From positions 95,803 through 159,802 of the forward strand of contig FN648554.1 in NCBI GenBank assembly GCA_000310025.1: DNA of 64,000 bases, written 5' to 3'. The notes beneath the pieces are model-generated. The model had not been told where the DNA came from. It was given only the letters and a program-made list of their open reading frames with translations, and ran no database searches. Position 1 is the first letter of the stretch; the number at the start of each line of letters is the position of its first letter. Positions 1-64,000 of this stretch are shown here, in pieces. The translations under genes were made by a program, and so were the position numbers. This stretch comes from Ectocarpus siliculosus. Its lineage: Eukaryota; Sar; Phaeophyceae; Ectocarpales; Ectocarpaceae.

Positions 1-959
1 GCAGACCTGTACTTGCAACCTTGCCTCAGAATATTTATTATGCAGACCAACTAACTAAAACTCCACGGAAAATGTCACGCTTTTACGCTTTACCGACTAA
101 CGCCTGACTTCAAGGAAATATTTCAATAAATGGTTGTGGTATCCATGAAATGTGCATAGTCTAGTGGTACGTCGACTACCGTTTACCTGACCTAGCTGTG
201 AAAGACAGGCAGGGATATTATGTGCTTGTACTTTAGTGGAACACCGCACAAATGTACGTAAACTCTCTATCGTTTACTGTACTAGGGTACCCGAAAGCCC
301 CCTCCGCCCCCAATGGGCGGGGGGGCCACAGTTCGAAGAGGGTTGAGAAGATGTTTGGTAGGTATGGAGGACGTGAATGATCGTTTGCGAAGAGAAAGGA
401 AATATGCCGATACAGATAATGTGGATGATGAAGGTATGCACTTGAGGAGAATATGGATGAGCTGCGCACGTGGCAAGTTTGGTAAAGAAAGCCCGAAGAT
501 GGCACAGAGAATCTGTTGAGACAGACGTGGCGCTAATTCCAGCTTGACCGGGTAGGAGCACGGTGCGCTCGTAATGGGAGGAATGAAGGATGAAGAACGT
601 GAAAGAAGTAGTTGGTATGATGATGTGTAGCAGAAGACGCAGTTCTCTGTCGCACCGACTCCCATTGCACACGCAGGTATATTGATTGGTACATACGGAA
701 CTTTCAGATCGAAAACGGAGATCAGATCCATAAGTGAAGGTGAGCCCGCGCTCGTATGAAGCGATGTCTGATGTGGCATGGTGCGAAATTCAACGAAACA
801 TTCCAACCGAACAAACACGGCCGCCTGCGGAAGGGATATGATCAAAAAGTTAGCATGCCCATACGCCAGAAGCAGGTTTGGAATGATACTGCAAAGATCA
901 ATGAAACGTATATGAATATACGAGATAAAAATCCTGAATTGACTTGAAAGCATGGGATA
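1..959. other. no gene recognised
   Basis: I find no conserved domain or convincing long frame here. The short frames on both strands give compositionally biased peptides without family signatures. The right part (about 760-950) contains weak, degenerate similarity to the tandem unit that begins at about 960. Confidence 0.5.
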
Positions 960-1445
960 CTCAGCCAGCACAAACCGAGCATTCCGGAAGCGCGAAGGTT
1001 CCAACCTTTACTCAGGGAGGCATACCGAAAGCTTAATCGCAGACAGTGCACGAGGACGAAGGCGAAGAATTCCCGTGTTTGCTGCCGAAGAGACGATAGA
1101 AAATATAAAAGATGAACGTGGAAAACTCGGTAAGCACGAACCGAGCATTCCGAGAGCGCACAGGGCCCAACGTATACTCAGGAAGGCATACCGAAAGCTT
1201 ACTCGTAAAGACAAGTGTCCGAGTCCGAAGGCGACCCGCATGAGAAGTGGCGTGACTGTTGCCTAAGAGACCATAGAAAATATATAAGATGAACTGGAAT
1301 TCTCGGCGAGGACGAACCGAGCATTCCGAAAGCACAAAAGGGTCCAACGTATACATACCCAAAGGCTAAACTTAATCGAAGGCAGTGTCCGAGGACGGAT
1401 TGGTGTGGCTGTTGCCGAAGAGGTACGATAGAAAAATGGACATGT
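960..1445 (+). repeat. three-copy tandem repeat, period about 167-176 bp
   Basis: The phrase CCGAGCATTCCG recurs at about 974, 1141 and 1317. Each time it is followed by a similar stretch containing CATACCGAAAGCTTA or a relative, then a purine-rich segment with GATAGAAAATATA or ATAGAAAATATAT. The copies have diverged, and the third is truncated near 1440. No coding frame is shared by all copies. I see it as a local non-coding duplication, or part of a satellite cut off by the neighbouring sequence. Confidence 0.75.
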
Positions 1446-1689
1446 CGAAATGCAAAAAGCCCCGTTTCTGTCGCACCTACAGAAGAAATGAAGACGGGTG
1501 GAAGTAGGTGGCGCGCTCCACGGATGAAACGGAAACAACAGGAAGGCAGCCAGGCAACGAAGATACGCACGCGCAATGTAGAGACCAAAACATAAAAAAA
1601 CTACTATATTTTACCGATAGGAAGCAGGCGTTGAGGACGGAAACAGAAAAGGAAGCAGAAGGTGCATACTTGTACAGGTCAGCGAGTTG

Positions 1690-2060
1690 AAACCAACGTT
1701 GTTCACCGTGGCGTGCCCATCGCGATTAATTCTGTCGTGAGTAGTTAAAATAATCATGTCATCTGACCTACGAACTCGGGAAAGACCGACGTACAAGGAC
1801 CGGGAGCGAGAGGATCCAGCGTGAGGTCCAAGCAAGTACGGTCAAGGGTTTGTCCTTGGGCACGGTGGACGGTGACGCCAATACACAAGCGCACAGGGAA
1901 TTGGACCCTCTTTGCAGCTACTCCTTGCAAGGTGACGAAACTGAAGCAATACGTGGAAGCAAGTGCATGGTTCCGTGGTCGTCCAAGGTTTGGCCCTGTA
2001 GAACATGTGGCTAATGTCCAACACAACGAATTTCGTACCATTGGTCAGATCGTGCTGTGT
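1690..2060 (-). pseudogene. PIF1-like / Helitron-type helicase C-terminal fragment, frameshifted
   Basis: Read on the minus strand, three short segments in order match the C-terminal end of PIF1-family superfamily 1B DNA helicases. They are DLTNGTKFVV (the 'NGT' segment, about 2010-2055), FPVRLCIGVTVHRAQGQTLD (helicase motif V, about 1845-1905) and LYVGLSRVRRSDDM (motif VI with its arginine, about 1755-1800). The segments fall in different frames, so at least two frameshifts separate them, and the ATP-binding N-terminal half is absent. In the family these motifs couple ATP hydrolysis to DNA unwinding. PIF1-like helicases are also the helicase half of Helitron rolling-circle transposons. No Rep domain or Helitron ends were found nearby, so a Helitron origin is only one option; a decayed cellular PIF1 paralogue is the other. 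It is certainly not functional as it stands. Confidence 0.7.
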
Positions 2061-3215
2061 GTAGTCAGTTGCTGTACAACTGCTGTACTGTACGCTGCTT
2101 CGTATGTCCTGACCGCAACTACTGCTGACAGACCCCCTCCAGTGTATTTCTCCTGGACTGCCGTTTTGTCCGACGCGTTATGCAGTGAGGGCGCTCCTGG
2201 AATCATATCATGGCGTCTATACATGATGGGCACGGTACTCGTATGTCCGCCAAAGACTCAACCCAGTCATAAAACCACACACTCATATCCGCCAAGACTC
2301 CACCCGGTTGAGTTACACAACATCATGTTCGTACAGCAGTGGTCTATTTTGCTGGATGCATATGCTACCATCTTTGCCACAACATAGCACACCGTGTGTA
2401 CTCGCCTGCGTACGTCGTCTTCGTCGGAATAGTGAGGTGTCTTCGATCGGTGGCGGAGACCATAGTAGTATCACACAGGGTGATGTTAAAACGATTAATG
2501 GTGGTCGATGGCAGGCGTGTGTATGTGTGTACCTGTCATAGCTTCCCGCGAGACTGTCGGGAACGTTATGCGGAGACCGGAGAACGATGTTGACGTTCGT
2601 TCGAAATTTCGAAATTTCCAGTTGTTCTCGGGCGGTGTGGTTGTGGTTTACTGGATGTGGAGGGCACGATCTTCACCCACCCTTGCTACAAGTTCCCACA
2701 TACCTTGTGTACTCGTGCCCTTGTCAATTGTCGCGTGAGGCCTCCTGTACGAACCTACCATAGTGGGCACATGCTGTACGCAGTGTACCCTGCATGCCGG
2801 GAGTGTGCTGGTGCTGTACAAAGGGTGCGTTTCCCCGTGTTGGTATTCTCACACGCGTTCTCGCCATCCAGGCGCTGCCAAAGCTGAGGGAATGGTTGGA
2901 GTCTATCATGAAGACGCATACGCGGCTGTACCGTATCGTGCTGTGTGTAGTCAATTGCTGTACAACTGCTGTACAGTACTGTTGCTGCTTAGACCACAGG
3001 CATTTGCATGTCCTGACCGCAACTACTGCTGACAGACCTCCAGTGTATATCTCGTGCATTGCCGTTCTCGCCGACGCGTTATGCAGTGAGGGCGCTCCTG
3101 GAATCATGCCATGGCGTCTAACATGGTGGGCATGGTACTCATATATCCGCCAAAGACTCAACGCAGTCACACAACAACAAACTCACACCCGCCAAGACTC
3201 CACCCAGCTACACAA
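2049..3215 (+). repeat. diverged direct repeat of about 270 bp, two copies 888 bp apart
   Basis: Copy 1 (about 2049-2318) and copy 2 (about 2937-3215) share long near-identical runs. Both start with CGTGCTGTGTGTAGTCA, continue through CAACTGCTGTAC and GCAACTACTGCTGACAGACC, and pass through GACGCGTTATGCAGTGAGGG. Both end in a run with CCGCCAAGACTC. Copy 1 lies directly beside the helicase remnant. The roughly 620-bp spacer (2319-2936) shows no coding domain. The pair may be internal repeats of the same decayed element as the helicase fragment, but I cannot show its ends. Confidence 0.75.
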
Positions 3216-5204
3216 AACAGCAAAAACAACGTGAATTGTTTTCTTGATATATTACGTACCAGTCTATTTTGAAGAAAAATGACGGCCGACGACGTTCTGC
3301 GAAGTAATCAATTAATATGATAAGGTAGAAGAGTTAAGGCTACGGCAGCACCTTCAATACGACAATGTACATCATCGTTGGCAGTATTGCAGAAGACAAA
3401 CAAACTTGCGGTTCCGTGAGAAGTGCATGCATGTTCGAAAACCCAAAGCACAAGCCAGCTTTGGCGTACCACAACAATAAAAAAAGTAACCCTGTTCCTC
3501 AGTAGACCTCTGTACTTGCCACTTGGAGGGTGTGTGTGTATTTCAGACATATATACATACGTCGCCGTGTGCACGCGTACGTGAAGATACACGGTGCACG
3601 TGAGGACCTCAAAGTAATTACTTCAGTTAGCGTTGCTTACGCCAGAGAAGGTGACGACAGCAGTCTGTCGATATCGAGTTGACACCACGCGGCACAGTAA
3701 CAATAAAATCCGCCGTCGGTGCTACATATGTAACAACGTGGTCAGTCATGGTTGACGAGTTGACGTTCTCCAAAATCTCGTCCAATGAGCTGCGTGATTC
3801 TTTAGAGGTGACACCCCTTGCGTAGACGTACCCGGATGCAGGGGATTTAGTCGTACTTCACGGTGCTGTAACTCGGCTCGCCCCTGGAGTCTCGAGCTCG
3901 CGAGAGGGGCGCGTTGATCGTGAGAGTGGCACGCCCACGTCGGCGAAGACGGCCGAAACAAATGTTTAAACCCCATTTAAAAACAATTAAAACCGATTTA
4001 CCGCACCGCAACGTCTAGCTCAATGACTGGAATAGTGCTTTCGTGCATTCACCGGGCTGTAACTCTTCTCGCCTTTGGAGTTTCGAGCTCGCGACAAGGG
4101 GCGCTGTGACCCAGAGACTGGCCCGCTGCAGCGGGCAATAGTCCGCGAAAAAATAAGTCTCAAGGCGACCGCGAACTGATGCACCGAAAAACAACGTCTT
4201 GCTTTTAGAGTGCAACAATGGTTGAACTCTTGCGTCTCAGGCTTCCGACATAATTGTAGGTAAGTCTATGCTTGCAGGATGGTCGACGTGTCGTGACACA
4301 TTTCTTACTTTTAGTATGAGACAAAACAAAAAAAATCGTAGCTCGACATTTTGTTTTGGCTACGCAGCAGTATGGACCAGGCACCGGAGAAGGTTAACGT
4401 TCAGTCACGCGCAACCACATGATAAAGGCCGACACGCGTAGCAAATGATTGACAGCACGGAGCATAGACGCGCAGCACGCGTCAGCCGTACCTGTAGACC
4501 TACCGCAAGCCATTAGGGGGTAGCGCAGCTTTGGTAGCACGCATGTATGTATCCACACCACGCTGTTTTACGCTGCAGCAGCACGCACAGCAACAGACAC
4601 ATACGTTCAATCACGCACAGAGAAGGTCGACACACGTCGCAACTGATTGACAGCATAGAATAGACGCGCAGCACGAGTCGGCCGTACGTGATTTCGCCAA
4701 CTGCAGCACAGTGCTCAGTATGGAGTAGCAGGTGTCGGGACGACACGCACAGCATTCGACACGCCCCGAATTCAATGCTGGGCTGGTTGTTCATTTTTTC
4801 TTTTGCCCTTTTTTTCCGCACGATGTCCATATGTCCACAGCGTTTGTCCAGAGCTCCCTGCGTTGTTCGTTTGCGTGTATGTCCATCGCAAGTATCCAAC
4901 AGTGTTCACTACTCGGGAGTATATGGTTGATAGGTGTACATTTTAGGGTTGTAGTCCATGCACACAAAATACTTACTCTTATTTCGGCCCCTTACCGTGG
5001 GGGCCACGGTGTTGTTATATGCTTGAAGTATATTTGTTGTAATATCTTTACAGTTCGTTCTTCTCTTCCAACAGAACAGTAGTATGTGCTTCATCAAGTT
5101 GAAATCGTTGCTATCACCAAAATCTTGCACGAAATAATACGTAGATGGGTCGACCATTGCCGCACCGAACGAAGGATTGGCCGCCCATCGGCTGCTCACG
5201 GGTT
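3216..5204. other. no gene; two small direct-repeat pairs
   Basis: No domain is recognisable in any frame. Two local repeat pairs are visible. The first is GCTGTAACTC...CTCGCC...GAGTCTCGAGCTCGCGA at about 3861-3915, echoed at about 4051-4110. The second is TGATTGACAGCA...TAGACGCGCAGCACG at about 4447-4490, echoed at about 4644-4685. Both pairs have a spacing of about 190-200 bp, which suggests one larger duplicated block that has since diverged. Confidence 0.55.
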
Positions 5205-5335
5205 GCCCATGGGCAAGCCCATGAGCGGCCCATATGGGCTGCCCGCGGGTATGTATGCCCATGCCCATGGGTCACCCATGGGTCACCCATGGGCACTTTC
5301 TTGCCCATGGATCACCCATGGGAGTCCCATGGGTC
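5205..5335. repeat. CCATGG-rich palindromic minisatellite
   Basis: Within about 130 bp there are seven CCATGG palindromes, mostly as CCCATGGG, separated by short TCA, AGT or CAC linkers. Because the core is its own reverse complement, both strands give Met-Gly-His-Pro-like peptides; I treat these as artefacts of the repeat. It lies about 110 bp left of the Tc1/mariner-like element. Confidence 0.85.
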
Positions 5336-5443
5336 GTTTGGGAAAACTGTACAAAGTATGGGAGACCCCTTTTGGTGGGACAGTTGGCTGGTGACCACGG
5401 AAGGCTCCCGCGTCAGTTGGACCAGTACGGACATTAGAAGGTA

Positions 5444-6730
5444 CAGTAGTGGTCCCGGTATAGTGGCATGTAGTGGCAAGAGAAAAACATGCCACACTTC
5501 AGGGCAATGCCACTATTCGATATAGTGGCAACAATGCCGCAATTGAGCAGTCAATAGTGGAATGCCACTATTGTCAATAGTAGCATTGTTGCCACTATAT
5601 CGGATGCTTACCCTACGGACAGTTATTCCTTGGATCTTCACTCGTATTAGTATTGGTGTTTACGCTGATTTGACTCTTTGCAGGAGATCCTCGGCTATGT
5701 GTGTGCCTTTCGAGATCACTTTCTCTCTCTCTCGGCCCGTCTCTCTTTGTCTCTACCCTGTGTGACACACGTGATTAATCACGATTAATAGCTTTGCCCA
5801 GGAGCACACAAACTCGGTATTCTCTCACTGTATAACACGAATAACTGGCGCTCCGCATTGCACAGGGTAAGCAAGTTGCCTTGTGTATGTACCTAGGGTC
5901 CCTCTTTTATTGTGTGCACAAGTGTCCGCGTGAAAACGCAGGCGTCTGCCCATCACGTGTGCATTGACACTTGATCGTCCTTGTGGCAACGAGGCCATCG
6001 GCGATCGCACCCTACCTTTGTGTGTGGGCGGACGGCAGAAGCAAAGTTACTGGCTACGCATGATGGGGTTCATCACAAGCAAAACATCCATGTACGCGAA
6101 ACCAACTGGAGCAACCAAGTTGAAAACGCCGTACACTCCCCACTCCGCATCAATCCCAACCGTCACGATGGTTTGCACCTGTAGCCCTCAACCGGCCAAT
6201 ACCACAACACTATGACTGGGCAAGCGCTCTGATGTCCAACTGCCGTGCCGGTCTAGCGGCATGTGCTGCGAAGAATGCCATCTTTGCATTACGGAGGAAA
6301 TGCCCGGTCTCGCCAACGCTGCACGACTCCGCGTACTCTTGTAGAGGACCAAGAAGCCCAGACAGTTCCGCGAACGATAGCGGCGCCTTCATCCTTCCAC
6401 CTCCCGCACTCTATGAATCTTCGGTGTTGTCTAGCTCTACCTCGCGTCAGTAAAGGTGTCGTCTTTGACGCACACGTTGCCAACCTTAACCTTGCACAAG
6501 AAAATCTCCCTTGCGTCTTCGGACAGAGCTTACTGTGACGAACAGGGAGGCTCCGGCGTTCTGAATTGCCACTATTGGGGATCAGATGCCCAAAACGCCA
6601 CGATTGAGGGCCCCGTTCTCAATAGTGGTACAATGCCACTATATCGGGTTGAGTTTGTGACAAGAGTTATTGATGCCACTATTCAGGGTATTTCACTGTT
6701 CAGGTTGCCACTATATCGGGACCACTACTG
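5444..6730. mobile_element. non-autonomous Tc1/mariner-like element, 1,287 bp
   Basis: The left end CAGTAGTGGTCCCGGTATAG and the right end (reverse complement CAGTAGTGGTCCCGATATAG) match over at least 24 bases with one mismatch. Each end abuts a TA dinucleotide (5442-5443 and 6731-6732), the target duplication of Tc1/mariner-superfamily transposons. Many subterminal copies of the heptamer AGTGGCA or its complement TGCCACT lie near both ends, in both orientations; in related elements such repeats are transposase-binding sites. No DDE/D transposase is recognisable inside, and the internal frames are short and unrelated to any family I know. It is therefore probably a deletion derivative or MITE-like element moved in trans. 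The superfamily call rests on the ends only. Confidence 0.75.
5518..5602. repeat. internal perfect inverted repeat (2 x 20 bp)
   Basis: CGATATAGTGGCAACAATGC at 5518-5537 is exactly reverse-complemented at 5583-5602, with a 45-bp loop. The sequence contains the same ATATAGTGGCA word as the element's termini. It may be a second, nested pair of ends, or a remnant of a smaller relative inserted in the larger element. Confidence 0.85.
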
Positions 6731-6732
6731 TA

Positions 6733-8449
6733 CTGAGCGGAGAACGGAACGGTTTTAAATGTCAAGACAGCAACAACAACAACATCCCGTCGATCAGCAT
6801 CGGGATGGATAATTATCTGTTTGTGCGATTTTCCAGCGAACGAACGGAAAAAATATCTGCTTTTGATTTTGTGGGGTTGTCGGCGAGCCTCCGGTTTCGA
6901 ACGGTCGGTGTGGTAGCCTAGGCTCGGGTTGCTTGTGCCGGCGAGTCCTACCGTCCGCCCTCCGGATCTACGGTACACCGCTTTAGTTCCCTGCAGCTGA
7001 CTACTGCACGTAAGCTCCGTCCTGATAGTTCAGCCTTGCCCTGACCCTACGCGAGAGGCGTCACTCTACCAAGTAGACGACTTTTTCATCATTTCATCAT
7101 CCAGTCTCAGTCGGTGATTTCCATCCATCTCCGTCGGCCGTAACAAATATGTCGTTCCGCCCGATCGAACGGCACCAATGAGATGGTACACACATGCTCG
7201 TTCCCTAGTTCGTTGGGGTCATACCTGCAGCTGCTGTTGTTGTTGCCGATTCGTGGAGGAGTGTTGAGAGGGGGGGTGATGCGGTGTGGCTGTTGGTGAA
7301 TGCGGCAAACAACTTTGCGTTCGATCCTGTGTCGGCGTGACCAATTCTTCTCCTGCCTGTCGTGTAGATCTTTTATATTTCTGTTGTTGTCATCACATTA
7401 AAATGAAAGTTTGTTGTCGAAGACCGAATAAACTGTAGTTTATTGTGCACGGAAGAATTCGGAACATCTCCCAGATCTACGATTGTATTTGGGTTCTTGT
7501 TGTGCCGCCCCGGAGGCGTGTTGGTTGGGTTGTCTTGGTTTGGTTTTCTGGGGTCTTACAAAGAGGAAGTCTCACGGAGTTCTCATTCTGCTGCCTCGCT
7601 GCTCCTGCAGCAAGAGTTTGATAGACGCGTGTCTACTGGACCAAGGGTCACGTGTTGAGGAATGCACAGTGTGTAACACGCAGCCCGCGTCGGAGGGTCA
7701 CGCGGGAAGGAGGGCAGCAGCTAGCTACATCGAAGACCCGTAGCTAGCAGAATGTCGTAGACGATGGAACACTCTCGGCTGGAGCGACCAGCCGATGATG
7801 ATGGAAAACGCTCGGCTGGAGCGACCAGCCGTGGAACTAGGGCTACTACCTACTCTGGGGGCTTGACAACCCGCGTGGTATGTGTCTTTGTGTCAAATCT
7901 CATCAAGGGCTGGCTAGTCACATCTCATCCACCGCCATCGTTATCAATAGACAGCCGCGTCGTCACCGTGTCACCTTGCGCGCGGTGCAACTCCGTTGTG
8001 TGTGATGCTGGAGGTATGCATAGGACGCCGCCACATGAGATCACGCAGTTCGCCCAGTCTGCTCGACAGCAGTCTGCTGTGTGCTCCCATTTGTACTTCT
8101 CGTCTGCCTCCGCCAACGTTCAGTTTCTGCAACCGAGCGGCAGGCGAACAGCAATCGAGGGCTACTACTGCTGTGCCTATATACATACCGGTACATCCTC
8201 ATCATGACGCCACCTGTACGGGGACGCTGGTATTCGGCTATCTATGCGCAACTATGCGTAACCGTCTCCACCACCCAACACACTAAACGTGATTGAACCA
8301 ACGCACTACACGTGATTGAACTCCCGGGTGGGAATGTACGTACGCCATGAAAATGAGAAAATAGAAACGGAGTCTTGGGCACGGCTGATGATGCATGATA
8401 CCACCCCCCCATATCTCCCCCGCAATGCCATATAGCATGCAGGCGAAAT
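6733..8449. other. no recognised gene; twin hairpin motif at 7774-7831
   Basis: No frame gives a known domain. A 21-bp word CTCGGCTGGAGCGACCAGCC(G) occurs at 7774-7794 and again at 7811-7831. Each copy is itself a hairpin (CGGCTGG / CCAGCCG around AGCGA). A short CAA/AAC-rich stretch lies at about 6768-6785. The remainder is unstructured to my reading. Confidence 0.5.
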
Positions 8450-10625
8450 AATGTCGCTCGAACGGTGCCCTGCTGCTGAGCTCGTGGCTGGCTTCGACCA
8501 TTGCCGGCACCTCAGTAGAAAGTCGGATCCGGGGTGGACAATGAATCCAAAGCAATGTTGAACAACACTAAATTGTCGCTCGAACGGTGCCCTGCTGCTG
8601 AGCGCGGGGCTGGCTTCGGCCGTTGCCGCCACCTCAGCAGGTAGTCGGATTCGGCGTGAACAAAGAATAAAAGCAATGTTAAACAACGATAAATTTTCGC
8701 TCGAACGATGCCCTGCTGCTGAGCCCGTGGCTGGCTTCGACCATTGCCGCCACCTCAGTAGATAGTCGGATCCGGGGTGGACAGCGAATATAATGCAACG
8801 TTAAACAACAATAAATTGTCGCTCGAACGGTGCCCTGCTGCTGAGCTCGGGTGCGGGCTTCAGCCGTTGCCGCCACCTCAGCAGGTAGTCGGATTCGGGG
8901 TGAACATTGAATACACAGCAATCTAAACCAACAATTAATTGTCCCTCGAACGATGCCCTGCTGCTGAGCTCGGGGCTGGTGTCGACCATTGCTGCCAACT
9001 CAGAAGGTAGTCGGATCCGGGGTGGACAACGAATAACATGCAATGTCAAACAACAAATTGTCGCTCGAACGGTGCCCCGCTGCTGAGTTCGGGGCTGGCT
9101 TCGGCGGTTGCCGTCACCTCAGCAGGTAGTCGGATCCGGGGTGGACCATGAATAACATACAATGTTAAACAACGATAAATTGTCGAACGGTGCCCTGCTG
9201 CCGAGTTTGGGGCTGGCTTCGGCCGTTGCCGCCACCTCCGCAGATAGTCGGATCTGTGGTGGACAATGAACAAAATGCAATGTTAAACAACAATAAATTG
9301 TCGCTCGAACGGTGCCCTGCTGCTGAGCTCGGGGCTGGCTTCGGCCGTTGCCGCCACCTCAGCAGGTAGTCGGCTCCGGGGTGCAACGCTAAACTACAAT
9401 AAATTGTCGCTCGAACGGTGCCCTGTTGCTGAACGCCAACTCAGTACGTTAGTCGGATCCGGAGTATATAAATGAAACAAGAACGATATGTGCCTCGAAC
9501 GGTGACCTGTCGCTGCGTTTGCGGCTGGTGGTGGCCACCGGAGTGCAATCACAATTAGATAGACACCATTGTTCAAGAACAGTAAATTGCCGCTCGAACG
9601 GTTCCCTGTTACTGAGCCGGCGGCTGGCCCCGGCCATCGCCGCCAACTCAGTAGGTAGTCGGATCTGGAGTACCATCACGATTAATAGGAAACAGTAACA
9701 AAGAAAAATATATTGTTGCTCGAACGGTGCCATGGTACTGAGCCGGCGGATGGCTCTGTCCATCGCCGCCAATTCGGTACGCTAGTCGGATCCTGAGTGC
9801 AATAACCATGACATAGTGTCAAACAATTGTCAGTTGTTGCTCGAATGGTGCCCTGTCGACCGCTGGCCCATGCACCGCTGCACAGCTAGCAGGTAGTCGG
9901 ATCCGGAGCGCAACGAACGTCGCTCGAACGATTCCCTGCCAATGAGCCGGGGGCTGGTTTCGGCCATCGCCGAAAACTCAGTAGGTAGTCGGATCCGGGG
10001 TGCATCGAAATAAATATATATCTGAGAAGAGAGGAAAAAAAAAACAAGAAACGTCGCTCGAACGGTGCCCTGTTGCTGAGCTCGGGGGCTGGCTTCGGCC
10101 ACCACCGCTTCCTCAGTAGGCACGGATCCGGTCGTCGATAGAACCTGACGCCATGCCTGCTGGAAACTCAGTAGGTAGTAGGGTCCGGAGTGCAATGATA
10201 GTCGCTCGAACGGTGCCCTGTTGCTGAGTTTGTGGCGGGCTTCGGCTGCCGGCGCCAACTCAGTAGGTCGTCGGATCAGGAGTGCCACAACCGCTCGAAC
10301 TGTGTCCTGTTACGGAGCTCGGGGTGGGTTTCGGCCGCCACCGCCACATCAGTAGGTAAAATATCTATACAGTATATATAAATCGAACATTCAAACGCTC
10401 GAACGGTGCCCGGCCGCTGAGTTTGGGATTGGCCCTAGCCGCTGCTGCAAAGTCAGCGGTAGTCGCAAAGTCCGCCGGTGGTTGGATCCGGAGTGTCAAA
10501 TATACAAAAAAATATATAAAATCATGTCGGTTCTCACGAGCTGACGCCGCCATTGACACATGAAAACAAGCATACCAATGTATATACCCGGAAACTCGCT
10601 CGAACGGTGCCCTGTTGCCGATCGC
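8450..10625 (+). repeat. 19-copy tandem array, unit about 83-200 bp (commonly about 120)
   Basis: The phrase TCGCTCGAACGGTGCCCTG, or a close variant, recurs 19 times (about 8454, 8575, 8697, 8820, 8943, 9060, 9183, 9302, 9406, 9492, 9591, 9716, 9837, 9920, 10054, 10201, 10292, 10396, 10597). The conserved core runs from that phrase through GCTGGCTTCGGCC to GTAGTCGGATCCGGGGTG. It is followed by an A/T-rich, length-variable spacer with CAATGTTAAACAA. In many units CTGCTGAG and CTCAGCAG flank the middle as an inverted repeat, so each core could fold as a hairpin. The left half of the array is more homogeneous than the right. The minus strand reads as an open peptide in many units, but the spacers vary in length and break the frame. 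Confidence 0.9.
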
Positions 10626-13360
10626 TACGCTCATGCAAGACGGTTGCGTCGGCATCGGTGACAGCAGCCAACGTACGTCACAAAAACGCTGCTCTTCCGT
10701 TCCGACGCGTTGTAGATACGGAGGCAGCTGCTGTAATCACACGGGGGAAATATTGGAGATTGCGTTCGTAATGTTTAGTGAAAATACACGAAACGTGCTG
10801 AGAAACGTGCGACTCCTTACGAGAAAAAATGAGCACTAGTTCCATACTAACCCGGCGACCATGAACTTTTGTACAGGGTTCCGGCCGTCAATGTCCTAAA
10901 GAATCTGCTGTTTATCATGGTGGGAGGAAACGAGGGAAGGTCTGTTTTACCTTGCCCACAACAAACGCTGCGTGGAGGGGAAAGGGGACCCGCCCCTTCG
11001 CAAGACTCTGATACCTTTGGCCGTTACTCGTGTATTTTGTGGGTGGGCGAACTGGCTGGGTCGTGCCTCATGCATCGGCCCGTTGTTGGTATTTCGGCAC
11101 CGCGGTGTCGAAGACAGTTCATAGCCACACCAGTTTAACTTGGCGCCGACCACGGCGTTACCTTCTCGAATGTCGAGTACACATTATCAGGGCCTAGGTT
11201 TTGGGGAACCAAAGCATCAACTGGTCGAGCAGTATCTCCCGGTGTGATGTTTCCGAACGGCTGCATTCAACAATGCAACAGCTCCGCCACGCACATTTTG
11301 ATGTTTAGGGTGTGTGTGTGCGCATGCACGTTCGTGTGTGTGAAAGAAACTTTAATCCGTCAGGTATCGATGATCACGAACATGACTTTACGAGTGTAGT
11401 GGCATTGGCCACCTATATCGCTTCGGTCGCATGGTTGGAATCGATCTACTGCGGGTGAAATATACCCGGGAATGTTCTCATAATATTTGGTCATGTCTCG
11501 AACGATGCATAGCGGCGAGAGCGCAGAGTCAGGTTCGAACTACATGCCCTCTCCCCTCCCCCAACACGGTTAGGATGGTTGGAATACCTGTGTTTCTCAC
11601 CACGGTTGGCGTAGTATGCAGCAACACCGGGAATTATCCTTGTCTGGAACTTCGAGAAATTACGCCATTCATAGCGCGTCTTTCAAATGGAAACATGACG
11701 CGGGCGGGGACAATTATGGTTGAAATGCGGGGTCGGCATTGTCATGTGCTCGTCGGTCAGCTTGCTCGTGAATGTCGGATGCGCGCCAAATAATTGACGC
11801 TCGACGATATCTGCAGAGACAACCGCGGTGAAGCCACTTTATTCCTTTCCTATGATGAAGCCACAGGCTGTACGGTCCCATTGTTTATTTTTTTCTACCG
11901 TGGGCCGCGCCGTAAGTCGAACCGCAAGAAGGAATTCCACGTGGCGCCCCCCCCCCCCAATAAAAAACGAATAAACAAACAAACGATACCATGCCTCGCG
12001 CGTCGCTTGATCCCATGCAACCTGTCCCGGCTACGTTCGGATGCCCACGAGATTGGAAACCCGGGCTGCACGACAGCGCAGCCCTGTCGCTTTCGTTCTG
12101 TTGTTTCTTTTCTTTTTCTGCCTCGTGCTTTTCGTCATGTTTTCCCGTGTAGTGAGATATCCCAGGCATCATGCGGATCATTTCGCGGGAACCTCAAAGA
12201 TACAGCGGGAAGCAAGCAACGCCATGAAACCACCATACGGCGCAGGGCACATGGCGATCAAGAAGGGCAAGGCAAACGATACTTAGCGCTTCATAGTGCG
12301 CCACAGTTGACTATCGGTACTGCACGCCACCGCCGAGAGACAGACTAGGGTCTCTCTGAGGTAGCGCTCGCCGTTGTGCTTCTTGGTGGAGGAACTCTTT
12401 GAGTCCTCCGATTTGGGGACTTTCTAGGCAGGCGGCGCGTCACGAAGGCCAACGGCTGAGCTGTGCCGTCCCGTTTCGCGGTCAAATTGAGTGCAGGGTG
12501 CGTATCGCACAGTTCTGTGTTGGTAATATAAGCGTAATGCACGACATCGGACGACCCCGAAGCAGATATCGCACGACTTCGAATTGGGTGTTTTCTGAAT
12601 GGTAGTGCGTACCATTGGGAGGCTCAATCGTCCGAGACTGCTACTGTGCAACAGTTTCGTCCCGTCTGGTAGTACTCGGAGGGAGATTTATTGTTTTAGA
12701 AGCAGAGACACGTTAGGATACCGCAGAGGCTTTGTGCCGTGCGGATCGTGTGGTACGGGAGATGTCTCCCTCCGTAGGCCACAGAAATATTAATCAAGGC
12801 AATTCGAAAGAAAACAATAAACTCGTGTCAGTTGCTATTCCCAAAATCTAGCAAAGACAAGGTCCGTCGTCACAAAAAAGCTATCATAGAGCCATCAAAA
12901 GATGAAAAGAACATGCAAACTACAAAAGCAAGAACAGGATGCACAAGCCCGAAGAGGTACACCTACAGTACATCCCTGCAGCACGTTTGGTATGGATGAT
13001 TTTTCTGGATCCGAATGTTCATATCGTAGTTCTTGTTATCTTCCCTTTTCAAAAACGCGCTGTACGTTGTTTCTGTTCGTGGGTCTACGGACGTGGTTTG
13101 GATATGTTAGCACGTACAAGTGTGACGCAGATGGTGTAGAACCTTTTAGGTAGGGGTACGGTGATGATGCACCGGGACCCCCTTTGTTGTGTAGCAGCCC
13201 TGCTGCCACTCCTCCTTTCTGAGCACGACAGCGCCCTGGGTACGCGCGTTGTCTCGCCGTCTGAAGTTAATGCACTGCACAAACAATACCCGATAAGTAC
13301 GCGGAGTACGGCCGATAAACACTCTACAGTTTGTCCCTCGAGGCATAGCCGCATCGGGTG
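10626..13360. other. no gene recognised
   Basis: Two adjoining plus-strand frames (11431-11793 and 11794-12348) and several minus-strand frames are open. None shows a known motif, and their composition does not differ from the surroundings. A homopolymer run of about 11 C lies at about 11948-11959. I looked for a copia-type LTR or primer-binding site upstream of the gag remnant at 13.4 kb and found none that I could support. Confidence 0.45.
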
Positions 13361-15150
13361 ATGGCTGCGTCGGACAGGGGTTCAGTCGAAGGGCTGCGGG
13401 AAGAGACCTCAGCCACGCAACAGCAATACGCCGAGAACCCGGCGATTGCGAGGCTAGAGGGCCAGTTGCCGCAGCTGATGAGCATAGGGACCGAGCTGAA
13501 GAAGAAGGAACAAGGCGACGCCCTGGCGGGCGATGCCAGTAGGGGCGGCGGTGCTGCCGTCCCAAGCCAGAGAGAGCCCTTCCCGTCGGAGGGCGACGGG
13601 GCATTTTGCCCGGAAACGACCCATGATGGGCCAAATCATCCGCGGGAAAGCAGCTGGGACAACATACCGGGAGCGAGTCCTGGGGTTCCAGCGAGAGTGG
13701 GGCCTGGCGTAGGAGCTGACAGCAGCGGAAGCGAGGGGGTTAAACCCCCCAGGTGAGATACCCGCAACTCGTGGTAATGGTGCATACATCGATAGCTTCA
13801 GTCACTCGAAGAAAGTGAACGTGGTTGTCCCTCGCCTTGAGGGGGGGCGCAGCAACGGATTTAGCACGTGGCGAAAAGCTTTCATCCAGACCGCTAAGAC
13901 CGTCGAACTAGACGGTCAACTCATCGGGAGTACTGAGAGACATGCCCCCGTGGGCGACCCGAACATGCCCACCTCCACACTTTACAACGACTTGCGCTAC
14001 ACTAGGAGCGAGGTCGCACGTGGGCTCGGCGCGTTCCACTTCATCACTACCGCCGTGGTGGAAGAAACCGACAAAGCGGTCGTCAGTAGGTGTGTGACGG
14101 CGAAGGGGGTCCTCACGGAGCTTGAGAAAGTTTACGACCCCGAGTCGCAGGGCTCCAAACAAGCCCTGATGAAAGAGATGTTCCTCTTCTCGATCCCGGC
14201 ACACAGCAGCAGCAACCCAACCGAGCACCTAAGCAAGCTCGAGCAGATATACATGCGCCTACGCGAAAAGGGGCTTAACGCTGACACACCGTTTGTCCTC
14301 GCACACTTCGTCGACTCGCTTCCACCCGAGTACCAACAAGCGAAGTTCCTGTTGGAGACGGCGACGAAGCTGGACGGGGGCGAGATCGTCAGGATCGTGA
14401 GCACGGTGCACGCGAGCCTCCCGGAGGGGAGGAAGGCCCCGAAGGGCCAGCGGAAGGCGGAGCATGCTTTCCTCGCGAGCGACGGTGGCAGCAGGGGCGG
14501 AGCGCCCGGCCGCAGCAGCGGCGGCCGCAATAAGGGTGGCGGGGGCGGCGGTGGCAGCCAGAAGGGGGAGGGGGGAGGTAGCAAGGGCGGTGGGGGCGGT
14601 GGGGGCGGTGGTGGTGGCAAAAGCGGCGGAGGCGGCGGCGGCGGTGCAAGTAGCATGCACGGCCGCTGCTTCCGGTGCGGAGAGAAGGGTCACCAGGCGG
14701 CCGCCTGTACCAAGCCCGAGCCCCTTCGATGCGAGAAGTGCCTGGGCTACGGACACGACAAGAGCACGTGCTCGTCCGAGCAGGCGGTGCTCGCGGTGGA
14801 ACTGCCGGTCTTGGACACCACCGCACTGGACGTGGCAGAGGAGGCGCTAGTGGTCCGTTACTTCACAGGCGAGTGGCACAGAGTCGTTAATCGACGGGCT
14901 GTAGAGCAGGCCAGGCGGGAAAGGTTTGCGGCCGATACCGGCGCAACCAACCACATGTTCCCGAGCGCTAACGCGTTGGAAAACTACCATGAGTGCGATC
15001 GACGTTTGAGTGTCGCCGCAGGGAAGCAAGCCTTTGCCATCGTAGGGTACGGCGACGTGAGGGTGACCGTCGCTTCTCGCGTTGGGACCATAGACCTGTT
15101 GTTGACACGGGTCGCTCAGACTGCAAACGGTGTGAGGTGGCGAAGAAAAA
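13361..15150 (+). pseudogene. Ty1/copia-type gag-protease remnant
   Basis: The main frame (first usable codon GTG at 13815, but the frame is open further upstream) encodes a Gag-like helical region with the WRKAF and YDPESQGSKQ-type features of copia Gag (UBN2 family). A Gly-rich linker follows (about 14470-14650), then two zinc knuckles CFRCGEKGHQAAAC and CEKCLGYGHDKSTC (C-x2-C-x4-H-x4-C, about 14668-14772). Next comes a retropepsin start, FAADTGATNHMF, with the catalytic D-T-G (about 14926-14961). Homology is lost soon after about 15100; integrase, reverse transcriptase and RNase H are missing. An upstream frame from 13361 to 13756 lies in another phase. It meets the main frame around a G/C run at about 13735-13750, so a frameshift in that run is likely. 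Gag would form particles and the protease would cut the polyprotein; this copy cannot do so alone. Confidence 0.85.
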
Positions 15151-15182
15151 TGACGGTCTGTTTCCTGGATTGCGTACATGAG

Positions 15183-17544
15183 ACACAAGCATCAAACACG
15201 AAATATGACAAGCGAATTGTGCTACTAGCGAGAAAAACTCATTTTTCTATTGAACAACGATCCCCCCCCCCCCCCCCGCAAAAAAGCCGTACAGTGTGCA
15301 AGGGCGAATCCAAAATGCACTGGAAACCGCACCAACAAGCAGAGGGAACGAGAGATAGAGACGAGGCATTCGCTTGTTTTACGCCGAGGTCAGCGTTCAA
15401 ACCAAAGAAGTCGATCACGAAACAACAGGAGATGAAACAAAAAACAGGACGACGCATAGAAAAAAACATACATTTTTCTCTGTAGTCTATCTCTCTCACC
15501 TGAACGGCATCTCTCTTCAGTCGGTCCTTGAACAGTTGGTCTTGTCCTCTTTCTTGCCCTCCTTCGCCTTCGCCTGTGCCGGAGGGAGAAGACCCAGCAG
15601 CAGCAGCAGAAGGGACATACTGGAAACACACGTCGCCGGCATTCTCGGGTAGGACGGGCACAGGTTTGGGCTTCTTTGTTGAATCTGCTGCTGCTGCGGC
15701 GGCGGCGACGTCACTCTCATCCTGCACAGCCTCACGATAGAAGGAAGGGGAGGAGGGGGAGGCGGGGGGTGGGGTGTTCTCATAGTCGGCATGCCGTAGT
15801 CGTTAGACCGTTGACCTTGCATCCCTACAATGCCGGGACGGAGCACGCCGGGTTCTCACAGGACCTGGCTCAGATTGAAGGACGGGGGGGAGTATCTTTA
15901 CGAAAAACAAATGTTCTCAGCGTAGCCCGTCGAACCACCGTCGAATCGCCGCGATGGTTGTCGTTCGGAAAATACTACAAACAAGACAGGGTGGAGGCGA
16001 CGCCCTCTGGCAACAAATTGCCGTAGGAAGAAGACGGCGTAGTACATAGTTCGTCTCTCTTTCCCGGAGTCACAAAACTTGGTTGTTTGTGACAACAACA
16101 TCAACAACAACTGCAGCAACAACAACAACGCAGGGTCGAAACGAAAAACACAAAGCACCAAAACAAACAATCCACGTCTAACTTCACAATAACACACTCT
16201 GCTGACTACCCCTTAACCCCACATGCGCACACGCCTCCCCCTGACCCTAACTTCCCGACGCCGCAGAGTCTTTGTGAACGGGTCACATGCTGTCGAGTTT
16301 CGGCTGAGGTTGGTCGGGTTTCGTATGGGAACGGAGAAAGGGCGAGGGATGGGAGGACTCAGTTGTTCCACGTTCATGACCACCGGGGGTAAGGAGCTCC
16401 CGTACACATGAATGGGGGAGTCATGGTTGCCACAGAGCGGTGGCCCCGCAGTGACCAATTGACCATCTGGTTGGGCGACGCCCGTTTTGCGACCAGTGCG
16501 CGCGATCGTGGCTACTCAGCCCCCGGTTGGGTACCGAAAAATGGCCGGGCCGTTCGTACAAGAGCACGCGTTCGAGCATCACCAAACAACCCGTATCACC
16601 ACTCAGGCGCTACCAAAAACCAACATCATCCCAGCCCCAACAAAAAATATTTTTCAGAAGCATTGTGCCCCGTGGAATAAATAGCAAAAAGACAGATGTT
16701 GCTTTCATCATAGGGGCAACGGTTGACATTTCGAGCACTGCCACCTGCTTGTTTTCTCATCCGCGGGGGAAAACTGTGCGGGGGGGAGGGGGGTAAACGA
16801 GAAACGGCTCCAACACTCGAACTGCTACACGTACGACAGACAGGTGTATACACCTCGCTCACCGATGCCTCTCGACACCATGCCGGTGTGGTGTCTGCCG
16901 TCCATCTTGTATCCCTGTGGCCGCACCACCGGGACGGGAAAGAAGGAAGCGAGGAACAAGGGAAAGCAAGCGCAGCGACGTCACAAATCCGCTACGGAGG
17001 AAAGGATCGGATTTGACTCCGTGCAGTCGTGCGGCTTGTTTGGTCCCAGGAAGCACACGATACACTAACCCTATGTTAGAAAAAAATACACCTTTGCATG
17101 CCATCATCGCCAGAACCCCGGTCTTCCACTCCTTGTTCCTCTTCTCCTTGCAATATGCCGACTTGGCGTTGTGGTCGCCACCGCCGCCTTGTCGAGCAAG
17201 CACATTGCGGTGGCGACCGATTGTCACCAAATGAGTTGCGTGGCGACCGACCGACCCTCCTATATATACACAAGACTACTCTTCAAACGAAAATGATCGA
17301 TAAGCAAGTCTCAAAACCCCTCGCCGATTCCCTGTTGCGGTTGCTCGCCAGCCTCCGCAGGAGAATGGCGGTAATGGGTCGACATCGACCGACACCACCT
17401 GCACGGTGCACCAGCTCGACAATCCCTAAGAGGAGGGACAAAGCGACCCTCCCACGCCGCGGCCGACTCCTCCGTCGGCTGCAGAATGCTATCCGTCCCC
17501 CATCAATCACGAGGGAGCTCCACAGGTTGGTCAGGTTGGCGACC
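15183..17544. other. no gene; homopolymer and CAA-rich sequence
   Basis: Beyond the copia remnant I see no domain. Long C runs (about 15263-15277 and 17560-17572) and a CAA/CAG-rich stretch (about 16095-16130) are present. Several frames are open on both strands only because of this low-complexity sequence. No LTR matching the upstream side of the copia gag was seen. Confidence 0.45.
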
Positions 17545-18423
17545 TCACCGCCCCCCGCCCCCCCCCCCCCCCGCCGCCGCCGCCCCATCGGCCGCCGTGT
17601 TGATCGCACAGGATGCACAACACAAGCTTGTGCGTTTCCATCTATTCAATACATCATATAAACCAAAGTTAACACGTCCCTCGTACTGCGCCATATTTCC
17701 GAAATAGTCACACATCGGTGCCCATATTATCGATTTGGCATCCCCGCAGACTACGCTGAACCCCACCCCTGATAAGCTCAAGAAAAAAAAAGTTGGGAAT
17801 TGAAACAGAAACTGCGCTATCTTGGTGCTCCGAAAGCCTTTGTTGGACACGCACCACTTATCGAAGCTAAAGCACGCTGTGGAAGTGCTCGTTGTGGATG
17901 TAACGGTTGTTCTGGCCCGACTGATCGTGGCGCCAGACCGGCACCTTGCGCGCTTCTGACACCGCCTTGCATTTGCCGGGCGAACATTTGTGGTACATAT
18001 GGACAACCCGGCGGATAGCCCGCGCCGGGAAAAAAACAGCCCCTTCCTTCCGCTCATCGTTGGGTGCCCCGTAGCTGCATCGATGTCCTGGTTTTGTCCC
18101 AGTCCGGTGGTGACGTACTCCGCGACGGCCACCCACAACGTCATCTCTCCGATTGTACCCTCCCCCTGCGGAGGGCTGCCGACGTGCTTCGCGAAGAATG
18201 CTACCCTCGCCAACGAGCAGATGCCAGCCGGGCCTGGCTTTTTCGATACCAAGGCGTCGCGAGTGGAGTAGATCTCCACGCCAGTGTCATTTCCAACCAT
18301 CCACTCGCGGTTGTTGATCTCGGCGTTTCGCACGTCACCGCCCCGCAGTGTACCACTCCCACTAGACACTTCGGCTGGTGCACCCGTCCAGTTATTGGAG
18401 AAACTGACGCGATCTTCTCTCAA
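17545..18423 (-). CDS. unrecognised open frame, 292 codons
   Basis: This minus-strand frame of 292 codons begins with an ATG at 18423. It has mixed composition in its first half, then Ser/Thr- and Arg-rich patches, and ends in a Gly run that is antisense to a C homopolymer (17560-17572). I do not recognise a family. Overlapping frames on the plus strand (18064-18735) are nearly as long, so coding status is uncertain. A second unrecognised minus-strand frame lies upstream (18585-19148), and the two could be exons or frameshifted pieces of one gene. No transposon hallmark (DDE, YR, zinc knuckle) is visible in either. Confidence 0.25.
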   Translation of the reverse strand: MREDRVSFSNNWTGAPAEVSSGSGTLRGGDVRNAEINNREWMVGNDTGVEIYSTRDALVSKKPGPAGICSLARVAFFAKHVGSPPQGEGTIGEMTLWVAVAEYVTTGLGQNQDIDAATGHPTMSGRKGLFFSRRGLSAGLSICTTNVRPANARRCQKRARCRSGATISRARTTVTSTTSTSTACFSFDKWCVSNKGFRSTKIAQFLFQFPTFFFLSLSGVGFSVVCGDAKSIIWAPMCDYFGNMAQYEGRVNFGLYDVLNRWKRTSLCCASCAINTAADGAAAAGGGGGGGR

Positions 18424-18584
18424 GCCGAGGTCTCTGAACTTCCAGCACCGCCGGCACCGGGGGTTGCCGCAGAGCGCTCAGACGCGGTGCAGCCTGCCGC
18501 ACGAGTACCACGTACGGTATTATTCTTCCAGCCGAAATTCCTTTCGCATGGCCAACCCAAGCGCCCGGATCCAATCCGGTCTTA

Positions 18585-19148
18585 CTACGACGTCGCTGTG
18601 AGGCCCGCCCCGTGCTCGCCTATGGTCATCTCCCAGTCTTCAGTGCCCCTAGCTCTGCCCACACCGTGCTTCCGGGAGTGGCTCAGAGCATCTGACAGGG
18701 TCTTCAGCAGCTTTCGGCAAGGATTGCTCGCTTGAACGGTTGACACAACGCAGTCGTCGCGCTTGGTGTACTGGCGGGCTTTCCACGCAAGGCCCTCCAT
18801 CATCGCGTTGGCGGCCATACGCGTGTTTAGGCGGCGGGCGATATGGACGACGTTATCTCGGCCGCTCCCTGACATCGCGAAGGTCTTGGAGTCTTGTACA
18901 GTACTTCTCCCGTGTTGACGTTGACCGCTTCCCCTGAAGAGTTTCGGCAAGGCGACCGGGCGTGCGGTGGCATAATGTTTGGCGGGCGACACAAACAAAT
19001 TCCAACATTTGGTTGTTGTGGAGGGCGACGTCGTCTTTCCCGCATTCTGAGAAAATGGGTTGCTCTTCATTCCGGGGGGGAGAAACATATGCGTGCGACA
19101 CGAGTCACGGGAGCTCTCAGCGTCCGGCCGTTCGTGGAATTCCCCCAT
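18585..19148 (-). CDS. unrecognised open frame, 187 codons
   Basis: This minus-strand frame has a balanced composition with a helical-looking stretch around DNVVHIARRLNTRMAANAMM and a following Cys/Lys-containing segment. That pattern looks more protein-like than the competing frames. No family is recognised. It lies 161 bp upstream of the other unrecognised minus-strand frame (17545-18423) in the same direction, and the intervening bases contain stops in the obvious frames. It could be a fragment of a host gene or of an unclassified element. Confidence 0.25.
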   Translation of the reverse strand: MGEFHERPDAESSRDSCRTHMFLPPGMKSNPFSQNAGKTTSPSTTTKCWNLFVSPAKHYATARPVALPKLFRGSGQRQHGRSTVQDSKTFAMSGSGRDNVVHIARRLNTRMAANAMMEGLAWKARQYTKRDDCVVSTVQASNPCRKLLKTLSDALSHSRKHGVGRARGTEDWEMTIGEHGAGLTATS

Positions 19149-20199
19149 CGTAACAAGCAGACGTAGCCCGACTGCCCATCACTTGGCTGTAGGTTTTAAA
19201 AGACGAGTATGACGGTAATGTTCTGTTTCGAGGTTGGCCACTCTCTCCGTGGATCGACACGACCGCTCTTTTGGTTGTTCCGAACGGGGTCTCATACAAC
19301 GGACCGAACTACGCGCACACAGGAACAAGCAGAGACGCAAACACTGTTCAACGCAAAATGCAAGGCCAGCTCACAGATGGGAAAAGAGGACCGCCTGTTT
19401 TAGAGCACCTCTCTCACGTTGTTGTTTAAAGCATTCCAAAATTTCCTACATCTGCAACTACACACAATCAGCCACATATTTTCGGACCACACGCGCCTGC
19501 ATATTACCCAATACTGGTGCTGGAGAGCAATGGTCCTCGCTAAAATCCTCTGGCGCAGTGGTCTCGAAATAAAACGCTCGAGAGAGTATTCATGAACACA
19601 ACGGAGTAACCCCAAGACCAACTCGTCGGCAGTGCGCAGCCCTCCCCCCACTATCAGTGTCGAGTGAGGCCATAGCCACCTTTTCTCGGCCTAACACGCC
19701 TCGATATTCTTGTTTGTGTTGCCAATGTCGCTGGACAGCAAGAGTTCGCGCTGAACACCACCCATCGAGGCCTACTACGGTGTTTACCCCCTGTTTTGAA
19801 GAGCTACCCCGAGTTATATCTGCTGGGTCTGCCATCGCTCGACAACACATGGTTCGTTTGAATCCTCGTGGACCAACCACCGGCGAACTTAGAACTTTAC
19901 CATTTGGCAGTCGAACACAGCAGCTATTTATTGGTGGAGCACAGTCAGAGAAACAAAGACCGCGTCGAGATAGCCCGTGACCTGAGGCTTATAGGCCCGG
20001 CTTATGGTCGGGTCCACTAATGTTGTCTCGTGTGACTACAGGCCGATTCAGCTCCGTTTTCAGCTCCGATCACTTGGCGTGCCGAAAGATCGCCGTTGTG
20101 CCTCGCCTAAGAGCAAAAAGCATACAAAGAGACAGCAGTGAGACACAAGCAGCCCACCCACCCCAAAAGCATGCTTATCATCAATGCGCACAGGACTCG
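19149..20199. other. no gene recognised
   Basis: Short frames on both strands (for example 19590-19880 on the minus strand) show no domain I can name. No repeats longer than about 20 bp were noticed inside this stretch. Confidence 0.4.
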
Positions 20200-20600
20200 C
20201 ATATCTCTTTGGAGGAGTGTCTTTTTTCCCGCTGGCCTCTCGTGAGTCCAATTTGTTTCGACATGAACGTTTAAACTTTTTGGAGCCGTTTCGTCGGCCC
20301 CCACACCGGAGGAATGTACCGGGCATAGACCGAGAGTCTCGCGGCTCGCGGCTCGCGGCGTGCCGGGTGGGGAATTGCTGGCGTTGAAAAGTCGCTAGAA
20401 ATTATCTCTTTGGAGGATTGTCTTTGTTCCCGCTGGCCTCTCGTGAGTCCAAATTTTTCGACATGAACCTTTAAACTTTTTGGAGCCGTTTCTTCGGCTC
20501 CCACACCGGAGGAATGTACCGGGCATGAACCGAGAGTCTCGCGGCTCGCGGCGTGCCGGGTGGGGAATTGCTGGCGTTGAAAAATCGCTAGAAATCAGCG
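20200..20600 (+). repeat. two-copy tandem duplication, period about 203 bp
   Basis: Copy 1 (about 20200-20401) and copy 2 (about 20403-20597) share TATCTCTTTGGAGGA, CCGCTGGCCTCTCGTGAGTC, TTTAAACTTTTTGGAGCCGT, CACACCGGAGGAATGTACCG and GGGGAATTGCTGGCGTTGAA. Copy 1 carries one extra GCGGCTC heptamer in a short CGCGGCT run. No coding domain is visible in either copy. Confidence 0.9.
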
Positions 20601-21357
20601 ATTTGGTTCTCCCGGAGGTTCCAAATGGTTCCGTTTTTTTTTTTGGGTTCTCGCGGACATCGTGACGTCAGCGCGTCAGGGTCAGCTGGCGTTGCTTCAC
20701 CCACACCTCCACAGCCACCTCGCGCAGCCCTCCCCACGACATGTCCTCCATCCTCGGTAACTCCCCGTGGGAAAGAAGGGACGGTACCACCAGCCGAACG
20801 CGCCTGCCTTCTCTCCCGGGGTGTTCAAGGTCGTCACGCAGGAGGTATTGTACAAGGTTCAACAACCGCTGTCGGCGACCTGACTGACATCGACTGGCTT
20901 AGACGACGAATGCAACACAGGCGTGCTGGACAAGAAGGAGGGGGAGTCGGGCAACAGGTGGCTCCAGTGCAACCTACCGGGTTGCATTGCCTAGGCCAGC
21001 ATGCTGTAAAACCCGGTGAAGTACAGCAAGAGCGAGCGGCTGTGAATGTTCCGCTCAGCCCGTCTTCGAGACGCCGTTCGAGGGAAGAGCGTCACACGAA
21101 GACACGGAAAGTGGGTTTGGGTCTGTTGGTGCTGCTGTGGTAGCTGTGTGTGGTATCTACATAGAGCGGTGTGTATTTCTGGCTAGCGTGTGGCTTCTCT
21201 TTAGCAGTGTGTGCCTCAGGCTAGTATAGGCGGCTTATTGGTGCGGTTAGTACGTGTGACAATCATGGGGTTGAACTTTTTCTTTTTGTACTGCTGCTGT
21301 CGTACTGCCGCAAACATCAGTGATCTGGTCAGTGGGTGACATTTTTGGGTTATCTCA
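20601..21357. other. no gene recognised
   Basis: A plus-strand frame of 172 codons (20625-21143) is open but has no recognisable motif. A T homopolymer lies at about 20633-20644. I see nothing else that I can support. Confidence 0.4.
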
Positions 21358-21540
21358 TGGTCGCGGGCCATGGCCGCGTGGTCGGGCCATGGCCCAACGA
21401 TGGACCGGCCATGACTTCGCATCGTGGCCCGTCCATGGCCCGTCCATGGCCCGACCATGGCCCGGCCATGTAGGGTCATGGCCCGGTCATGGCCCGGTCA
21501 TTGCCCGGCCATGATTTGGTCACAGCCGGGTCATGGCTCA
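21358..21540. repeat. CCATGGCCCG minisatellite
   Basis: About 180 bp consist of imperfect decamer-like units around CCATGGCCCG, GGTCATGGCC and GGCCATG. CCATGG and GGCC are both palindromic, so either strand shows the same words. It directly abuts the truncated 3' end of the first DIRS element and may have formed at that breakpoint. It is related in style, not in exact sequence, to the CCCATGGG block at 5.2 kb. Confidence 0.85.
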
Positions 21541-21552
21541 ACCACGACATGA

Positions 21553-22300
21553 TAATAGCTCCACCATAAGAGGGACTACCACGCCACTCCCTCTTCGCCT
21601 TGACTGCGGTCCCCTCACATGATTCCGCGTCCGCACACGAATGCTCCCTCTTTCATTCTGATCGCCCTTGGGACCTCGAAAACGCAGCTCTAGCCGATCT
21701 GCATTGCGGTAGTTGCCGAACTCTAGTTTATCGTTGCCTGAAAACAGACCTGGTAAGACAATGAGGTGCGTGTGCTACACCAGCGCCGTTCGCGAAAACC
21801 TCGTCAGATCGGTAATACAAAAGACTCTTCCTCCTGCCCCGCAACTTTGGATCCTGCATTCCGCGTCACGCATTATGCATCAGGAAACCAGTAGGCGTAC
21901 ACGACGCGGGGTGCCTAGAACTACATTACTCCTTGAGATCCCCCGCAATGCGCATTTCAGCAAAGGGGACGAGATGTCCAGCTCAACAGACGCTTCCACC
22001 CTGCGGTAGAACTGCACGGCTGCGAGCGTCCCTAAAATCGTAATAGCGGGCTTGCTCTCCACGTCAAAGCACCATGCGGAAAATCGATCAGCTCCCATAC
22101 CCTGAACCAATCTGAAACACCGGCGTGGAAAAACCGCGGGCTGCCTATCATCCCTCGAAACGTGCACCAAGACTTGAAACTCGACGCGTAAGTGCGTCTA
22201 GACGAAGGCGCAATTGATTGCCTGAAGAGCTGCACGCCGAGTTGTCGGAGACTAGATCCCGTCCTGCCTGCCCCAGTTCTTGCGCCTGCCACTGAGCATC
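21553..22300 (-). pseudogene. DIRS tyrosine recombinase, partial (copy A)
   Basis: Downstream of RNase H the frame gives an N-terminal helical (SAM-like) domain with the phrase SSRRTYASSFKSWCTFR (about 22160-22215). In another frame it continues with LAAVQFYRRVEA...SPLLKCALRGISR (about 21940-22010) and, further on, LRFRGPKGDQ (about 21655-21690). These match the same blocks in copy B. The segment with the first catalytic arginine appears deleted, and the HxxR and tyrosine part is missing. In DIRS elements this enzyme integrates the circular DNA intermediate; this copy is dead. Confidence 0.75.
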
Positions 22301-22344
22301 CTGTCGGAAAGCGCGGACAACCGGGGGCGATACTTTCATACTTC

Positions 22345-24190
22345 CATCTCCAAAAACCATCGGCAAGGTTGTTGGGAACGCCTTTCACATGCCGCGCCCT
22401 GAAGCACCAGCCACTCCGCGTCTCTAAGCACCCCATCACTATCATCAGTGCTACCGACCTTGGCTCTTTGGACCCTCTGCATTGATTACACCAGTGCACA
22501 GCGTTCATATTATCCCCTCTGATGAGAACGGTCTGTCCCTGGTACTCGGGCCTGGTTCCAGTCTGTACGGTGAATGCCCATATGTCACTACCATGCCGAG
22601 CAGTTCCAGGGCGTTCATACTGAGGTCGTCTCTACCCAACACGCGGTTGTGCAAACGTTGTCTGACGTCGCCGGAAAAATCCATCCGCCAGTACTTTCCC
22701 GTCTCTAAACAATAGCCACCCATCGCGTCCCCGCTAGCGTCGCTCCACAGCGTACAGCAGTGTGGTTGCAGATAAAAGCTGTACAACGGCATCTCGAGCC
22801 TCCCTTTCTTGTCAGCGCCCAACGCCCCTTCTACCGCCATATGCCAAAACGACACGTCGGACCGGAACTCTGGGCCCGGCGTAACGGTTCGATTGGAGGT
22901 ATGCGGACTTCCCTCTGGGCGATACAGTTTCTCGTCCCACGGCTGACCTGGCGGCAGCCCCAACTCGTTGAGCATCCAACGAACGAAGAATTTCCCAGGA
23001 CGGACTACCTCGCAAAGGTGGACACGCTTGCCCGTGAGGGACCGCACTTCGTTTTCTGGGTTGGTTCTACGCTCCATCCATTCGGCCAACACGTCGTGAA
23101 CCCGGACGAGTTTCGTTTGGGGCACGGAGATTGGTGTCAATATCCCACCAAAGGGCCTCCATACTCGACTCCCACGACGCCAATTGGCACGTGGCCTATC
23201 GCCGAGTAACCTGAAATGTTCCGATGCTAGAGACGCTGACGTTATCAGGCACCGGTCGTTGACCAGTTGCTCGACGTGCACCTCGACGCCGATAACGTCG
23301 TCGACATACGTTTTAACGAAGAAAGAGTCATCCGTTCCCCCACCTGACTCTGGGGGGAGCGTGGATGATACTGGAAGATGGGTCTGTACTACCTCTGCGG
23401 CGGGCAAAACCCGAACGTGTTCTGTGGTCGATCGACCGTGCGACTTGACGACAGCAGCATCGACGGTCGTGTGTTTGTGGGAGTGTTCGATAGCGGCCGT
23501 ACACAAGCAGAAATGCTGGGGGTTAAGGTTCCATCCGGGTTGCAATTGCCGATCCACCACGGTGACCTCGCTGAAGGCGTAGCCTAAGGCGTCGCCGAAC
23601 GTCGGGGAACGCCTTCTCTCCACCGACACTTGCCGAAAGGCGTCTCTTGAATCAATTTTGGAGATCAGAATCGCCGGGGTTGGCTCGGGCGAATTGCGAA
23701 CAAATCCATGGTACAGGTACTGCACACGCTAGACTGCGTCGCGCAACACTTGACCCAAATTGCATTCCGGTGCGTTGGAGGTATCTGTGTCCTGGTTCAC
23801 ACCCGAAAACCGAAATCATTGATGACCCCTGCTTCCTTAGGGTTGATGACCACTCCGAGGGGAGGCACGCGCAAACCCGCAATCTGAGACGCCACGGATT
23901 TCGGAGAAACGAAACTCTGCCGTGCTGGACATCTTCTTGAACCTTTTTAAAGATCTGTACACCGTGATGTAGTGTGGACCTATGATTGCCGTACTCCATT
24001 GCTGCTACTACGTCACCCCCTGTCGTGACCGGTACTGAAACTCCGAATGAGACGATCTGCACTAGCAAGTCGATCAAGTTGGAGTTTTTGACCGCGCCAA
24101 ACCACCGTTGTTCCCGCGTTGGATCTACCCGGGGTATCGGCAGTACGTCTTCCAGCATTCGCATAGATTCAAAGTTTCCGTCGTGCATGT
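22345..24190 (-). pseudogene. DIRS reverse transcriptase-RNase H (copy A)
   Basis: The fingers region starts near WFGAVKNSN (about 24070-24100) and contains AAMEYGNHRST (about 23970-24005). After a frameshift the palm shows KIDSRDAFRQVSV (motif A aspartate, about 23625-23665) and the catalytic YVDD (about 23291-23311). The connection and RNase H follow, with LWSDASGDAMGGYC (first RNase H aspartate, about 22710-22755) and DLSMNALELLGM (glutamate, about 22595-22635). The domain ends at HVKGVPNNLADG (about 22355-22395). The YVDD is intact here, unlike in copy B. Frame changes near 23.8 kb and at about 22.5 kb make the gene non-functional. The enzyme family copies element RNA into DNA and degrades the template RNA. 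Confidence 0.85.
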
Positions 24191-24229
24191 CATGAAAGTG
24201 CAAGCAAATCCCAGTCACACGAAACAAAG

Positions 24230-25756
24230 ATTCCCGTACCGATACCGGCTCTCCAGCCGCTACAAGCAATCGAATCTCGTCGCTGAAATCACCCCACACC
24301 TGAGGTAGGCCCCCCAGCTGCCCCGGACAGCCCGTGCCTTGTTTTTTCCGTTTTTTTCGGACCGAAAGAAGGAAGATGCCTTAGGCCTGTCGCCACTACC
24401 CCCAACGGTGCTTCCTGCACCACTTCCGCCCCCGCCGCCGTTTCCGCCACTGGCCCGGCCCTGATTGCCTCGAGCCCCCCGCGTGGAGCCACCCGCGAGC
24501 GCCCGATGATGTGCCGTCTTGAACGGAGTCCTCGGCATGCAGGAATCGGCAGTTGGAATTCCCGCAGTCTCCCCTGACGTGCGCGAAACAGATGCGTGTC
24601 TCGCGTCGGTTTTACCCCGAAGTCGTCCAGGATGCCCGCTCGACGGGCGCCGGTCCTTCCCTGCGCAGACGCTTCGTCGGCGACACGACGTCGGACCGGG
24701 GGGGCGGCTGAAAGAAGGCCGCGTTGCCCAGCCGCCGTTCGATATGTAGTTCCTGGTACGGCTGAAGTTGGGCGCGGGAGGCGGAGGATAATGTTCGACG
24801 CCGACCGGGGGGGCGGTGTGTAGGCCTTTGATGGCGATCGTGGCGAAAAAACAGTCGTTGACCAACGTCTTGAAATCGTCATCGAGGAAGGACACGAAAC
24901 GGAGCAGGCTGGCGGCATTCCGTGCCTCGTCGCGGTGCTTGCACATACTTCGTGGAGCCCTTGCCGGAGGGCGTCGTCGAGAAGACCCAGCCGCGCGAGA
25001 CTCTCGCTGGCGATGATGCCGTGACCCAAGGCTTTACACATTACCTCAATCATGATCTCGAACGTCTCGTTATTGTGTTCCGTGGCCGAGGTGTTGTCGG
25101 ACGCCATATGCCAGTCCGAGACACAAATTTGTGAAAACTTGTTTAGCGTCGACGCGATTTGCATGCCGATGAGGACGTCTGGTAAGGTTTCTTGCCACTG
25201 AGAGGCCGTGAGAGTGTCCATTACGGGCGCTGAGCAAGAAGCAACCATGCCATGCGTGTGTGAAGGTTCTTTCACTCAGACAAAGATTCCTTCAGGGTAA
25301 TCTTCTGGACGGCCGCAGACGGTGTCGCCGGCGTAGCCGCCGCCGGTGGCGATGCCTGCGTCCCTAGCAGCACGATCTCCCCCGCGGACCCCCCGGCGGC
25401 GCCGCCGAGGTTGCTAATGGAGAGGTCGTCGTTTTGCGCTCCCATACAATCGACCACCTCCCGGTTCTCGTTATCCTTTTGCGCCCACTGCTCATTTAGC
25501 TCTTGTAGCTGCTGCTGCAGAGGCGAGGTGACGGCCCCTCAGACCGAGAGCTTGGGGCGGTGGCCACGCGGCGCGTTGCGGCCCCCCGGCGGTTCCCGCG
25601 AGGGCTTGAGCGGGCAGCCGCCCGCCCTGCCCCCGACCTAGCTGACGAACGTGCTGATAACCGTGCCGACGCCCAACCGGCCGCCTTCCCACCGCGTGAA
25701 CTCGTACGGGATGACGGCTCGGTGACCCGCGCGCTCGAAGCAGCGCGAGGCGGCAT
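24230..25756 (-). pseudogene. DIRS Gag-like protein with CCCH finger (copy A)
   Basis: The region opens at an ATG at 25756 with a Ser/Arg/Ala-rich N terminus. It continues through frames 25457-25272 and 25275-24289, with helical text such as LPDVLIGMQIASTLNKFSQI. A segment resembling a zinc finger is readable in one frame at about 24535-24590: C-x7-C-x4-C-x3-H, starting CFAHVRGDC. A Gly-rich tail follows, then the polymerase. At least two frameshifts interrupt it. It occupies the Gag position and is assumed to bind element RNA. The CCCH spacing differs from the CCHC knuckle of LTR retrotransposons. Confidence 0.65.
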
Positions 25757-25770
25757 ATCTGGCCATGTAA

Positions 25771-26700
25771 ATAAATTTCGGCGCCAGATTTCAGCGACGA
25801 TCGAGCGACGACGTCTTGTTGTGTTCTTTTCCGGGTCGAACGACCTCAGGGCACCGTTCGCGCGACGTTTAGTGTGCTCCGGATCCTACTGTCGGCAGAG
25901 TTCACTGAAGCAGGGCACCGTTCGGGTGGTTTTCCGGACAAAGAAGTTATTTGTTTGTTGTCTTGGTATCAAAAGCATGGCACCAGATTTCGTAAGCAAT
26001 CAGCCGACATGAGTTTTGGGACACCCCGGATCCGACTAGCTGCGGAGTTTGCGACAGTGGCCGAAGCCAGCCAAGCGCTCAGCAACAGGGCACCGTTCCA
26101 GCGACAATGTTTTTTTTATTTTGTTTTGATCTTCAAGAGCGACAACGATTTCTTTCTATTTTTTTTGTTTTTTCAAGGCATGGGGTCGGGTTTCAACGAT
26201 AATCGGGCGAACCATGGGTGTTGTTGCGCTCCGGATCCCACCACCGCTTCGGCCACCGCCGCCAACTCAGTCGGTAGTCGGATCTGGAGTGCAATTGAAA
26301 GTCGCTCGAACGGTGCGCTGTCACTGAGCAGGTGGCTGGTTCCAACCATCGCCGCCAACTCAGCAGGTTAGTGGGATCCGGAGTGCACTAAAAGGTCGTT
26401 AGAACGTTGCCCTATTACTGACCTCGGGACTGGCTTCGGCCACCGCCTCCAGCTCAGTAACTAGTCGGATCCGGAACGCAATAGAAAGTGTAATTGAAAA
26501 AAAGTCGAATGGTCGCCGTTGGAAAAAAAGCGGCACCGTTCGAGCGACTTGTTGTTGCACTCCGGATCCGACCGACCTATTGGGTTGGTGGCGGTGGCCG
26601 AAGCCAGCCGATAGCTCAGTAACAGGGCACCGTTCGAGCGACTTCTTATTTCGCTTCGGAACCCACTAACCTACGGAGTTAGAAGTGTTGGATATTTTAA
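25771..26700. repeat. dispersed copies of the 8.45-10.6 kb repeat unit, both orientations
   Basis: The core phrase GGGCACCGTTCGAGCGAC, the reverse complement of the array phrase, or a close variant occurs at about 25849, 25911, 26086, 26531 and 26623. Plus-oriented copies start at about 26301 and 26393. Several keep the whole core including TCCGGATCC and AAGCCAGCC. This segment borders the 5' end of DIRS copy A. Two further minus-oriented fragments lie at about 27635 and 27729. Confidence 0.85.
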
Positions 26701-27620
26701 TCGCACTGTACACGCGATAACTATAGGTACACAGCGATACGTACAATGTCGCTCACCTTCGTATCAAGACACGCAGTAGTGCAGGGGTGCATTCTGTGTT
26801 TGATATACTGATGGAGAAGCAGAGTGGATTTGATAGGATAAGTCTATTCGGGTATCCGTGTTAGTTTATCATTTTCTAGAAGAAAGTTCCTTCTGGCGAA
26901 CATTGATTTTGTTCTTGACACTATACGTCTGTTCAACAGCTGTCATTCTGAGTATCACAGCTTGCTGAATCGTATTACGCACGCACGTACGTCGCGATAA
27001 TTAGTAGTTGATGCATAGCATATGATTAGTCAACCTTATGTGAGTACGTTTGGTATACGTACGAGACAATGTCAGTTGAATTTCTGCCATGTTGTCTGAT
27101 TGGTTGACACTTTGGTATATATATTCAAGTGTGTTTCCGTCGGTATGCTTTGATAGGATGGTGCAGCCCCTATGCAGCCCCATCCTCTCACTCTGTTATT
27201 CTTCCGGTCTCTCCGACAAAAAGAAACATTGCTTCAGCATCTTTTTCCACCTGAGAACTCTTCGTCCGCGTGCAAGAGCCCGCCCGCACAACACTCTCAC
27301 GGAGGTTGATTGCCACGAGCAGTGTAGTAAGCCGTGTCGCAACGCACCACGCGCGGATACGCCGTGCTCTGAGTTACGCTTGTGACCGACTGTAAGATCG
27401 CACCAGGTGCTTTGCTTGCGGACATCGAATGTCACTCGCATTAGACCATATCTTGTCGTAGGAACGAGCTGCAGATAGAGGTTTGAATCTTGCTCTTTCC
27501 ACACACTTGACAAGCCCGTGCTAAAGGTCGTCTAGGGACCCGGTTTACGTCGGCTTTAAGCCTCACACCGCACCTCCGATGCCCGAGAAGAAGCGGTTGC
27601 CAAAGACAGCTGCCAACAAA
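26701..27620. other. no gene recognised
   Basis: A/T-richer sequence with no domain on either strand. The frames at 27089-27385 (+) and 27196-27513 (-) are antisense to each other and unconvincing. Confidence 0.45.
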
Positions 27621-27779
27621 GTAAAAGGGCAACGTTCGAGGGATTTCTTATTTCACTCCACCTCATTTCACTCCGGATTCGAGTACCTACTGAACAGCAT
27701 CGGCCGACGCCAGCCGCGCGCTCATGAGCAAGGCACCGCTCGAGTGATAGCAAAATATATTTAGAAATTGCTTTTTAGT

Positions 27780-28540
27780 TTTCCTTTCGAATTGTTGCCT
27801 TCATCATTATTTTTCTACCGCCGAAGGAAAGATAGAGATGCCAACTGCTTCTCTCTCTCTCCTCAAAGCGGCAACCACTAGGTCTCTTTTTCTCGGTGCA
27901 GGAACTGATCTTACTGCACGCAGTAGCCTCAAATGACCAAGTCCCCAAGATGGTACCCTACCAATTTCTTCGCCAACCTAGCAATTGCAACGGTCCTCTC
28001 CTATCCCCCACCTTCGAAAGAAAAAGGGTGGGTGGGCGGGAAAAGACCAAACCTATTTGCCGCTCCTTCCAGCTGGCAAACCACTCAAAGCCTTACAAGT
28101 GTCCACCTCGCTCCTTCTCTTTGCGTTGCTCTCTCTAGACTAGCCTCGTAAGACTTTGTGTGAACACCTAGCTTCGACAGAGTGTTCGAGGTGGTAGCTG
28201 CTCCCGTGCTCCCGCTCGGGAGGGGCCCCCGTAAATCCGTGGTCATTTTTGCATATCCCTAACAACGACGTTACAATTCGACTGCTTTCAATAAGCCTTG
28301 ATTAGTTTCCATCTGGTCCTACAACAAATCTCCCCTTTATTGTTTCCTTTCGAATGGCCTTCATCTTTATTTTTCTACGGCCGAAGAAAAGAGAGGGATG
28401 ACAACTGCTTCTCTCTCTTTCCTCAAGGCGCCAACCACTAGGTTTCTTTTTCTCGGTGCAGGAAACTGATTTTACTGCACGCAGTTGTCTCAAATGACCA
28501 AGTCCCCAAAATGGTACCCTACCATTTTCTTCGCCAACCT
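27780..28540 (+). repeat. direct repeat pair of about 200 bp, 563 bp apart
   Basis: Copy 1 (about 27780-27980) and copy 2 (about 28343-28540) share TTTCCTTTCGAAT, CAACTGCTTCTCTCTCT, TTTTTCTCGGTGCAGGAA, CTCAAATGACCAAGTCCCCA and TTCTTCGCCAACCT. They differ at scattered positions and small indels. Copy 2 ends about 45 bp from the recombinase end of DIRS copy B, so the pair may be a terminal or internal repeat of that element. The spacer (27981-28342) has no recognisable gene. Confidence 0.85.
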
Positions 28541-28584
28541 CGAGGTCATCATGCTACTACTCGTTCAGTGATTAGCCTCATTTT

Positions 28585-30050
28585 GTACCTACCCCACACT
28601 GTGCCTTCTCCCGGCTGTCCCTCCACGCCCTTATCTTTGTCTCCAAGTATACGCGATACCATTCGCGAGTCTTCTGTGTTGTTTACTGTATACGGTTTGT
28701 ACATATCTGAATTACTCTCTGAATTACTCTTTCCGAAACATTGCCTCCAGCCGCCAACGTGGAAGCCCCCCCAATCCGAAGCGAATGCAACGCAAAGCCC
28801 TTCGGGTTCCACCCCGACTTCACGACAAGCCCTCTCAACGCCCGAAGGGCTTGGTCATACTTCAGTTCAGAACCTTCACTGCACAGCCGCTACGGTATTA
28901 CGATAGTGGCGCATCATCGGGTAACATTGCATGACATGACAACAGCTCCACCATCAGCGCAACTGCTCCACCGTCTGCTCTGTACCCCGATTGTGGGCCT
29001 TTGACCTCATCCCGTGTACGAGCCCTGACCGATCCCACATGGTCCTGGTCGCCCTTGTGCCCTCTAAAATGCACCTCTATATTATCCGCCTCTCGCCACC
29101 GGACATACTCCGGTCGCCCCGGTGGTCTAGTTGGTATCCTCGAAACCTTCTAGAGGTCAGGTCAGGGGTTCGAATCCCGACGTCAGCGAGCTTTTCTTGC
29201 AAAGCGAGTTTTTCTCTCGCTTCCGCTCCTGGCCTAGTGGATAGCGCTTGTTCGTGTGTACACAGAGGGAAGAGAGTGCTGAACTCCTCTCGCATTAAAA
29301 CTCGTAGGCACAGTACCGCTGGAGGGGAGGGTAGAGAGGAGCTCTTCTGTGTGACCACGGGTTGGAGTAAACGGCGCTAGTGCTGTGAGCCCTGATTTGA
29401 AGTGAAGACAAAACAAAAAAAAAAACTCCAACTTCTCGTCCCCAGAGAAAAACGCTACATCCCGTTTCGTGAGACAAAGTACTAAATGCACGGCCCCGGA
29501 ACTGTCGGCAAACATCTCGTCCGACCGGGCGATCAAGAAATAGCTCAGGCTCAAAAATAACCACATCACGCGTCCTCCCGCTCCCCAAGCAGGAATCATG
29601 CTGTCACCCTCTCTCAACATCCTCCAAGTGATCGGTAATCGAACTCGGTGACGTACCCCAACGTCCACATGAGACCTAGAAGTGCCCCGAAGTGCACACT
29701 TCAATAACGGGGACGACGTGACTATTTCTACGTGTGCTTCCACCCGGTGGTAGTACTGCACCGCTGCCAACTTCCCCGAGACGGTTCCGGCCTGGTTTCT
29801 TTCCGACTCAAAACACCACGCAGCAAAGAAAGTCAATCAAAGCCCACGTCATCTCCGTCGTCGGTGATTCTGCGCTCAAGAACTTCTCGTAACCCATCAT
29901 CCTGCGAAAGACACACCAAGACCGGAAACCTGACGCATAATTGCGTTGAGACGAATTCGCAACTGATCGTCCGATGAGCTTGAGGCCAACACCGCGGAAG
30001 TAATGTCCATCGCCTCTTGGCTCAAAAGTTGTTCCTGCCAACAAGTATCG
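28585..30050 (-). pseudogene. DIRS tyrosine recombinase (copy B), split by a SINE
   Basis: The N-terminal helical domain is visible as SVANSSQRNYASGFRSWC (about 29920-29975). The core then shows LAAVQYYHRVEA, followed by a catalytic-arginine block FLIARSDEMFA (about 29511-29545). After the SINE the reading resumes with EVHFRGHKGDQ (about 29045-29080). It then shows the HxxR-type block FALHSLRIGG (about 28768-28800) and a candidate catalytic tyrosine in YKPYTVNN (about 28680-28705). It ends with a QPGEGTVWGR tail (about 28590-28620). The last two blocks lie in different frames, and other stops are present. The family recombines the element's circular DNA with the target through a covalent tyrosine-DNA link. 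All catalytic blocks can be seen, but the gene is interrupted and frameshifted. Confidence 0.8.
29112..29424 (+). mobile_element. tRNA-derived SINE, 313 bp, poly(A)-tailed
   Basis: An RNA polymerase III A box, TGGTCTAGTTGG (29123-29134), and a B box, GGTTCGAATCC (29167-29177), are separated by 32 bp, the spacing found in tRNA genes. A second A-box-like word, TGGCCTAGTGG, lies at 29230-29240. The unit ends in an A-rich tail (about 29407-29425). ACTCC occurs directly before it (29107-29111) and directly after the tail (29425-29429) as a target duplication. The acceptor stem of a real tRNA does not pair, so this is not a tRNA gene. It interrupts the DIRS copy B recombinase, whose homology resumes on both sides. 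SINEs of this kind are copied by a partner LINE in trans; no LINE is present here. Confidence 0.8.
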
Positions 30051-30089
30051 GGCCGGTAGGCGTGCAAGTTAGCAGCGATTTCATCACGC

Positions 30090-31890
30090 GTCGATCTCGA
30101 AATGCCGTCACCCAACGTGTTAGTCACGCCTCGAATATGTTTGGCTCGAAACCGCCATCCGCTGCGCATCTCCAAGCACCCAAGCATACGCATAAGTGCC
30201 CCTGATCTAGACTCTCGCGCCCCCCTTCACTTGTTGACCCAGTAGACTGCACTCATGTTGTCCCCTCTCATCAAGATACTCTGTCCCGGGTACTCTGGCT
30301 GCGTCCCGGCGTGAACAGTCAAAGCCCACGCCGTTAGCACCATGCCTAGCAACTCGAACACGTTCACCGAAAGATCGTCCCTAGATTCCACGCTGTTGCG
30401 AAGGCGAACCCGTACGTCCTCCTCGTAGTCTACCCGCCACCATTGGCTCGTCTCCAAGCAATATCCTCCCATGCCATCCCCACTCGCATCACTCACTAGG
30501 GTTAGGGAAGGCGGCTACAGAAACAAGAGAACAGTGGAGCTCCCAATCTAGTGATACCGTCTGGTCCCGTGGCCATCTCGACAGTCAATCGCCAAAAGCC
30601 CAAATCATCGTGGAACTCCGGACCCAACGCCACGCGCCCATACCGCGTCATGCGACGGGCAACAACCCCTGACTTGACGGTGCCTTTCGCCGTAAATGGC
30701 GCTAGCTTCAGCTGGTTCAGAATTCGGCACACGAAGAAAAACTTGCCAGGCCAAACTACCTCGCACACGTGCAACAGCTTGCCTAGCAGCGATCTTACGT
30801 CCTTCACCGACGCCGACCGTCGGTCGTATGGCCATTCGGCCAGTAGCTCTCGCAACTGTGCTACTTTCTCTAGCGGAACCGAAATGGTCATGGCCACTGT
30901 GTCTATCATCCATTCCAACATCTCCATGCGCGTATCCCATGAGGTGGTCTTCTCCTGATCAAACAGCGGGGGTTCTCCGGAGTCCCGGTTACCGAACGAA
31001 AGAAAGCTGTCGGACGCGAACGATTGGGACGCTCGAACACATCGTCTTCCACCTAAGAAACTCTCCAACTCCACGAAGCGTATCGCCGACATACGTTCTC
31101 ACCCAAAACTTGTCCCGGAGTCTCCCTCCAGAACCCGGGGGAAAAACGCACTCAGGCGGCAACTTGGCACGAACTTCGCCCTCTCTTGCTGACACTACTT
31201 GTACATGACTGGTAGCCTCACGTCCTTCACGCGTGATTTCAATTTCAGCACTCGAAAAAGACGTGTTGTTGTGAGCGTGTTCCACAGCTGCTGCGCCGAC
31301 ACCCCACAACGATGGCGAACTGGTCCACCAAATTGCGGACATCGATCTATCATTACAGAGTCCTCGAACAAATAACTGAAAACCGGTGACATCTTCACTT
31401 CCACTGGCACCTGACGGAACGCACTCGTAGTGTCCATCTTCGCTAGCAGTATGCGGGGAGGTACCGCAGCATCACGCACGCCCAGCTTATATAGATACAG
31501 AATGCACCAAATGACCTCCCGAAGGACATGCCCGGTCTTACATTCCGGAACTGCTGACGTATCGGTATCATCATTGACACCTCCCCATGAAAAAGCGTTG
31601 GTCTAATCGTGACATACCCTGACCTTCGACGCCGACACAGCAACGGTCATCGGTGAAACGCGAATACCTGGAATGCGACTAGCCGCATCCCGCGGAAACA
31701 CAAACGATCGTCCTGCCAGAACGTCCTCCACAATCTCTCTCCTGATCTCCGCCGAAAATCTACGAGTCGAACTGTGGTTTCCATACTCTATTGCGGCCCG
31801 CACTTCCCCTTGTCCGGTGACCGCTACAGGAGCTCCCTCGCTGACTATTTGCGTCAACAGATCGATGTTTGAATATTCTTTCAGGTTACC
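30090..31890 (-). pseudogene. DIRS reverse transcriptase-RNase H (copy B), main part
   Basis: Fingers: AAIEYGNHSST (about 31765-31800). Palm motif A: LLAKMDTTSAFRQVPVE (about 31405-31455). At the active-site position the frame reads YVGD (about 31079-31096) where copy A has YVDD, so the first catalytic aspartate of the pair is lost. The connection region is at about 30502-31000. RNase H shows SDASGDGMGGYC (about 30460-30496), a glutamate in FELLGM (about 30345-30362), an aspartate in RGDNMSAVYW (about 30235-30265) and a final HIRGVTNTLGDGISR block (about 30092-30139). Several frame changes occur. The N-terminal end of this gene continues on the other side of the LTR insertion (36532 to about 36780). 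Confidence 0.85.
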
Positions 31891-32078
31891 TGTTTGGGGT
31901 GCTCGGCAGAGTATACTGTCTACGGGGCCTCCGGGGGGTACGCGAATGAAATGTGTTGATGGGCATGCTGCATGGCGATGGTGTTGCCTACCGCATGTCT
32001 CTCACTCTCTAATCAACCAAAGGTCTTGAGTCAACCTTCTTTCTCTTTCGGCCTCTGACGCGCTACCGCACCCAAACA
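31891..32078 (+). repeat. 5' LTR of the Gag-only element (188 bp)
   Basis: It starts TGTTTGGGGTGCTCGG and ends GCACCCAAACA, an 8-bp terminal inverted repeat. It is identical in length to the 3' LTR. Differences from the 3' LTR lie near positions 31909, 31945, 31952 and 32061. No convincing tRNA primer-binding site was recognised right after it. Confidence 0.95.
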
Positions 32079-32329
32079 CAATATAATATATGGCCTGGTG
32101 TTGGTAGTGGGTATTGGCGTCTAGGCTGTATGTGCCGGGCCAATGGGGCGGCGAATACGACATATATAGCTAAGATGGGACGTGGCCAACGGCGACGGGA
32201 CAGCACGGCAGCGGGTAGTGTATAGCTGGGACGGTGGCCATCGGGGACCGGGGCAGCAGGGGGTGTAATGCTGGGACAGCGCTTCAGGGCTGGGACAGCA
32301 GGGTACGGGATATTTTTCAAGTGTAGATT

Positions 32330-34714
32330 ATGGCGGAGAGAAGCGGCGAAATAGGAGGAGATTCGCAAATGGAGGAGACCACAGTTGTGCGCATCAAGAT
32401 AGAGGAGAGGTCAAGCAACGCAGCAGAGAAGCTACGAGCTGCCGAGTCAGAGGTGGAGAGGCTGGTGAAGGCGCTCAGAGCCGCGGAGGCTGCCGAGTAT
32501 GAGAAGGAGAGACTTAGGCGGCAGCAACAACAACAACAACAACAACAACAGCAGCGATGGAGTGCTCAATGGCAGCAGCAACCATCGCAGGTAGAGCAGT
32601 GTTCTCGTGGTGGTTTTGTCCGTCAGCAGAACCAACACTGCGTTTTCACTCAGAGTCACCAGGCGCGGCAGCACCAGCAATTGGCGCGGCAGCAACAGCA
32701 GCCGCCGCCAACCGGAGTTGGTGGGATATATGACTGCGGGAGCAACGCCTTGTATTTCCAGGAGGAATCACCCCCTCCGCCTGGTACGGTATACCATTGC
32801 ACTCGGTGCGGCAGGAACGGCCACCACGGCGAAGAATGCGCCGCACCCCGCAGGTTCGAGGGTACGTGCGGCGCCTGTGGTCAGTACGGCCATATGTGGC
32901 GGAACTGCGCCGTGCATCTTCATGGCAGCAGCGGCGAGGATGACGGCCGCATCGTCCGCGGTGGGTGCTGGATGGGCGTCAATGGCGGCGGCAGCTGCAT
33001 GGACATCGGTGGAAGCTCGGTCGTACAGCAGCAGGTGGTGGTAGAGAGCCAGTACCGCTCCGATTGTGTCAACCTGGTTCATGTTGGCGGCGAGGTGGTG
33101 GCAGAGAGCGAGTACCGCTCTGATTTTGTCGACCTGGTTCACGTTGGCGGCGAGGTGATGGCAGGGAGCGAGTACCGCTCTGATTTTGTCGATATGGTTC
33201 ACGCTGGCGGCGCTGTGGACGGTGATGATGACGGATGGTTTGGATGGAATGATTATGTGGACATGGTTCACGCTGGTGGCAGTGTCTGCGGTGATATTTT
33301 CCCCGCTGCTGGGGCGGGGGAAATGACCGGAGCGCCTGCGTTGGCGGCTGGAGTGGCGGCATCGGCAGCAGCTCCAGCGGCGACGGCGGCGATCTCCGGT
33401 GGCAGCGTTCCCCCCGCGGCGGCGGCAGGGGGGATGGCCGGAGTCCCCGCGGTGGCGGCAGGAGCGGCGGCATCGGCAGCAGCTCCAGCGGCAACGGCGG
33501 CGACCTCTGGCGGCAGTGTTCCCCCCGCCGCGGCGGCAGGGGGGGTGACCCGAGTCCCCGCGGTGGCAGCACGAGCGGCGGCATCGGCGGCAGCTCCAGC
33601 GGCGACGGCGGCGACCTACGGCGGCGGTAGTGTTTCCCTCGCAGCGACGGCGGCGGGGGGAATTGCCGGGGTCCCTGCAGTTGCGGCAGGAGCGGCGGCA
33701 TCGGCAGCAGCTCCAGAGGCGACGGTGGCGACTTACGGCGGCGGTAGTGTTTCCTTGGCAGCGACGGCGGAGGAAGCGCCCGGAGGGCTCGCGGCGACAG
33801 CTGCAGTAGCGGCATCGGCGGCGGTTCCAGCGGCGACAGCGGCGGTGCTCGGCGACACTGTTATCTCCGCGACGGTGGCGGGGAGAACGACCGGAGCGCC
33901 CGCTTTTGTGGTTGGAGCGTCGGTATCGACGGCGGTTCCAGCGGCGACGGCGGCGGTACCCGACGGTGTTGTTTCTCCCGCTGCGGCGGCGGGGAGAATT
34001 GCTCGAGAGCCCGCGCAGGTGGCTACAGTGGCGGCATCGGCGGCTGGAGTGGCGACATCGGTGACGGCACCACCCGCGACCGCGGCGACGGCACCGGCCG
34101 CTACGATGGCGACCGTCGGTGACGTTTCCCACACCATATTGGTTGGGGGGGCGGCCAGCAACGGAGAAGCGGTGGTCAACGGCATCGACGACGGCAGCGA
34201 TGATGGCGGTTGGTGCGCAGGTGAGGTTGATGGCTGCTGGGATGACAGCGTCCGTGGCGAGAGGGGGGCGTCCACGCACCCTTTCGATCCCGGCACCGTG
34301 TGTTCGAGGGTGTGCGGTGCCAACTATCCCGGGGTGGACGACCTGGTCGATGGCTCCAGCAGCAGCAGCAGCGGCGGCAGCAGTAGCAACGACGAGGTAG
34401 AGGGGATGGATGTGGCCTGGTTTGGGTCACTGCTGCGCCCCTTCGACCCGGGGAACCTGTGCCGGCTAAAGGCTGGGAGAGTTGGGCCGGTGATGGGGAT
34501 AGACACCCCGTTCGACCGTGGAAAGATGTCGCGGGGCAACGGCCGGGGAGCCCGTTTTCGCGACCGGAACAACGACAGGAGGATCATGAAACGGGGAAGG
34601 GAGTTCGGAGGACCGGGCGAGTCCAACAATGACGGCAAGCAGCGCGACTTCTGCTGGGGTCTTAAACTCGCCAAGGCACGTGATGTTTGCTTGCGTATTC
34701 TTGTCATTTTCTGA
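32330..34714 (+). CDS. Gag-like protein with two zinc knuckles and long repeat region, 794 aa
   Basis: The ATG at 32330 is the first in the frame after the LTR, and the frame runs 794 codons without a stop. Residues 1-65 are charged and helical (probable coiled coil), followed by a polyglutamine run (about 64-75) and Gln-rich text to about 130. Two CCHC zinc knuckles, CTRCGRNGHHGEEC and CGACGQYGHMWRNC, lie at about residues 155-192. Next come three 20-residue repeats containing YRSDFVDLVHVGGE plus a degenerate fourth (about 233-325). A long Ala-rich tandem repeat follows (about 325-600, units of about 32-36 residues with ASAAAPAATAA). The C-terminal part is acidic, then Ser-rich, then Arg-rich. 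The zinc knuckles suggest nucleic-acid binding as in retrotransposon Gag; the role of the repeats is unknown. No protease is visible: MDIGGSS at residue 224 only faintly resembles a retropepsin site. Being open over 2.4 kb with LTRs about 2% diverged, it may be a recent and possibly expressed copy. Confidence 0.85.
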   Translation: MAERSGEIGGDSQMEETTVVRIKIEERSSNAAEKLRAAESEVERLVKALRAAEAAEYEKERLRRQQQQQQQQQQQRWSAQWQQQPSQVEQCSRGGFVRQQNQHCVFTQSHQARQHQQLARQQQQPPPTGVGGIYDCGSNALYFQEESPPPPGTVYHCTRCGRNGHHGEECAAPRRFEGTCGACGQYGHMWRNCAVHLHGSSGEDDGRIVRGGCWMGVNGGGSCMDIGGSSVVQQQVVVESQYRSDCVNLVHVGGEVVAESEYRSDFVDLVHVGGEVMAGSEYRSDFVDMVHAGGAVDGDDDGWFGWNDYVDMVHAGGSVCGDIFPAAGAGEMTGAPALAAGVAASAAAPAATAAISGGSVPPAAAAGGMAGVPAVAAGAAASAAAPAATAATSGGSVPPAAAAGGVTRVPAVAARAAASAAAPAATAATYGGGSVSLAATAAGGIAGVPAVAAGAAASAAAPEATVATYGGGSVSLAATAEEAPGGLAATAAVAASAAVPAATAAVLGDTVISATVAGRTTGAPAFVVGASVSTAVPAATAAVPDGVVSPAAAAGRIAREPAQVATVAASAAGVATSVTAPPATAATAPAATMATVGDVSHTILVGGAASNGEAVVNGIDDGSDDGGWCAGEVDGCWDDSVRGERGASTHPFDPGTVCSRVCGANYPGVDDLVDGSSSSSSGGSSSNDEVEGMDVAWFGSLLRPFDPGNLCRLKAGRVGPVMGIDTPFDRGKMSRGNGRGARFRDRNNDRRIMKRGREFGGPGESNNDGKQRDFCWGLKLAKARDVCLRILVIF

Positions 34715-36338
34715 AATTTGTTTTGTGCAGGATGTTGTTCTTGTGTTTTGATCTTCAGATACAATGAATGCTGCATTTTTCACCGTTGTTTGCGTGTCTG
34801 CAAATCATTTTTCCTATGGTTGGCACATTTGCAGGTTTGGATTTGTTTTGTTTTGCTCTGTAGAGATGCCCACCCGCGTTTTACCGTGCAGGGACACTAA
34901 TTTCCACGGCCAAATGGCAGGGAATCTCCAGGGTAGATAATTGTTTTTCTGGGAGGCAAATTGAATGTTGCGGCCGGGGGGCTGATGTTTGCCAGGAAAA
35001 TATGTCAAATGGCGGTGGTAGTATAACTTCTGCGTACGGTTTGTTCCACTTTGGTTTTTCCTTCTTTGATGGGATCACATTCTCTATGGTAGTTACCGCT
35101 ATGTTTTTCTGATGGTTCTGGATATATGTAGTAGGCGTTGGCTTGGCGTTCGACGTGCTGGGTAAAGACGTTGGGGGGCACGCACCGTTTCTCTGTCCCT
35201 CCGATGTACCGGTACCCGACGAGTCAATCCTTGCGGAACACCAATTTTTCTTTCCAAGTAGGCCTGTACGGCAGGCTGGTATGTATGCGCTGGACGCCTT
35301 TTCTTTGATATATTTTGTTTTCTTGTTTCGGTTTGGAGATGATGAAGTTCGATGCAGAATTTTCATGCTGGATTTTGCGGAATCACGCCTGATTGTTGTA
35401 CTGCTGTCGGAAATCATGGGGGGGGGGATGTGATACCATGCTGTCCGCCGCAGCACAACAAGCAGTGTTTCTGACATCGGGTTTGGTAGTTCATGTTGAG
35501 ATTTTTCGTGTTTTCCCTGGGGATTTGATATGGAATTGATGTTGGCTAATGGGATTTGGATAGTTCATGTTTGGATCGTTTTCCGCGTTTTACCTGCGGA
35601 GGTGACATGGAATTGAATATTGAATGGGCTCGTTGCGTTTACATGAGATGTCCCAGCAGGGGGGCTGCTGGATTGTTGATTGTCTGTTTTGGATTTGTTG
35701 GTTTCTTCATGGTTGTTTCGGACTTGTTTGTTTGGTTTCTTCGTGTTTGGGATGGATGTTACAGCAGGGGGGCTGTTGGACTGGTATATTTGTCAAGGTA
35801 TTGGGTATTGGAGGAAGGATTTGGCATGTTCTCGTAAGTCATGGTTGAAGCCTTTGTACTTCCGAAGGCTATTTGAGCTGGCCAATGAGTTGAAACATGA
35901 ATGGTTACCTGAGGAATTTGTTCTGGGTAAGTCAGGACGTTGGACACGTTTTCCCGGAGTTACCCGTCCCCGTTCTGACGTGATTCTGATGTAATGTGTA
36001 TCTTTGCTGGGTATTTTTCCAAGGGGTATTTGTTTGTGTTTTGACTTCTTGAGAATTTGGTAAAGCATTTTTCTCAAGAGGGTGAATTGTTTACTGACAG
36101 ACCTTTTAGGAGATAGTAATTTGATATCATCAGAAGATTTGAAAGATTTCGTAGAGCATGATTTATTGGGAGATCGACAGATTTCGTAGAACATTGTTTT
36201 ATTGGGAAATTGTTTGAATTGGAATGAATGGTGGATGATTTCCGTTTGGATGTGTAGTTTGATTTATCGCTGTTTTACCTGGCAATGATAGTCGTGACGG
36301 GGATTTCGTAGATCGTATCTCGTACAGAGCAGGGGGGC
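34715..36338 (+). other. 3' non-coding part of the Gag-only element
   Basis: About 1.6 kb of T/G-rich sequence with no recognised domain; the small frames at 35556-35994 have no family features. The 13-mer AGCAGGGGGGCTG occurs three times, at 35655-35667, 35763-35775 and 36328-36340. The last copy is the polypurine tract directly before the 3' LTR, and its TG are the first two bases of that LTR. A G homopolymer lies at about 35418-35427. Confidence 0.7.
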
Positions 36339-36526
36339 TGTTTGGGGTGCTCGGCATAGTATACTGTCTACGGGGCCTCCGGGGGGTACGCGGATGAAAA
36401 GTGTTGATGGGCATGCTGCATGGCGATGGTGTTGCCTACCGCATGTCTCTCACTCTCTAATCAACCAAAGGTCTTGAGTCAACCTTCTTTCTCTTTCGGC
36501 CTCTGACGGGCTACCGCACCCAAACA
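36339..36526 (+). repeat. 3' LTR of the Gag-only element (188 bp)
   Basis: It mirrors the 5' LTR in length and termini (TGTTTGGG...CCCAAACA). It is preceded by a GGGGGG polypurine tract and followed by TTACC, the target duplication. Confidence 0.95.
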
Positions 36527-36531
36527 TTACC

Positions 36532-38368
36532 GAACCACCAACGAACTCGTGAGGCGTCAACTCGTGGGCAGGGCAGGGCACGCAATGTCTCAAGCATGCA
36601 TTCGAAACGTCCATCATTCCTGTCTAGCCTTTTCAAATTCGAATCCGCTATACTGCCTAGTATTCTTAGGATGGACTGAGAGTAAGTGGCCTGTGCTAAT
36701 TGATGTAATGCGACGGCGCATTCATCAAGGCTCTCAACCCCACCTTGCTGTCTCCTAGGCGCCGTCCTCGCCGCCTCCTTCACGGTACCCTCGGCAGAAG
36801 GCGCGCGCGGGTAGCTCGTCGACGTTGGCCCTGTCGCGTGACAGAGCCCGTGTCCCTATTGGCTCTTAGCTCCGCCCCCACCGCGGGCGCCACCACCGTT
36901 GGAAGAACTGTTGCGGTTTCCCCCGCGATCGGTGCTACTGCCGCTGATGCCGCCTCCTCGACCCCCGTGGCTCCCTCCGCCACTGCCGGAAGCATCCTGG
37001 CCGGGACCCCCACCCCGCTTGCCACCGCGTTTGGTGGGATCGATAGCATGGACCCACCGGCAATCACGGGCCGATCGACTGCATCCCACCTCCGAGTTGA
37101 AAGCGAAGCAATCCTGACGCCCGCCCTTCCGCGCAGACGTCGTGGCTTTCGTCTTGCCTGAGCCTGATGCGGACGACTGTGACTGTGGCAGGTGGGATGA
37201 GTTGCGGAGGCCACCTGCGTCGATGTCTGACGTCAGACCGGCCAGCGCCGGCGTGACGACGGCGGGAAATTCGGCGGCGGGCGGCGGTGACACGTGCAGT
37301 TTCCCGAACGTCGTCGCCGCGTCGAAAAGTTCCCCCGCCCAGCAATCGAGGTCGTCGTCGACCAACTTGGCCATCATGGTGTAGTTACTGGCGATAGGCA
37401 TCTTGCTGCGGACCGCGTTGCAGTGTTGCCGCAGCATCGTCAGCCCTCGGCGCAGGCCCTGCACCAGAACCTCCACGCGTTGACGACCGTCGTCGGACGT
37501 CAAGCCCTTCGACACGATCGTCTGGACGGCCTCGATCAAATGTCCAGGTGCTCCGGCAGGGAGATTCCTTCCCCGCTGTTGTCGTCCCCATTGGGCACGA
37601 ATATCCGCACCTGGAAGCCGGACAGGTTGTTCAGCATCTCCACCACCGGAGATGACACGTGAGCTACATCCCGCAGAGCAGCCTGCATGGTCGTTTTCGT
37701 CATTCCGACGAATGGAGGCCGCTCCAAGGTAATGAGCCAGGGCTTGATGGCGGCGGGTAGGCGCCATGCTTTCAGATTCTCCTTGAAGGCGACCAGCTGA
37801 ATGTGAACGAACGCACCTTCATCGTCGCCGTCGCTCGTCCAGTCGTCGCACCCGCGGGCGGCGCAACCGTCCCCACGATGGCCACCTCGCCGTTCCCCGC
37901 GCGAGCTCTCGCTCCCTCGGTGTCCGCCGCTGGCAGATCGGAAGCAGCACCTTGTCGGGCGTTTACGTCGTCGATCTCGGGCAGGAGCTGCTGGATCGCG
38001 CCATTCCTGGTGGCGACGACTCTCTAAAGGTGCTCGATGACGTCGTCACGTTCCGCGATCTGATGCCGTAGCTCCTCCAACTCGCGGCGGAAGCCGGCAA
38101 TTGTGTCGCGGTCGGTGCCCTCGTCACCCCCGTCCCTGGGGGACGACCGTGCCCGTGTCGGGCAGCCTGCTCCCCGTTCAGGCGTACGCATTACAGCCCG
38201 AGAAGGCTGCCGCGACGTGGAGCGCCCGGTTGCCTTCGCTGCCACCGCTGCCCTGGACGTAACCCGCCCAGCAGACCTGGCCGCCCCCCGCGCGCCAGTC
38301 CGCCCTCGTCCCGCCATCCACCCTTGGCGCGACCTCGTTTCGATAGCCATCTGAAGCGGTTGCGACAT
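36532..38368 (-). pseudogene. DIRS Gag-like protein and start of polymerase (copy B)
   Basis: The minus-strand ATG at 38368 opens an Arg/Ala/Gly-rich N terminus followed by a short coiled-coil-like stretch (RRELEELRHQIAERDD, about 38040-38090). A stop and at least one frameshift follow. The central Gag text is readable at 37727-37540 (TTMQAALRDVAHVSSP) and 37767-36856. A CCCH-type finger, C-x8-C-x6-C-x3-H starting CFAFNSEVGC, lies at about 37052-37115. A Gly/Ser/Asn-rich tail leads towards the polymerase. The frame at 36783-36532 carries the N-terminal polymerase text up to WFGN, where the LTR element inserted. The protein is inferred to package element RNA. Confidence 0.7.
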
Positions 38369-38463
38369 ACACGACCCGCATTTCCGCCGTTCTCGTCAGA
38401 TATTTGCATCTCAAATGACTGTGAGTGTATGTGTGCCTGTGTTTGTCTCGGCACCTGCTCGAC

Positions 38464-40879
38464 TGCGTAAATCGCCCAAGGCGACAGCTCGAGGAGGGAC
38501 TGCTGTTGCTAAAACAAGCTCACCCACCACGGCCACCACACACTATTGGTGTGTGTGGTTCCGGCATTTACACACTCTTCATGCGTGAATTGCTCTCACA
38601 GGCAACAACCCCAGTAAGTAGCGCTATTGACCAACAAGCACCCAACCACAGCTGCCACACACTATTCATGTGTGTGGTTCCGGCATTTTTACTCCCCGTA
38701 TGTTATGCGTTAATTGCCCAGGGACAACAACCCGGGTAAGTGGCGCTGTTGAAACAACAAGCCCACCCACCACGGCCGCCATACACGATTGATGTGTGTG
38801 GTTCTGTTGGATTTTACCTCTCTGTATTCTTGCGTGAATTGCCCAAGGACAACCACCCCGGTAGGTGGAGCTGTTGGAACACCCAGCCCACCACCCACGG
38901 CCGCCACACACGATTTATGTGGGCGGTTCCGGCATTTATACGCTGTATTTATGCGTGAATTGTCCAACGACAACGACCCCGGTAAGTGGCGCTGTTGGAA
39001 CAACAAGCCCACCAACCACGGCGGCCATACACGATTAATGCGTGTGGTTCCGGCATTGTTTTTTAACACTCTGTGTCTCTGCGTGACCTGCCCAAGAACA
39101 ACAACCCCGGTAGGCGGAGCTGTTGGAACACCCAGCCCGCCAACCACGGCCGCCACACACTATATATGTGTGTGGTTCCGGCATTTTTACTCTCTGTATT
39201 TATGCGTCAACTGCCCAAGGACAACAACCCCAGTAAGTAGCGCTCTTGGAACAACAAGCTCAGCTACTACGGCCGCCACACACTATTTATGTGTGTGGTT
39301 CCGGTATTTTTAACCCTCTATATTGATGCGTGAATTGCCAAAGGACAACAACCTCGGTAAGTGGCCCTGTTCCAACAACAAGCCCACCAACAACGGCCGC
39401 CACACGCTATTTGTGTGTGTGGTTCCGACATTTTAAACCGTCTGTATTTATGCGTGAATTGCCCAAGGACAACAACCTCGGTAAGTGGCGCTGTTCCAAC
39501 AACAAGCCCACCTACCACGGCCACCACTACACACTATTTATGTTTGTGGTTCCGGCATTTTTACTCTCTGTACTTTGTGCGTGAATTGCCGAAGGACAAA
39601 GACCCCGGGAAGTGGCGCTGTTCCAACATCAAGCCCACCAACCACGGCCGTCACACACTATTTATGTGTGTGGTTCCGGCATTTTTAACCCTCTGTATTG
39701 ATGCGTGAATTGCCCGAGGACAATAACCCCGGTAAGTGGCGCCGTTCCAACAACAAGCCCACCTACCACGGCCACCACTACACACTATTTATGTTTGTGG
39801 TTCCGGCATTGTTACTCTCTGTACTTTGTGCGTGAATTGCCAAAGGACAACAACCTCGGTAAGTGGCGCTGTTCCAACAATAAGCCCACCTACCACGGCG
39901 GCAACACGCATTTTATGAGTGTGGTTCCGGCATGTATTTGTTTCTCTCTGTTTTTATGCGTGAATTGCCCGAAGACAACAGCCCCAGTAAGTAGCGCTCT
40001 TGTAACAACACGCTCAGCTATCACGGTCGCCACACACTTTTTATGTGCGTGGTTCCGGCAATTATACTCTGTATCTATGCCTGTATTGCACAAGGACAAC
40101 GACCCCGGAAAGTGGCGCTGTTCCAACAACAAGCCCACCAACCACGGCCACCACACGCTATTTATGTGTGTGGTTCCGGCTTTTTAACCGTCTGGATTTA
40201 TGCGTGGGTTGCCCGAGGACAACAACCTCGGTAAGTGGCGCTGTTCCAACAACAAGCCCACCTACCACGGCCGCCACTGCACACTATATATGTGTGTGGT
40301 TCCGGCATTTTTACTCTCTGTATTTTGGGCGTGAATCGCCAAAGGACAACAACCCCGGTAAGTGGCGCTGTTCCAACAACAAGCCCACCAAACACGGCAT
40401 TTTTAACCCTTGTGCGTAAATTGCCCAAAGACAACAACCCCGGTAAGTGGCCCTGTTGAAACGACAAGCCCACCAACCACGGCGGGCACACACGATTTAT
40501 GCGTGTGCTTGCGGCAGTTTTAACACTCTGTGTCTCTGCGTGACTTGCCCAAGGACAACAACCCCGGTAGGTGGGGCTGTTGGAACACCCAGCCCACCAA
40601 CGACGGCCGCTACAACACATTTTATGTGTGTGGTTCCGGCATTTTTAACCCTCTGGCTTTAAGCGTGAATTGCCCAAGGACAACGACCCCGGGAAGTGGC
40701 GCTGTTGAAACAACAAGCCCACCAACCACGGCCGGCACACACTATTTATGTGTGTGTGTGGTTCCGGCATTTTTAACCCTCTGGCTTTATGCGTGAATTC
40801 CCCAAGGACAACAACCCCGGAAAGTGGCGCTGTTGGAACAGCAAGCCCACCAACCACGGCCGCCACACATTATATATTT
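38464..40879 (+). repeat. hairpin satellite, segment 1 (unit about 124-127 bp)
   Basis: About 19-20 head-to-tail units. A typical unit runs TGCGTGAATTGCCCAAGGAC, AACAACCCCGGTAAGTGG, CGCTGTTGGAACAACAAGCC, CACCAACCACGGCCGCCACA, CACTATTTATGTGTGTGGTT, CCGGCATTTTTAACACTCTG. The segment CCACACA-loop-TGTGTGG forms a hairpin extended by GCCG/CGGC with a small bulge. Most units carry GTAAGT, a perfect 5' splice-donor hexamer. Because 124 is not divisible by three, no frame runs through the array; the many short frames are by-products of the repeat. The segment starts with degenerate units at about 38464, next to the Gag end of DIRS copy B. Confidence 0.93.
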
Positions 40880-42197
40880 GGGAAATAGACACAAGTGGGT
40901 ATACCCACCCCTTTCTCGGACTAAAAGTGGGTACTCGAAAATCCAGCGCGCGCGCACTCCATAGGCGATCCCCAAACGACTCAAAACCCCATTCTGACAC
41001 CTGGGAGACACAGTAAGGGACCATACACAGCACGGGCATCGTTTTTTTCCCACTTTTAGGCACACCTTTGGCCCTAATACCGCCGACGCGCGCAAGGCCT
41101 CACCAGAGTGCCCACTTATGTCCGACATCGCGGTGGGTATACCCACCGGCGTCAACTAATTTTTTCACGTACCCACTTGTGTCTGTATTTTGACCCACTT
41201 TTGTCCAAATTGTACCCACTTTTGTCCACTTACGGACGGCGGAAATCGAGCGGAAATCGACCTCCACGTCACCGCACGGCAGAACATCGAATAGCCTCGG
41301 AACGTCTCAGAACCTCCCAACACCGTATCCATGGCATCTTTCTTTCCTATCCATGGCTGCCGACTGCGGACCGACCACGGAGGAACATGTCAGAAACATA
41401 CCAGACCCCTTCGGTACCGGCAGGGGAAGATACCAGGCACGGGAAGATACCCGCGGCAAGCCTACTGTTGTTGCCGTGACGAGTCGGTGTGCACTCGTCG
41501 TGGTGGTTGGTGTTTTTGTGTGTGTGTTGTTGCTGTTTGCGCGTCTTTTTGTTCTGTATGCGCGACCCGTTGGTTGTGTTGTCCGTTGTGTGTCACGCAA
41601 TTTATTTGTGGCGTGCCGTTATTGCGCTGCTTGCCGGGCTTGCCGCGGGTATCTTCCCCTGCCGGTACCGAAGGGGTCTGGCATGTTTCTGACATGTTCC
41701 TCCGTGGTCGGTCCGCAGTCGGCAGCCATGGATAGGAAAGATGCCATGGATACGGTGTTGGGAGGTTCTGAGACGTTCCGAGGCTATTCGATGTTCTGCC
41801 GTGCGGTGACGTGGAGGTCGATTTCCGCTCGATTTCCGCCGTCCGTAAGTGGACAAAAGTGGGTACAATTTGGACAAAAGTGGGTCAAAATACAGACACA
41901 AGTGGGTACGTGAAAAAATTAGTTGACGCCGGTGGGTATACCCACCGCGATGTCGGACATAAGTGGGCACTCTGGTGAGGCCTTGTGCGCGTCGGCGGTA
42001 TTAGGGCCAAAGGTGTGCCTAAAAGTGGGAAAAAAACGATGCCCGTGCTGTGTATGGTCCCTTACTGTGTCGCCCAGGTGTCAGAATGGGGTTTTGAGTC
42101 GTTTGGGGGTCGCCTATGGAGTGCGCGCGCGCTGGATTTTCGATTACCCACTTTAGTCCGAGAAAGGGGTGGGTATACCCACTTGTGTCTATTTCCC
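40880..42197. mobile_element. foldback-type element with arms of about 560-585 bp, 1,318 bp
   Basis: The left arm (40880 to about 41463) and right arm (about 41637-42197) are near-identical reverse complements. The main difference is a 17-bp tandem duplication, AGGCACGGGAAGATACC, in the left arm at about 41435-41451. The tips begin GGGAAATAGACACAAGTGGG and contain the palindrome GTGGGTATACCCAC. The unique centre is only about 173 bp. TTATATATTT lies on both sides (40870-40879 and 42198-42207), a 10-bp target duplication. A 9-10 bp duplication and GG-starting long terminal inverted repeats are compatible with a Mutator-like or Foldback origin. No transposase is encoded. It inserted into the A/T-rich loop of a satellite hairpin. 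Confidence 0.9.
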
Positions 42198-42375
42198 TTA
42201 TATATTTGTGTGGGTCCGGCATTTTTACTCTCTGTATTTATGCGTGAATTGCCCAAGGACACCAACCCCCGAAAGTGGCGCTGTTCAAACAACAAGCCCA
42301 CCAACCACGGCGGCCACACACATTTTATGTGTGTGGTTCCGGCATGTTTTTGTTTCTCTCTGTTTTTACGCGTGA
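42198..42375 (+). repeat. hairpin satellite, segment 2
   Basis: This short piece carries the remaining half of the unit split by the foldback element (GTGTGGGTCCGGCATTTTTAC), then one full unit with CCCGAAAGTGGCGCTGTTC, then part of the next up to ACGCGTGA. It breaks off at the 5' LTR of the Ty3/gypsy element. The last four bases, GTGA (42372-42375), are the target duplication. Confidence 0.9.
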
Positions 42376-42812
42376 TGTCACGGTAGCATGAACGGGCACT
42401 AAATTCTGAGAATCACTCCATTTCACGATGGTTTGAGGAGGGCTACGGTATACCCCAGGGTGTACCTGAATCATTGGCGGAGCCCCTCTAGAGCTCCTCC
42501 TCAACACGTGTTTTGGGTGATCGCTCACTGTTAACACGGCCAATCTCGGAAGAGGAACTTTGACCCACATCGCTAAGCAGCAACCTGTTGTGAGTCAATG
42601 CAGGAGGTAGACCCCCCTTGCTAGTCCCTGCTTGATTAGTCCCCCCTTGTTAGTGCCCCCCTTGACTCAAATGGTAAGAGTCCATGAACCTGATTATGAA
42701 ATGGATGAAACTGACCATGAAATGGAAGAAACTAATTGAACCCTAGCCAGTGCTTGTTACGCTGACACATGAGTGAGCTACCTTAAGCAATAGCGTTATA
42801 ACCACTGTGACA
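42376..42812 (+). repeat. 5' LTR of the Ty3/gypsy-like element (437 bp)
   Basis: It begins TGTCACGGTAGCATGAACGG and ends CCACTGTGACA. The terminal TGTCA/TGACA is an inverted repeat. It contains the direct string CTTGATTAGTCCCCCCTTG and is matched across its whole length by the 3' LTR. Confidence 0.95.
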
Positions 42813-42830
42813 TGGTTGAGGAGTAAGGAT
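42813..42830 (+). other. probable tRNA primer-binding site
   Basis: Directly after the 5' LTR the sequence reads TGGTTGAGGAGTAAGGAT. A primer-binding site starting TGG, complementary to the CCA end of a tRNA and abutting the LTR, is the expected layout. I cannot say which tRNA it matches. Confidence 0.55.
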
Positions 42831-45800
42831 AACTTTAGTTTGTTTACTCGCAGGGACGTTTACTTTTGGCTCAGTTGCTGCTTGCTTCAACTGACGATCT
42901 CTTTTAGAGAGGTTGGATTCGCTCACAATCGTGTAGAACTCAATCGCTACCACCTCGGATACATGACTTCAACAGACCTAGTTTTCGATGACATGGGCCC
43001 CTCGTAGGGGTATCGTAGACACTGGTGAGTTGCACCCTGTGCATGGTATCGCTCCCCGTGGGGGGAGGGATTATGATCCTTCAAAACGTAACACAGCGGA
43101 CACACGAATGTACAACCAAATTCATGCACGAAAAAAATCTTTTTTGACTCCCATTCTAAAATCAAGATGATGGATTTTTTTTTTGAGCTAGCACTACCTT
43201 TTTTTCCAGTGTAAACTGCTCATCGGGTGTTGTCAGAAAATTGTCGTGCTTTACTTTGCTGTGCTGCTGGGATGCTTGAGTCCTGCGCAAAACACGAGAT
43301 CGTATCTCTCATGCACGCACCATGGCTACCAGTGCTTGTCCTGGACGGAGGGAGGTATAACAGCTGTTTGCTGCTGAGGATGGCCACAAGGTATCAGCTG
43401 ACATGTGTGCTGATGGGGACCACACCAGATGACATGGACTGCTGTACACGCACTTTCCTCACAAAATGCTAATACACCGTGTATTGCGCTCTGGACACAA
43501 CGTTTTTTCGGGGCCATTGCGCCATACACACATGCTCTTCACCTGGTACAACCGGCAGAGGCTTTCATCCATCCATATGGCTGCGAGTTCCTGTAGGCAA
43601 TCTGCTCTATACCCGTGTCGTTATGCCAGTTGGTTGTCATCACCTCTTGATTCACGCTCTACCGCAGCGGTTCGTAGATTTCGTACATACTGCTTTTTTT
43701 TTATCCCGTCCTTTTCCGCTATCTCCGCATACCGAGCGTGGACACGCCACCAACCCACTGTTTATGTCATTGGCCGTGCAGGGTTTTCCCTATTCTTTTG
43801 TTGGTTTGAGTGCGGTCCAAACCAATTTATAGGTGTCCTGGTTTTGATGCACGAGACGTTGTAATGTGAGGGTGTTGGAAAGGTTGTGCTGGTGTTCATA
43901 AATTCTCCGCACACACACGTATGCTGCAATGATCCGCTGTACCCCTCTCTCTGAAATCGTCATGCAGCAGCCGTTTCACTCGCCCTGGCCGCAGCTGATG
44001 TACAGCTGCAGCAGCAGTCTTTCAAGTGCCTCACCCACAATTACAGAAATCTTTGGTATGTGACTGTGATTCGCTTGGAGAGCTATGCTATATCTGGCAG
44101 ATATGGCCATGCTGCTGAGGGGTACTCTCCTCAATCATGCAAAAACAACATTGACGCGACGCTGTTATCGTTCAACCATACATGGGGAATCATATGCTGA
44201 CACACGCCGTCTGGAAATGGATCGATCATAATAATAGTGGAATGCTAAATAATAATGTAGATTAATTTCCTTGGTGCTTGTTGTGTGTAAAGTATATGGT
44301 ATAGGAAGAGCGGAAAAGATACTTGTGTAGTGATAAAGGTACCTAATGTACTGACGCGCAACCATAAAAAATAATAGTTGTATCTTTCTACCACTAGACG
44401 GCTGTCTGTGGCATATCTTCCCCATGCATCGGAGTCAATTAACTGTGTCGCATCGACAACAGTGACGTGGTCGTCAGTTAAGGCTGCTGCTGCTCATCGT
44501 TGGGTTGTTTTTCGCATATACTAGGCATCCATAGGAAGACATGTCTTTCATGAACTCTTTGGAAAATATTACGCCAATGTCCGAACAGGAGATGGACCGA
44601 TCGTGATTACAGCACCGTAGTGTGTTGTGTAGCACATTCTAGACAGGTCGACTGCTACTACTGCATAATCTAGTGAGTGAGTGGTAAGAGCTAACACTCG
44701 ATTGTCATTAACCAGGAAGGACGCTAAAAAGTATAATATTCCTGCTGTGTCGTTACACTGGGTGTTGCACTACGATCTTCTATGACTTGTCTCGGCCACA
44801 GGTGGCATATTTTTCCACCAACGCGGTATCTTCAACCGTGTCTTTTGATGCCATTTCAACACCTTCTGTCATTATCCGTGGTTCTTGGGACATATTCTGC
44901 AGATGTCCGAACAACGGATGGATCGATCGTGATGACAGCACATTAGTGTGTTGTGTAGCACATTCTAAAACGTCGACTACTGCATAATAGTGTGAGTAGT
45001 AAGAGCTACGAGTCGACTGTTATTATCCAGGACGACATTAATAAGTATACCTAAATAGTACTACTATGTCGTTACACTGGGTGCTGCACTACGATCTTCC
45101 ATTACTTGCCTCGGCCATGGGTGGCATATTCTCGTCACCACACCTGTGTCGTTACCATACTTCCCTGCCGATCCATTCTCTCTGTGTCCGGTGAAAACAC
45201 ATGGATTCCATCACCGACACCTCGTACACCCGAACCATGACGACCGTAGAAGGCAGGGTCATTCGGAAACATTATGACGGAAACCCGCAGCACGACACCA
45301 CGACCTTTACCGTCACCTTTAACCACATGCCACTACATCCGAAGATGCTGGCACCTTCTGATGAGGGGGGAAACATAGCGAACACGGATGATGATGATGA
45401 AGACAGACGGATTTTGTTGACTGCTCATAAAGGAGCGCGGAAATGCTTTGCTACTCGTGTGACAGACATTGCTATTGACGGTCCCGTAGCTCCCACGAGG
45501 TCACGCAAAAATGAGTATAACGACCCAGGGACAGGCAGCCTCGGAAGAAACATAGGACTCGGTCGGTGTCGTGGGCTTCACATGCCTATCAAGTATACTT
45601 AGACGAGAGGGATGCCGCCTGTGTGGTTGGGGATGCTCTGCGGGGCCGGTGAAAGGAGCACCTATGAACAGTACGGTGTCCTAGTAAGCAGTAAGCCTCT
45701 CTTCAGCGTGGATGTCAAAGAGGAAAAATGAGACACGTTGGACTGGACTGTGTGGGAATGTTGTATAGTGTCCACAATGTTGAGGGATGTGGTTTATATA

Positions 45801-46357
45801 GTTTTGAGGATGCCGTGCTTATCACACTCATGAACGCCAAAGTATCATACACATAAACCGCCTATGGCATATTGCTGGTATGTATTTGAGGAAGTTATTG
45901 GAATAACGTACGTCCTGGAAGGATCGTCGGCGCACGATGTTGGCCGATACATTTTGTAGGATGGTTGTTCATGTGTGGGTCATGCTGTTGGTTAAAACGG
46001 TCTTTGAATATGACCTTGGTTCTGATATGGATATGACCTTGAGGGGATTTCCTTCATGCTTTAGGTTCTCGGTGATATCCCAAGGCACACGTACATGTCC
46101 ACACCGACATTGTACCCGGTTTTAATGATAGATAGTGGTCACCACAATCACCGCGTGTCGTCAGTGTTTACCTTCCCACGCCACCGCAGACATTCATCTC
46201 TAATTTTACGATAATGAACGACAAAGACTGTATTATGGAGATCGTGAACACAGGTCTATCACTCATTCTCAACGTCTGAAGGTTGTGATACAAACACCAG
46301 CGATACTGCGAAGTGATGATTCGTGATTACTGTTCACCTGTCAATGGCAAAGACAAC
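42831..46357 (+). other. long leader of the Ty3/gypsy-like element, with a repeat pair
   Basis: About 3.5 kb lies between the primer-binding site and the first gag ATG, with no recognised domain. A diverged direct repeat of about 250 bp is visible. Copy 1 (about 44578-44840) and copy 2 (about 44904-45155) share GTCCGAACA, GTGTGTTGTGTAGCACATTC, GTCGTTACACTGGGTG and CACTACGATCTTC. A 133-codon frame (45201-45602) with an acidic patch DDDDED follows the second copy. I do not recognise it and cannot tell whether it is translated. Confidence 0.6.
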
Positions 46358-48869
46358 ATGAACAACCAGCAGCAGTACCCGCAGGGAGGGCCGCCCCCTC
46401 CGCCGCCTAGGGGAAAGCCTCCTCAGCAACCTAAACAGTAGGGAGGGCCACCCCTTCCAATGCTGGGAGGGCCGTCCCCTCGGCCGCCTGGAGGACCGCC
46501 TCCTCAACATCTCCACCAGCAGGGAGGGCCGCCCCTTCCACTGCCGGGTGGGCCGCCCCCTCCGCCGCCTGGAGGACCGCCTCCTCAGCAACTTCAACAG
46601 CAGGGAGGACAGCTTCCTCTACCGCCTGGAGGACCGCCTCCTCAGCAACCTCAACAGCAGGGAGGACCGCCTCCTTAGCCGGTTGGGGAACTACTGCCTC
46701 AACAATCAATCCCAACAGCAGGGAGGACTGCCTCCTTTGCCGCGGGGAGGACCGCCTCCTCCACCGGGAGGACCTCCACCTTGGCAACTCCAACAGCAAA
46801 GAGGGCAGTTTCCTCAGAATGATGGAGGACAACCACCTCAACATCTTCATCAGCCAGGAGAGCCACTTCTGCCGACACCTCCGCAACAGGGAGGACCATC
46901 TCCTCATCAGGGCGGATTTCCAGCACACTACCCACAGGCGGGAGGACCTCTTCACCACCAAGGAGGCTTCCACCATTCATGGGGCGTTCCTCATCAGCTG
47001 GCACCATCCCACGGACAGTTTTCGTCCCATGCGAACGTTGACGGAGGACGTCCCCACATGCCCTATAGCGGGGGAGGGCTTCCCGTCGTAGGGAGGGTTT
47101 CATCAACAACCTCAGCCATTCCCCCACCACGGAGGGGGGGGACAGCCGCATTCTGGGGGTCCAGGTCGTGGCTTCTCGCCTCTACAACATGGAGAAGGGG
47201 GAGGTGTGGGGTCTGCGCCTCACGGATACGGATACAACGGAGGGTACTATGGACCGTCACCCTTCTCCTCGGTGTATGCAGTCAACATGGCGGACCCTAA
47301 ACAGCGTCGCCAAGTGTGGGAAGGTATCAAGAAACGCATCGTCCGAGGTACGGGAGAAGGAGGTTTTAAAGGACCCCCGTTGCAGATAAACACGAAGGAC
47401 ACACCTATTTTGAAGGCTCGACATGATCTGCTGGTCTTCCAAGACGTCGTCACAAAGGCGTACGCCATGGAGTCCGGTGCGGTAGCGAAGTTTCCGCCTG
47501 ATCGCATGGCTACTCATCCAGCTTCGGGACATCAGGTGGTTCATCCCGAGCCCGATGATTTCACTCCGGCGTGAGTGGAAGTTCGCCTTGGGTTGCTGCC
47601 ACAGGAAATGGCAGTCGTCACAGAGTACCATGCATCGCGGGGCCAAGAAATGCTAGTCCACGATGTGAGGGGTGGAAAACGGTATGTACCTCAACATGAG
47701 GTGACGGCACTGGATCTCCTGAGGCTCATGACAGAAGAAGAAGCACGGAAACATGCTACGCGTCGTGCAGCAGTCGCAGCATTCAACGGTATAGTGTTGG
47801 GACCCAAGGTGTCGTGGTTGGCGGCGCAAGTGAGAATGGTGCAGTATTTCCGATCCTCAAACCTTGACCCGGAGGCCCCGTACGCCACAGAAGAAGGTTA
47901 CTTCTGGCAACTACTCTCTATGCGTGATCTTCAGATCTTGGAGGAGAACGCGTTGCAGTTATGCTTTCCTCAATGGGGAGACAGGATGCCACGCGAGGCT
48001 CAATTGCTCACGATCAGGGAACGCTACCGACAGAGGCTCGACAACATGCCAGTCATCCGACATGAGCTGGGCTCGCCATACATGGCCAGGAGAGGAGCAC
48101 TCACCAAGGAGATATTCACAAAGTTCTCCAACACCTTAACCCACGATGCCGGACGTTACAAAACACCGACGTCTCCGGCGTCGGCTAACATGATGCATTG
48201 GCACCCAGCAAACTGCCTTTGCAAACCCGTCAATACCCGGCGACATGGGAGGTCGAGGCTAATCAGTCGGCCTTGTGCATGGTGGAGGAACCTATGGCTA
48301 AGGGGAATCTCCATGACGAGGAGCCCATCACGGCCATGGAAGACCACTCGGCAGGATCGAGGCAACGAGGCAACCAGGGAGGCTATAAAAGAGAGGGAGA
48401 CGGACGGGAGACCCCACAGACATTCAAACGTCACAAGGACCACACTGATCGAGCGACATCTCAACGTCAACAGTCCCGCACTTTCTCTCCGGGAGTGACC
48501 CCAGACAAGGGGGAACAGAAAGAACGCAGGACCTTCCAGAGGAACCTCCCGGAGGATGCACCGAAGCCAGAGGACTCCGCAGAGAACATTGAGAGGTATA
48601 TCATGCGCTCAAAGACTTGCTTCTTCCACGCCCGAGGAGTATCTTGTCCTCACATGGCTGAACAATTCTTTTGCAACTACAGTCATGAAAAAGTACCCTT
48701 TGGAATCTACCCCTACAAGGAGAGGGTCTCAGCGAAAGTACATCTCGCAATGATCACTTTGGAACAACTCTCGCGTGAGGACGAGGAGATAAGGGGTGAT
48801 GTGAGGGAGGCGCTGCCAGAGGAGATGGACTTTGAAGACGAGGAGGGAGAGCACTCATCGTCCCACTGA
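46358..48869 (+). pseudogene. gag region of the Ty3/gypsy-like element, frameshifted
   Basis: The ATG at 46358 starts a Pro/Gln/Gly-rich repetitive N terminus (units like GGPPPQQLQQQ). Stops occur in it at 46439 and near 46676, and the reading then changes frame several times to about 47150. The middle part runs in one frame at 47206-48150 (VYAVNMADPKQRRQVWEG onward) with a single in-frame TGA at 47572. The last part (about 48150-48869) lies in another frame and carries a CCCH-like finger, C-x8-C-x8-C-x3-H starting CFFHARGVSC (about 48618-48690). An acidic end follows. The stop at 48867 separates gag from a protease in the same frame. I infer a capsid/RNA-binding role from position. No classical CCHC knuckle is present. 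Confidence 0.75.
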
Positions 48870-48959
48870 GGGTGCGCCCTAGGAGCAAGACTCCTGGGGA
48901 ACACACAGGATAGGCATCCAACGCGGGAGTCCTGCGACAGCGCCCTGGACAATGAAGTT

Positions 48960-49395
48960 GCCGTTGTGACTCCCACGAACAAGGCAGTTCCGCCACCTCG
49001 AGGGTCCCAGCAAGCATGGGTTAAAGCGAGTCTATGGAATAAACAAACAAGACAAAATACTCATGCAGTGGAGGTGCTGGTGGACTCGGGTGCGGGAGGA
49101 GGCAATTACGCGTCTTGGACGTTCATTCAGGGAGTGGAAAGAACCAGTATGGAGGAAAGAACATGGTGTCAACGAAAGGAAGGGGCCGACTACGAGCAGC
49201 TAATCCGAGTGACAGTGGAGTAGCTCCGATGACCATTCGAGGGACATGTGTGCTGTTCTTAGTCTTTCCCTTGATTGATGAGATTTTCGGTGTGAGAGTG
49301 AGAGTTGTGGAGGGACTTCCTGTAGGTCTCATTCTAGGCACTGCGTTCATGCGTCAATACAACAGCACGCTAGACTTTGGAGGCTCGCGGTCTTG
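48960..49395 (+). pseudogene. retropepsin-like protease (Ty3/gypsy-like pol)
   Basis: The frame continuing from the gag stop shows VEVLVDSGAGGGNYASW (about 49066-49120), with the D-S-G-A active site of retroviral-type aspartic proteases. After a frameshift near 49120-49200 the second half reads GVRVRVVEGLPVGLILGTAF and TLDFGG (about 49288-49383), the usual flap and ILG region. The family cuts Gag-Pol polyproteins as a dimer. Non-functional here because of the frameshift. Confidence 0.8.
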
Positions 49396-49749
49396 GTGGT
49401 TTCGACCATCACCCACATCTGATCGAACACCACTGCTGCCATACATGGAGCCTTCGAGAGTGAAAGCTAAGACACCACGTGGACTACATAGGAGACCAAA
49501 CGAGGAGAACGAACCAACTCGAGCGTTCTACACGGTGGAAGATCAAGCAGAGGAAGACGTTCGACAATCACCGCCGTCTGAAGTACTGGCAATGGAGGCT
49601 CTGGAATTAGGGTCAACAGCGTGGGAGGATGATGGGACGTTGACATGGCCCATCTATGTTGACCAAGAAATCAACGGACCTGACAGTGCTCAATCAGGGA
49701 CTGGCAGCGGGAACCTTCAGGCTATCCACCTCTTCGTGGTGCTCACGGA

Positions 49750-50255
49750 TTGTGCCTGCTCCCTAATTCCGACGGCACATACCGCATCTGTAAAGACTAA
49801 AATCTCAACAAGCTCATCAAGAAGGATAGTGGTGGACTTGGCGACATTACGGGCATGCTCGATCGGATGAAATGGAGTAAGTTATTCTCATCTCTCGACT
49901 TGGCACAGGCATATCATCAACTGGAACTTGAGGAGACGGACAAACATAAGACGGCCTTTAGGGGCCCCACGGGACGTCTACTCGAGTCAAATCGATGCGC
50001 CTTTGGTATCACCATAATCCCCGCCGTTCTTCTCAGGCAAGTTGAGTGATGATCTGCGAGAGTTATTGGGCAAGGGCTTGGAGAAATGGTTGGATGACAT
50101 CGCACTCCACACAAAGACGTTGCAAGAACACTTCGTGCTGCTGGAGAAGGTCCTCACTATCCTGAAACGAAAAGGGTACACAGGCCACTTCTTGAAAAGC
50201 GAATTTCTATTGCCAGAGCTCAAGTTCTTAGAGGTCATGGTCGGAAGGGATGGAA
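49750..50255 (+). pseudogene. reverse transcriptase (Ty3/gypsy-like pol)
   Basis: DGTYRICKD, then a stop at about 49798, then NLNKLIKKD gives the early RT motifs. FSSLDLAQAYHQLELEETDK (about 49885-49945) is the motif A block with its catalytic aspartate, and CAFGI marks the motif B neighbourhood (about 49999). A deletion follows, then KWLDDIALHTKTLQEHFVLL (about 50087-50147), where WLDD stands in place of the usual Y-x-DD. The thumb-like LKFLEVMVGRDG comes next. The order and sequence fit Ty3/gypsy RT. Stops and deletions make it inactive. Confidence 0.82.
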
Positions 50256-50625
50256 CTCGACCAGCACCATCGAAGCTTGATCGCGGCAGGGTCAGTCCTG
50301 ACACAGCAGGTGGAGAACAGAGAGGCTCCGGTCAGATACGCCAGTAAGAGGTTGTCCAGGTCAGAGGAAAAACTGTCGTCAAACGATCGGGAGGTTCTGG
50401 GAGTGTTGTATGCACTAGACCATTTCAAGATTTACCTTCAGCACCGTCAGTTCACTCTCATCACGGACTGTGCGGCCCTGATGTGGCTCTTCACTAGCCA
50501 AAACCGATCGTCAAAAGATGCACCGTTGGGCGCTAAAGATGATGGCGTATGATATGGTCTTGAAGTGGAGAAGGGGAACAGACCATGTCGTTCCAGACGC
50601 TCTCTCTAGACTCCGGCGGAAAGGC
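50255..50625 (+). pseudogene. RNase H (Ty3/gypsy-like pol)
   Basis: GSVLTQQVENREAPVRYASK, then SEEKLSSNDREVLGVLYALD with the catalytic glutamate, then FTLITDCAALMWL with an aspartate (about 50290-50495). After a frameshift near 50515 it continues RWALKMMAYDMVLKWRRGTD and PDALSR (about 50520-50610), the normal end of gypsy RNase H. The first catalytic aspartate region is missing at a deletion junction with RT. Confidence 0.85.
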
Positions 50626-50929
50626 TGTGGCGAACCCGATGTCGACACCACATTACCGGGTGATGGAGATGGCGAAGTAAGGGGGAGCGGGCCGGCAGGA
50701 CCAGTGTTGGAAGGGGTTCCTCTCCAAAGGATGGCACAATCACAACTTGAGGAAGAAGAGGAGAGAAGTGACTCACAACCGGAGTTAGTCATGCTCAACA
50801 AGGAAGACATCAAAGTCGATGGAATCTGCTTAGCTGACCTGGGGCCAACAGAGGTCAATGACAGAAAAGTGGAGAATCTCAGTGTGTTCTATGCATTGCA
50901 GATCACACCTGATGCGTTGACACCGAGGG

Positions 50930-51780
50930 ACGAGGAGTACGTAGCGGCGTATCAACAAGCACAAGGTCTCTTTACACTAAGACAGCCGCGGGCGGCTGTT
51001 CTCGGTCGAGGGGCATGTGGAGCACTACAAGCCGTTGAGGGTATGCTGGACGTTACATGTGTGATTGACTCTGATTGGAAGACCACGGAGTGCATCAGAG
51101 TGAGCGGAGGAGCCGGTGATGCGAAATTGATTCGTCAGCCTTTAGAGTCCGACACACATCATCAAAATGCTCGAGTATAAACCCGAAATCCTCATTGGCA
51201 ATGCGTGTGCCATTGAGGATGGTCCAGACGAAGGAGCGAGGACAGGGCGAAATGCAGACAACATTGTGCAGATGTTCGTGTCGTCCCCCATCCAGATCCT
51301 GGTAATGGAGAGTCCAGTAGGCTTTGCAGGGTCAGAGAGATGGAAGAACATTCTTCACCCAGAACTGCACCTGGCGGGCTGTGAAACGGCAACAGCGTCT
51401 CTGTCAGCGACAGCAGTCGGGATACCCACAACAAAACGGAGAGTGTCTGTGGTAGCAGTCAAGAAAAGGGGGGATCCCAATTTGACAGTTAACTATCTCA
51501 GTGGAAGAAAAATGCGGAGAGAACCGCACCGTCGACACCCACGGTCGGTGCCTTTTTGAGAAGACAGGGATGTTTCTTCTTGAAACGGGAACGTCAGAAC
51601 AAGGAGATATTCTCGTTTGAGGAGCCGGTGGTGACGGTTACAAGGGAACACATCATGGGCCGTAAACCCCTATCAACAGTTTTACGGCACACCCCAACGA
51701 TGCAGGGTCTTTGCAGGAAGCGCAAGAGCTATCGTGGGAAGATTACGTGAAGCTAACCACCAACCGGGACGCGGACTACC
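50930..51780 (+). pseudogene. cytosine-C5 DNA methyltransferase-like domain inside pol
   Basis: Between RNase H and integrase, blocks follow the order of C5-cytosine DNA methyltransferases. A motif I-like S-adenosylmethionine site reads GACGALQAVEGMLDVTCVID (about 51015-51075). After a frameshift at about 51150 a motif IV-like block reads KPEILIGNAC with a cysteine where the catalytic Cys is expected (about 51176-51208). Then come a motif VI-like ILVMESPVGFAG with the glutamate (about 51293-51330) and a motif VIII-like AVGIPTTKRRVSVVAV (about 51413-51460). Further on, IFSFEEPVVTVTREHIMG (about 51610-51660) and, in another frame, WEDYVKLTTNRDADYP (about 51732-51780) look like the target-recognition and C-terminal parts. 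The family transfers a methyl group from S-adenosylmethionine to cytosine C5. The copy is frameshifted, and PCQ and QxRxR are imperfect, so it is inactive as seen. Assignment is by motif order and spacing; a profile search would decide. Confidence 0.65.
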
Positions 51781-52500
51781 CATATCAGTGCGCTGTGATC
51801 CAGGCGCAGAAATCACCTCGGCGATCATGGAACACCTGTGCCGGTGGCTCAATTATCCCTCGACTTTGGACCGACCAACCATCCTAGAGGACAGGGAACA
51901 GTCGAGAGGATGGGAGCGGTGCTGCAAGAGATGCTGTCGGAGCTCTGCCAGGCATGGCCGAACAGGTGGGATGAGTATGTGGCAGTGATCGCTTGGGCCC
52001 ATCGTACGACGCCGGAGGAGAGCCTTCCAAACAAAGAGTCGGCATACCAACTGCTCTTTGGACGGGCGCCAAGGACATCATTTGATCACATACATGTCGC
52101 CATCACTAGACAACTCGGGCCCAGCATTGCCGTTGGAAAGGACGGTGGAGGAAACGAGAAGGAAGACCGTGGAGGTGATGCAAGTGCTAAAAGTGAGACA
52201 GGAAAATCGGAATAGACGCCGCGAACTCCAGAACGCGAGGATCAAACGTGCATCACCAGGCACCAAGGCTAAGGTGGGCGACAAGGTATTGGTCGAGGAG
52301 AGCGCCAGTACACTCTACCGGGATGGCGTCCACCCTAAACTTGCCCATGACCACTTCACAGGACCGTGGCAAGTCGTGCACGTCGTGCGAGAGGGGTTGA
52401 GATTTACTGTAAGACTGCATGGACGTCAAATCCGCCAGAGGACGGTGGCAGCCACGGACTTCAAGCCGTTTCATTCTCGACCACAAGACATCAAACATCC
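51760..52500 (+). pseudogene. integrase core and C-terminal module (Ty3/gypsy-like pol)
   Basis: The core resumes at GLPISVRCDPGAEITSAIME (about 51771-51830) with the second catalytic aspartate. After a frameshift it continues HPRGQGTVERMGAVLQEML (about 51879-51935) with the catalytic glutamate and AYQLLFGRAPRT. The zinc-binding N terminus and first aspartate are missing; the junction runs straight from the methyltransferase-like tail into the core, pointing to a deletion. The C-terminal part has VGDKVLVEE, a GPY/F-type block DHFTGPWQVVHVVREGL (about 52349-52400) and KPFH. Integrase would join element DNA to the target. Confidence 0.85.
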
Positions 52501-52945
52501 ATTTGAAGATGAGTTTGGTCATTTTGTGTGGTCGCCGGATTTAGGACTAGCTGAAGACTGCCTCGTCGCGGCACCTCTGTATACTTTGGTGAATAGACGG
52601 GTGGTCCAGAGCGCTGGAGGAATAGCGTCCGCATGGGCATGGGAGTATAGAGGAAAATATCAGGATGGCACCACTTCTTCGTGGATCACCAAAGACACTG
52701 CCAGGGACAGTTTCTCGCCTCTGCAACTTGATGTTTTTCATGCCTTGTGGGAAGACTTTCACGGGGTGAATATCGCACCACGACCCCCGGGACCGCCGTC
52801 GCGAGGAGACCGCGAAGTAGCAACGCGGACCGAAGCTCTCACGGAAGTTCCCTGTGGACCCATGTTTGGACGGGAGCTCATGGATCAAGAGAACAGTATT
52901 GTGCTAAGCAGAGGGAAGGTCTGCGATTTCTATGATCCGTATTGA
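52501..52945 (+). pseudogene. C-terminal chromodomain-like tail of pol
   Basis: Continuing in frame from the integrase C-terminal module, the tail shows YTLVNRRVVQS (about 52578-52610) followed by WAWEYRGKYQDGTTSSWIT (about 52633-52690) and LDVFHALWEDFH. The aromatic W-x-Y, the GKY and the following W resemble the order of a chromodomain, as found at this place in chromoviral integrases, where it guides integration to modified histones. The match is weak and the last about 60 residues are unassigned. The stop is at 52943. Confidence 0.45.
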
Positions 52946-53570
52946 AGAGTGGAGTTCAGCGACGGAGATTGGGAAGAGCTCAATCGCAGGAAGTTAAGGC
53001 GTGGAATGGGCCTTGCCACCAGACTCCCGCCGCTGACCGCTCAAGAATCGTGAAGTCGTACACTGCCTGCCATCTACCGTCCTCCATGCGGGAAGGTGGG
53101 GTGTGTGTGACGGCAGTGGCACGAATGAGGAGTTCCAAGATTGTCTTCTACAGCGGAAGATCGTCCTCAACAGTCGGTGATCGTCGGTCAAGATGCAAGA
53201 TCGTCGTCATAGTCGTCGGTCTTGGGAGACTGTTTGTGGAAGAACGTCTTCAACAGTGGAAAATCACCTTCTTCAGTGGACGATCGCCTTTTTCAGTTCA
53301 AGATCGTCATCGTCAAGGAGTTCGGTGTATACGGCGGCCAAAGTACTAACGGCCGTCATTCGGGGTCGATGATTTCAGCCGTGTAACATCGACGTCGAAC
53401 ACACCGGCATCCGTCCTCTCGAGGTCAAATCCATTTTTTGTGGTTTAACCTGGGGACGGCGGCATCCTCCCTTTTCAGATCTATATTCCCGGCGTGGTAT
53501 GATCTGAGGAGGGAGAAGCGCACGTTCTGCTACCTCCTTAGCATTTTGCGTTTTTCAACACATTCATGCT
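52946..53570 (+). other. 3' non-coding part of the Ty3/gypsy-like element
   Basis: No coding domain. From about 53140 to 53310 short imperfect repeats of AAGATCGTC or GATCGTC with TCTTCAACAGTGGAA-like words give a degenerate purine/pyrimidine pattern. The rest is unremarkable. Confidence 0.6.
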
Positions 53571-53577
53571 GGGGGGG
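53571..53577 (+). other. polypurine tract
   Basis: Seven G directly precede the 3' LTR (TGTCACGG). This is the expected place of the plus-strand priming site. The Gag-only element has a similar G6 tract before its own 3' LTR. Confidence 0.7.
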
Positions 53578-54014
53578 TGTCACGGTAGCATGAACGGGCG
53601 CTAAATACTGAGAATAATTCCATTTCACGATGGTTTGAGGAGGGCTAGGGTATACCCCAGGGTGTACCTGAACCATTGGCGGAGCCCCTCTAGAGCTCCG
53701 CCTCCCCACGTGTTTTGGGTGATCGCTCACTGTTAACACGGCCAATCTCGGAAGAGGAACATTGACCCACATCGCTCAGCAGCAACCAGTTGTGAGTCAA
53801 TGCAGGAGGTAGACACCCCTTGCTAGTCCCTCCTTGATTAGTCCCCCCTTGTTAGTCCCCCCCTTGACTCAAATGGTAAGAGTCCATGAACCTGACCATG
53901 AAATAGATGAAACTGGCCATGAAATGGAAGAAACTAATTGAACCCTAGCCAGTGCTTGTTACGCTGACACATGAGTGAGCTACCTTAAGCAATAGCGTTA
54001 TAACCACTTTGACA
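53578..54014 (+). repeat. 3' LTR of the Ty3/gypsy-like element (437 bp)
   Basis: Same length and ends as the 5' LTR (TGTCACGGTAGC ... CCACTTTGACA), with about 20 substitutions. It is followed by GTGA (54015-54018), the target duplication, and then by the resumed satellite unit. Confidence 0.95.
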
Positions 54015-57000
54015 GTGAATTGCCCCAAGACAACAGCCCCAGTAAGTAGCGCTCTCGGAACAACAAGCTTAGCTACCACGGTCGCCACACACTTTTTATG
54101 TGTGTGGTTCCGGCAATTATACTCTATATCTCTGCGTGTATTGCCCAAGGACAACGACCCCGGGAAGTGGCGCTGTTCCAACAACAAGCCCACCTACCAC
54201 GGCCGCCACACGCTATTTATGTGTGTGGTTCCGGCATTTTTACTTTCTGTATTATGTGCGTGAATTGCCAAAGGACAACAACCTCGGTAAGTGGGGCTGT
54301 TCCAACGAAAAACCCACCAACCACGGCCCCCACACGCGATTTATGTGTGTGGTTCCGGCATTTTTAACCCTCTGGGTTTATGCGTGAATTGTCCAAGGAC
54401 AACAACCCCGGTAAGTGGCCCTGTTGGAACGACAAGCTCACCAACAACGGCGGGCACACACGATTTATGCGTGTGGTTCCGGCATTTTTAACACTCTGTG
54501 TCTCTGCGCGACTTGCCCAAGGACAACAACCCCGGTAAGTGGACGCTTTTGGAACACCCAGCCCACCAACCACGGCCGCCACACACGTTGTATGTGTGTG
54601 GTTCCGGCATTTTGAACCCTCTGGCTTTAGGCGTGAATTGCCCAAGGACAACGACCCCGGTAAGTGTCGCTGTTGGAACGACAAGCCCACCAACCACGGC
54701 CGCCACAAAATGTTTTTGTGTGTGGTTCCGGCATTTGTTTTACTCTCTGTATTCATGCGTGAATTGCCCGAAGACAACAGCCCCAGTACGTTGCACCGTG
54801 GGAACAAAAACCTCAGCCACCACGGCCGCCACACGCGATTTATATGTGTGGTTCCGGCATTTTTTACCCTCTTGGTTGATGCGTGAATTGCCCAAGGACA
54901 ACGACCCGGGTAAGTGGCCCTGTTGGAACGGCGAGCCCACCAACCACGGCGGGCACACACGATTTATGTGTGTGCTCCCGGCATTTTTACACTCTTTGTC
55001 TCTGCGTGACTTGCCCAAGGACCACAACCCCGGTAAGCGGACCTGTTGGAACACCCAGCCCACCAACCACGGCCGCCACACACATTTTATGTGTGTGGTT
55101 CCGGCATGTGTTTGTTTCTCTCTGTATTCATGCGTGAACTGCCCGAAGACAACAACCTCGGTAAGTGGCGCTGTCCCAACAACAAGCCCACCAATCACGG
55201 CCGCCACACACTATTTATGTGTGTGCTTCCGGCATTTTTAACCCTCTGGGTTTATGCGTGAATTGCCCAAGGACAACAACCCCGGTAAGTGGCCCTGTTG
55301 GAACGACACGCTCACCAACAACGGCGGGCACACACGATTTATGCGTGTGCTTCGGGCATTTTTAACACTCTGTGTATCTGCGCGACTTGCCCAAGGACAA
55401 CAACCCGGGTAAGTGGACCCTTTTGGAACACCCAGCCCACCAACCACGGCCGCCACACACGTTGTATGTGTGTGGTTCCGGCATTTTGAACCCTCTGGCT
55501 TTAAGCGTGAATTGCCCAAGGACAACGACCCCGGTAAGTGTCGCTGTTGGAACGACAAGCCCACCAACCACGGCCGCCACACATTTTTTATGCGTGTGGT
55601 TCCGGCATTTTTACTATCTGTATATATTCGTGAATTGCCGCAGGACCACGACCCCGGGAAGTGGAGCTGTTCCAACAACGAGCCCACCAACCACGGCCGC
55701 CACACACTATTTCTGTGTGTGGTTCCGGCAATTTCACTCTCTGTATTGTGTGCGTGAATTGCCAAAGGACAACAACCTCGGTAAGTGGCGCAGTTCCAAC
55801 AATAAGCCCACCAACCACGGCCGCCACACACTATTTATGTGTGTGGTTCCGGCATATTTATGTCTCCGGGTTTATGCGTGAATTGTCCAAGGACAACAAC
55901 CCCGGTAAGTGGTATTGTTGGAACGACAAGCCCACCAACCACGGCGGGCACACACGATTTATGTGTGTGGTTCCGGCATTTTTTACCCTCTGTATTCATG
56001 CGTGAATTGCTAAAGGACAACAACCTCGGTAAGTGGCGCTGTCCCAACAACAAGCCCACCAACCACGGCCGTCACACAATGTTTTTGTGTGTGGTTCCGG
56101 CATTTGTTTTACTCTCTGTATTCATGCGTGAATTGCCCGAAGACAACAGCCCCAGTACGTTGCACCGTGGGAACAAAAACCTCAGCCACCACGGCCGCCA
56201 CACGCGATTTATATGTGTGGTTCCGGCATTTTTGACCCTCTTGGTTAATGCGTGAATTGCCCAAGGATAACGACCCGGGTAAGTGGCCCTGTTGGAACGG
56301 CAAGCCCACCAACCACGGCGGGCACACACGATTTATGCGTGTGCTCCCGGCATTTTTAACACTCTGTGTCTCTGCGTGACTTGCCCAAGGACAACAACCC
56401 CGGTAAGTGGAGCTGTTGGAACACCCAGCCCACCAACCACGGCCGCCACACACGTTTTATGTGTGTGGTTTTGGTATGTGTTTGTTTCTCTCTGTATTCA
56501 TGCGTGAACTGCCCGAAGACAACAACCTCGGTAAGTGGCGCTGTCCCAACAACAAGCCCACCAATCACGGCCTCCACACACTTTTTTTGTGTGTGGTTCC
56601 GGCATTTTCAATACTCTGTATTTGTGCGTGAATTGCTAAAGAACAACAACCTCGGTAAGTGGCGCAGTTGGAACAATAAGCCCACCAACCACGGCCGCCA
56701 CACAATGTTTTTGTGTGTGGTTCCGGCATTTTTAACACTCTGTGTCTCTGCGTGACTTGCCCAAGGACAACAACCCCGGTAAGTGGAGCTGTTGGAACAC
56801 CCAGCCCACCAACCATGGCCGCCACACACATTTTATGTGTGTGGTTCCGGCATTTTTTACCCTCTGTATTCATGCGTGAATTGCTAAAGGACAACAACCT
56901 CGGTAAGTGGCGCTGTCCCAACAACAAGCCCACCAACCACGGCCGTCACACAATGTTTTTGTGTGTGGTTCCGGCATTTGTTTTACTCTCTGTATTCATG

Positions 57001-60000
57001 CGTGAATTGCCCGAAGACAACAGCCCCAGTACGTTGCACCGTGGGAACAACAAGCTCAGCCACCACGGCCGCCACACGCGATTTATATGTGTGGTTCCGG
57101 CATTTTTTACCCTCTTGGTTAATGCGTGAATTGCCCAAGGATAACGACCCGGGTAAGTGGCCCTGTTGGAACGGCAAGCCCACCAATCACGGCCTCCACA
57201 CACGATTTATGCGTGTGCTCCCGGCATTTTTAACACTCTGTGTCTCTGCGTGACTTGCCCAAGGACAACAACCCCGGTAAGTGGAGCTGTTGGAACACCC
57301 AGCCCACCAACCACGGCCGCCACACACGTTTTATGTGTGTGGTTTTGGTATGTGTTTGTTTCTCTCTGTATTAATGCGTGAATTGCCCGAAGACAACAAC
57401 CTCGGTAAGTGGCGCTGACCCAACAACAAGCCCACCAATCACGGCCGCCACACACTATTTATGTGTGTGGTTCTGCATTTGTTTTACTCTCTGTATTCAT
57501 GCTTGCCCGAAGACAACAGCCCCAGTACGTTGCACCGTGGGAACAAAAACCTAAGCCACCACGGCCGCCACACGCGATTTATGTGTGTGGTTCCGGCATT
57601 TTTTACCCTCTTGGTTGATGCGTGAATTGCCCAAGGACAACGACCCGGGTAAGTGGCCCTGTTGGAACGGCAAGCCCACCAACCACGGCCGCCACACACA
57701 TTTTATGTGTGTGGTTCCGGCATGTGTTTGTTTCTCTCTGTATTCATGCGTGAACTGCCCGAAGACAACAACCTCGGCAAGTGGCGCTGTCCCAACAACA
57801 AGCCCACCAATCACGGCCTCCACACACTATTTATATGTGTGGTTCCGGCATTTTTAACACTCTGTGTCTCTGCGTGACTTGCCCAAGGACAACAACCCCG
57901 GTAAGTGGAGCTGTTGGAACACCCAGCCCACCAACCACGGCCGCCACACACATTTTATGTGTGTGGTTCCGGCATGTGTTTGTTTCTCTCTGTATTCATG
58001 CGTGAACTGCCCGAAGACAACAACCTCGGTAAGTGGCGCTGACCCAACAACAAGCCCACCAATCACGGCCGCCACACACTATTTATGTGTGTGGTTCTGC
58101 ATTTGTTTTACTCTCTGTATTCATGCTTGCCCGAAGACAACAGCCCCAGTACGTTGCACCGTGGGAACAAAAACCTAAGCCACCACGGCCGCCACACGCG
58201 ATTTATGTGTGTGGTTCCGGCATTTTTTACCCTCTTGGTTGATGCGTGAATTGCCCAAGGACAACGACCCGGGTAAGTGGCCCTGTTGGAACGGCAAGCC
58301 CACCAACCACGGCGGGCACACACGATTTATGCGTGTGCTCCCGGCATTTTTAACACTCTGTGTCTCTGCGTGACTTGCCCAAGGACAACAACCCCGGTAA
58401 GTGGCGCTGTTGGAACAACAAACCCACCAACAACGGCCGCCACACACATTTTATGTGTGTGGTTCCGGCGTTTTTAAAACTCTGTATTTGTGCGTGAATT
58501 GCTAAAGGACAACGACCCGGGTAAGTGGCATTGTTGGAACGACAATCCCACCAACAACGGCGGGCACACACGATTTATATGTGTGGTTCCGGCATTTTTA
58601 ACACTCTGTGTCTCTGCGTGACTTGCCCAAGGACAACAACCCCGGTAAGTGGAGCTGTTGGAACACCCAGCCCACCAACCACGGCCGCCACACACATTTT
58701 ATGTGTGTGGTTCCGGCATTTTTAACCCTCTTGGTTAATGCGTGAATTGCCCAAGGATAACGACCCGGGTAAGTGGCCCTGTTGGAACGGCAAGCCCACC
58801 AAGCACGGCCGCCACACAATGTTTTTGTGTGTGGTTTCGGCATTTGTTTTACTCTCTGTATTCATGCTTGCCCGAAGACAACAGCCCCAGTACGTTGCAC
58901 CGTGGGAACAACAAGCTCAGCCACCACGGCCGCCACACGCGATTTATGTGTGTGGTTCCGGCATTTTTAACCCTCTTGGTTAATGCGTGAATTGCCCAAG
59001 GATAACGACCCGGGTAAGTGGCCCTGTTGGAACGGCAAGCCCACCAACCACGGCCGCCACACAATGTTTTTGTGTGTGGTTCCGGCGTTTGTTTTACTCT
59101 CTGTATCCATGCGTGAACTGCCCGAAAACAACAACCTCGGTAAGTGGCGCTGTCCCAACAACAAGCCCACCAATCACGGCCTCCACACACCATTTATGTG
59201 TTAGGTTCCGGCATTTTAATTACTCTGTATTTGTGCGTGAATTGCTAAAGGACAACGACCCGGGTAAGTGGCATTTTTGGAACGGCAATCCCACCAACAA
59301 CGGCGGGCACACACGATTTATATGTGTGGTTCCGGCATTTTTAACCCTCTTGGTTAATGCGTGAATTGCCCAAGGATAACGACCCGGGTAAGTGGCCCTG
59401 TTGGAACGGCAAGGCCACCAACCACGGCCGCCACACAATGTTATTGTGTGTGGTTCCGGCATTTGTTTTACTCTCTGTATTCATGCGTGAATTGCCCAAG
59501 GACAACAACCCCGGTAAGTGGAGCTGTTGGAACACCCAGCCCACCAACCACGGCCGCCACACACATTTTATGTGTGTGGTTCCGGCATGTGTTTGTTTCT
59601 CTCTGTATTTATGCGTAAACTGCCCGAAGACAACAACCTCGGTAAGTGGCGCTGTCCCAACAACAAGCCCACCAATCACGGCCGCCACACACTATTCATG
59701 TGTGTGGTTCTGCATTTGTTTTACTCTCTGTATTCATGCTTGCCCGAAGACAACAGCCCCAGTACGTTGCACCGTGGGAACAAAAACCTAAGCCACCACG
59801 GCCGCCACACGCGATTTTTGTGTGTGGTTCCGGCATTTTTACTTTCTGTATTATGTGCGTGAATTGCCCAAGGACAACGACCCGGGTAAGTGGCCCTGTT
59901 GGAACGGCAAGCCCAGCAACCACGGCGGGCACACACGATCTATGCGTGTGCTCCCGGCATTTTTAACACTCTGTGTCTCTGCGTGACTTGCCCAAGGACA

Positions 60001-63000
60001 ACAACCCCGGTAAGTGGAGCTGTTGGAACACCCAGCCCACCAACCACGGCCGCCACACACATTTTATGTGTGTGGTTCCGGCATGTGTTTGTTTCTCTCT
60101 GTATTCATGCGTGAACTGCCCGAAGACAACAACCTCGGTAAGTGGCGCTGTCCCAACAAGAAGCCCACCAATCACGGCCGCCACACACTTTTATGTGTGT
60201 GGTTCCGGCACTTTTAACCCTCTGTATTTGTGCGTGAATTGCTAAAGGACAACAACCTCGGTAAGTGGCGCCGTTGGAACAATTAGCCCATCAACCACGG
60301 CCACCACACAACGTTATTGTGTGTGGTTCCGGCATTTGTTTTACTCTCTGTATTCATGCGTGAATTGCCCGAAGACAACAGCCCCAGTACTTTGCACCGT
60401 GGGAACAACAACCTCAGCCACCACGGCCGCCACACGCGATTTATATGTGTGGTTCCGGCATTTTTGACCCTCTTGGTTGATGCGTGAATTGCCCAAGGAT
60501 AACGACCCGGGTAAGTGGCCCTGTTGGAACGGCAAGCCCACCAACCACGGCGGACACACACGATATATGGGTGTGCTCCCGGCATTTTTAAACACTCTGT
60601 GTCTCTGCGTGACTTGCCCAAGGACAACAACCCCGGTAAGTGGAGCTGTTGGAACACCCAGCCCACCAACCACGGCCGCCACACACATTTTATGTGTGTG
60701 GTTCCGGCATTTTTAACCCTCTTGGTTAATGCGTGAATTGCCCAAGGATAACGACCCGGGTAAGTGGCCCTGTTGGAACGGCAAGCCCACCAAGCACGGC
60801 CGCCACACAATGTTATTGTGTGTGGTTTCGGCATTTGTTTTACTCTCTGTATTCATGCTTGCCCGAAGACAACAGCCCCAGTACGTTGCACCGTGGGAAC
60901 AACAAGCTCAGCCACCACGGCCGCCACACGCGATTTATGTGTGTGGTTCCGGTATGTGTTTGCTTTCTCTCTGTATTCATGCGTGAACTGCCCGAAGACA
61001 ACAACCTCGGTAAGTGGCGCTGTCCCAACAACAAGCCCACCAATCACGGCCTCCACACACTATTTATGTGTGTGGTTCCGGCATTTTTAACCCTCTGTAT
61101 TCATGCGTGAATTTGCTAAAGGACAACAACCTCGGTAAGTGGCGCTGTTGGAACCATAAGCCCACCAACCACGGCCGCCACACAATGTTTTTGTGTGTGG
61201 TTCCGGCGTTTGTTTTACTCTCTGTATTCATGCGTGAATTGCCCGAAGACAACAGCCCCAGTACGTTGCACCGTGGGAACAAAAACCTAAGCCACCACGG
61301 CCGCCACACGCGATTTATGTGTGTGGTTCCGGCATTTTTAACCCTCTTGGTTGATGCGTGAATTGCCCAAGGACAACGACCCGGGTAAGTGGCCCTGTTG
61401 GAACGGCAAGCCCAGCAACCACGGCGGGCACACACGATTTATGCGTGTGCTCCCGGCATTTTTAACACTCTGTGTCTCTGCGTGACTTGCCCAAGGACAA
61501 CAACCCCGGTAAGTGGAGCTGTTGGAACACCCAGCCCACCAACCACGGCCGCCACACACATTTTATGTGTGTGGTTCCGGCATGTGTTTGTTTCTCTCTG
61601 TATTCATGCGTGAACTGCCCGAAGACAACAACCTCGGTAAGTGGCGCTGTCCCAACAACAAGCCCACCAATCACGGCCGCCACACACTTTTATGTGTGTG
61701 GTTCCGGCACTTTTAACCCTCTGTATTTGTGCGTGAATTGCTAAAGGACAACAACCTCGGTAAGTGGCGCCGTTGGAACAATTAGCCCATCAACCACGGC
61801 TACCACACAACGTTATTGTGTGTGGTTCCGGCATTTGTTTTACTCTCTGTATTCATGCGTGAATTGCCCGAAGACAACAGCCCCAGTACGTTGCACCGTG
61901 GGAACAACAACCTCAGCCACCACGGCCGCCACACGCGATTTATATGTGTGGTTCCGGCATTTTTGACCCTCTTGGTTGATGCGTGAATTGCCCAAGAATA
62001 ACGACCCGGGTAAGTGGCCCTGTTGGAACGGCAAGCCCACCAACCACGGCGGACACACACGATTTATGGGTGTGCTCCCGGCATTTTTAACACTCTGTGT
62101 CTCTGCGTGACTTGCCCAAGGACAACAACCCCGGTAAGTGGAGCTGTTGGAACACCCAGCCCACCAACCACGGCCGCCACACACATTTTATGTGTGTGGT
62201 TCCGGCATTTTTAACCCTCTTGGTTAATGCGTGAATTGCCCAAGGATAACGACCCGGGTAAGTGGCCCTGTTGGAACGGCAAGCCCAGCAACCACGGCGG
62301 GCACACACGATTTATGCGTGTGCTCCCGGCATTTTTAACACTCTGTGTCTCTGCGTGACTTGCCCAAGGACAACAACCCCGGTAAGTGGAGCTGTTGGAA
62401 CACCCAGCCCACCAACCACGGCCGCCACACACATTTTATGTGTGTGGTTCCGGCATGTGTTTGTTTCTCTCTGTATTCATGCGTGAACTGCCCGAAGACA
62501 ACAACCTCGGTAAGTGGCGCTGTCCCAACAACAAGCCCACCAATCACGGCCGCCACACACTTTTATGTGTGTGGTTCCGGCACTTTTAACCCTCTGTATT
62601 TGTGCGTGAATTGCTAAAGGACAACAACCTCGGTAAGTGGCGCCGTTGGAACAATTAGCCCATCAACCACGGCCACCACACAACGTTATTGTGTGTGGTT
62701 CCGGCATTTGTTTTACTCTCTGTATTCATGCGTGAATTGCCCGAAGACAACAGCCCCAGTACGTTGCACCGTGGGAACAACAACCTCAGCCACCACGGCC
62801 GCCACACGCGATTTATATGTGTGGTTCCGGCATTTTTGACCCTCTTGGTTGATGCGTGAATTGCCCAAGGATAACGACCCGGGTAAGTGGCCCTGTTGGA
62901 ACGGCAAGCCCACCAACCACGGCGGACACACACGATTTATGGGTGTGCTCCCGGCATTTTTAACACTCTGTGTCTCTGCGTGACTTGCCCAAGGACAACA

Positions 63001-64000
63001 ACCCCGGTAAGTGGAGCTGTTGGAACACCCAGCCCACCAACCACGGCCGCCACACACATTTTATGTGTGTGGTTCCGGCATTTTTAACCCTCTTGGTTAA
63101 TGCGTGAATTGCCCAAGGATAACGACCCGGGTAAGTGGCCCTGTTGGAACGGCAAGCCCACCAAGCACGGCCGCCACACAATGTTTTTGTGTGTGGTTTC
63201 GGCATTTGTTTTACTCTCTGTATTCATGCTTGCCCGAAGACAACAGCCCCAGTACGTTGCACCGTGGGAACAACAAGCTCAGCCACCACGGCCGCCACAC
63301 GCGATTTATGTGTGTGGTTCCGGCATTTTTAACCCTCTTGGTTAATGCGTGAATTGCCCAAGGATAACGACCCGGGTAAGTGGCCCTGTTGGAACGGCAA
63401 GCCCACCAACCACGGCCGCCACACAATGTTTTTGTGTGTGGTTCCGGCGTTTGTTTTACTCTCTGTATCCATGCGTGAACTGCCCGAAAACAACAACCTC
63501 GGTAAGTGGCGCTGTCCCAACAACAAGCCCACCAATCACGGCCTCCACACACCATTTATGTGTTAGGTTCCGGCATTTTAATTACTCTGTATTTGTGCGT
63601 GAATTGCTAAAGGACAACGACCCGGGTAAGTGGCATTTTTGGAACGGCAATCCCACCAACAACGGCGGGCACACACGATTTATATGTGTGGTTCCGGCAT
63701 TTTTAACCCTCTTGGTTAATGCGTGAATTGCCCAAGGATAACGACCCGGGTAAGTGGCCCTGTTGGAACGGCAAGGCCACCAACCACGGCCGCCACACAA
63801 TGTTATTGTGTGTGGTTCCGGCATTTGTTTTACTCTCTGTATTCATGCGTGAATTGCCCGAAGACAACAGCCCCAGTACGTTGCACCGTGGGAACAACAA
63901 GCTCAGCCACCACGGCCGCCACACGCGATTTATGTGTGTGGTTCCGGTATGTGTTTGTTTCTCTCTGTATTCATGCGTGAACTGCCCGAAGACAACAACC
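54015..64000 (+). repeat. hairpin satellite, segment 3, with higher-order repeats (continues past the window)
   Basis: About 80 units of 124-127 bp, same family as the segments at 38.5 and 42.2 kb. Several unit subtypes recur. One has CCGGTAAGTGGAGCTGTTGG and one has CTCGGTAAGTGGCGCTGTCC. Another has CCCAGTACGTTGCACCGTGG and therefore lacks GTAAGT. The last has GGGCACACACGATTTATGCG. Subtypes are arranged in blocks that are themselves repeated. About 873 bp at 61342-62214 is repeated at once at 62215-63087, and a diverged copy lies at about 59843-60713. About 910 bp at 58590-59505 reappears at 62952-63867, offset 4,362 bp. No unit-spanning coding frame exists. Confidence 0.93.

Follow-up and report, generated by a model that had tools for sequence, protein, structure and literature searches.

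A domain with a predicted C5-methyltransferase fold is a regular part of pol in the family of a decayed Ty3/gypsy element

Comparison with other copies shows that a C5-methyltransferase-fold domain is a regular part of pol in the family of a decayed Ty3/gypsy element found in the window, as the whole 64,000-nucleotide stretch analysed is called here. The domain follows RNase H and precedes the zinc-binding domain of integrase, and predicted structures of its homologs show a C5-cytosine-methyltransferase fold; the first-pass annotation, which had placed a domain resembling C5-methyltransferases in the interval from RNase H to integrase of a Ty3/gypsy element, is thus supported by fold, profile-profile comparison and family conservation. 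Because it has the fold of these enzymes but not the motifs that strictly define them, it is termed a C5-methyltransferase-fold domain here and is assigned to no named DNMT class. The explanation that we favour, with a probability of roughly 0.55, is that the domain of this Ty3/gypsy family was captured once, is active in the main clade and only binds a cofactor or nucleic acid in clade B.

Results

Structure of the element and its surroundings

The decayed LTR element occupies positions 42376-54014 of the window. It has the LTR pair and the short target duplication of a Ty3/gypsy element: the 437-bp LTRs differ by 7 transitions and 13 transversions in a 437-bp ungapped alignment, and the 4-bp duplication GTGA is found at 42372-42375 and 54015-54018. 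The Ty3/gypsy order of reverse transcriptase, RNase H and integrase is recovered by Pfam in the homologous proteins P0005, P0007 and P0009 and in the C30 element. The features of the window copy are as follows.

42376-42812, + strand: 5' LTR (TGTCACGG...GTGACA), 95.4% identical over 437 bp, ungapped, to 53578-54014
42813-42830, + strand: candidate primer binding site TGGTTGAGGAGTAAGGAT, which starts with TGG and directly abuts the 5' LTR
46362-48869, + strand: gag-like region in several overlapping frames with a Pro/Gln-rich start, assigned from position and open frames only
49801-50347, + strand: reverse transcriptase remnant in two frames, Pfam RVT_1 E 1.8e-6 and 0.0044
50232-50613, + strand: RNase H with the end PDALSR, Pfam RT_RNaseH E 3.7e-20, the end by reading
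50614-50874, + strand: linker from RNase H to the first aligned residue of the domain
50875-51775, + strand: C5-methyltransferase-fold domain, decayed, C-terminal end missing; matches at 50875-51678 and a tail by reading, fold from homologs
51768-51776, + strand: deletion junction between the domain and the integrase core, from the frames on either side
51773-52215, + strand: integrase core remnant from GLPISVRCDPG, by reading against P0005 and P0009
52868-53008, + strand: Tudor-like C-terminal segment with an internal TGA; homologs match PTM_DIR17_Tudor under the cut-off
53578-54014, + strand: 3' LTR, which pairs with the 5' LTR

The gag-like region at 46362-48869 was identified by no Pfam family, and the integrase core fragments of the window gave no Pfam match. 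PTM_DIR17_Tudor matches P0007, P0009, P0010 and C30 at 14.3-22.6 bits, against a cut-off of 27.2, and is not listed for P0005 and P0008.

The element is inserted in a satellite array that repeats a unit of about 124 bp, 80 times in its right part, and covers 38502-40880, 42198-42350 and 54015-64000. Other repeats in the window are a sequence of about 250 bp in two copies 326 bp apart (44559-45130), located between the 5' LTR and gag, and Pro/Gln-rich internal repeats with 57- and 81-bp units (46370-46842) that open the gag-like region. A Copia-type gag and Pol_BBD open frame is present at 13815-15485 (Retrotran_gag_2 E 1.6e-6).

The domain in the window copy

All strings quoted in the first-pass annotation are present in the sequence, namely PDALSR, GACGALQAVEG (51010-51042), ILIGNAC (51188-51208), ILVMESPVGF (51296-51325), the motif VIII string AVGIPTTKRRVSVVAV (51413-51460) and, downstream of KLTTNRDADY, the integrase strings RCDPGAEI and GQGTVERM. 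They are spread over three frames because the window copy is decayed, with frame changes within the domain near 51150-51180, 51490-51560 and 51680-51735. The interval originally assigned to the domain, 50625-51780, holds it at about 50875-51775, whereas the stretch from 50625 is linker. KLTTNRDADY is found at 51750-51779 but does not mark the C-terminal end, since it lies in the motif IX region and the last part of the domain is deleted here. Likewise, the integrase core does follow the domain, but its apparent closeness is due to the loss of about 340-420 residues from the window copy, comprising the domain end, a linker, the zinc-binding domain and the first part of the integrase core, as judged from five related polyproteins, all of which have an LTT-to-PLSIR spacing of 345-428 residues.

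The putative motif segments of the window domain are listed below under the conventional C5-methyltransferase motif names.

51001-51021, + strand: motif I, LGRGACG, by reading; LGRGAGG in most other copies of the subfamily
51191-51208, + strand: motif IV, LIGNAC, Cys codon at 51206-51208; NAC aligned to the PC of C5-methyltransferases
51302-51319, + strand: motif VI, VMESPV, Glu codon at 51308-51310; Glu aligned to ENV
51422-51448, + strand: motif VIII, IPTTKRRVS, aligned to PQxRxR
51735-51767, + strand: motif IX-like segment, WEDYVKLTTNR, from a region that aligns with the RECxRLxGF region

Fold and profile evidence

The predicted structures of homologs comprise a whole-domain C5-methyltransferase fold with a target-recognition part and a C-terminal helix region. 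The best Foldseek match of the predicted domain is human DNMT2, and the 50 best structural matches listed per model are all C5-methyltransferases, one of them a C5-carboxymethyltransferase, with whole-domain coverage. M.HhaI, M.HaeIII, DNMT1 and DNMT2 have similar scores in these lists, and DNMT3 is not among the 50 best matches of any model.

A relation is also detected at the profile level, where hhalign against nine C5-methyltransferases gave E-values of 2.3e-4 (A1), 2.5e-4 (A2) and 3.6e-5 (A4), the A4 score being twice that of its best shuffle; Dcm alone as the template gave no match. The Pfam DNA_methylase profile (PF00145), which the first-pass annotation had suggested for recognising the domain, stayed below threshold in the less decayed copies, with none of the seven domains above the 22-bit cut-off, weak matches in four of them (best E 0.043) and none in the window fragments. 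Among NCBIfam models, dcm matched one of the seven domains (E 0.062) and none exceeded its cut-off, while searching PDB sequences with the profile of the domain returned only three weak matches, all unrelated. No viral or prokaryotic relative of the domain was confirmed among 13 pattern matches in viral contigs and 22 in genome contigs.

Copies in the assembly and homologous proteins

The window's assembly (189 Mb, 492 contigs) contains at least 87 matches of the P0009 domain, which fall into at least 48 places, the window's included, when matches within 3 kb are merged; at least 39 span at least 600 bp. The first fragment of the window domain, used as a query, retrieved 14 other places at 79-93% identity, some of them in long open frames, and frames of, for example, 1807, 1649 and 1943 residues run through the domain in other copies. 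The block is thus present at no fewer than 47 further places, and in the other copies read it adjoins RNase H. Homologous proteins were obtained with the first query (six, P0005-P0010), the domain profile (seven, P0011-P0017) and the third subfamily (two, P0019-P0020), the searches with the first query and the domain profile being scored among the best 7990 and 7995 candidates by shared words, respectively. P0006 comes from a EukProt set and most of the others from contigs; P0010, the one protein with a species name (Ectocarpus sp. CCAP 1310/34), extends over no more than the second half of the domain.

Active-site residues

In clade A, which unites subfamilies 1 and 2 with P0005-P0016, the prevailing sequences are GNAC in motif IV, E[SCAT]P in motif VI and PTxKxR (TxKxR in the family) in motif VIII. 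The motif IV Cys is kept at 25 of 28 readable places, the motif VI Glu at 23 of 24, with the Asn-Val that follows it replaced, and the second Arg of motif VIII at 22 of 24. Two of the Cys-less places, C5 and C9, have stop codons in the domain, and the other, C36, has none; among the homologous proteins of the clade with a readable motif IV, nine of ten have the Cys and P0013 has Tyr. The intact PCQ, ENV and QxRxR motifs that the first-pass annotation had anticipated in other copies were found in no copy read: PCQ has lost its Pro and Gln and ENV its Asn-Val. The GN of motif X is absent by reading.

In clade B, the motif IV position lacks Cys in all five sequences, being Glu in C30 and C129, Gly in C241, Ala in P0019 and Ser in P0020, whereas the motif VI Glu, the predicted fold and the open frame are retained. 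Several of these sequences have a Cys nearby, in some two residues before or three after, so that a shifted nucleophile is possible for those; P0020 has none nearby by reading. Judged by these residues, the active site is apparently re-shaped in clade A and dismantled in clade B.

Selection and history

The substitution ratios show that the domain is under purifying selection. In subfamily 1 its median dN/dS is 0.51 (13 places, 78 pairs, range 0.23-0.79), next to 0.44 for RT-RNase H (66 pairs), and the seven better-preserved copies give pairwise values of 0.25 to 0.62. Subfamily 2 (six places, 15 pairs, one without dS) has three near-copy pairs at 0.43-0.58, four pairs with the second C147 copy at 0.31-0.43 and seven older pairs at 0.13-0.18 with saturated dS; the low ratios of older pairs are the telling values, since dead copies decay neutrally. 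Clade B ranges from 0.25 to 1.12 (six pairs). The linkers, with medians of 0.42 and 0.34, are constrained too and therefore unusable as a neutral control.

In the RT-RNase H tree of 17 rows (18 were gathered, and C131, which had no match, was left out), subfamilies 1 and 2 and their relatives make up one starred clade of nine rows. This clade, C30 of clade B and three domain-free elements from the window's assembly form an unresolved trichotomy, and four other elements lie outside. The tree is compatible with one gain of the domain, but the support for a single clade of domain-bearing elements is just 45/16. Long open frames are found in many copies of the sister Gypsy lineage without the domain (C150, C19 and C16; L029, L031 and L082), which indicates that retrotransposition does not need the domain. 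Its absence was read directly in C150 and C19 and, for C16, follows from the lack of a match in the assembly search with the P0009 domain; by reading, C150 has a low-complexity linker where the domain would be and ends in a Tudor-like tail.

Traces of DNA methylation

The CpG observed/expected ratio is 0.79 over 46300-53600, compared to 0.965 for the window, and the GpC ratio of the element is also 0.79. In 136 pairwise blocks of subfamily 1, C/T differences per C site, codon constraint included, amount to 8.1% for CpG, 7.2% for CpC, 5.7% for CpT and 3.7% for CpA. No CpG-specific decay was found in the element's observed/expected ratios, the LTR pair or the 136 blocks, which is evidence against a permanent CpG methylation of copies once inserted but says nothing against a short-lived mark on cDNA or RNA. 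That the element may mark its own DNA had been put forward in the first-pass annotation as an inference and was rightly worded so.

PF00145 has only two matches in the assembly, both exon-like and on C2. A host gene split by introns, Dnmt2-like by reading, is located there (L001/L002, G000 C2:8123250-8128541).

Discussion

In the favoured explanation, the domain would have been captured once, ahead of the subfamily split. The main-clade domain would still bind S-adenosylmethionine and methylate cytosine in the element's own nucleic acid, be it the cDNA, the genomic RNA or the tRNA primer, presumably inside the particle or the pre-integration complex, with the retained Cys of motif IV, Glu of motif VI and Arg of motif VIII likely acting in catalysis. 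In clade B, where the Cys is gone, the domain probably only binds the cofactor or nucleic acid. The Tudor-like tail would have a role of its own, in the choice of chromatin.

The strongest competitor of this explanation, which we consider to have an appreciable yet lesser probability, is that no clade has a catalytically active domain and that its role in pol is that of a scaffold that binds nucleic acid or cofactor, for example in positioning the cDNA for integrase or spacing RNase H from integrase. Such a role agrees with the fold and open frame that clade B keeps without the Cys, with the erosion of motifs IV and VI in clade A as well and with the absence of CpG-specific decay; a pure scaffold, however, would not require the Cys, Glu and Arg that clade A has kept at 25 of 28, 23 of 24 and 22 of 24 places, respectively. 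An enzyme of the DNMT2 kind that methylates the C5 of cytosine in RNA, acting on the tRNA primer or genomic RNA and not on DNA, would be a special case of the favoured explanation and is in itself unlikely, if not strikingly so. Human DNMT2 as the best Foldseek match, the lack of CpG-specific decay and the likely hosts, brown algae, which are reported to be without DNA methylation in the part of PMC13076208 available to us, all point in its direction, but M.HhaI, M.HaeIII, DNMT1 and DNMT2 are alike in structural scores, and no primer tRNA was found, with a pattern count of 10 versus 12 in the control and no tRNA in the two loci scanned.

The remaining alternatives concern the identity of the domain. 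An accidental resemblance, be it of another Rossmann-fold domain or of a chance run of motifs, is very improbable given that the 50 best structural matches listed per model are C5-methyltransferases aligned over the whole domain and that the profile score is twice that of the best shuffle. A separate insertion peculiar to the window copy, for which nothing speaks beyond the decay of that copy, is ruled out for practical purposes, as other copies carry the block at a minimum of 47 places in the assembly, beside RNase H in those read, and polyproteins from other sources contain it too.

Methyltransferase-bearing retrotransposons are known from dinoflagellates and a charophyte alga, the accessible text of De Mendoza et al. 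2018 (PMC5890265) describing Dnmt-bearing LINE, DIRS and Gypsy elements. The closest parallel there is KnitGypsy-Dnmt3, an LTR Gypsy element of Klebsormidium nitens, likewise a Ty3/gypsy element whose Pol contains a cytosine methyltransferase domain under purifying selection. According to that text, it carries a recognisable Dnmt3 with conserved key residues, whereas the present domain is nearly invisible to Pfam, is altered in motifs IV, VI and VIII and has lost the Cys in clade B; a DNMT3 affiliation is a candidate for it, compatible with the absence of DNMT3 from the 50 best structural matches of each model. SymbioDIRS-Dnmt3 and SymbioLINE-Dnmt of Symbiodinium also place a C5-methyltransferase on retrotransposons, and de novo CG methylation is ascribed to the SymbioDIRS enzymes, but these are DIRS and LINE elements, not Ty3/gypsy, in hosts with most CGs methylated (PMC5890265, same portion). 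The catalytic domains of M.HhaI, M.HaeIII, DNMT2 and DNMT1 share 8-18% identity with the present domain in structural alignments, and their PCQ and ENV are replaced here.

Within Ectocarpus, the available sections of a 2025 paper (PMC12477816) describe Gypsy-10_Ec32, a brown-algal Ty3/gypsy element with a C-terminal Tudor domain reminiscent of the Tudor-like ends of the present relatives; they mention no methyltransferase in it, and it could be of the domain-free type. According to the same sections, a Sola1 DNA transposon carries a ParB/DNA methyltransferase gene, and they name no methyltransferase in Gypsy. A 2019 opinion article (PMC6338049) refers in general terms to DAM- and DCM-encoding Ty3/Gypsy and DIRS elements in Stramenopiles among others, and Ectocarpus and Phaeophyceae do not appear in the text as available. 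DNMT1, DNMT3 and DNMT5 are described as lost across brown algae in a 2026 chromatin paper (PMC13076208). Another paper (PMC12344493) mentions orthologues of DNMT1 for the brown algae that branch early, and LTR Copia and DIRS elements that contain members of DNMT3. Our literature search, which covered few subscription journals, found no description of the present domain.

A brown-algal host is suggested by P0010 from Ectocarpus, by the Dnmt2-like gene as the only source of PF00145 matches found in the assembly and by a G+C content of 53.5%, which resembles that of Ectocarpus; the assembly gave no match for the RuBisCO large subunit and one for DOT1. If the host is a brown alga, the element would add a lineage reported to be without DNMT1, DNMT3 and DNMT5, as far as the consulted part of PMC13076208 goes, to those with methyltransferase-bearing retrotransposons. 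The more surprising part comes from the relatives, with their altered active sites in elements of likely hosts for which an absence of DNA methylation is reported. A far-reaching and still doubtful possibility is that a retrotransposon lineage has kept active a re-shaped C5-cytosine methyltransferase, with GNAC in place of PCQ and RNA or cDNA as the target, past the loss of host DNA methylation in brown algae. Apart from DNMT2, no other C5-methyltransferase would then be present in these algae, and a sister clade would have turned the same domain into a Cys-less, non-catalytic component of pol. Since standard profile searches can overlook such domains, a finding of "no DNA methyltransferases" may have to be restricted to "host-encoded" enzymes. 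The Cys-bearing clade, the Cys-less clade that retains the fold and the domain-free relative together provide a natural comparison, by which the role of the domain in retrotransposition becomes directly testable.
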